This document shows, one piece after another, positions 1-31,880 of a DNA stretch of 31,880 bases (position 1 is the stretch's first letter; every line of letters begins with the position of its first letter). The notes under the pieces are model-generated. The model saw nothing but the letters and a program-made list of their open reading frames with translations, searched no databases and was not told the origin of the DNA. Source of the DNA: a virus. The stretch is taken from IMG/VR virus record IMGVR_UViG_3300032217_000333, positions 1 through 31,880 of that record; one strand, written 5' to 3'. The position numbers were made by a program, and so were the translations under genes.

Positions 1-1550
1 ATTGTAATATTTCCATCAGCATCACTGGCAGTGGTTATGCCCCCAGCACCTCTAATCTTAACTAGGTTGCCTGCCGATACTTCAACCTGTGTTGAATCGT
101 CTGCGGCTATCGACCACGAATATGTACCAGCTAGGTTTGGTTTGTTGGTTAACTGATCCCAACTTAATCCTGTGATGTATCCCCTGGTAGTTACAAATGT
201 TTCTGTAGCAAGTCCTGCTAGACTAGGACCTGTAATTGTGATGTTGCCTTCTGCATCACTTGCTGTGGTAATGCCGCTAGCACCTACAAACTTGACTAAC
301 TCACCTGCACTTATCTCTCGGAGTGTGCTGTCATCTGCTGCCACATTAAATGTATATGTGCCTGCTAGGTTAGGTTTGTCAGTTAAGTCATTGTAACTTA
401 GTCCTGTGATATAGCCTCGGCTAGTAACATAGCTTTCAGTGGCTAGACCTGTTAATGCTGAACTAGTGATGTATCCCCTAGTAGTCACATAAGTTTCAGT
501 AGCTAGTCCAGTTAACGCACCACTAGTAATATATCCAGCACCATTAGTCAACTGATTGTTGTTGGTAGGAATGGCTGTAGTTAGAGCATAGCCTGTTAAG
601 GCTGAACTGGTAATGTATCCTTGTGTGGTAACATAGCTTTCAGTGGCATAACCTACTAGACTAACAGGCGTACCTGTTACAGTTACATTGCCTTCTGCAT
701 CTGTGGTAACTGTGATTCCACCAGCACCTGTGATCTTGATGCTTTCACCGTTGGCAATTTCGCGTAGTGTGCTGTCATCACCTGCTATACTGAATGAGTA
801 AGGGTTTGCTACATTGTTTGTAATGTAGGTAGTACCTCCTCCTCCACCACCTTGGCCTAACAGTCCTGACGCATCAGCTAGTTGATTGATGTCTGTAGGA
901 ACCGAACTGCTAAGAGCATAGGTGCTCAATGCTGCCGATGTAATGTAACCCCTAGTGGTCACATAGGTTTCTGAGGCAAGTCCTGTTAATGCTGAACTTG
1001 TAATGTAAGCAGCGCCATTAGACAGCTGATTGTTGTTGGTTGGAACAGCACTGGTAAGGGCATAGTCTGTTAACGCACTGGTAGTAATATATCCCCTACC
1101 TGTTACATAACTTTCTGTGGCATATCCCGACAATGCTGAACTTGTGATATATCCACGTCCTGTTACATAGCTTTCAGTAGCGTAACCCGATAATGCTGAA
1201 CTTGTAAGATAACCTGCACCGTTGGCTAATTGATTATTATCTGTGGGTATTGTAGGCTTACCTGATATACTACTGTAAGGTACTGTGCCTACGCTGATAA
1301 CTTGATTGGCAATGGTAATTGTAGTACCATCAATTTTAACACCGCCCTTTACTGACGTAGTAGCTGTAGGCAGTGTATAATTGCCTCCACCCCCACCTCC
1401 AAAAGTTAAAGGAATTCCTCCAGGTGTTACGCCGTCTCCGACACGGAGATCGCCTAAGTCTTCATTGTAGAATAATGTTCCATGAGGGCCAACCCACTCG
1501 TCCGCTTCTACCTGAGTAACACGGCCAGCTTTGATCTTTTGAATTGTCAT
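1..1550 (-). CDS. Repeat-rich phage fibre/structural protein, partial (C-terminus outside window)
   Basis: An open frame runs from ATG at 1550 to the left edge without a stop, about 516 residues. It begins MTIQKIKAGRVTQVEADEW, followed by a short glycine run, and then becomes strongly repetitive. Units of the type GYITSSALTGYATESYVTTR and NNQLTNGAGYITS alternate with two or more copies of a longer module containing ADDSTLREI, then VKFVGASGITTASDAEG, then NITITG. Gly/Thr/Ser-rich tandem repeats of this kind are usual in tail-fibre or other virion surface proteins of T4-like marine phages; such proteins are normally trimeric and extended. A T4-type late box lies 5 nt upstream of the ATG. The receptor-binding tip would lie in the missing C-terminal part. 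The virion role is well supported; which virion part it forms is not known. Confidence 0.8.
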   Translation of the reverse strand, partial: MTIQKIKAGRVTQVEADEWVGPHGTLFYNEDLGDLRVGDGVTPGGIPLTFGGGGGGNYTLPTATTSVKGGVKIDGTTITIANQVISVGTVPYSSISGKPTIPTDNNQLANGAGYLTSSALSGYATESYVTGRGYITSSALSGYATESYVTGRGYITTSALTDYALTSAVPTNNNQLSNGAAYITSSALTGLASETYVTTRGYITSAALSTYALSSSVPTDINQLADASGLLGQGGGGGGTTYITNNVANPYSFSIAGDDSTLREIANGESIKITGAGGITVTTDAEGNVTVTGTPVSLVGYATESYVTTQGYITSSALTGYALTTAIPTNNNQLTNGAGYITSGALTGLATETYVTTRGYITSSALTGLATESYVTSRGYITGLSYNDLTDKPNLAGTYTFNVAADDSTLREISAGELVKFVGASGITTASDAEGNITITGPSLAGLATETFVTTRGYITGLSWDQLTNKPNLAGTYSWSIAADDSTQVEVSAGNLVKIRGAGGITTASDADGNIT

Positions 1551-1555
1551 ACCAA

Positions 1556-1563
1556 TATTTATC
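1556..1563 (-). promoter_or_regulatory. T4-type late promoter box GATAAATA
   Basis: The minus strand reads GATAAATA, a one-base variant of the T4 late consensus TATAAATA. It ends 5 nt before the ATG at 1550. By T4 spacing (+1 six bases after the box) the transcript would begin at the start codon itself. Confidence 0.6.
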
Positions 1564-1593
1564 GTATTGGTGTGTTTGGGCTAAACTGGGTGT

Positions 1594-1836
1594 TTAATAA
1601 GGTCGATGAATAGGATTGCGCGGATTATGTTCCACTTCATCCTGTGTAATTTTGTTAATGATTGGGCTAGTTTTGCCCTGTTCTGCTTTATCCAACTCGT
1701 GCGTTAGCTGCAACGGTGGAACCATAACTGGATTTGGATCTAGTTCGCTAGGATCTTTTGCGGGAGCCTCAGACTCTTCCCCATCTAGTTTGTCAATGAT
1801 GTCGGCTAACGCCCTCATAAATTCTGCTGCTCTCAT
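1594..1836 (-). CDS. Small late phage protein, unknown function
   Basis: The protein has 80 residues, starting MRAAEFMRALADIIDKLDGEE. Helix-forming residues dominate the first 20 or so, followed by a Pro/Asp/Glu-rich acidic middle (PAKDPSELDPNPVMVPPLQ). A longer frame upstream exists, but the ATG at 1836 is chosen because a perfect late box TATAAATA lies 5 nt before it and because the longer version would run into the neighbouring gene. Late expression and its place between two virion-type genes suggest a minor virion or assembly protein. I do not recognise a domain. Confidence 0.65.
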   Translation of the reverse strand: MRAAEFMRALADIIDKLDGEESEAPAKDPSELDPNPVMVPPLQLTHELDKAEQGKTSPIINKITQDEVEHNPRNPIHRPY

Positions 1837-1841
1837 AGTGT

Positions 1842-1849
1842 TATTTATA
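1842..1849 (-). promoter_or_regulatory. Perfect T4 late promoter box TATAAATA
   Basis: On the minus strand TATAAATA is an exact match to the T4 late consensus and is followed by ACACT and the ATG at 1836. It fills the short gap between the genes at 1851-2255 and 1594-1836. With T4 geometry the mRNA would be leaderless. Confidence 0.75.
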
Positions 1850-1850
1850 G

Positions 1851-2255
1851 TTAGTCTTTTGTGATAGGACCGCCCGTGACCCACAGCTCGCAGCTACGAG
1901 TTCCTGCGCATTTAAAATGCAGTAGATTGCAGTAGCCTAGATCAGCTGCTTCACGAGTTTTTTCTGCATCGTATGCTTCTTTGCCCATACCGTCGTGTAT
2001 ACACTTGTACATACTATCTGAAATGTTAAAGGCAGCACAATTACCACAGGTCATTGTTTTAGCAGTCTTTTCATCAATATTCCATTGTTTGGCTGCATCT
2101 TTCCAGTATGCGCCAGGCTCATCGGGATTGGCAGGACCGTAGTGATGTTTGTCTATAGCAGTTTGTCTGTTCTTGACATTGACTTCTAGGTCGTGTGTGG
2201 CAATGGGACAGCCCTTGTTGGCTGCTTCTACTATATTGATATACTTTCTGTACAT
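1851..2255 (-). CDS. Cys-rich small protein, possible metal or Fe-S binder
   Basis: The protein has 134 residues. The second half carries regularly placed cysteines: CGNCAAF, YKC, YCNLLHFKC, then GTRSCELWVTGGP. The spread CxxC...C...C...C and the aromatic/Gly context resemble high-potential iron-sulfur-like or zinc-ribbon-like phage proteins, but I cannot decide between them. It has no signal peptide or membrane segment. The ATG directly follows the TAA of the adhesin gene upstream (TAAATG), so it is translationally linked to the virion gene block. The function is unknown. Confidence 0.6.
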   Translation of the reverse strand: MYRKYINIVEAANKGCPIATHDLEVNVKNRQTAIDKHHYGPANPDEPGAYWKDAAKQWNIDEKTAKTMTCGNCAAFNISDSMYKCIHDGMGKEAYDAEKTREAADLGYCNLLHFKCAGTRSCELWVTGGPITKD

Positions 2256-3203
2256 TTAGAATCCGTTAGTGGCTGTGTTATAGAAGACTTTACCAGTCCA
2301 TGTGCTTGTTTTGGCCTGTCCTGAATGAGCATAACTGGCAAACAGTTGCCCAGGACCCGAAGGACCATTACCAAACTGTATGCGTATAGGATAGTATGTA
2401 CCTGCTACTAAACTTGTTGTAGCACTAATCTCACTGAGGGCGTGTAAGCCACCGTTCTTTACCAAGGCATTGGCAGTGGTAAATCCAGTTAGTGCTGTTG
2501 GACCAATCCACAACCAACTGCCATCATCTGAGTTTAGATAAAAAGTATGTGTTCCGGTATAGGTAGCAAGAAAATAGCCCTTGTATTCAATACTGGTGTT
2601 GTTTAATAAGGTTGGTTCACTGATAGTTGTATCAGTACCGTTGTAGTCGTTGGGTGCTGCCTTTAATGCGGCGGTGGCGAAGAATGACGGCGTATCGTTA
2701 AAGTAGAGTTCATAGTCTGTACGCCAAATATTTGCGGCAAATGCGATACCTGCATAGTTTACCCAAGGGCGTCCATCCACTAGTCCGCCTGTGTTTGGAT
2801 TATCGTCTCCAGCGGTAGCATAGGTATCCGGTAATAGAGTAATATCGTAAGTGTTGTTTATACGATAATACGGTTTGGTCACATCACCGAATGCTTGTCG
2901 TTTTATCTGCGCTATTTCTAGTTTACGTATTTGACGTTCTTGTTTTGATTCGTTTTGTTGTGGAGTACACAGTACTGTATCTCCATCTGCAAGTCCTATT
3001 GTTGATAGCGTTGTAGAACTATCACCATAGGTAAAACTATTTTTACTTGGATTGCTCAATAAACTCCAAGCATAATAGTCTGCTGGCAATCCTTCATCTG
3101 TAGCGATGGCTGTGATCAGTGTGTCAACTGTAGCAGTGGCTAGAGTGATTCCAGTAACACTGCGTTTTGTTCCTGTTAGCCCCCAATAGTTGATATCAGC
3201 CAT
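2256..3203 (-). CDS. PA14/GLEYA-like virion adhesin
   Basis: The protein has 315 residues. The start is [11 protein letters not shown] at 3203, because its ATG overlaps the TAA of the dps-like gene (TAATG); the longer frame to 3248 lies inside that gene. The N-terminal region of about 90 residues ends in LADGDTVLCTP, reminiscent of a small beta-grasp module, and is followed by a charged segment QERQIRKLEIAQIKRQAF. The C-terminal half has the PA14/GLEYA signature (YKGYFLATYTGTHTFYLNSD, then DGSWLWIG) and ends GPGQLFASYAHSG. PA14-type beta-barrels often bind glycans or act as adhesion domains. Position in the late virion block suggests a fibre or decoration protein. Domain recognition is by eye. 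Confidence 0.65.
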   Translation of the reverse strand: MADINYWGLTGTKRSVTGITLATATVDTLITAIATDEGLPADYYAWSLLSNPSKNSFTYGDSSTTLSTIGLADGDTVLCTPQQNESKQERQIRKLEIAQIKRQAFGDVTKPYYRINNTYDITLLPDTYATAGDDNPNTGGLVDGRPWVNYAGIAFAANIWRTDYELYFNDTPSFFATAALKAAPNDYNGTDTTISEPTLLNNTSIEYKGYFLATYTGTHTFYLNSDDGSWLWIGPTALTGFTTANALVKNGGLHALSEISATTSLVAGTYYPIRIQFGNGPSGPGQLFASYAHSGQAKTSTWTGKVFYNTATNGF

Positions 3204-3649
3204 TATTGATCGCCGCCTGGTTGTTTCAGAGTTGCTCTCAACATCCATCCGTGCTTGCGGTGGGCGTCTTGTCTGTCGGCTAAAAAGTTAGCAAGACCAA
3301 ATTCGCCTGCTTCTTCTGCTAGTTTATACACTATTCTCATTAATTTAGTGAGTTTTTCATTATCGGCCAAGAGTATTGCTACCATTTCTAAAGCCGGAAG
3401 TACTTCACTGTTTGCATTTGAGATCAAGCTCATTTGTTCAAAAGACCCTGGCACATACTCGTCCAGTTTACGAATGTTTTCTGCAAAAGGATCAATACTT
3501 GCATAGACTTCTGAATATACACCTTCAAACAGTGCATGGAATTCACTGAAGTCAGGGCCCTCTACATTCCAATGAAATGTATGTGCTTTTAAATAAAATG
3601 TAAACTCGCTGGCAAATGCGATTTTCATTGCCTGTACTAACTTATCCAT
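3203..3649 (-). CDS. dps: Dps-like ferritin-family protein (miniferritin)
   Basis: The protein has 148 residues, slightly shorter than bacterial Dps (about 150-170) and with a very short N-terminal tail. It has the Dps signature [18 protein letters not shown]. The intersubunit ferroxidase residues are all in place: H26, H38, D53 and E57, with the same spacing as E. coli Dps H51, H63, D78 and E82, plus W27. The C-terminal helix [14 protein letters not shown] also fits the family. Dps oxidises Fe(II) with peroxide, stores the iron in a 12-mer and often protects DNA. Here it sits in a late virion block, and the lack of a long basic tail argues for iron or peroxide handling rather than DNA condensation. 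A late-type box lies 20 nt upstream, with an AGGG ribosome-binding site in the leader. Confidence 0.88.
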
Positions 3650-3669
3650 AGTAAATTTCCCTGATGTAG

Positions 3670-3677
3670 TATTTAGC
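3670..3677 (-). promoter_or_regulatory. Late promoter box GCTAAATA for the dps-like gene
   Basis: The minus strand reads GCTAAATA. It is followed by a 20-nt stretch containing AGGG before the ATG at 3649, so this late transcript would have a normal leader and ribosome-binding site. It lies back to back with the plus-strand box at 3680-3687. Confidence 0.55.
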
Positions 3678-3679
3678 GG

Positions 3680-3687
3680 ATTAAATA
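3680..3687 (+). promoter_or_regulatory. Late promoter box ATTAAATA for the ALAS gene
   Basis: ATTAAATA on the plus strand ends 8 nt before the ATG at 3696, and no ribosome-binding site is visible. It starts only 2 nt after the divergent box of the dps-like gene, so one site could fire in both directions. Confidence 0.45.
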
Positions 3688-3695
3688 GCTATACT

Positions 3696-4907
3696 ATGAT
3701 AAACAAAGCTCCCTTTAATGCTCTACTAAAAAATCTCAAGGACACAGGCAAATACCGTGTGTTTAACGATATTATTCGTGAAAAGGGCAAGTTCCCTAAT
3801 GCTATGTGGTACGGTCCCTACAACATCAAGAGCATCACTAATTGGTGTAGCAATGACTATTTAGGTATGGGCCAACACAAGGTAGTGCTAGATGCTATGC
3901 ACACAGCTCTAGATCACACAGGTGCAGGGTCCGGAGGCACTCGCAATATTGCAGGTACTAGTCACTATCACGTGGCTTTAGAACACGAACTAGCTACCTT
4001 GCATAACAAGGCTAGGGCTTTGTTATTCAGTTCGGCCTATGTGGCCAACGAATGGACACTGATTGCTCTATCAAAGATTGTTCCTAATATACATTTTGTA
4101 TCGGACAGCGAAAATCACAACAGCCTAGTTGTGGGAATGATTCACAGCAAGGCACCTAAAACAGTGTTTAGACACAACGATCTAAACCACTTGGAAGATA
4201 TACTAACATCTATACAGCTCACAGGCAATGTGCCTTGTATTGTATTTGAAAGTGTTTACTCAATGGATGGCGACGTAGGTCACATCAAAGAGATCTGCGA
4301 TCTAGCAGATCGCTACGGTGCTATGACCTACATCGATGAAGTACACGCGGTAGGACTCTATGGTCCCCACGGTGGTGGGAAAGTTGAAGAGCTTGGGCTA
4401 CAATCCCGTATTGACATAGTCAATGGTACATTAGGGAAAGCCTATGGGGTCCAAGGTGGCTATATCGCTGCCGATGCTGAGGTCATTGACGCCATCCGTT
4501 CTGTAGCTGCTGGATTTATCTTTACAACATCAATGAGCCCTGTGAGCTGTGCTGGTGCCCTGGCTGCGGTCAAGTACCTAAAGGATCATCCCGAGCTGCG
4601 TGATAAACATCAAGAACGGGCTCGTAAACTCAAGCATAGATTAACTGTGGCAGGGCTTCCTCCAATGGAGTGTACCACTACACATATTGTTCCTATCCTA
4701 GTAGGCGAAGCTGTTCGTTGCAAAGCCATCAGTGATGAACTGCTCAATGAACATAATATCTATATACAGCCTATCAATAGCCCTACTGTGGCTGTGGGCA
4801 CAGAGAGGCTGCGTCTAGCGCCTACTCCGTTCCACGATGATGGTATGATTGAGGATTTGATTACTGCGCTGATTGCTTCATTTGAGTGTCACCCGGTGCA
4901 AGTCTAA
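3696..4907 (+). CDS. hemA: 5-aminolevulinate synthase (C4 pathway)
   Basis: The protein has 403 residues, about full length for bacterial ALAS. This is a fold-type I PLP enzyme that condenses glycine and succinyl-CoA to 5-aminolevulinate, the first step of tetrapyrrole synthesis. Family signatures run along the whole protein: [84 protein letters not shown] and GTLGKAYG. The Schiff-base lysine is K248 and the PLP-nitrogen aspartate is D214, with the 34-residue gap seen in known ALAS. The ALAS-specific motifs favour this over the related KBL or BioF enzymes. It looks intact and active. It is a host-type metabolic gene on a phage, with its own late-like box. Its last 47 nt overlap the convergent cupin gene. 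Confidence 0.93.
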
Positions 4908-5244
4908 AACGATCTTCAATGTAGTCTCCAGTGCCAACTTCAAAGATGATGCTGTTGTCTACCAGTGCTTCTACTTGATGAGGTCCTAAAGCTGAAAAGT
5001 CTGCGGTCTTGCCTTCTTCCAAGATAGCTTCTTTCATTTCTCCTGTGCTAACATCAATAAATTTAATTTTAAATTTTCCAGCATTAATAAACCAACTTTT
5101 GGCTTTTTCTTTATGGAAGACCAAACTAGTCTTTGCACCGGCACGTTCAAATACCAGTAACTTGCCGCAGTATTTTTCATTGTTGGCAAAGACTATTTCA
5201 AATCCCCAGCCTTTATCTACTTTTCCTAGATGTTGTAAATTCAT
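4861..5244 (-). CDS. Small cupin-fold protein (sugar-phosphate isomerase-like)
   Basis: The protein has 127 residues and forms a single beta-barrel cupin of the type found in mannose-6-phosphate isomerase C-terminal domains: [78 protein letters not shown]. One metal-ligand histidine is visible in each motif (H in LVFHKEK and H in GPHQ). The usual second histidine of the HxH pair is replaced by lysine, so metal binding may be weak or altered. The ATG overlaps the clpP stop (TAATG), and the 3' end overlaps the end of the ALAS gene. The substrate is unknown. Confidence 0.72.
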
Positions 5245-5831
5245 TATCTCTCCGTGATGATTTTGTCAATTAGACCGTAGTCAAGAGCTTCTTCTGCACT
5301 CATAAACTTATCACGTTCCATATCGTGACTAAATTGAGCAAAAGTTTTGCCTTTTGAATTATGCTTGACATAGATGTCTGTTAAAGTTTTTTTCATTTTT
5401 AAAATCTCTTCAACTTGAATCTGCATATCTGTAGCCTGTCCACGTGCTCCGCCGCTGGGCTGATGGATCATATGTCTTGCATTGGGCAACATAAATCGTT
5501 TGCCTTTGGCTCCTGCTGTTGCTAATAGACTGCCCATTGAACAGGCTTGTCCCATAACATAAGTGGCTACATTAGGCTTAATAAACTGCATAGTATCATA
5601 GATACTCATTCCTGCTGTAACTACTCCTCCGGGACTGTTGATAAACAAACTAATGTCTTTGTCGGGATTTTCGCTTTCTAAGAACAGCAATTGAGCTACA
5701 ATAACATTGGCCATACCGTCTTCAACTGGCCCATTTAACATAACAATCCGTTCTTTAAGTAAACGACTGTAGATGTCATAGGCCCTTTCGCCTTTTGATG
5801 TAGATTCAACTACCATTGGTACTAGTGTCAT
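5244..5831 (-). CDS. clpP: ATP-dependent Clp protease proteolytic subunit
   Basis: The protein has 195 residues. ClpP is a self-compartmentalising serine protease that works with a Clp ATPase. Conserved features: FINSPGG (oxyanion loop), [10 protein letters not shown] with catalytic S98, [10 protein letters not shown] with H123, and D170 just before [18 protein letters not shown]. It matches bacterial ClpP in length apart from the missing N-terminal propeptide. No ClpX or ClpA is in the window, so it probably pairs with the host ATPase or acts in phage assembly as a processing protease. The ribosome-binding site AAAGGA lies 8 nt before the ATG. It is transcribed away from the HNH gene across a 135-nt gap, and the cupin follows in the same operon. 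Confidence 0.93.
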
Positions 5832-5884
5832 TCCAAAATCCTTTGTAAAAATAATTGTATGTTTTATAGTTTATACTAAAATTG

Positions 5885-5897
5885 CTTGCATTGCAAG
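5885..5897. promoter_or_regulatory. Palindrome CTTGCATTGCAAG, operator-like
   Basis: The arms CTTGCA and TGCAAG are perfect and separated by one base. The palindrome lies in the divergent gap between clpP and the HNH gene and overlaps the -35 hexamer of the plus-strand promoter, which is typical for a repressor site. No regulator is identified. Confidence 0.4.
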
Positions 5898-5914
5898 TAA
5901 TCTGAGTGTACAAT
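5886..5914 (+). promoter_or_regulatory. Sigma70-type promoter TTGCAT-N17-TACAAT
   Basis: The -35 TTGCAT (5886-5891) and -10 TACAAT (5909-5914) are separated by exactly 17 nt, upstream of the HNH gene. A leader of about 45 nt would follow. A late-like GTTAAATA at 5925-5932 lies within that leader and could add late transcription; this is weaker. Confidence 0.55.
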
Positions 5915-5966
5915 GATTGCTCAAGTTAAATACTTGGCTACGGGAATTTTTTGGATTTAAAATCAA

Positions 5967-6476
5967 ATGAGTACATTATTATTAAACGCAGATATGCAAC
6001 CTGTTAGCCTGTTACCACTTAGTATTGTAGATTGGCAGGAGTCCATCCGCTATCTAGTATTAGATAAGGTTGAGGTGTTGGAATGGTATGAAGATTGGGT
6101 AGTTCACTCTGCCCGATGGAGCACTCGCGTGCCTGCTATTGTTATGCTTAAGGAATATCAAAAACCTAAAAGCACAATGAGATTAAGCAAAAGAAATATT
6201 TTCCTAAGGGACGAATACAAATGTCAATACTGTGGCACAGATGTTACAGATGCCAGTGCGACATTAGATCACGTTCTGCCTGTGAGCAAAGGCGGTAAAA
6301 CCACTTGGGAAAACAGTGCCACTGCCTGCAAACCCTGCAACTATCGCAAGGCTGCAAGTACCAAAATGAAACCAAAACATCTGCCCTACAAGCCGCATTT
6401 TTGGGATCTAGTTGAAAAACGCAAAAAACGTGGGTTCCACCTACAGCATCCTAGCTGGTCCAACTATTTGGGCTAA
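5967..6476 (+). CDS. HNH endonuclease
   Basis: The protein has 169 residues. A zinc-ribbon HNH core is clear: CQYC (C86, C89), LDHVLPVSKGG with D101 and H102, TTWEN with N116, and CKPCNYRK with C121, C124 and N125. This is the McrA-like LDH...GG...W.N...C..CN type that T4-like marine phages often carry. The N-terminal 75 residues (LLLNADMQPVSLLPLSIVDWQESI) match the extension usual in this phage family. It may be a free-standing homing-type nuclease or a processing nuclease; the sequence does not tell which. It has its own promoter and starts a run of plus-strand genes. Confidence 0.88.
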   Translation: MSTLLLNADMQPVSLLPLSIVDWQESIRYLVLDKVEVLEWYEDWVVHSARWSTRVPAIVMLKEYQKPKSTMRLSKRNIFLRDEYKCQYCGTDVTDASATLDHVLPVSKGGKTTWENSATACKPCNYRKAASTKMKPKHLPYKPHFWDLVEKRKKRGFHLQHPSWSNYLG

Positions 6477-6479
6477 ATA
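6472..6479 (+). promoter_or_regulatory. Late promoter box GCTAAATA
   Basis: GCTAAATA ends 5 nt before the ATG at 6485 and overlaps the last codons and the TAA of the HNH gene. T4 spacing predicts a leaderless mRNA for the downstream gene. Confidence 0.65.
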
Positions 6480-6484
6480 TTACT

Positions 6485-8053
6485 ATGAGATTTTTTGAAT
6501 TGTCTGAAGCTAAACCAAAACCACCTGTAGCGCCTGCTGATGTTCAGCCAGTAGTTGATCAACCTGTACAAAATCCACCTGTGGCACAATCCAAAAAACC
6601 TGTGCAACAGGCTCCTTTGTCTCAGACCAAAAAACCACACCCTGCAGATGATGTAGAGCCGGTTTACGCAGACAACAAAAATTTAAAAACTGCGGCAGCT
6701 TTCCTGCAACAACAACTACCTGACGGTAAGTTTTCTGTGCAAAATGCCAGCGGTACTAAACAAATTAGTTCTGTTAGAGCTCGAGGTATTTCTCTTGCTG
6801 CTCTAAAACAAGCAATGACAGCATTTGGTGCAACGCAAGGATCTCCAGATGTTAAACAGTCTACGTCTAGCAGTTCTTTTCCAGCTTATAGCTTTGACAA
6901 AGACGGAGAACTTTATACTGTTGTTATTGGTATGAAGGGAGTAAAAGGTGATGACGAATCATCTGTTGGACTTGCAAGAAAAGAACTAACACCAGCAGGT
7001 CTAGGCATTCAGGGCGGTATATTTGACAAGAAAGAACTAATCTCAGCTACTAAGAAAGCTGTAGAATCTAAGATTAGAAAACGAGATCCTATACTTGCCG
7101 ATGCTCTCATCGCTATGGTAGACAGTGCGGCCAGCGGCGGCTCTACGCCAGTGTCTCCAGAACTAATGGCACATATTTCTCCTTATCTTGGAACGTTAAG
7201 TCAAGATTTTGGAGAAATTCTTGCACCTATTCTAATTCTTCAGCCTGGGCAGAAAGCAGAATTGCCCACAGGTAACAACCCCCTAGTGGATGTTAAGATT
7301 CCAGGTATGAATCTCAGTGTTAAAGCACTAACCGGCTCGGGTACTAGTTTTAGATCTATTTCAGACCTAATGGACAAGTATGAAGCCAGCATTGCCAACG
7401 ATAAAGAATCTAAAAAACATTTCGAAGTATTAAAGGCGTTTCATCCCAGTGCCGGGGGCAAGAACGTAGACAAGATTATCAAGGCAGCGGCCAAAGCCAA
7501 CATTAAAGAATACAAAGAAGCTGTTAGAAAGTTTGGTGCATTTGACGACTACGCAAGTCTACAAAGACGGGCCAGCGTATTCAATTGGCGTGATGGTAGT
7601 GTTGCTAGCTATCGTGACTTTTTGAATCTATCATTAGATGTGTTCACGGCATCCGATAACGGGGGTGTAAAGTTTGTTGGTATGCCTGCAGATGGAAAAT
7701 TCTATCTAGGTTCGGACGGTGCAAAGAAACCATCTGCTAGAGAAAAGGCTGCTGGCTATGCTAGTTTCCGAGCAAATCCATTTAAAGCTGCCGCAGATAT
7801 CATTACCTATTCTCTAGGTGTGGGCCTGCTTAATTATATTAAAGGCGGCAAAAATGCCGACAAGTATAAGACAATGATGACTGATATTGTGAACAAAGCA
7901 GATGCTGTAATTGGACACATAACTGTGAACAAAGACGGCACAATGAGTTTGGTCACTAAACCATTTAGTACATTACAATTCCAATTCCAGTATCACGCAC
8001 CTAGTCACATTCCGGGTAACAACCTTCCAGGATTTATTGCTCTTTTAGATTAA
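6485..8053 (+). CDS. Large late phage protein, probable internal virion protein
   Basis: The protein has 522 residues. The N-terminus MRFFELSEA resembles the head-targeting peptides of T4 internal proteins and holds a possible gp21-type cleavage site (LSE before A). A Pro/Gln/Lys-rich, low-complexity segment follows to about residue 55, then a folded region. A central stretch (NPLVDVKIPGMNLSVKALTGSGTS, split here as NPLVDVKIPG and MNLSVKALTGSGTS) has the D...xxK spacing seen in PD-(D/E)xK-like folds; this is only a hint. Later segments are Lys/Ala-rich helices, and the end SHIPGNNLPGFIALLD is hydrophobic. It is driven by a late box 5 nt upstream. I do not recognise the family firmly. Confidence 0.7.
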   Translation: MRFFELSEAKPKPPVAPADVQPVVDQPVQNPPVAQSKKPVQQAPLSQTKKPHPADDVEPVYADNKNLKTAAAFLQQQLPDGKFSVQNASGTKQISSVRARGISLAALKQAMTAFGATQGSPDVKQSTSSSSFPAYSFDKDGELYTVVIGMKGVKGDDESSVGLARKELTPAGLGIQGGIFDKKELISATKKAVESKIRKRDPILADALIAMVDSAASGGSTPVSPELMAHISPYLGTLSQDFGEILAPILILQPGQKAELPTGNNPLVDVKIPGMNLSVKALTGSGTSFRSISDLMDKYEASIANDKESKKHFEVLKAFHPSAGGKNVDKIIKAAAKANIKEYKEAVRKFGAFDDYASLQRRASVFNWRDGSVASYRDFLNLSLDVFTASDNGGVKFVGMPADGKFYLGSDGAKKPSAREKAAGYASFRANPFKAAADIITYSLGVGLLNYIKGGKNADKYKTMMTDIVNKADAVIGHITVNKDGTMSLVTKPFSTLQFQFQYHAPSHIPGNNLPGFIALLD

Positions 8054-8065
8054 TTCTGTTACAAT
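8037..8065 (+). promoter_or_regulatory. Sigma70-type promoter TTGCTC-N17-TACAAT
   Basis: The -35 TTGCTC (8037-8042) and -10 TACAAT (8060-8065) have a 17-nt spacer. The -10 ends 6 nt before the ATG at 8072, which places the predicted +1 on the start codon. The -10 sits inside a perfect palindrome, CTGTTA-CAA-TAACAG (8056-8070), a possible operator. Confidence 0.55.
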
Positions 8066-8071
8066 AACAGT

Positions 8072-9025
8072 ATGACTACTCTAATTCAAGGCGACTGCAC
8101 TAAAGTTGCAGATCAAATCAAAGACGGTTCTGTTGACTTTCTATTGACAGATCCTCCTTATAACATATCCAATGACGGTGCTAAACCTGTTTGGATTGAT
8201 CCAGAAACTGGCGAAAACAAAAATACCATTCACAGTCAAAAGTTCAGTGAGAGTTTTGACGAAGACTGGGATGCTGTTACACACGAAGAATTCTTAATCC
8301 AATTGAAAGATTGGAGTGATGTGTGGTATAAGAAACTACGCAAAGGCGGCGCCTTTGCAGTATTCATTTCGGATCAATATGTTTCTTATCTTTGGAAGGT
8401 TATGGAGCAAAGCGGCTTTGAACCAAAAAGAGTCTGGACTTGGAAGAAGCCTGCGGCGGTTCCTTTTAATCGACACGTTAATCCTGTTAGCGGCTGTGAA
8501 TACATTCTTTGGGGTATCAAGCCCGGGGGCAAGCGTACATTTAACAGTGACACAGACCTAAACAGTATTGTTGATCGATATGCTGTCGCGGACAAGGTAT
8601 CTAGCATTGTCTACAGAGAAATCAAAGACGGACTAGGAAATCGTAGTTTGGATGCCATATTTGCAGATGCTCAAAAAGAAGCTGAGGCAATGATTGCCAG
8701 TCGAAAGCAAAGCAATGGTAAGGTGCAGGCTGTTATTCCAAATACCATTACCTATAGCGGCGGATTGGGCAAAGATAAAATACATCCTACCCAAAAGCCT
8801 ACAGAGATTCTAGAATACTTTATTGAGCTCTGTACCAATCCAGGCGAACTTGTTTTGGATACCTTTGCGGGTTCGGGCAGTACGGGTATCGCGGCAAAGA
8901 ACACTGGCCGAGACTGCATCCTTATAGAGCGTGACACCAAGATGTTTGCCAAAATGAGCCAACGTTTTGTTGACAAAAACAATCCTGCATTAACACACCC
9001 AACCCTATTTGTAGAAACTGATTGA
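8072..9025 (+). CDS. DNA methyltransferase, amino-type (N6-adenine or N4-cytosine), beta class
   Basis: The protein has 317 residues. The catalytic motif TDPPYNI is near the N-terminus (D27-Y30), and the SAM-binding motif LDTFAGSGSTGIAAK is near the C-terminus (about 262-276). This order (motif IV first) defines the beta class, as in CcrM-like and M.RsrI-like enzymes. HPTQKP ahead of motif I also fits. A target-recognition insertion of about 60 residues, rich in charged helix, lies between. No restriction partner is adjacent, so it is best read as an orphan phage methylase that protects phage DNA. There is no ribosome-binding site, and the promoter predicts a leaderless transcript. Confidence 0.92.
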   Translation: MTTLIQGDCTKVADQIKDGSVDFLLTDPPYNISNDGAKPVWIDPETGENKNTIHSQKFSESFDEDWDAVTHEEFLIQLKDWSDVWYKKLRKGGAFAVFISDQYVSYLWKVMEQSGFEPKRVWTWKKPAAVPFNRHVNPVSGCEYILWGIKPGGKRTFNSDTDLNSIVDRYAVADKVSSIVYREIKDGLGNRSLDAIFADAQKEAEAMIASRKQSNGKVQAVIPNTITYSGGLGKDKIHPTQKPTEILEYFIELCTNPGELVLDTFAGSGSTGIAAKNTGRDCILIERDTKMFAKMSQRFVDKNNPALTHPTLFVETD

Positions 9026-9050
9026 CAAAACTCTCCTAAGGTGTTATACT
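9022..9050 (+). promoter_or_regulatory. Strong sigma70 promoter TTGACA-N17-TATACT
   Basis: The -35 TTGACA (9022-9027) and -10 TATACT (9045-9050) have a 17-nt spacer. The -35 overlaps the end of the methyltransferase gene (TGA at 9023-9025). The roughly 25-nt leader contains TAGGAG for the ligase start. Confidence 0.8.
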
Positions 9051-9080
9051 AGTAGCATAGTAAACGATTAGGAGTTGATT

Positions 9081-10394
9081 TTGCGGACACAACCAGAATA
9101 CATTATTCGACAATTAGAAATCCATAATAGTCGAATTAACAAAGAACAAATTCTAGAAGCAGCCGTTGAAGAAGGCTTAGAAGAATTCTTCGAAGGACTT
9201 CGTATGTGTTTGGACAATCTTTACACCTTTGGTGTTAAGCAGGTTCCAATCAAAGACAAGGACGAAGGGCAGGGCCTGAGTTGGACTAATTTTGTTGAAC
9301 TTGCAGACAGTCTGTATCGGCGTAGACTCACAGGACACGATGCTCGAGATGCTATTCAATTAGCAATGGATGTAGCTACACAAGGCCAATGGAACGATTG
9401 GTATCGCCGAATCCTTATCAAAGATCTGCGCTGTGGTGTCAGCGAGAAAACAGTTAACAAAGTACTCAAAGGCAAAACTATTGCTCCTGTACCTGTGTTT
9501 GAATGTATGCTGGCACACGATGGTGCTAACCACGAAAAGAAAATCATAGGCAAGAAACTGCTTGAACCTAAATTGGATGGAGTCCGTGCTATCACAGTAG
9601 TAGACTATGAATCCAAAACTGTTACAATGTATACACGCAACGGTAAAGTACTAGAAAACTTTGCACATATCACTTCTTACCTCGAAGGCTATATTGAAGA
9701 GATCGGCCGTAGTATGGTGTTTGACGGTGAAGTTGTCAGCAATTCATTCCAGGACTTGATGAAACAGGTCCACCGTAAGAGCAATGTGCAGGCACAAGAT
9801 GCTCGTTTGTGTTTGTTCGATGCTGTCCCACTTGTAGAGTTTAAAGCTGGCAAGAGTGTGATGGGACAGCGTCGACGTTCTAATCTGCTAAAGAATTGGT
9901 CCAACATCTTTTCAGACAGCGGTTGTATTGAAATCATTCCGCAAATTGAAGTTAATCTTGACGAGTTTTTAGGCGAGATCGAGTACAAAGACTACAACAA
10001 GAAAATGGTAGAAGCCGGCTATGAAGGCATTATGATCAAAGATCCAGATGCCAAATATGAGTGCAAACGATCTACTGCTTGGCTCAAACAAAAGCCTTTT
10101 ATCGAAGTTAGTCTTTCGATTACCGCGGTAGAAGAAGGCACAGGTCGAAATGAAGGCAAGTTAGGTGCGCTGGTATGCGAAGGAGTAGATGATGGCAAAG
10201 AAATCAAGGTCAATGTGGGGTCAGGTTTTACTGACAGTGATAGGGATAGTTATTTTACATCAAGGGATACTTTACTTGGTCAGGTTGTAGAAGTACGTGC
10301 CGATGCTGTGACACAGAATCAAGACGGCTCATACAGTCTGCGCTTTCCTCGATTCCTGCGCTTCCGTGGATTCAAAGCCGGGGAGAAGATCTAA
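9081..10394 (+). CDS. ATP-dependent DNA ligase (T4 gp30-like)
   Basis: The protein has 437 residues. It seals nicks during phage replication and repair. Visible motifs: I, EPKLDGVRA with adenylated K164; III, VFDGEVV; IV, YEGIMIKD; V, WLKQKPF. The N-terminal helical domain (RRLTGHDARDAIQLAM, LIKDLRCGVSEKTVNKVL) is of T4-ligase type, and the C-terminal OB region ends VVEVRADAV...LRFPRFLRFRG. The start is taken as TTG at 9081 (MRTQPEYIIRQ), because AGGAG ends 6 nt before it. The earlier TTG at 9075 would touch that site directly. It is first in the early operon from the promoter at 9022. Confidence 0.93.
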   Translation: MRTQPEYIIRQLEIHNSRINKEQILEAAVEEGLEEFFEGLRMCLDNLYTFGVKQVPIKDKDEGQGLSWTNFVELADSLYRRRLTGHDARDAIQLAMDVATQGQWNDWYRRILIKDLRCGVSEKTVNKVLKGKTIAPVPVFECMLAHDGANHEKKIIGKKLLEPKLDGVRAITVVDYESKTVTMYTRNGKVLENFAHITSYLEGYIEEIGRSMVFDGEVVSNSFQDLMKQVHRKSNVQAQDARLCLFDAVPLVEFKAGKSVMGQRRRSNLLKNWSNIFSDSGCIEIIPQIEVNLDEFLGEIEYKDYNKKMVEAGYEGIMIKDPDAKYECKRSTAWLKQKPFIEVSLSITAVEEGTGRNEGKLGALVCEGVDDGKEIKVNVGSGFTDSDRDSYFTSRDTLLGQVVEVRADAVTQNQDGSYSLRFPRFLRFRGFKAGEKI

Positions 10395-10657
10395 TGAAAG
10401 AAGTTCTAGACTTCATTAGTTGGCAATGGAGCAAATGGGAAATCTGGCAGAAGGGTTACATTATCTGTGCTTTCTTTGCAGGTGCCGGTGTGTTTGCACC
10501 CAAACCCTATGATGCCTATCTATTTGCTGTTCCTATGATTGTCGTATTCAGTTGGACTGCCAAATGGTGGATTTGGGATCAGCTAATGGAAAGCTGGAAC
10601 AAATACAAAACAGAAAAGCGAGAACTCTTCACCACGATAAAGGACAGTCACAAATGA
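10394..10657 (+). CDS. Small two-helix membrane protein
   Basis: The protein has 87 residues. Two hydrophobic segments are visible, at about residues 20-36 (GYIICAFFAGAGVFA) and 42-57 (AYLFAVPMIVVFSW), flanked by Trp-rich ends and a charged C-terminal tail (NKYKTEKRELFTTIKDSHK). The ATG overlaps the ligase stop (TAATG), so it is co-translated with the ligase. The function is unknown; small membrane proteins in this position are common in phages. Confidence 0.72.
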   Translation: MKEVLDFISWQWSKWEIWQKGYIICAFFAGAGVFAPKPYDAYLFAVPMIVVFSWTAKWWIWDQLMESWNKYKTEKRELFTTIKDSHK

Positions 10658-10881
10658 ACCTTGAAATGCATAGCAGTCGGATTAAGACTATCAAACAAGA
10701 TCATCCAGGGTTTCATATCAATGACGGTTTCATCTCTGCTCCTAGGGCAGGCTTTGAAGTCAATAGTCACTGTCCTGCACAATACAAACAGGTCATTGTT
10801 GAGTGTATCAACAATGGTTGGCTCAAGCCTGTAGCATATATGCACGAACGAGAAGTTCTTATTTCCGGTCTTGCTAAATGA
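10654..10881 (+). CDS. Conserved phage hypothetical protein
   Basis: The protein has 75 residues, starting MNLEMHSSRIKTIKQDHPGF. The start at 10654 makes an ATGA overlap with the gene before; the longer frame upstream would lie inside that gene. The sequence has mixed alpha/beta character (GFHINDGFISAPRAGFEVNS, CPAQYKQVIVECINNGWLKPVAYM) with no signal peptide. The function is not recognised. It ends in an ATGA overlap with the lyase gene. Confidence 0.65.
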   Translation: MNLEMHSSRIKTIKQDHPGFHINDGFISAPRAGFEVNSHCPAQYKQVIVECINNGWLKPVAYMHEREVLISGLAK

Positions 10882-11660
10882 AAAAGTTTGTTCTTTCGGC
10901 TGTTGCTCTTTCAGTGTCCTTGTCATCATTTGCAAACTGTAGGGAAACAGCTATCCACAGAAGTCTTAACGATAAGCCTTATGGTTGGCAAAAGGTTCAA
11001 GAGCCTGTGAGACTGGGAAAGTACGCTCAAAGATTTGAACTCAGATCAGGTGACTGCGGAGCTCAATCAGAATGGAGTGACTGTGCAACTGACAGGGAAC
11101 GATCTGAAGTAAGTGCCAATGCAAAGATTCCTGTTGGGAATACTCAGTATATAAAATTTAGTCTGTTCCTTGAAAAAGATTTTCAAACCAGTAATCGAGT
11201 AGGATCAGTGCTAGGTCAGGTACATCAACAAGGAGGTCCTGAAGGAACCACTAGAGGTTTGCCATCTAAGCCTCCAATGTTTATGTTTTACCTAAAAGGT
11301 AACAGCTATGATTTTTGTTGGCAAAAGCCTAAAATTGTTGACGGAAATCTAGTTAGTAAATGTGAGTTTTATAATTTATTGTCTATTGATCAAATGAAAG
11401 GTCAGTGGAATGATATATTATTAGAAATGAATACTGATTCTACAAAAGGCTATGCAAAAGTTTTTGTTAATGGTGAATTAAAGGTTGAGATAAACGAACC
11501 TTTGTATTATGTTCAACCAAGATCGTATTTTTTCAAATACGGTATCTATAATGCATTTGTCAGCAAACACAAAGGCCCTATGCCTACACAGGTCGCCTAC
11601 TTCGACGAAGTACAACTAGCAGATTCGTTAGATGGTTTATGTAAAAGAGAGATAGATTAA
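10878..11660 (+). CDS. Secreted polysaccharide lyase-like protein
   Basis: The protein has 260 residues. A clear signal peptide, MKKFVLSAVALSVSLSSFA, is followed by NC, so the product should reach the periplasm. The body resembles the beta-jelly-roll polysaccharide lyase family (heparin-lyase/glucuronan-lyase-like): RFELRSGDCGAQSEWSDC, RERSEVSA, GQVHQQGG, KPPMFMFYLKG, W-ND-LLEM, GYAKVFVNGELK, YFFKYGIYNA. Four to six cysteines suggest disulfides. A phage enzyme that is exported rather than part of the tail could change the host envelope or capsule, for example to aid release or block other phages. The substrate is unknown. It lies inside an early operon through ATGA/TAATG overlaps. Confidence 0.72.
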   Translation: MKKFVLSAVALSVSLSSFANCRETAIHRSLNDKPYGWQKVQEPVRLGKYAQRFELRSGDCGAQSEWSDCATDRERSEVSANAKIPVGNTQYIKFSLFLEKDFQTSNRVGSVLGQVHQQGGPEGTTRGLPSKPPMFMFYLKGNSYDFCWQKPKIVDGNLVSKCEFYNLLSIDQMKGQWNDILLEMNTDSTKGYAKVFVNGELKVEINEPLYYVQPRSYFFKYGIYNAFVSKHKGPMPTQVAYFDEVQLADSLDGLCKREID

Positions 11661-11920
11661 TGTCATATAATTTTCAACCCTTGCAAGATGTAATGAATCG
11701 TTGGGCAGTCGAACTTCCAGATGAGCCAAACTTTACCTTTGATGTTGATGCCAATCCAAACAACATTACTATGATCACAGGCGGCACAGAGATGCTTCGT
11801 GTTGCCGAAGATGGTTTTTATGTTCGCGGGGTAAAGGTTCCTGTGGATGATCGAGAAGCGGCCACAGTCTACAATGCTTTCAAAGAGTTTTTAGTTTGGT
11901 CTAGATTGAGCAGAGAATGA
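11660..11920 (+). CDS. Conserved phage hypothetical protein
   Basis: The protein has 86 residues. The C-terminal segment MLRVAEDGFYVRGVKVPVDD followed by REAATVYNAFKEFLVW is a pattern I recall from many phage hypotheticals: a short beta-hairpin module followed by a helix. It has no signal or membrane segment. The ATG overlaps the lyase stop (TAATG), and the end overlaps the next start (ATGA). The function is unknown. Confidence 0.7.
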   Translation: MSYNFQPLQDVMNRWAVELPDEPNFTFDVDANPNNITMITGGTEMLRVAEDGFYVRGVKVPVDDREAATVYNAFKEFLVWSRLSRE

Positions 11921-12195
11921 AACCGCTATTACTTGTTCTATTGTTGTCTGGTTGTGCAACTGTGCAACATAATACTGCCAGCCCTAATCATTCAATACAG
12001 CCTTTGCAAATTGATTGCCGATATGGACATATGATGTCGGCAGATTTGGAAACAATCATTGCGAATCCTCAAATTGAAAATCCCAATTGGCAGAGAACAT
12101 TTGCTACAATTGCAGGAAATCAAACAACTGTGCAACGCACTCAATCAGCAAAGGTTGTCTTATGGACCATAAGAACACAATGTCAAGGATTCTAA
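11917..12195 (+). CDS. Small phage lipoprotein
   Basis: The protein has 92 residues. MKPLLLVLLLSGCATVQ carries a short signal sequence with a lipobox (LLSG before C13), so lipid attachment is expected. The mature part of about 80 residues has two further cysteines (DCRYGHM and TQCQGF). It could be an outer-membrane-lysis or exclusion factor; it lacks the proline-rich body of Rz1-type spanins. It starts in an ATGA overlap and ends inside the next gene. Confidence 0.72.
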   Translation: MKPLLLVLLLSGCATVQHNTASPNHSIQPLQIDCRYGHMMSADLETIIANPQIENPNWQRTFATIAGNQTTVQRTQSAKVVLWTIRTQCQGF

Positions 12196-12746
12196 TTAGT
12201 CTAGCACTGATGTCTGCTGTTTCTGTGCAGGCAGAATGCTATACTAGATCCTCTACTGTTAGTAAATTAACTTCGTCTATTGAACAGATTACAGATGTTG
12301 ATCGAAGAGTTCTTCCGGCAGGCAATGGAAAAAATCTATGTCGAATCACATTTCGCGCCTACATCAATGGAAAATGGCACACTGCTCAAGGAGAAGAAAT
12401 TGGCAGCACTAACGATAGTTTAGATACAACCTGTGCCAAGGCATTGAACGCAGGTCGGGTAAGTATTTTAGAATCTGTAAGCGGAACTAAAATAACAGGC
12501 AGTCAAGAATTGATCTGTACCGACGAACCCAAATTAGAACAAAAGTCATCTGTGGCTGTTGGAGATCTAGTTTGGGAAAGCGAAGTACAGGTACATCCTG
12601 CATATACAAATGTGTTTAGATACCGAGGTAGTTTCTGTAAATGGTTTATCGAATCCAAACCAAATACTGGAAAAGTGGATATGTCGCAGGGCATCATTTG
12701 TCGTAGTCCCGAACAAAAGGTTTGGCGAGTGGTTGACAAGTGGTAA
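12162..12746 (+). CDS. Secreted protein of unknown function
   Basis: The protein has 194 residues. A signal peptide is visible (MSRILISLALMSAVSVQA before ECYTRS). Two starts fit: ATG at 12162 with AAAGG 7 nt upstream, and ATG at 12180, which gives a shorter n-region. I use the first. The mature part has six or more cysteines and a beta-rich appearance (CRITFRAYINGKWHTAQGEE, GSFCKWFIESKP, QGIICRSPEQKVWRVV). No family is recognised. It overlaps the lipoprotein gene by 34 nt and is the last gene of this transcription block. Confidence 0.65.
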   Translation: MDHKNTMSRILISLALMSAVSVQAECYTRSSTVSKLTSSIEQITDVDRRVLPAGNGKNLCRITFRAYINGKWHTAQGEEIGSTNDSLDTTCAKALNAGRVSILESVSGTKITGSQELICTDEPKLEQKSSVAVGDLVWESEVQVHPAYTNVFRYRGSFCKWFIESKPNTGKVDMSQGIICRSPEQKVWRVVDKW

Positions 12747-12761
12747 TTTTTACATTATAAT
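12733..12761 (+). promoter_or_regulatory. Consensus sigma70 promoter TTGACA-N17-TATAAT
   Basis: Both hexamers are perfect (12733-12738 and 12756-12761) with a 17-nt spacer. The -35 lies inside the end of the preceding gene. A 29-nt leader with AAAAGGG leads to the small gene at 12791. Confidence 0.88.
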
Positions 12762-12790
12762 ATAAACATCACACACAGAAAAGGGTCTTT

Positions 12791-12919
12791 ATGAAACAAT
12801 TTATTCTAGGCACAATCTTTGGATTGGTACTAGCCACTGTTGGATTTTCCGGCATTGCTCGTATGCTTGACAAAGGTATCGACACAGTTAAAACACAGAG
12901 TCAGGAGATGGCAAAATGA
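12791..12919 (+). CDS. 42-residue membrane peptide
   Basis: The start MKQFILGTIFGLVLATVGF forms one hydrophobic helix, followed by an amphipathic tail ending KTQSQEMAK. AAAAGGG lies 5 nt before the ATG and a perfect promoter lies just upstream. The stop overlaps the next ATG (ATGA), so it is coupled to the lipoprotein gene that follows. It may be a one-helix anchor, or an accessory to that lipoprotein. The function is unknown. Confidence 0.65.
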   Translation: MKQFILGTIFGLVLATVGFSGIARMLDKGIDTVKTQSQEMAK

Positions 12920-13710
12920 AACAATCACTTTCAGTAACATTAATCGCCGCCGCAGTTCTTGCAGGATGTAGTACCACTAAGCAGGTAGATACACAGATTT
13001 CAAGCCCAACACCAGCAGTTAAAGAAGCTCAGACATTGGCTGCGCCGGGCAAGATTGAAGCTCCGTTGACTATCGATGTACCACCTTGGTATATCAAGGC
13101 ACCTGCTAGTACAGACGAATATATGTTTGTAACAGGCACCGGCCTTAGTTCAGATTTATCTATGAGTCGTGCCAAAGCACTGTTAGATGCTCAGCATCAA
13201 TTGGCTTCGAAACTAAACGGTGTTATTGATGCCGCAATGCGTCAGCAACGAAAAGACACTGCCGGCACAGTGAACAGTGATTACACCAGTGTAACTATTC
13301 GAAAGAATATCATTGAAACTTCTATTACTGGTCATCATTTAGAAGACAGCAAGATTCAGGCAGAGAATCGAGGTTACAGAACATTTGTTCTAGTTCGATA
13401 TCCTGTAGGTGATGCTAATAAACTTCTACGTCAACAAGAGCAACGAGATTCTAAAAAGCAGGACGATGATTCAAACATCGACAAAGAACTCAGCAAGTCT
13501 CAATCAAAAGTTGTTTCGGTAGTTGTTCCAGAGACAAAATCAGCAGCCCCGACAATCACGCCAGTACCAACTCCGGCTGTTGCAGAAACTCGACCAGTTC
13601 CTATTAGCGATCTTAAACTTATAGAAGTGGACAACGAAGAATACAAAAAGCGTCGAGCTGAAGCACTACAGAAACCGGGCGCTGTTGTAGGTAATATGAC
13701 ACTGCGTTGA
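12916..13710 (+). CDS. LPP20-like lipoprotein
   Basis: The protein has 264 residues. The signal MKQSLSVTLIAAAVLAGC has a lipobox (LAG before C18). The domain at about residues 55-175 resembles the LPP20 family: PPWYIKAPASTDEYMFVTGTG, SSDLSMSRAKALLDAQHQLASKL, then YRTFVLVRYPVGDANKLL. The C-terminal 90 residues are low-complexity, Lys/Asp then Pro/Val/Thr-rich, ending RRAEALQKPGAVVGNMTLR. LPP20-type lipoproteins sit on outer membranes; their role is poorly known. A phage copy suggests an envelope change during infection. Confidence 0.72.
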   Translation: MKQSLSVTLIAAAVLAGCSTTKQVDTQISSPTPAVKEAQTLAAPGKIEAPLTIDVPPWYIKAPASTDEYMFVTGTGLSSDLSMSRAKALLDAQHQLASKLNGVIDAAMRQQRKDTAGTVNSDYTSVTIRKNIIETSITGHHLEDSKIQAENRGYRTFVLVRYPVGDANKLLRQQEQRDSKKQDDDSNIDKELSKSQSKVVSVVVPETKSAAPTITPVPTPAVAETRPVPISDLKLIEVDNEEYKKRRAEALQKPGAVVGNMTLR

Positions 13711-13711
13711 T

Positions 13712-13957
13712 ATGGGTAATCAAACTGACTATTTTGATCGAATTGGTTACAAGCCAAAATATCATCTAGGTGACAGAGTATTTGGACATTGGAACAAGAT
13801 TCCATTTATTGGTTCTGTAGGCAACGACACGGTGATCAACGAACAGGAAGGTCCTAGGATAACTATCCATTTGGACCTTCCTATCAAGTTCCAAAATAAA
13901 ATAAACAACATTGTTGTTGTTAAGCACAAAGACATTAAACCATTGACAATTTTCTAA
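13712..13957 (+). CDS. Small phage protein, SH3/KOW-like appearance
   Basis: The protein has 81 residues. The stretch YHLGDRVFGHWNKIPFIGSV followed by NIVVVKHKDIKPLTIF looks like a small all-beta barrel of KOW or SH3 type, but this is by shape only. It starts 1 nt after the stop of the lipoprotein gene. The next promoter overlaps its 3' end. Confidence 0.6.
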   Translation: MGNQTDYFDRIGYKPKYHLGDRVFGHWNKIPFIGSVGNDTVINEQEGPRITIHLDLPIKFQNKINNIVVVKHKDIKPLTIF

Positions 13958-13971
13958 TTTGACAGTATAAT
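13943..13971 (+). promoter_or_regulatory. Consensus sigma70 promoter TTGACA-N17-TATAAT
   Basis: Both hexamers are perfect (13943-13948, 13966-13971) with a 17-nt spacer, and the -35 sits inside the previous coding sequence. A 30-nt leader with TAGGAG leads to the ATG at 14002. Confidence 0.88.
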
Positions 13972-14001
13972 TGTAATATACAGACACAGTTAGGAGCAGA
14001 A

Positions 14002-14352
14002 ATGCGTTATTACATTGTTAGTTGGGATATGAACGGTGTAGAGTTCTTTGAAGAAATCACAGAACACCATCCCGACAATTGGGCTAAAGGCCATTTGTTT
14101 GATTCAATTAAACAAAGCAAGAAGGTAGAAAAACCTATGAGCTTTAGTATTCAATCGCTGAAGCTTCGTGCCCAATTTAATAGTCATCGCCACTACGAAA
14201 TCTATGTGTTTACCAGCGAGGAAGATACTACTAAAGAAGATATCCAATCTTGGTTTACTGAACATCCACAGAGCTTTGCTGATTGGGTTCGCAAGAATCA
14301 CAGCTACAAGATCTGGGACGAACGAGCCGGAGAGAAAGCGGTAATTGTATGA
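14002..14352 (+). CDS. Phage hypothetical protein
   Basis: The protein has 116 residues and begins MRYYIVSWDMNGVEFFEEI. AGGAG lies 7 nt before the ATG. It is mixed alpha/beta and rich in aromatic residues, and has no export signal. It is first in a five-gene early operon (14002-15673). No known domain is recognised. Confidence 0.68.
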   Translation: MRYYIVSWDMNGVEFFEEITEHHPDNWAKGHLFDSIKQSKKVEKPMSFSIQSLKLRAQFNSHRHYEIYVFTSEEDTTKEDIQSWFTEHPQSFADWVRKNHSYKIWDERAGEKAVIV

Positions 14353-14567
14353 ACAAAAAACTTAGACAATTTGAAAAAGAAAGTAAACTGGAGATATTTG
14401 GGCTGGGCGCCAAGCGAGTACCTTGGGAAGCCGCTTTAGAAAAGTATGCCGAGTTGATTGTGCGAGAATGTTCGCAGATTAGTAGGGATCACCAAAGAAA
14501 CTATTATGAAAGTCACGGTGACCGTATTGCAAAAAAGATTAAAGAACATTTTGGAGTTGAAGAATGA
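14349..14567 (+). CDS. Conserved phage hypothetical protein
   Basis: The protein has 72 residues, starting MNKKLRQFEKESKLEIFGL. The start at 14349 makes an ATGA overlap; the longer frame upstream is not needed. The core VPWEAALEKYAELIVREC, then HGDRIAKKIKEHFGVE, recurs in many myophage hypotheticals. It is all-helical and probably cytoplasmic. The function is unknown. Confidence 0.75.
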   Translation: MNKKLRQFEKESKLEIFGLGAKRVPWEAALEKYAELIVRECSQISRDHQRNYYESHGDRIAKKIKEHFGVEE

Positions 14568-14959
14568 AACTAACAGACTACAGTCGTAATCTATTGTTGG
14601 CCTCATTTGCCAAGTGGGATGTGCCCAAAGACTTTGCTGATCCCATGTACAACTATTTGATACACGGATACAGTCCCGGTGGCTTCTTTACCTCAGTGCT
14701 AGCTAATGATTTTCACAGTGCCATTGCTCGCAGCCATCCTAGTAATACTATCAATGCCTGTAAGAGTCTAGGTGGTTGGATCCTCGACTGTATGCCTCGT
14801 GAAAGTCACGGCACCTACAACAATGTTGAAGTTTGGTGCAGTCTACCTGCAGATGTTCGTAGAACCATATTGGAAGACTACGAGCTAGTCTACACTGAAC
14901 AACAAGAAATTATGATGGCCTTACAAAGTCAACCCACAACAGAACCTGTTTTATATTGA
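14564..14959 (+). CDS. Conserved phage hypothetical protein
   Basis: The protein has 131 residues. The stretch DFADPMYNYLIHGYSPGGFF, then TSVLANDFHSAIARSHPSNT, is a pattern I recall from T4-like and other large phages, where it is unnamed. It is mostly helical and has no signal peptide. It starts in an ATGA overlap with the preceding gene. Confidence 0.75.
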   Translation: MKLTDYSRNLLLASFAKWDVPKDFADPMYNYLIHGYSPGGFFTSVLANDFHSAIARSHPSNTINACKSLGGWILDCMPRESHGTYNNVEVWCSLPADVRRTILEDYELVYTEQQEIMMALQSQPTTEPVLY

Positions 14960-14967
14960 GAACTAAC

Positions 14968-15147
14968 ATGATGTCACTTAAAGAAATATACATCAGTATT
15001 TGGTTTCTATCACTGATATTTTTTACCATAACAACAGGCCTAGCAATGTACAAGGCTGAGGGGGCATTGACGACATCTATATTCACTTCTATGATGGGTG
15101 TGGTATTTGTCGTTTCTATTTTTGCAACTGTGTTTTTAATTACCTAA
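14968..15147 (+). CDS. Small two-helix membrane protein
   Basis: The protein has 59 residues, starting MMSLKEIYISIWFLSL. Two hydrophobic helices are visible (IWFLSLIFFTITTGLAM and MMGVVFVVSIFATVFLI). A TTG at 14956, overlapping the previous stop as TTGA, is also possible. I prefer ATG 14968 because GAG lies 7 nt before it. The function is unknown. Confidence 0.6.
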   Translation: MMSLKEIYISIWFLSLIFFTITTGLAMYKAEGALTTSIFTSMMGVVFVVSIFATVFLIT

Positions 15148-15157
15148 AGGACAAAAA

Positions 15158-15673
15158 ATGATTACTTTGAAAGAATGGATGGAAATTGTAGATTACCGTA
15201 TCACTGAGGGCAGTGACTACTGCTGGAACTGCTACGGACACAATGCTCATATGCTAGACTCGTGGAATGGGGAACAAGACGGACATAGTTTTACTGTAAT
15301 CTTTGATACTAAAACTCAAGTAGTCTACGAAGTACAGGCTCACGACTATGTACATCAACGTGCTTATCGTATGATCAATCCCGACTTCCTAAAGAAATTG
15401 AAGAAAGAAGCCAAGAAGCGTGATGTCAGCAAAGACGAAGCCTGGGACGGGGTTGACTATACTGACATCGAAGTTTATGACGACTTTATTCAAAAGTGTT
15501 TGGCTATTCGAGCAGGAGAAGACTACGACACCCGGGTGAGTGTTCCATTAGAACTGGAAGACGATCAGATGTTTGAACTTATGCGTATGGCTCACGAACA
15601 GGACATCACTTTGAATCAATTAGTAGAACGTCTATTACGCAGGGTAATTGACAGAGAAGAAATTACCATTTAG
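15158..15673 (+). CDS. Conserved phage protein with ribbon-helix-helix-like C-terminus
   Basis: The protein has 171 residues. The N-terminal domain (MITLKEWMEIVDYRITEGSD, CWNCYGHNAHMLDSWNGEQDG, TQVVYEVQAHDY, QRAYRMINP) is a type common among marine T4-like phages but unnamed. The last 45 residues (VSVPLELEDDQMFELMRMAH, then ITLNQLVERLLRRVIDRE) look like a beta strand plus two helices, as in ribbon-helix-helix DNA-binding proteins, so an N-terminal module may be tied to DNA binding. AAAGGA precedes the ATG. Its end overlaps the convergent radical-SAM gene by 11 nt. Confidence 0.72.
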   Translation: MITLKEWMEIVDYRITEGSDYCWNCYGHNAHMLDSWNGEQDGHSFTVIFDTKTQVVYEVQAHDYVHQRAYRMINPDFLKKLKKEAKKRDVSKDEAWDGVDYTDIEVYDDFIQKCLAIRAGEDYDTRVSVPLELEDDQMFELMRMAHEQDITLNQLVERLLRRVIDREEITI

Positions 15674-16550
15674 TTGAGTTTATGTCAAAGCCGTTGCGAC
15701 AAGCATCGGCTCGACATATAACAGGATCATTGGTTCCTGTAAAACCAAATCCTAATTTGCCTATAAGGCCACCTTGTCCACAGTGGCCTCTTTTTACGCG
15801 ACCCCAGGCATCAATAATCAACTGTTCAACTCCAGCCATACAATTTCGATTATTGAATAGATTTTTTCCTTCAAGCATCAATGTTTGAAAATCAGAAAAT
15901 TCTTCTTCACCTTGATCGTTGGTGTATATCAGATCTCCGTGTTGCCTTTTTAGTTTTACTGTCTGAGCAGGTTGATATTCCATTGGTTGTTTATTGATTG
16001 CAGGATCTTCAAACAACATTTTCCTATGGATATGTTGATCAGGCCACAATACCTGTATCTTTGTAATAACATCCTCTAATTCTTTCCAACGATCTGGTAG
16101 CATACTTACAGTGATACTAACATCTATATTTTTCTTTTTGGCAGCGTTTAGGCAAAGCATAAAATGACTGATAGCTGTATGTTCGGAATGTACTTCAATA
16201 TTAACACTGTTTAAAGAATCAATTAATCGAGTCCATTCTGCTACAGGCATACTGGCATTGGTACGTATTCGAACATAACTGGGTTTTCTTTTAATATGCT
16301 CTATCAGATCAACGATCCAAGTCCATTGTGTTACTTCCCCGCCGGTGAAATAATAATAACAAACTTTACCTTGTTTGTTGGCAAACTTTTCAATTTGATC
16401 AACAATTTCTTTGCAGTGTTCTATGTTTGGAAGATCAATGCTCCCATTCTTTAATAAGTCGGGACAGTAACTACAATTGTAATTACAGTGATTCATTAAC
16501 CACCAATCGATATAGAGATAATTGCTATCTCTAGTGCTCTGTAGTTTCAT
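15663..16550 (-). CDS. Radical SAM protein 1 (CNYNCSYC type)
   Basis: The protein has 295 residues. The radical-SAM cluster motif HCNYNCSYC gives C22, C26 and C29; FTGGEVTQW is the SAM-binding GGE motif. The C-terminus has further cysteines (NRNCMAG, RGHCGQG, VICRADACRNG), suggesting a second Fe-S cluster as in SPASM-like enzymes. ATG 16550 overlaps the stop of the YqgE-like gene (TAATG); a TTG at 16562 would add four residues. It is closest in style to the radical-SAM gene at 17364-18536. The substrate is unknown. It is the last gene of the minus-strand operon. Confidence 0.85.
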   Translation of the reverse strand: MKLQSTRDSNYLYIDWWLMNHCNYNCSYCPDLLKNGSIDLPNIEHCKEIVDQIEKFANKQGKVCYYYFTGGEVTQWTWIVDLIEHIKRKPSYVRIRTNASMPVAEWTRLIDSLNSVNIEVHSEHTAISHFMLCLNAAKKKNIDVSITVSMLPDRWKELEDVITKIQVLWPDQHIHRKMLFEDPAINKQPMEYQPAQTVKLKRQHGDLIYTNDQGEEEFSDFQTLMLEGKNLFNNRNCMAGVEQLIIDAWGRVKRGHCGQGGLIGKLGFGFTGTNDPVICRADACRNGFDINSTKW

Positions 16551-17107
16551 TAGGCCATCCAACTGTCAGTGGCCTGTTCTCCGCAAAGTTGAGTAGACTC
16601 GATCCACATTTCCTTGGCGTTGATTTCAGATAGCCAAATAGGATCAGGTTGTTTTAATGTGAGCCAGCTGTGATTTATACTCCAGGGAGGGTCACCTAGT
16701 AATTCTCCTTCTAATTGGCCAGGGCCCCAACTGCTTTGTCCAAAAAATATTTTAAAACGCTCGGGATAATCATTGTCGGCTAGATGATGAAACATTGCGG
16801 TGCTGCTGGTCATAGACCAATCGGAGTTTATTCTAGCTGTAGATTCTATTTTCCAATTACTGTCGTGCAACATCCAAACAGTATTTTGTGCAACAGGTCC
16901 ACCCCAATGTAGATTTAGGTTTTGTGATAACTCTATATCTATCTCTTTGAGAACATCATTGATTTTATATTGCGTAGGTCTATTAAGACAAAATGCCAAC
17001 GATCCTTGAGCGGTATTACGAGTTACTAATAATACTGTTTTTTCAAATCTAGAATCGCTTATAGTTGGTGGAGATATTAATAAATCTCCCTTTTCGATTC
17101 TCTGCAT
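16550..17107 (-). CDS. YqgE/AlgH family protein
   Basis: The protein has 185 residues, the usual length of the family. Signatures: KGDLLISPPTISDSRFEKTV, LLVTRN, GSLAFCLNRPTQYKINDVL, HWGGPV, then FFGQSSWGPGQLEGELLG. YqgE/AlgH proteins are widespread in proteobacteria and have no settled biochemical role; a redox or regulatory role has been proposed. A copy on a phage between radical-SAM genes is unusual. It starts 6 nt after the end of the basic late protein, and its stop overlaps radical SAM protein 1. Confidence 0.85.
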   Translation of the reverse strand: MQRIEKGDLLISPPTISDSRFEKTVLLVTRNTAQGSLAFCLNRPTQYKINDVLKEIDIELSQNLNLHWGGPVAQNTVWMLHDSNWKIESTARINSDWSMTSSTAMFHHLADNDYPERFKIFFGQSSWGPGQLEGELLGDPPWSINHSWLTLKQPDPIWLSEINAKEMWIESTQLCGEQATDSWMA

Positions 17108-17113
17108 AATTAA

Positions 17114-17356
17114 TTAACTCCAGTCTGGAAGAGGGCCGCCGTACTTCTTGCCCTTGATTTTTTTACCTCGAACCTTGACTCTATCGCTGCCTACTTTATG
17201 GCTTTTGCCGCCTTCGCGACTACGATAACCTTGGCTTTTGCAACTTGCAAGTTGGCTAGCACCTAAGGCACTGTCAGGCTTTCCTGATGTACAAAGAGAC
17301 CGACTGGCCGGCTCTTCGTCTAGTGGTTTTTCTTGGATAACTTCAAATATACGCAT
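17114..17356 (-). CDS. Small basic late protein, possible internal head protein
   Basis: The protein has 80 residues, starting MRIFEVIQEKPLDEEPASRS. ATG 17356 is chosen because a late box ends 4 nt before it and the longer frame runs through the radical-SAM gene upstream. The N-terminus resembles that of the 6485-8053 protein (MRFFELSEA) and holds an [LI]xE motif (IQE). The C-terminal half is strongly basic (KSHKVGSDRVKVRGKKIKGK, then KYGGPLPDWS), which suits a DNA-associated head protein. LGASQLASCKSQG is a pattern I recall from marine T4-like phages. The function is inferred only. Confidence 0.65.
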   Translation of the reverse strand: MRIFEVIQEKPLDEEPASRSLCTSGKPDSALGASQLASCKSQGYRSREGGKSHKVGSDRVKVRGKKIKGKKYGGPLPDWS

Positions 17357-17360
17357 CAAG

Positions 17361-17368
17361 TATTTATT
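17361..17368 (-). promoter_or_regulatory. Late promoter box AATAAATA
   Basis: The minus strand reads AATAAATA, covering the TAA stop (17364-17366) of the radical-SAM gene upstream. It ends 4 nt before the ATG at 17356, so it could give the basic protein and the two genes after it a separate late transcript. Confidence 0.55.
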
Positions 17369-18536
17369 TGGATTCAAAAGTTTTGTCGCCGGGCCAAAGA
17401 GGCAACTTTGTTCCCGCAGCACGTTTAGGGATCTTGCTGTCTGCACTGCTTACACAACTAGGGCTAATGCAGGGTTTAGGCCCGTCAAATAATTGAAATC
17501 CTGTTTCAATGTTTCCCAAAGGAGCATCGTAACAGCTATAGCTACGTTTAATACTACCGTCAGGTTCTCGTATAATGATTCCTCTATAGCCGCTTGAACA
17601 TTCCCAGCCTTTAAATTTATTAAAGTTAAAAGCATTGAATCTTTCGGCCTGATCCATATACCATATCTTTTGTTCTTTATCTACAAATTCAACTTGAAAA
17701 TGCTGCGGTATTTTACTGTTTTCTTGTTTGTAGAACGGATCAGGAGTTTTAAAGAATTTAGGTGCAGGACGCTCTACTAATTTAGTTTTGCTGGCCTTGT
17801 CTTCTGTAAATGCTCTCTGTGGCATTCCGTTGTGCAATCTTTTGAGCATCTCTGGAGTATATCCGTCAACTACACGACTAGCAGTAGGATCGCTCTGAGG
17901 TTTAAGTGTTACATTGATTCCTTGATTATGGAAGAACAGGGCATTATCAAAGTCACGTTCAAACCATTCAGGAACCATAACTTGATTAATTGTAACCTGT
18001 ACATCGTGCTGTTGACACAGTATCAATTTATCTGCAAACTCCTGCATCTTTTCTGGAGTATCTACGTGTTCAGTGTGTAGGCTTGCTGTGATACTAGCAC
18101 GATGAAACTTGCTGACAGCAGGACAATACTTTTCTTCAAACCATTTAAGGGGTCGACTCATATTGCTGGTCATATGCACACTGGTATAGTTTGTATTATC
18201 TACATCATCGTTTAGGTAATTAAGGATATCAATGTAACCAGGATGGAAGGTAGGCTCGCCGCCACTAAGACTAAAATGGAAACTGTTAAAATTGCGTTCT
18301 CTGGCTTGTCGTTTGATTTCATCTATTGTGCGTAAACACAGCTCAGTTGGTCTGTGATCTTTGCTATCGCTTCTTGCATATGGCCAGCAGTAACTACAAC
18401 GATAGTTACAGTATCTTCCTAGCAGCCAGCTGACTGTGAATAGGTCTTTGTACAACATAGTACGTTGTCCAACACGTACGATATCATCGTAGGGTATTTG
18501 TGTAAAGTCGTAGGCCGACCAGCTTAAATCACTCAT
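17364..18536 (-). CDS. Radical SAM protein 2 (CNYRCSYC type, extra C-terminal Cys)
   Basis: The protein has 390 residues. RYCNYRCSYC gives C43, C47 and C50, and FSLSGGEPTFHPG is the SAM-binding motif. The C-terminal 90 residues hold a SPASM-like Cys set (GWECSSGYRGI, SYSCYD, PKPCISPSCVSS) that could bind one or two auxiliary clusters. The N-terminus adds about 35 residues before the barrel. It overlaps the SDR-like gene by 8 nt, and its stop codon lies inside a late promoter box. The substrate is unknown. Confidence 0.88.
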   Translation of the reverse strand: MSDLSWSAYDFTQIPYDDIVRVGQRTMLYKDLFTVSWLLGRYCNYRCSYCWPYARSDSKDHRPTELCLRTIDEIKRQARERNFNSFHFSLSGGEPTFHPGYIDILNYLNDDVDNTNYTSVHMTSNMSRPLKWFEEKYCPAVSKFHRASITASLHTEHVDTPEKMQEFADKLILCQQHDVQVTINQVMVPEWFERDFDNALFFHNQGINVTLKPQSDPTASRVVDGYTPEMLKRLHNGMPQRAFTEDKASKTKLVERPAPKFFKTPDPFYKQENSKIPQHFQVEFVDKEQKIWYMDQAERFNAFNFNKFKGWECSSGYRGIIIREPDGSIKRSYSCYDAPLGNIETGFQLFDGPKPCISPSCVSSADSKIPKRAAGTKLPLWPGDKTFESK

Positions 18537-19086
18537 TCGTCACCTGTAATGGATCTATACTGATTTCATTTATGTTGATGTCTGCTGGTTGTTCTATCAA
18601 CCATTTAATATATGTTGCTGCCCTATCTATATCTAGACAGGTTCTAGTTGGGTGTTTGGCCTGGACATTACTTAGGCTACCAAAACTTATTAATGTTACC
18701 TTAGGAGCAGAACCCCACACTCCGTTTATTCCAAGAGTATTACAGTAATCCCTCAATGCTTTTTTCTCTGCATTGTATAACCAAGCACCGCCTTTCTTTA
18801 CACGGTCAGTGGTTGATCCTATGCAAATAATATAAGGACGATGACTATTCTCTGTGCATTTTTTGTAGACAGTATCTAACAAAACAGTTTGATTGAATTT
18901 CCAGAGAGCACTGCAATTTATAAAAATATCAAACTCTAGTACTCTTTCTGCACATCGTTGTTGGTCTTTGCTGGAAGTTAGATCGTAGCCCGTTGTCCTA
19001 CTCAGGAACTCAGCGTCTGGATATAACTTAGAAAGTTCTTTTGCTAGTCCGTAGTTTTTATTTCCTGCAATTAAAATTTTAAGCAA
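18529..19086 (-). CDS. Short-chain dehydrogenase/reductase-like protein
   Basis: The protein has 185 residues, shorter than a normal SDR (about 250). The N-terminal strand MLKILIAGNKNYGLAKELSK is Rossmann-like but has an altered glycine motif. Y104xxxK108 (YNAEK), S91 in CIGSTTD and NCSALWKF (N-S-A in place of NAG) match the SDR catalytic set, so it may bind NAD(P). It lies between radical SAM protein 2 and the nitroreductase-like chimera, with overlaps on both sides. The substrate is unknown. Confidence 0.7.
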   Translation of the reverse strand: MLKILIAGNKNYGLAKELSKLYPDAEFLSRTTGYDLTSSKDQQRCAERVLEFDIFINCSALWKFNQTVLLDTVYKKCTENSHRPYIICIGSTTDRVKKGGAWLYNAEKKALRDYCNTLGINGVWGSAPKVTLISFGSLSNVQAKHPTRTCLDIDRAATYIKWLIEQPADININEISIDPLQVTNE

Positions 19087-20146
19087 TGTGGTACCTTACA
19101 TAGTTAGTCATTGGAGGCCTTGTGTCAAAGTTTGAATCTGGTATATTCTTATTTTCGTATATCAGTTTATTAAAATAGGTATTCCTTGGGCTAGTATCTC
19201 TATGACCGATGCCCACTGCTACTACAGGAATTTCCACAGTAGAATGTCCTAACAGACTGGCAATTTGATCTTTTTGTCGTATACAGGCACAGAACGCTGT
19301 GTCTAATCCTTTTGATTCTGCACTTAGCACAGCAAACATACTGGCCATTCCAATTTCATTTTGCATTATTTCTTTATTGTTGCTTGAAATTTTCATCTCA
19401 GCGTTTAGACCTATTTCTTGTTCAGTTAAATTTCTATAACTAAAAAGCAAAAGCCAAGGAGCAAGGACCTGCGGGTTTCTGATGTCATCGATCTTTCCAA
19501 GACCCTTGCGATCAACTGATTCCCATAGTTTCATTCTAATCCTAGTTAACCCAGGAACCAATGTAGGAAGACTAGACGGTCCATTTTGTATAACAGATTT
19601 TATGTTATCAATCAAAGTAGAAATACGTTCAGCTGTTCCTACTTCAATATTGTTTGCTGTTGGCAGAATATGATTTAATATAAGATCTTTTATATAATTC
19701 CAAGTAGGGATTTCTGCAAACTGTCTTACTCTAGGAGCACCATTCTTCCAATAAGTAGAAACATAGTCTCGAGTATATTGATTTGTATTGTATCTAATAT
19801 CATTTATAATAGCCGACATCATATAACCTACATCTCTTGTACATTTTGCAGCATCATAGACAAAACCGTTAAAGGGCGGAACTTTCTGAGAAACCTGCTG
19901 TGCTATCCAATTTGTTGCCTGTGTTTGAATCTGACCTTTACTATTGGTCAGTAACTGTACTGCGTTTGGAGCAGCATTGGGATCGGTGTTATCAATGATA
20001 TCGATAAAAAAAGGAACTTTCTTTTGTTTGCTAGGACAATAATTGTGTATTTCTTGAACTATTTCTTCTATCGAAGATCTACTGGGAACTTGATTAGTCC
20101 ATCTATAGGTTGTGCGTCTTTTGCTAATAACATTTGTCCATTCCAT
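19079..20146 (-). CDS. Nitroreductase-like protein interrupted by a phage virion domain
   Basis: The protein has 355 residues. Residues 1-55 look like the start of a nitroreductase (VISKRRTTYRW, SRSSIEEIVQEI, VPFFIDIIDN). Residues of about 61-195 match a helical domain seen in virion proteins of T4-like cyanophages and marine phages (NAVQLLTNSKGQIQTQATNW, PPFNGFVYDAAKCTRDVGYM, NDIRY, YVSTYW, YIKDLI). After about residue 200 the nitroreductase resumes (NPQVLAPWLLLF, GMASMFAVLSAESKGLDTAF, VEIPVVAVGIGHRD). Nitroreductases are FMN enzymes, and RiPP-type dehydrogenases belong to the same fold. The reading frame is continuous, so this is not a frameshift artefact. A strong AAAGGAG precedes the ATG. 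Both domain calls are by eye. Confidence 0.7.
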   Translation of the reverse strand: MEWTNVISKRRTTYRWTNQVPSRSSIEEIVQEIHNYCPSKQKKVPFFIDIIDNTDPNAAPNAVQLLTNSKGQIQTQATNWIAQQVSQKVPPFNGFVYDAAKCTRDVGYMMSAIINDIRYNTNQYTRDYVSTYWKNGAPRVRQFAEIPTWNYIKDLILNHILPTANNIEVGTAERISTLIDNIKSVIQNGPSSLPTLVPGLTRIRMKLWESVDRKGLGKIDDIRNPQVLAPWLLLFSYRNLTEQEIGLNAEMKISSNNKEIMQNEIGMASMFAVLSAESKGLDTAFCACIRQKDQIASLLGHSTVEIPVVAVGIGHRDTSPRNTYFNKLIYENKNIPDSNFDTRPPMTNYVRYHIA

Positions 20147-20158
20147 TTTTTTCTCCTT

Positions 20159-21394
20159 TTAGTATTTAATAGCTTCTGCTAGAAAGGGAAAGATTTCAAA
20201 ATAATTTTTGTTTTTTAATAGACCTTCTTGTTTGTACCATTTTTCAGCACCAGATAGTTTATTGATTTCCCTTCTTGTACCTATCATACCTTTTAAACTA
20301 TATAGATGTCTTTTATAACTTTCTATATATTGGGCTGAAAAGTTGTAGCTATCTATAAGCTCAAGACATTGATCTATTTTTTCTTGGTAGCTAACAGGAA
20401 GTATTCCAGGATGCATAGCCACGGGCCAAGTAACTACATTAACCCCCATACTCCATGAATGTCCATAGTCCTCTGGTGTGTTATGTGTTAATGCAACATC
20501 AAAATACCATGACAGTAATTTATCTTTAGTAGGTATACTCAATGCACTGACTGCCGGCAATAGATTGATTGTCCTAAATTTCTTACTGGCAAAAATCTTA
20601 TGGAGATTATTTTCAAAATTTTTAAAATCAAGACCGTCTCGAATAGCTTCCCCCTGTTCACCAATTGCATCTAAACTGGTGCTCATAGTCCATTCAAAGT
20701 TTGAATTACGTTCTATTATTTCTATATATCTATCTATGGTTTTTGGTTTAACATTTAAATTGGTTGTTATATTAAAGACAATTCGTTTGTTTTCAACAGG
20801 ATTTCTATTGTGTATGTCAATGATTGATTCTAATACCTTAAAAATCTTAGGTTCCAATAAGGGTTCACCGCCTAAGAAGTTATACCAAACATCTTTTGAA
20901 TCGTTACATCTATTAGTTTCAATATACCCATAGAGATTTTTCAATGCTGTTTCCTGCCAATCGTTATCTGTTACAATTGGTATTCCTTTTAGATCGTTCC
21001 ATGCACTACTAACTCCGGGTAAACAATACATACAGGTTTGATTGCAGGTTATACCTAACATTATTTCAATTTGTCCAACATAGTCTTTGGAGGGAAGTTC
21101 CGCTAATTCAGAATCAGTCCACTCTTTGTCTTTCCAAATGTTCCAATCATTCCAAATAGAGTTCGGCCAAGTTGAATTGCAATAATGACAACCTTCCGGT
21201 AATTTATTGTTTTCAATTAGAAATTTTTTATCTTCTACTAACGCTTTATGTTTGGTAAACGAATCAATTCCTAGTAATTTTAAATCTTCTACAGTTAGTT
21301 TATCTGGTTGTTTTTTACAACAATTTCTTATTTCTTTAGTAGGGATGTTTAAATTAATATCAGTCCAGATTTTGCTGCAGGCTATGTGTTTCAT
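20159..21394 (-). CDS. Radical SAM protein 3 (N-terminal twitch type)
   Basis: The protein has 411 residues. The start MKHIACSKIWTDINLN (21394) is chosen because its first Cys then lines up with the sister proteins; the frame is open to 21448. An N-terminal auxiliary-cluster module carries C6, C25-C26 and C69/C72. The radical-SAM motif ITCNQTCMYC gives C117, C121 and C124, followed by FLGGEPLLEP. Compared with its sisters the N-terminal module is more diverged (CSKIW in place of FCxxPW). It overlaps the end of radical SAM protein 4 by 35 nt. The gene is visibly AT-rich. The substrate is unknown. Confidence 0.85.
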   Translation of the reverse strand: MKHIACSKIWTDINLNIPTKEIRNCCKKQPDKLTVEDLKLLGIDSFTKHKALVEDKKFLIENNKLPEGCHYCNSTWPNSIWNDWNIWKDKEWTDSELAELPSKDYVGQIEIMLGITCNQTCMYCLPGVSSAWNDLKGIPIVTDNDWQETALKNLYGYIETNRCNDSKDVWYNFLGGEPLLEPKIFKVLESIIDIHNRNPVENKRIVFNITTNLNVKPKTIDRYIEIIERNSNFEWTMSTSLDAIGEQGEAIRDGLDFKNFENNLHKIFASKKFRTINLLPAVSALSIPTKDKLLSWYFDVALTHNTPEDYGHSWSMGVNVVTWPVAMHPGILPVSYQEKIDQCLELIDSYNFSAQYIESYKRHLYSLKGMIGTRREINKLSGAEKWYKQEGLLKNKNYFEIFPFLAEAIKY

Positions 21395-22577
21395 ACTGTT
21401 TAAATTCCGGTACGTGATCCAATAAATTTTCTTCTCTCGATATATCAATTGCCTTGGTATAATTAAAAAATTCAGTTAGATGATCGCTGGTATCTTTGGC
21501 ATTCATATAAGCAATAGTTTCTTTTACTTTTGGCCAATGAAGATACTTAGAAAGTCTATCTTCTGCTAGTTTTTTAAGTTCTGGTGGCAGTGTTTGAATA
21601 TTTAAACAAGGAGGATGATTTAGAATATTCAAGTAAGGAGTAACTTCATCGGTTGTTTCTGCAATCCAATCAAAGAATTCTTTTAGATTTAAAATATTAT
21701 ACATTTGTACAGTACAATGAATCTGTACACGCACATTATGCATTGATAAAAACTTATCTATATTTTTCTTTATACTTGACCAGCCGCTGGGATATCTAAT
21801 ATATCTATTTAAATCCCCATAGGCATCTATGCTGGCATTTATTTGCACAGTTTTAAAGTTTGACCAATAGTTGATCATCTTTGTGGGAATATTTGTTAGA
21901 TTTGTATTATATTTTAATTTGATGTTTTTGCTTAATTTCTTTTTTATAAGGATATCAAATAATTTATACTGCTCAATGGCTAGAGTAGGTTCTCCACCAG
22001 TGAGATATATTTCTTCTATGGTATCTGCAATCTCTATAATACTGGCCCAGGTCTTTGGATTCTTTGGCCATTTCATATTACTAAGTCGATCGGACTCTTC
22101 TACAGTCAAAGGAAATTCAGGAGATAACTTGGCAGTTTTAACCACGGTGTTCCATTCATCTACCCATTGATTACTGCTGTAGGGATTACACATACGGCAT
22201 TTTAAATTACATAGATTTCCAAGTCTAAGATCCACATAGGCAATGTTAAGTTCGCTTTCTACGCCATAGTCTTTTGTTGCATCGTACCACTTTTCATTCC
22301 AATTTATTCTTGCTGATTTTATACCAGCATCTTCTTCTTTAAAACATCGTTGGCACATTTCGGGCTTTTCACCATCTAGCATTTGTTTTCTTATTTTTTT
22401 ATAAGTTGGACCATTCCAGATGTCGCTAGGCTTAGCTGAAGTTATTTTTATAGCTTTACCTTCATCATCGAGTACAAGATTTTTATCAGGAATACTATTA
22501 CAGCATACTCGATAGTTGCCGCTGGCAGTAGTGGCAATGCTATTCCAAGGCATCATACAAAAGGTAGGGCTATTCAT
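21360..22577 (-). CDS. Radical SAM protein 4 (N-terminal twitch type)
   Basis: The protein has 405 residues. The N-terminal module FCMMPWNSIAT followed by GNYRVCC and CQRCFKEED holds C7, C25-C26 and C75/C78, a SPASM/twitch-like Cys pattern placed ahead of the barrel. The core motif NLCNLKCRMCNPYSSNQW gives C123, C127 and C130, with LTGGEPTLA as the SAM-binding segment. ASIDAYGDLNRYIRYPSGW is shared closely with radical SAM protein 5. It is AT-rich. Its ATG overlaps the stop of the oxygenase-like gene (ATGA). This is the twitch-domain radical-SAM type common in marine phages and bacteria; the substrates are unknown. Confidence 0.9.
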   Translation of the reverse strand: MNSPTFCMMPWNSIATTASGNYRVCCNSIPDKNLVLDDEGKAIKITSAKPSDIWNGPTYKKIRKQMLDGEKPEMCQRCFKEEDAGIKSARINWNEKWYDATKDYGVESELNIAYVDLRLGNLCNLKCRMCNPYSSNQWVDEWNTVVKTAKLSPEFPLTVEESDRLSNMKWPKNPKTWASIIEIADTIEEIYLTGGEPTLAIEQYKLFDILIKKKLSKNIKLKYNTNLTNIPTKMINYWSNFKTVQINASIDAYGDLNRYIRYPSGWSSIKKNIDKFLSMHNVRVQIHCTVQMYNILNLKEFFDWIAETTDEVTPYLNILNHPPCLNIQTLPPELKKLAEDRLSKYLHWPKVKETIAYMNAKDTSDHLTEFFNYTKAIDISREENLLDHVPEFKQYETHSLQQNLD

Positions 22578-23512
22578 TCTATTTCCTTTAAGAAAGTTAA
22601 CAACAGACCCATCTTAAGTTCCCATTTATCTTGTTTTCCAGAAGGTCTAATATTGGTTCCAAGATTGGTTGCGTGTAGTTGAACAGCATCGAATACAATG
22701 GGCTTGCCTGGCATCCATTCCAATGTTGTTTCGGGTGTCAATCCGGTCAATCTTACTCTTGGAGTATGGAAAAGATACTTTCCATGATGCGCTCCATCAT
22801 ATGCTTTTTCATTTTGTTCTTTGGTAAACAGTTCTCCTTTTTGATTATAAAAATCAATTGTAGAATGATCTGTTACCACTGGATAGGTTGTAGCAGGTGG
22901 AGGAACTTTTTCTCCGTGATTATAAACGTGTGCAAAATCTATGTGTCGCTGATCAAACCACACGCCGTGACTTTGAATCTGCGGTCTAGCAATCCACAGA
23001 GGTATGATAATATTTCTCCAAGGAACATACCTACGTGTAGGACTATCAATAGGTGCTTTAACCATACTGTTTTCCCAATCAATTCTACGAGTGCTGTCAT
23101 TGTGTAGACCGTATTGGCTAGGAGTGATAAAAAAGTTTCCTCCAATCTTTGGGCTTTTTGTACAACCGGGTAATACTCTTTCTAGTTTCTCTGCAAACTT
23201 TGCAACGATTACATCTAAATGTCCACTAACAAACATAGTTCCATTTGCATTGTGCCTAACATTATGACAACAACCAAATGCAAAAGCATACAGCCAAGAT
23301 AATTCTTCTTCGTTGAATTCTTCATCGCTGATCTTTGCCGGTTCAAATATCTTACGCATTGCATTACGAGCATACTCGCTAGTGAGTTCAGGAAGATAAC
23401 ATTCGTAGGTCAGTGCGTCTTTCCAAGGATTGGTTTCAGCTAGTATCCTGGCTTCTTCTTGAACAGGTCTAATATCTTTTTGTGGTCCAAATATTTCTTT
23501 ATACATAATCAT
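22574..23512 (-). CDS. 2OG-Fe(II) oxygenase-like protein
   Basis: The protein has 312 residues. The C-terminal two thirds look like a double-stranded beta-helix: ITPSQYGLHNDSTRR provides HxD (H137, D139), VFDAVQLHATNLG provides the distal His (H280), and R289 could hold 2-oxoglutarate. IIIPLWIARPQ and HGVWFDQRHIDFAHVYN fit strand segments between. The first 120 residues are helical. Such enzymes hydroxylate or otherwise oxidise proteins, sugars or small molecules. The start at 23512 gives an ATGA overlap with radical SAM protein 5. The motif assignment is by eye, and the substrate is unknown. Confidence 0.62.
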   Translation of the reverse strand: MIMYKEIFGPQKDIRPVQEEARILAETNPWKDALTYECYLPELTSEYARNAMRKIFEPAKISDEEFNEEELSWLYAFAFGCCHNVRHNANGTMFVSGHLDVIVAKFAEKLERVLPGCTKSPKIGGNFFITPSQYGLHNDSTRRIDWENSMVKAPIDSPTRRYVPWRNIIIPLWIARPQIQSHGVWFDQRHIDFAHVYNHGEKVPPPATTYPVVTDHSTIDFYNQKGELFTKEQNEKAYDGAHHGKYLFHTPRVRLTGLTPETTLEWMPGKPIVFDAVQLHATNLGTNIRPSGKQDKWELKMGLLLTFLKEIE

Positions 23513-24912
23513 CTCTCAAATATATCTTTCATCTCTGGAAAAGTTTCATAGAAAGTAATTCCTCTATGAGCATCGATCTTTTCTAAATAATCTTTCATCT
23601 CTGGCAATCGTTGACTCCAATCTTCGCTTTTCATAAAACTAATCATACCTCGCAGTCTTTTAACTCCATAGGTATTGGCCAACCATCTATCTTTAGTTAC
23701 TCTTCCTCGTTTTTCTTCGGGTATGCATAATTCCCAATTCTCTTCAAACCAAGGAATAAATTCTTCGTACTTGCGTTCGCACTCATCTTTAAACCATTGT
23801 GGTAGTACTTTTACATTTAAGAAAGCTGGCCAGTAGACAAAGTGATAGTTAATGCCGCCTGCACCCAAGGGCCACATATTGATCTTTTTAAAGTTCTGTG
23901 ACAGTTTCCATTTTAAGAATTCTGGTATGTAATAGATGTTTAGAGCATTGACTGCACAGGCAATTGTAACTTCTACGTTGTCTGTGGTCTGTTCATCAAG
24001 TATACGGAATACATCCTGTGTACGACTCCATTTGCTAGGGTAACGAATGTATTCATTCATTTCACCTATGCTGTCTACACTGTAATGGAAACGCACAATT
24101 TTAAAATGGCTCCATAATTCAAACAGATCATCTCGCCAGGTTACACCATTGCTGTTGTAACGAATTTCAATGTCCTTGGCTCGACCCTGCCTGATGATCT
24201 CTTCCAATATTTCATAGTGCTCGTCAATGATCAAAGGTTCGCCACCGGCAAAGTAAACCTGTTGCATATGTGGAATCTGTTCGTAGAATTGCTCCCAGAA
24301 CACGGGATTTTGTTTATGCCAGTTATAGCTTGATCCATTGATACTGCCTTTATTATCCCACTGCCAAATCTTTTTAACTCCTTCATTTTCCAATGTAGGG
24401 AACACAGTCTGCCAATCTTTGATCCAACCACTGCTGTCGTGTGGGCTGCACATAATACAGGCCAGTTGACACTTGGTGCCAAATCTCAAATCAATATAGG
24501 CCAACTGAGGAGGAACACTACCATCATCGTTGGTTTCTTCGATCAATTTATCAATGCTCACACGCTTTGACCAATACTCAGTTTCCCACTGACGTTTGCT
24601 GTTATGTCCAGAGTCTTCTTCTTTGTAGCATTTAGTACAGCTAGGTGGTTGTTCGCCTGCCAACATCAGCTTGCGAACGTTTTTCATATACTTGCTGTTC
24701 CAAGCTGTTTGAAAATCTGTGTTGTTAAGATTGCTAGGAAGACCTTCGTCGTCTTTGAGTACACCAACCTGAGCACCACCAAGTTTTTTATCGTTGCTGG
24801 CTCCAACTCCACTGGCATTGGCTGTACAACATACTCGCATACTGCCATCGGGCCTAGTGCTTAGGTGTACCCAAGGTAGGATACAAAATGTTTTGCTTGG
24901 TAACTCATTCAT
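23509..24912 (-). CDS. Radical SAM protein 5 (N-terminal twitch type)
   Basis: The protein has 467 residues, the longest of the set. The N-terminal module is FCILPWVHLSTRPDG, MRVCC and CTKCYKEED (C10, C28-C29, C92/C95). The core motif FGTKCQLACIMCSPHDSSGW gives C148, C152 and C155, with YFAGGEPLII as the SAM-binding segment. SVDSIGEMNEYIRYPSKW parallels radical SAM protein 4. The module is the standard twitch form, and a KY/W-rich insertion follows the barrel. ATGA overlaps join it to both neighbours. The substrate is unknown. Confidence 0.9.
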   Translation of the reverse strand: MNELPSKTFCILPWVHLSTRPDGSMRVCCTANASGVGASNDKKLGGAQVGVLKDDEGLPSNLNNTDFQTAWNSKYMKNVRKLMLAGEQPPSCTKCYKEEDSGHNSKRQWETEYWSKRVSIDKLIEETNDDGSVPPQLAYIDLRFGTKCQLACIMCSPHDSSGWIKDWQTVFPTLENEGVKKIWQWDNKGSINGSSYNWHKQNPVFWEQFYEQIPHMQQVYFAGGEPLIIDEHYEILEEIIRQGRAKDIEIRYNSNGVTWRDDLFELWSHFKIVRFHYSVDSIGEMNEYIRYPSKWSRTQDVFRILDEQTTDNVEVTIACAVNALNIYYIPEFLKWKLSQNFKKINMWPLGAGGINYHFVYWPAFLNVKVLPQWFKDECERKYEEFIPWFEENWELCIPEEKRGRVTKDRWLANTYGVKRLRGMISFMKSEDWSQRLPEMKDYLEKIDAHRGITFYETFPEMKDIFER

Positions 24913-26069
24913 TCCAGTAAGTCCTTTGCCCAGGGATAAAGTTCTTGATATTTGACATCGTTGTTAAAATTCCATATGTTGACAGCATCATTTAGTGCTT
25001 GTTTTTCTTCGGCTGTGATTGATCTTTCTTGTGTCTTTAGAGCTTCAAAGAACTTAAAATAATCCTTGTGCATACCTTTAGGAAATCTACAGTTATTTAA
25101 AGAATCTATTACAGCCTTTCGATATTTCATTGGGATCAATTTAAAATCCATATAGCTAGGCTGCATCACTTCATTGTAGGCCAACCATACATTGTCAAAC
25201 TCGCTGGCCCAATTTAAGAAGTCAACAACACCAAGTGCATTTAATTGGCTCCAACAAGGAGTCAGTGCTACTTCAAAACCACAGTCTCTAAATCTTCTGA
25301 AGTTTCTTTCAATCACAGTCCACTTGCAGGGGAATCGTTGGAACTCAATATGTTCTCCGATACCGTCGATGCTGCACTGCATAATTACTTTGTTAAATTT
25401 TTTCAGCAGATCTAATATAGATTCTTTAGCAGTTGTGGTATTGGTTAGAAAAGAAACTGTTAGATTATTCTTGCCTTCTTCAATCATCCTTTGTAAAAAA
25501 TATTCTACTTCAGGCATGGCAAAAGGCTCTCCGCCGGCAAATTTTATTTCTTTTAAACTAGGAGTTCTAAGGCAGAATCCTATGAGATCTTCTATAAACT
25601 GATTTTCAGGTTTGACTGTGCCTTTGATATAAGATTGGTTTAAAGAATTAACTAGGCCAGCATCCTTGGCTGATTTGTATAATTTACCCAGTTGATTGCT
25701 CCACATAGGATTACACATTCTACACTGTAGATTGCATTGGTTGCCCAGTCTTAGATCTATTACTTCTATTTCTGGAGTTAGATCCCTGGTGTAATAGGTG
25801 CTGGAATTCCAATTGATTCTATAGGAATTATGTGACTTTTCTTCGAGCTTCCAACATTTGGAACAAGAAGTATCTTTAATTCCTTCTGAAAGTCTTGTTC
25901 TCAATGAATTAAGACTAGACTGTTCTGCAAACCATTTGTTTGGATCTTGGGCTTTAAGAAATCCCTTGTCTTCGTAGCCTTCTGTTTGTATACAGCAGTG
26001 TCTGAAACTTCCGGTGTAATTGATATAGAGCTCTTTATAGGTTACTCCACAGTATAGGCTTTGGTTCAT
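24909..26069 (-). CDS. Radical SAM protein 6 (N-terminal twitch type)
   Basis: The protein has 386 residues. The N-terminal module YCGVTYKELYINYTGSFRHC continues into a second Cys and then SCSKCWKLEE, giving C7, C25-C26 and C69/C72. Here the usual FCxxPW is replaced by YCGVTY. The core motif NQCNLQCRMCNPMWSNQ gives C112, C116 and C119, and FAGGEPFAMPE follows. CSIDGIGEHIEFQRFPCKW again parallels proteins 4 and 5. ATGA overlaps join it to both neighbours. It is part of the four-member twitch set; the substrate is unknown. Confidence 0.9.
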   Translation of the reverse strand: MNQSLYCGVTYKELYINYTGSFRHCCIQTEGYEDKGFLKAQDPNKWFAEQSSLNSLRTRLSEGIKDTSCSKCWKLEEKSHNSYRINWNSSTYYTRDLTPEIEVIDLRLGNQCNLQCRMCNPMWSNQLGKLYKSAKDAGLVNSLNQSYIKGTVKPENQFIEDLIGFCLRTPSLKEIKFAGGEPFAMPEVEYFLQRMIEEGKNNLTVSFLTNTTTAKESILDLLKKFNKVIMQCSIDGIGEHIEFQRFPCKWTVIERNFRRFRDCGFEVALTPCWSQLNALGVVDFLNWASEFDNVWLAYNEVMQPSYMDFKLIPMKYRKAVIDSLNNCRFPKGMHKDYFKFFEALKTQERSITAEEKQALNDAVNIWNFNNDVKYQELYPWAKDLLE

Positions 26070-27235
26070 TTGAATTGCTCGCTAAAGGCATCATATTTAG
26101 TACCACAGGTTTTAGCACAGACTGCTAGCTTGCCATCAGCGCAGCTGGATTTAGCCCAGCTCTCAGGAATGACTTCCTGAAAGTATTGACCATCGACTAT
26201 GTTTTGTAAACTGTGACTAACGGCATTGAGATTGTCCTTGCCCACAGAATCTATAGCGTCCCATATCTGCCCTCCACGATCATTCCAATACCAAACATAC
26301 ATTTGATTGGCTGTCCAGCAACAGGGCTGTACTATGCCCTCTGCTGAGATGTAAAGACTTTTTTCTTCCTGTACCTTGCATTTTATTTCTGCTTCATCCC
26401 AGATCTTTTCCATGGGCTTTTTCTTTGCAGGATCTCTGTGAAAGATCTGGGAATACAGTTTGTCTTTGACATCTTCAAACTTACTGGGCAGGAACTTCAA
26501 AGGCTGATCGTTTTTACTGATTTTGCTGAGTTCATCAATCACTGAATTCCTGTACTTGGGATTTGTAGGAGGTTGTAGCAGTGTGGTAGCCAGGCCTCGA
26601 CGATTAGCGGCCTGATGCATTTCTTTGGTCATACCGCTGGCATTGCTGAAAAATCTTGCAGACTTCTTGTATTGAAAACGTTCAAAGCCCATTTGTTTGC
26701 TCAGTGCTTCTGCGGCTTCTACCTGATGTTCGTTGTGTGCAAACACGATATAGTCCCAACGTGCCCTGCCGCCTGCTTGAATAAAAGCTTCTGCATTTTC
26801 CATTATCTTTGACCAAACTGTGCCCTGACGATAAAGATGATTGGTATCTTCTAGTCCATCTAAGCTGAATACTACATAGCCCCTGGGTCCTATTGTTTGA
26901 GCCAACTCTCTCCACCATTCGGGTCGTTTGGCTGAACCATTGGTATGCATACTGAGATTTATCTTGGGGTTAGTGTCCCTAAAGTATTTCAATGCTTCTA
27001 GAGTATCGCGGGCAGCAATGGGATCTCCGAAGTTACCACAGAGATAGATTCTATCCAACTGTAGTAAAAACTCAGGATCAAAGATAGCCTTGATATCAGC
27101 CAGGCTCAGTTCGGCTGCGGGCATCTGCGGATTGACTTCACCGCCATTGATATTGCGTGAGCACATAGGACAACTGGCATTACAGGCCGCTGTGATTTCT
27201 AGATGCACTGTTCTTAGTTCATTATATTTGTACAT
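26066..27235 (-). CDS. Radical SAM/SPASM protein 7
   Basis: The protein has 389 residues. The core motif AACNASCPMCSRN gives C18, C22 and C25 right at the N-terminus; YLCGNFGDP takes the place of the GGEP motif. HTNGSAKRPEWW and FSLDGL are typical barrel segments. The C-terminus has a classic SPASM-like ending: IKCKVQEEKSLYISAEGIVQ, then PCCW, and later SSCADG and VCAKTCG. Unlike proteins 3-6 its auxiliary-cluster domain is C-terminal. Its ATG overlaps the stop of the small 73-residue gene (TAATG). SPASM enzymes often modify peptides or proteins, but the substrate here is unknown. Confidence 0.9.
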   Translation of the reverse strand: MYKYNELRTVHLEITAACNASCPMCSRNINGGEVNPQMPAAELSLADIKAIFDPEFLLQLDRIYLCGNFGDPIAARDTLEALKYFRDTNPKINLSMHTNGSAKRPEWWRELAQTIGPRGYVVFSLDGLEDTNHLYRQGTVWSKIMENAEAFIQAGGRARWDYIVFAHNEHQVEAAEALSKQMGFERFQYKKSARFFSNASGMTKEMHQAANRRGLATTLLQPPTNPKYRNSVIDELSKISKNDQPLKFLPSKFEDVKDKLYSQIFHRDPAKKKPMEKIWDEAEIKCKVQEEKSLYISAEGIVQPCCWTANQMYVWYWNDRGGQIWDAIDSVGKDNLNAVSHSLQNIVDGQYFQEVIPESWAKSSCADGKLAVCAKTCGTKYDAFSEQFK

Positions 27236-27456
27236 TATTCACTTATTAGTTTAACATCTCGACCGGGTCCTACACAACTGGGTAGATCACCGTAGTGTGC
27301 CACATAGTCTCGTATCACAGCCCTGTACCAGTTCTGGCTGTTGTGATGTGCCTGAACGTTGTATTTGTAGATGGCATTGTTGGTGGCTTCCATCACAGAC
27401 AGTGCCCGTGCGGCTTCCCGTTGCAGGGTTCTCAGATCCAGTGTGTCCAAGTCCAT
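27235..27456 (-). CDS. 73-residue protein coupled to the SPASM enzyme
   Basis: The sequence MDLDTLDLRTLQREAARALS continues VMEATNNAIYKYNVQAH and ends YGDLPSCVGPGRDVKLISE. It is mostly helical with one cysteine and a Gly/Pro-containing tail, and it has no signal peptide. TAATG overlaps join it to the methyltransferase-like gene before and to the SPASM radical-SAM gene after. Size and position would suit a peptide substrate or a partner of the radical-SAM enzyme, but the core is not repetitive and no leader motif is seen, so it may be a small structural or regulatory protein. Confidence 0.6.
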   Translation of the reverse strand: MDLDTLDLRTLQREAARALSVMEATNNAIYKYNVQAHHNSQNWYRAVIRDYVAHYGDLPSCVGPGRDVKLISE

Positions 27457-28682
27457 TAGGGTCTACCTATCAACATCACACGCTTGTAGCCCTTGAGCTG
27501 TAGCTCTCCGGCAAATATGACTTCACGCATGGGGAACTTTTTGATCATATGATCCACGCTGTGTACACAGTTAACGTGCTCGGCAATATCAAATAGATTG
27601 TTGCTCTGTATGGCCACAATAGGGTCACTGTCTAGCTGTTTGAAGCGCAGCTGATGAAACCATTCTTCGGTCATATGCTCTGCTGAAGTGTTGATTATCA
27701 AATCGGGCAGAAACTTTTCACTGTAGGCTGCGCCATCTCGAAAGTTTTCTACGTTCCATTCATAGCCATTCTTGTGCAGGGTTAGTTCATTGATGTCTGC
27801 ATTAACTGCTTTTACTTTATAATTTTCCAGTTCAGATAGGTTAAAAATATAGTCACTGACTTCGCATGCTTGTTTGTCCAGCTCAATGATCCTCATCTTT
27901 TTGTAGTTGAGTTTTTTATCAAAAATGCTTTTTAGTTGTCCGAACCAACCAGCCATGACCACCACATTGGACATAACAGGTCCTTTTAAAGGAAAAATCC
28001 CCAGGCGTCTATTCTCGTCAGTGTCCAATTTAGATAATTCTTCCACAAGCCAAATTTTACTTTTAATTTGACTGCGACTGAATGCATCATTAATTGAACC
28101 CTTGTCTGCATCAGACTTTAATAAATTGTTGATTCCTCTAAAGATCTTGTCGTTGGGGAACTGTTGATCCAATTTTGACAACTGAGTTTTTATCACAAAA
28201 TGATCAATGTCTTCTTGATCCATGCTTCTTAGCACGATTTCTGTATCTCGACCCAGATTTTCTAGACCTTTTGTTTTTAGCACACGGGCATTGTACTGTA
28301 GTAATGCTCGATAAAGATCCTCTGGCAGTTGTTGACTCCGGTTGATGCTGTGACAGAGATCAGCTAACGATGCCAGTTCTTGATCGTGCTCTGTCTTCTT
28401 TAGCACTCGAGCGCAGTAGGTCAATACAGATCGATACACAGCTTCAGTGCTGTGAGAATTTTTTGTGATACCGTGACAGAGATCAGCTAGGTCTATCAGC
28501 TCGGGTGGTAGCTGGGCTGAGAGCTGCTGTAGATATGATCTTGCAATGGCCAGTCTAGGCGTCTCAGACTGTAGACTTCGAGAAATTGTGTGCAGTTGCG
28601 CTGCCGTTGAAGGTTGTTCAAGATATTTGAGATATTCTTCTAGTCCCAACAAGAATTCGCTGCTGGTAGCTGATTCGGTCAT
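27456..28682 (-). CDS. Methyltransferase-like protein with N-terminal repeats
   Basis: The protein has 408 residues. About residues 58-141 hold two similar 42-residue helical repeats (ELIDLADLCHGITK and ELASLADLCHSINR, each ending CARVLK or NARVLK), with a weaker third upstream. The C-terminal 180 residues resemble a Rossmann-type SAM methyltransferase found in phages: VVVMAGWFGQLKSIF, KMRIIELDKQACEVSDYIF, ADINELTL, DLIINTSAEHMTEEWF. The repeats may bind a partner or substrate. Overlaps join both neighbours (ATGA before, TAATG after). Whether it transfers methyl groups, and to what, is unknown. Confidence 0.65.
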   Translation of the reverse strand: MTESATSSEFLLGLEEYLKYLEQPSTAAQLHTISRSLQSETPRLAIARSYLQQLSAQLPPELIDLADLCHGITKNSHSTEAVYRSVLTYCARVLKKTEHDQELASLADLCHSINRSQQLPEDLYRALLQYNARVLKTKGLENLGRDTEIVLRSMDQEDIDHFVIKTQLSKLDQQFPNDKIFRGINNLLKSDADKGSINDAFSRSQIKSKIWLVEELSKLDTDENRRLGIFPLKGPVMSNVVVMAGWFGQLKSIFDKKLNYKKMRIIELDKQACEVSDYIFNLSELENYKVKAVNADINELTLHKNGYEWNVENFRDGAAYSEKFLPDLIINTSAEHMTEEWFHQLRFKQLDSDPIVAIQSNNLFDIAEHVNCVHSVDHMIKKFPMREVIFAGELQLKGYKRVMLIGRP

Positions 28683-29596
28683 GATCGCAGTCTCCGGGGC
28701 TCAGTGCGATCAGGGTGTCGAAACACTGATTTAAACCAAGAGCTTTGCAGTGCGTTAAGGGGCTCTGCGGCCAGCGCTAGGCCCAGACCGTCCCTGAGTC
28801 TCAGGCCTAGATCCTCTACAGCTCTGACCAGTTCGGGTAGGCTGCGAGTCTCAATGTCACGCTCCCAAATCGTGTCCAGATAGTCAAAGTCCTGTACCCT
28901 GGTGTGATCCCAGTCAGTGAGCATGGTGCGATAAAGACCCTGACGTGCGCCCAAAATACTGTAAAAGCCATTGGCCTGATCTAGACCCACCTGTAGCCAG
29001 GTCAAGAGACGATCTAGATTGTTCTTGGCCTGGGCTGCTCGCCACTGATCAGGGTCACGTATCAGAGCTCCGTTGACCAGGGCCAGTTTAACACCCTCTC
29101 GAAAGCCCGCACGCCAGCTTTGATGCTCGGTGTGATTGATCAGTACGTCACTCCATACTCCGGGCATGAGCACATAGTCCAGGGCCCAGCAGAAGTCCAC
29201 AGCAGCCTCACCCGAAGCACTGACTTCGTGTGTCTGCATTGAGTCAATCACAGACCTAGGCCAGATCTTGATGCCCCCATTGCCATAGCGTAGGCCGTTG
29301 ACTGCGTTTTCTCCGGGAAAACTCAAGACACTGTGGCCAACGTCCCAGCCTGCGTCAAACTCATAGCACCAGTCTAGGAACTCTCTGCGTATTTGATTGT
29401 CCCCATCTACGGTGATCACGTGTGTGCCCGAAGCCAAAGCCGAGCAGGCCTTGTGTGCGGCATCTGATCCTTTGACTCCGTGTACTCGCTGTGCCCTGGG
29501 GCATAGATCCAATAGATGTTGCCAATTCTGTTCGCAATTGGGTTCATCATAGCTTAGGTAGACAATGTCTATGTCTTTGACTGAGAATTTCTGCAT
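28679..29596 (-). CDS. Glycosyltransferase-like protein (GT-A fold)
   Basis: The protein has 305 residues. The N-terminal 70 residues show a GT-A pattern: DIDIVYLSYDEPNCEQNW, RVHGVKGSDAAHKAC and ITVDGDN, with the DxD metal/nucleotide-sugar site at D64 and D66. YGNGGIKIWPR follows. I recall this type from marine phages, where it lies near tail or surface genes. The remainder is helical. It is the first gene of the minus-strand operon, with a late box 4 nt before the ATG. The base composition is more GC-rich than the radical-SAM genes that follow. The sugar and acceptor are unknown. Confidence 0.72.
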   Translation of the reverse strand: MQKFSVKDIDIVYLSYDEPNCEQNWQHLLDLCPRAQRVHGVKGSDAAHKACSALASGTHVITVDGDNQIRREFLDWCYEFDAGWDVGHSVLSFPGENAVNGLRYGNGGIKIWPRSVIDSMQTHEVSASGEAAVDFCWALDYVLMPGVWSDVLINHTEHQSWRAGFREGVKLALVNGALIRDPDQWRAAQAKNNLDRLLTWLQVGLDQANGFYSILGARQGLYRTMLTDWDHTRVQDFDYLDTIWERDIETRSLPELVRAVEDLGLRLRDGLGLALAAEPLNALQSSWFKSVFRHPDRTEPRRLRS

Positions 29597-29600
29597 TGAA

Positions 29601-29608
29601 TATTTAAG
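29601..29608 (-). promoter_or_regulatory. Late promoter box CTTAAATA at the head of the radical-SAM operon
   Basis: The minus strand reads CTTAAATA, ending 4 nt before the ATG at 29596, with no ribosome-binding site. It is the only late box found upstream of the first 12 genes of the operon. It overlaps a 16-bp palindrome (29604-29619). Confidence 0.55.
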
Positions 29609-29619
29609 TGATCACTTAA
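29604..29619. promoter_or_regulatory. Perfect 16-bp palindrome TTAAGTGATCACTTAA
   Basis: This perfect dyad lies across the upstream part of the late box of the operon. A second small hairpin, CCAC-GAA-GTGG, follows at about 29630-29640. A repressor or activator dimer could bind the dyad; a terminator is less likely because no T-run is attached. Confidence 0.4.
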
Positions 29620-29665
29620 TTCTCTCAACCACGAAGTGGCAGCGAAGCCGGCAAAAATTTTCAGG

Positions 29666-29914
29666 TCAGGTGTAGAGATCTTTCTGAGGCTGCCTGCGCA
29701 GTAAGGGAAAGGCTAATACTAGTATACTAGCATAGTCTCTGGGTATGTAAAAATCATAGTGGCCACCCACCTGCGGCTGTATGCTGCCTTGATGACGTTG
29801 AACCAACAGCCAAACTGCTTCGGGATCGTAGTCTATGTAGTAGCTTAGACTGTAGCAGTAGAGATCTGGATCTTGCATAAGTGTATATATCAGATCAAAC
29901 CCCAATCTACACAT
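29666..29914 (-). CDS. Small phage protein, unknown function
   Basis: The protein has 82 residues. FDLIYTLMQDPDLYCYSLSY, then EAVWLLVQRHQG and HYDFYIPRDYASILVLAFPL, resembles small phage hypotheticals in which a helix pair surrounds a short beta hairpin. The ATG follows GCGGGGCCT, so a GGGG may act as a weak ribosome-binding site; that stretch is copy 1 of the TAGGCCCCGCTGC repeat. It stands apart from the operon that starts at 29596. Confidence 0.55.
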   Translation of the reverse strand: MCRLGFDLIYTLMQDPDLYCYSLSYYIDYDPEAVWLLVQRHQGSIQPQVGGHYDFYIPRDYASILVLAFPLLRRQPQKDLYT

Positions 29915-29926
29915 AGGCCCCGCTGC
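29914..29926 (+). repeat. TAGGCCCCGCTGC repeat, copy 1
   Basis: This is the first of three identical 13-nt copies in the same orientation. It abuts the start codon of the minus-strand gene ending at 29914. Confidence 0.7.
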
Positions 29927-29933
29927 TAGTGAT

Positions 29934-29963
29934 TGTGTATGCGTGTGTGTATATGTATATGTG
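29934..29963. repeat. 30-nt alternating purine-pyrimidine (TG/TA) tract
   Basis: There is perfect pyrimidine-purine alternation of TG and TA steps for 30 nt, followed after a break by another 17 nt (29965-29981). Such DNA is easily unwound or can adopt Z-form, features seen near origins and regulatory sites. Confidence 0.6.
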
Positions 29964-30088
29964 AGTGCGTGTATATGTATAGTATACGCTACAGTGAGTA
30001 GAACTTGTCTAGTATATGTAACAATGAGTTTGAGTGCATACGCTAAGGGGTCAGCGAATGGTCTCTGGCTATACAGTGATATTGGGTA

Positions 30089-30101
30089 TAGGCCCCGCTG
30101 C
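30089..30101 (+). repeat. TAGGCCCCGCTGC repeat, copy 2
   Basis: This is the second identical copy; it is followed by GTATATAT. Confidence 0.7.
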
Positions 30102-30200
30102 GTATATATTGAATATAGTGGCCTACTGTGGGATTAGTGTGGACTAGCGTAGTGTAGAGTGGACTACTGTGGCACCATTTGAACTATGCCTCATTAACCA

Positions 30201-30240
30201 AAGTGTGAGAAAGTGTGAAATAGTGCAATAAAGTGCAATT
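30201..30240 (+). repeat. Four tandem 10-bp iteron-like repeats
   Basis: The four units are AAGTGTGAGA, AAGTGTGAAA, TAGTGCAATA and AAGTGCAATT. All share AGTG followed by A at fixed places. The 10-bp period puts each unit on the same face of the helix. Confidence 0.65.
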
Positions 30241-30314
30241 TTACCATTCAAACACTGTGTTTGGCCAGGTTTAGCGGCCAGGATATAGGCGTTGCCAATA
30301 TTTATCTACAGTGA

Positions 30315-30360
30315 ATCACGGTGAAAATAGCAGCGACTTTCTACTATATATTACCGTGAT
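30315..30360. repeat. Inverted repeat ATCACGGT...ACCGTGAT
   Basis: Perfect 8-bp arms (30315-30322 and 30353-30360) enclose 30 nt. The pair could form a hairpin or a paired protein site. Confidence 0.5.
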
Positions 30361-30367
30361 CCCACAC

Positions 30368-30380
30368 TAGGCCCCGCTGC
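30368..30380 (+). repeat. TAGGCCCCGCTGC repeat, copy 3
   Basis: This is the third identical copy, followed by TGTATATA, similar to copy 2. It lies about 50 nt before the start of the gene at 30427. Confidence 0.7.
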
Positions 30381-30426
30381 TGTATATAGGGATCTCACTG
30401 TGTAAATACACTACTAGGAGCGAACC

Positions 30427-30654
30427 TTGAGCAGTACAAGAACAGAATACATAGCAGAACATATACGTACTACAGTAGATGCACTGAATGTTCACGATGA
30501 TCCTAGACACAGTAAACTCTACGTACAGGGATTCATACTAGGGCATCTAGCCAGTATCTTTGAGCGGGATCCCGTACTATATAGAGAGTTCCTAGAACAC
30601 TGTGAATCAATTGCCAATTCCAGAGGTCGAAAGGTTGACAAGCACCCTAGATAG
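30427..30654 (+). CDS. Small phage hypothetical protein
   Basis: The protein has 75 residues. It starts with TTG at 30427, with AGGAG ending 6 nt before, so the rare start is well supported. The sequence LYVQGFILGHLASIFERDPV, then LYREFLEHCESIANSRGRK, is helical and of a type seen in small phage proteins. The next promoter overlaps its 3' end. The function is unknown. Confidence 0.68.
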   Translation: MSSTRTEYIAEHIRTTVDALNVHDDPRHSKLYVQGFILGHLASIFERDPVLYREFLEHCESIANSRGRKVDKHPR

Positions 30655-30663
30655 TGTTATAAT
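30635..30663 (+). promoter_or_regulatory. Consensus sigma70 promoter TTGACA-N17-TATAAT
   Basis: Both hexamers are perfect (30635-30640, 30658-30663) with a 17-nt spacer. The -10 ends exactly 6 nt before an ATG at 30670. Confidence 0.88.
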
Positions 30664-30708
30664 ATACACATGCTTAAGAAACGAGCGTTATCAAGGAGCA
30701 GAGAATCT

Positions 30709-30957
30709 ATGACATTACCAGATGAAAGATACCGTAGTGTAAAGTATGCACAGGAGTTTCTATCACGTCTAGCGGGTGGGCAATATGCCCGTGTGCCCAA
30801 GGCAGTTCGTGATGAAGCTCGCAGCATACTGAGACACTATCCTTCACAATGGGATATGCAGCGTACAGCACTTCAAGCACCGGATGTATTTCAAGAACGC
30901 ATGGACGATCTACACAAGATGGTTCTAAAATACGAACAGGATCAACCACAACCCTAG
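30709..30957 (+). CDS. BPSL0761-like phage protein
   Basis: The protein has 82 residues, starting MTLPDERYRSVKYAQEFLSR. MTLPDER..., then RVPKAVRDEARSILRHYP, is the signature of a small protein family known from Burkholderia phages (BPSL0761-like), without a proven function. AAGGAG lies 10 nt before this ATG. An in-frame ATG at 30670 sits at the predicted +1 of the promoter and would add a basic 13-residue extension (MLKKRALSRSRES) by leaderless translation. Both starts may be used. Confidence 0.78.
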   Translation: MTLPDERYRSVKYAQEFLSRLAGGQYARVPKAVRDEARSILRHYPSQWDMQRTALQAPDVFQERMDDLHKMVLKYEQDQPQP

Positions 30958-30967
30958 CAGCGTATAC

Positions 30968-31045
<78 letters not shown>

Positions 31046-31052
31046 AATCAAT

Positions 31053-31129
31053 CACGCCTTAGCTCAGTTGGATAGAGCAACAGCCTTCTAAGCTGTGGGC
31101 CACTGGTTCGAATCCAGTAGGCGTGGCCA
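31053..31129 (+). tRNA. tRNA-Arg (TCT)
   Basis: The acceptor CACGCCT pairs with AGGCGTG. The D-arm is GCTC/GAGC, and the anticodon stem ACAGC/GCTGT has the loop CTTCTAA (anticodon TCT). The T-arm is ACTGG/CCAGT with TTCGAAT. Discriminator G is followed by an encoded CCA. It reads AGA codons, used more in AT-rich genes. Confidence 0.93.
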
Positions 31130-31139
31130 CTTAACGTTA

Positions 31140-31164
31140 ACAGCAGCAGTGCGCAGCGTACAGC
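31140..31164 (+). repeat. 25-nt direct repeat flanking tRNA-Leu, left copy
   Basis: The shared 25 nt include CAGTGCGCAGCGTACAGC and recur at 31267-31291, on the other side of the tRNA-Leu gene. Confidence 0.8.
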
Positions 31165-31175
31165 AGCAAACAGCG

Positions 31176-31262
31176 GCCCGGATGGTGAAATAGGTAGACA
31201 CAAGAGACTTAAAATCTCTCGCTGGAAACAGCGTGCCGGTTCGATTCCGGCTCCGGGCACCA
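31176..31262 (+). tRNA. tRNA-Leu (TAA)
   Basis: The acceptor GCCCGGA pairs with TCCGGGC. The anticodon stem AGAGA/TCTCT surrounds CTTAAAA (anticodon TAA). A long variable arm, CGCTG-GAAA-CAGCG, marks a class II tRNA. The T-arm is GCCGG/CCGGC with TTCGATT, and ACCA is encoded. Confidence 0.94.
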
Positions 31263-31266
31263 TGAC

Positions 31267-31291
31267 ACAGCAGCAGTGCGCAGCGTACAGC
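31267..31291 (+). repeat. 25-nt direct repeat flanking tRNA-Leu, right copy
   Basis: This is an identical second copy, 127 nt from the first. Partial matches (GCAGCGTA) follow at about 31305-31312 and precede tRNA-Met. Confidence 0.8.
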
Positions 31292-31334
31292 GAGTCTACA
31301 GCAGCGCAGCGTAGAAGGAGAGTGCCGCAGCATA

Positions 31335-31378
31335 GCCCAATCTGTGGCATTTTGGCTACGATTTGGGCGGGAGAACCC
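31335..31378 (+). other. Two adjacent RNA hairpins downstream of the tRNA cluster
   Basis: The first stem is 31335-31348 against 31355-31368: 13 base pairs with two single-base bulges and a six-base loop. It is followed at once by GGG-AGAA-CCC (31369-31378). No T-run follows, so a classic terminator is not supported. It may be a processing signal or a structured leader or ncRNA in the roughly 200-nt gap (31263-31434), in which I see no gene. Confidence 0.4.
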
Positions 31379-31434
31379 AGGGCACGTGTCGCGAACAAGA
31401 AACCCTAGAGCCGTCAGGGTCAAAATCATTTCGG

Positions 31435-31463
31435 TTGACAGAATGGGTCAGAGGCCGTATAAT
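31435..31463 (+). promoter_or_regulatory. Consensus sigma70 promoter TTGACA-N17-TATAAT
   Basis: Both hexamers are perfect (31435-31440, 31458-31463), with a 17-nt spacer. The -10 ends 6 nt before the ATG at 31470, which has no ribosome-binding site, so the mRNA is predicted to be leaderless. Confidence 0.88.
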
Positions 31464-31469
31464 AGAGCT

Positions 31470-31808
31470 ATGACACAGACAAACACCACTCGTAAAAAGC
31501 GCACCGATCGCAATCATATCATCTATGAACTGCGAATCAACGGCTTGAACTACATTGGCGTCACAGCTAAGACAGAATCCACTATTAATAAGAGTGTTCT
31601 AGCTCGTGCAGCCAAGCACTTCTACCGTGCGAAAACCGAGTCAAAGAACTGGCTGCTTTGCCAAGCTCTGCGTTCACTCAAGGACAAGAGCGAGATTGAA
31701 GTACTAGTTCACGAAGTCATACGTGGCAAAGCGGCTGCTCACAAGCGTGAAGTAGAGCTCCGTCGTATACTTAAACCTGCCCTTAACACAGACTGCCGAG
31801 GAGATTGA
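31470..31808 (+). CDS. GIY-YIG-like nuclease domain protein
   Basis: The protein has 112 residues, starting MTQTNTTRKKRTDRNHIIYE. IIYELRINGLNYIGVT holds the two signature strands (IIY in place of GIY, then YIG). R and H in VLARAAKHFYRA, and E in KREVELRRILKPALNTD, match the later catalytic positions. It is about the size of a lone GIY-YIG domain; no DNA-binding domain is attached. The ATG at 31470 is chosen over the earlier frame start at 31344 because of the promoter geometry. It may be a homing or recombination nuclease next to the tRNA genes. Confidence 0.78.
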   Translation: MTQTNTTRKKRTDRNHIIYELRINGLNYIGVTAKTESTINKSVLARAAKHFYRAKTESKNWLLCQALRSLKDKSEIEVLVHEVIRGKAAAHKREVELRRILKPALNTDCRGD

Positions 31809-31809
31809 T

Positions 31810-31880
31810 ATGATGTTCACCCTAGAAGTTTATAAGCGGGACGGTCGCACCAAATCGGGCGAGCGTTTCATTGGCAAGTA
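31810..31880 (+). CDS. Start of a phage gene, truncated by the window edge
   Basis: The frame starts ATGATG at 31810, preceded by GAGGAG, directly after the TGA of the GIY-YIG gene. It reads MMFTLEVYKRDGRTKSGERF and then IGK before the window ends. I recall this N-terminus (FTLE-YKRD-RTK-GER) from small T4-like phage proteins without known function. Confidence 0.6.
   Translation, partial: MMFTLEVYKRDGRTKSGERFIGK

Follow-up and report, generated by a model that had tools for sequence, protein, structure and literature searches.

We identified, in a fragment of a viral genome, an intact gene encoding a nitroreductase that is interrupted by a phycobiliprotein-like module of the kind found in phage tail proteins. 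The gene lies in a 31,880-base metagenomic fragment of IMG/VR virus record IMGVR_UViG_3300032217_000333 (the whole stretch of DNA analysed, hereafter the window), and the phage to which it belongs is a large aquatic myophage. The architecture of the protein, its homologies, its recurrence in other phages and the retention of a bilin-attachment motif are established. As the best reading of these observations, with about an even chance of being correct, we consider the product to be an FMN-type nitroreductase-fold enzyme carrying a phycobiliprotein-like module that is bilin-binding or directed to bilin-type tails. The single unbroken frame noted in the preliminary description was confirmed on the minus strand, the plus strand of the same interval containing many stops. 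Its features are as follows.

19079-20146, minus strand: nitroreductase gene with inserted phycobiliprotein-like module, a single open reading frame of 355 residues
20153-20158, minus strand: ribosome-binding site AAGGAG, shortly 5' of the enzyme's ATG
19979-20146, minus strand: N-terminal part of the nitroreductase fold, residues 1-56, with RR.T..W and PSKQ motifs and the first strand at 46-52
19547-19978, minus strand: inserted module of five helices, residues about 57-200, homologous to tail-protein modules and phycobiliproteins
19832-19846, minus strand: K101-C102-T-R104-D105, aligned with the phycocyanin bilin-attachment motif K-Cys84-x-Arg86-Asp87
19082-19546, minus strand: C-terminal part of the nitroreductase fold, residues 201-355, with RNPQ.LAPW, NEIG, GLDT.FC.CI and G.G motifs

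The two ends of the protein had been described as halves of a nitroreductase, and profile and structure comparisons upheld this. PF00881 matched the intact protein at 25.7 bits (curated cut-off 23.5) through residues 262-315, and excising the middle extended the match from partial to full-length (profile positions 1-167 of 167, 28.7 bits). An AlphaFold2 model built from a 22-row alignment of phage sequences reached a pLDDT of 93 and a pTM of 0.88, and its best Foldseek matches in the PDB were nitroreductases with the query aligned end to end: 3gr3 (E 3e-8), AlbA, 8cqt and BluB-like proteins. A search of the PDB with a profile of the enzyme family likewise matched nitroreductases (3g14, E 3e-6). 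According to the model, residues 1-56 and 201-355 build one nitroreductase fold. Key loops are conserved by alignment, and the model is a single chain without ligand; the enzyme is probably of the FMN type, and FMN binding, a homodimer and NAD(P)H-dependent reduction would be its expected properties. A direct PDB sequence search with the single protein returned cucumene synthase (E 0.36), which was uninformative, and sub-threshold Pfam matches such as GIT1_C and DUF7810 were put down to chance. PF05996 (ferredoxin-dependent bilin reductase), whose fold differs from that of the enzyme, had no match anywhere in the window record. Single-sequence scans of viral contigs with the enzyme, its C-terminal part or one radical-SAM gene returned no relatives, and genome contigs scanned with four insert-type proteins contained no cellular relative.

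The insert sits in the loop joining the first beta strand to the next helix. Plain paralogues aligned to the enzyme show an empty site, with no enzyme sequence missing on either side. Modelled alone, the insert forms the same five helices (pLDDT 96), so that, as expected in the preliminary description, the outer parts make up one fold and the middle a separate domain that folds by itself; the borders proposed earlier, residues 61-195, were too narrow, since the module spans about 57-200.

This fusion is not confined to the window. A scan with the radical-SAM gene at 23509-24912 (RSAM-E) fetched 80 viral loci, and further loci were added later; they were mostly picked by RSAM-E or by the module, from collections sampled in part. 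Among them we observed three architectures, with the module inserted, the module N-terminal, or the nitroreductase plain. Insertion-type genes were found in four other loci (L006, on two contigs, L012, L031 and L086), at 41-48% identity, and the module stands N-terminally on six more phage nitroreductases (L047, L044, L087, L104, L105 and L107). Since the pairing recurs in 11 distinct fused genes and two topologies, it is unlikely to be accidental. In the enzyme tree the insert types formed one clade (97/94) and the N-terminal fusions were scattered over the nitroreductases; in the module tree all fused modules lay on one side of the branch separating them from 55 tail modules (98/88). The modules of the N-terminal fusions form one clade and their enzymes do not, so that these fusions may have had one origin or several. 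One insert-type gene (L086:9965-11048) has a frame break between the N-terminal enzyme part and the module, owing to sequencing error or decay. One island (L087) holds three nitroreductase genes (10001-10555, 16991-18091 and 19203-19844), one of them with an N-terminal module.

We conclude that the module family is homologous to phycobiliproteins, because the same answer came from structure search, PDB profile search, profile-profile comparison and the Pfam matches of related tail proteins. When the isolated insert was searched against the PDB with Foldseek, each of the top 50 positions went to a phycobiliprotein or the bilin domain of one (TM 0.53-0.67, probability 0.99-1.00, with modest E values of 0.015-0.15). 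A profile of 17 modules gave 33 matches to PDB sequences at E<1, of which 28 were phycobiliproteins (best E 0.02), and in the best match the K-C-x-R-D of the module falls on the Cys84 motif. PF00502 exceeded its cut-off of 22.2 in tail reading frames (30.6 bits in the jumbo-phage record G006, 24.5 in S-CAM1, about 31 summed in S-PM2); all 26 match places, in 16 records, lay within module-bearing reading frames, and one of 14 control genomes exceeded the cut-off, as expected, since a cyanobacterium was among them. The window's own module (residues 56-200) had no PF00502 match up to E 10, and we therefore call it phycobiliprotein-like rather than a member of the Pfam family. Finally, hhalign aligned 116 modules with 62 CpcA/CpcB sequences at a score of 39.4 (probability 89.5), compared with at most 17.2 for 60 column-shuffled controls and 12.0 for a reversed one. 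The bilin site of phycocyanin consists of Cys84 together with Arg86 and Asp87, and among the best-kept columns of the module are those for Asp, Cys, Arg and Lys in this motif. C-x-R-D is kept in all 11 nitroreductase-fused modules and in 100 of 116 non-redundant modules, the other 16 lacking it.

The earlier proposal that the middle is a virion domain of T4-like marine phages also held. Residues 53-186 match virion proteins of T4-like cyanophages (S-PM2, E 2e-7; 158 records at E<1, nearly all cyanophages), and in the phage collection every record matched by the module came from a marine T4-like phage, the proteins concerned being for the most part annotated as tail-fibre, baseplate or structural virion proteins. 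Named Foldseek matches in a viral structure library were tail or structural proteins of S-WAM2, S-CAM1, S-PM2 and similar phages. Counted over aligned columns, the module of the window shares 44% identity with the first module in a tail protein of about 1,900 residues (L127), and it is homologous to the modules of tail and baseplate proteins in T4-like and jumbo phages. Across 50 whole viral records the module occurred in giant reading frames and nitroreductases only, and across all fetched loci in 46 giant and 26 small reading frames, every one of the 26 small ones being a nitroreductase (11 distinct genes). Record G006, a jumbo record of 400 kb, has 37 module matches, about 30 of them in one reading frame of 6,682 residues that adjoins other fibre-like genes; a second profile counted 34 copies in that frame. 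Its tail region (L108:5125-19998, L109:2-5170, L110:2506-14871) comprises reading frames of 6,682 and 4,122 residues, with about 34 and 5 modules. Beside module-bearing tail genes of radical-SAM-island phages lie very Cys/Gly-rich, probable fibre-tip proteins (L112:8763-9725 and 9741-10697, L111:11547-12506), which are possible radical-SAM substrates.

These distributions bear on the strongest competing explanation, which takes up the packaging idea of the preliminary description: the module would be a tail protein-protein interaction domain that has lost bilin binding, and through it the enzyme would reach the tail and be packaged there or held during assembly. Tail and baseplate proteins indeed contain arrays of the module and often begin with it, the whole of it is kept in both fusion topologies, and cyanophage virions are known to contain enzymes (PMC10665884). 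However, docking alone leaves the strong conservation of the bilin-site Cys, Arg and Asp unexplained, and modules of insert and N-terminal fusions branch together, apart from the tail copies. We consider this explanation unlikely, though worth serious attention. Because the module is phycobiliprotein-like and its bilin motif conserved, the likely function becomes that of a bilin-linked module rather than a packaging tag.

The gene is embedded in a radical-SAM island (window 15663-29596) that counts seven or more radical-SAM genes. The frame of the island is constant (28679, 27456, 27235, RSAM-G, RSAM-E, SDR, RSAM-B) and its cargo exchangeable, and the majority of the 80 viral loci have it. The genes around the enzyme are listed here.

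18529-19086, minus strand: SDR-like downstream gene, overlapping the end of the enzyme gene, within the conserved order
20159-21448, minus strand: RSAM-C, radical-SAM gene that adjoins the enzyme gene in all loci of the insert type
21360-22577, minus strand: RSAM-D, radical-SAM gene (NF033640, 389 bits)
22574-23512, minus strand: conserved neighbour with no family match, oxygenase-like by eye only
23509-24912, minus strand: RSAM-E, radical-SAM gene and island marker, 63-94% identical across the 80 viral loci

The enzyme is part of the exchangeable content: two loci (L007 and L008) have the same gene order without it, it is missing from sister loci L002 and L003, and the close relatives G001 and G002 have the island and no enzyme. 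GC content is 0.33-0.36 in RSAM-D, the enzyme and RSAM-C, versus 0.37-0.54 in most flanking genes, which is compatible with acquisition of the three as a cassette. The island also includes an AlgH/YqgE (DUF179) gene (16550-17107) and, adjoining RSAM-G in most islands, a gene for a 73-residue protein (27235-27456; ATNN.I..FN..AHHNSQNWY.AVI..Y...YG.LPS). We rejected the latter as a candidate peptide substrate of radical-SAM enzymes: it is conserved from end to end and is not precursor-like. Elsewhere in the window (10878-11660) lies a gene of the polysaccharide lyase type (PF14099), the start of which resembles a signal peptide.

The preliminary description saw in the enzyme a direct link between the radical-SAM genes and the virus particle. 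The link consists of genomic neighbourhood only, as none of the radical-SAM proteins in the fetched loci bears the module. A further explanation is that the enzyme and its radical-SAM neighbours post-translationally modify tail proteins and the module serves substrate recognition. The cassette with radical-SAM genes is conserved in all insert-type loci, and peptide-acting enzymes such as AlbA have the same fold. In the isolate Mosig, plain nitroreductases and MoaA-annotated genes sit between the tail-fibre and VrlC genes, and radical-SAM cassettes have been reported from the host-recognition region of pelagimyophages (PMC7029224). Against this, the module is absent from the radical-SAM proteins and from most island nitroreductases, and module-rich cyanophages have no member of the enzyme's nitroreductase family, leaving the explanation improbable. 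The notion that the module simply follows radical SAM was rejected, as many modules occur in cyanophages that have no close relatives of RSAM-E.

Less probable still is the neutral or selfish capture of a tail module, copied into the enzyme gene and tolerated without function. The highly repetitive tail modules may recombine with ease, and identity in the insert (36-41%) is below that in the enzyme parts (46-66%). Yet across distinct phages the fused modules remain open, full length and furnished with C-x-R-D at 16-46% identity, and the association recurs only with nitroreductases. An artefact of chimeric assembly or chance similarity, conceivable for a metagenomic fragment, has a negligible probability: the same build in four loci from independent metagenomes excludes both, and the models are confident and the profile matches significant.

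The tetrapyrrole genes of this phage and its relatives give the conserved motif a context. The window encodes the first enzyme of tetrapyrrole synthesis:

3696-4907, plus strand: 5-aminolevulinate synthase, AlaS (TIGR01821, 563 bits)

The sister records G001 and G002 share this gene with the window (AlaS 95% and DNA ligase 92% identical), and the jumbo record G006 is more distant (76% and 60%). Phage 5-aminolevulinate synthase is known (PMC11480375). CpeT, heme oxygenase and bilin reductase are absent from the window fragment; adjacent heme oxygenase and bilin-reductase genes are carried by G002 and G006, the latter thus combining AlaS, heme oxygenase, bilin reductase and its 37 module matches in one genome. 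P-HM2 has heme oxygenase, bilin reductase and CpeT together with modules. A comparison of positions put cpeT about 1.4-7 kb upstream, on the same strand, of a tail gene bearing the module or of the module itself in 17 cyanophages, for example S-CAM1, S-CAM4, S-PM2 and S-WAM2 (L171, L172, L091, L092; H119-H172), which do not represent 17 independent events because the phages are related; in P-HM1, P-HM2 and MED4-213 cpeT does not have this position. This arrangement suggests that the tail modules are the acceptor of CpeT, a member of the bilin-lyase family. Evidence against a general link between module and bilin genes comes from Mosig, which has heme oxygenase and bilin reductase but in which the second profile, too, detected no module, and from two module-bearing phages without bilin genes (G030 and G036).

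In the mechanism that we favour, the inserted module would bind a bilin, a linear tetrapyrrole, through Cys102, and the phage would make this bilin itself with AlaS, heme oxygenase and bilin reductase, a set found in near relatives. The flavin half would change the redox state of the module-bound bilin; alternatively, the enzyme's own module would bring it to bilin-type tail modules, which it would modify. That Cys102 carries a bilin is a roughly balanced proposition. That the flavin half acts on this bilin or on bilin-type tail modules we hold less surely, as a tentative and rather doubtful suggestion. The enzyme may also be packaged in the virion. A broader proposal, about as doubtful as that suggestion on the flavin half and still speculative, is that T4-like and jumbo phages build bilin-carrying tails, with the tandem modules of their giant tail proteins chromophorylated by phage-made bilins via AlaS, heme oxygenase, PcyA/PcyX/PebS and a CpeT-type lyase, and that the module nitroreductase serves this pathway as its dedicated enzyme for bilin redox chemistry or tailoring.

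The role of phage pcyA and pebS 'remains a mystery' and that of cpeT is 'unresolved' (PMC3037559), and the phage hemO and bilin-reductase genes next to alaS have been called 'still enigmatic', with bilin-binding globins as one possibility (PMC11480375). The phages' own phycobiliprotein-like modules, which have the attachment motif and occur in a flavoenzyme as well as in tail proteins, offer a concrete candidate bilin acceptor; this makes the question of the phage bile-pigment genes testable. Bilin-carrying tails, if they exist, would explain bilin genes in phages of hosts without phycobilisomes. The preliminary description knew of no described protein of this build, and a literature search scarcely covering subscription papers turned up no account either of phycobiliprotein-like modules in phage tails or of the nitroreductase fusion; the novelty of both is therefore provisional.

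Several known systems resemble parts of this protein. The nitroreductases of Pelagibacter phage Mosig EXVC030M (Mosig_00082 and Mosig_00093) belong to the same phage family and lie near radical-SAM and tail genes, but they have no inserted module, nor does the rest of the Mosig genome. Members of the nitroreductase superfamily (PF00881; 3gr3, 8cqt, 3gfa and the cyclodipeptide oxidase AlbA, 8uc3) share the complete alpha/beta fold and the family motifs, whereas the phage enzyme has a domain of about 145 residues added after the first strand and a sequence identity of 8-14% to solved structures. With phycobiliproteins (PF00502; phycocyanin alpha) and bilin biosynthesis-associated globins (BBAGs, PMC10151467) the module has in common the predicted fold, the K-C-x-R-D on the Cys84 site and the bilin genes in related phages; unlike them, it is divergent, is found within an enzyme or as tandem copies in tail proteins, and has no antenna partners. 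The giant tail-fibre and baseplate proteins of Kyanoviridae (PHROG 4527; S-PM2p088, the short tail fiber protein of S-CAM1 and S-CAM4, P-HM2 gp7) contain a homologous module, but there it sits in large multi-domain structural proteins, whereas in the window it is a single copy within an enzyme.
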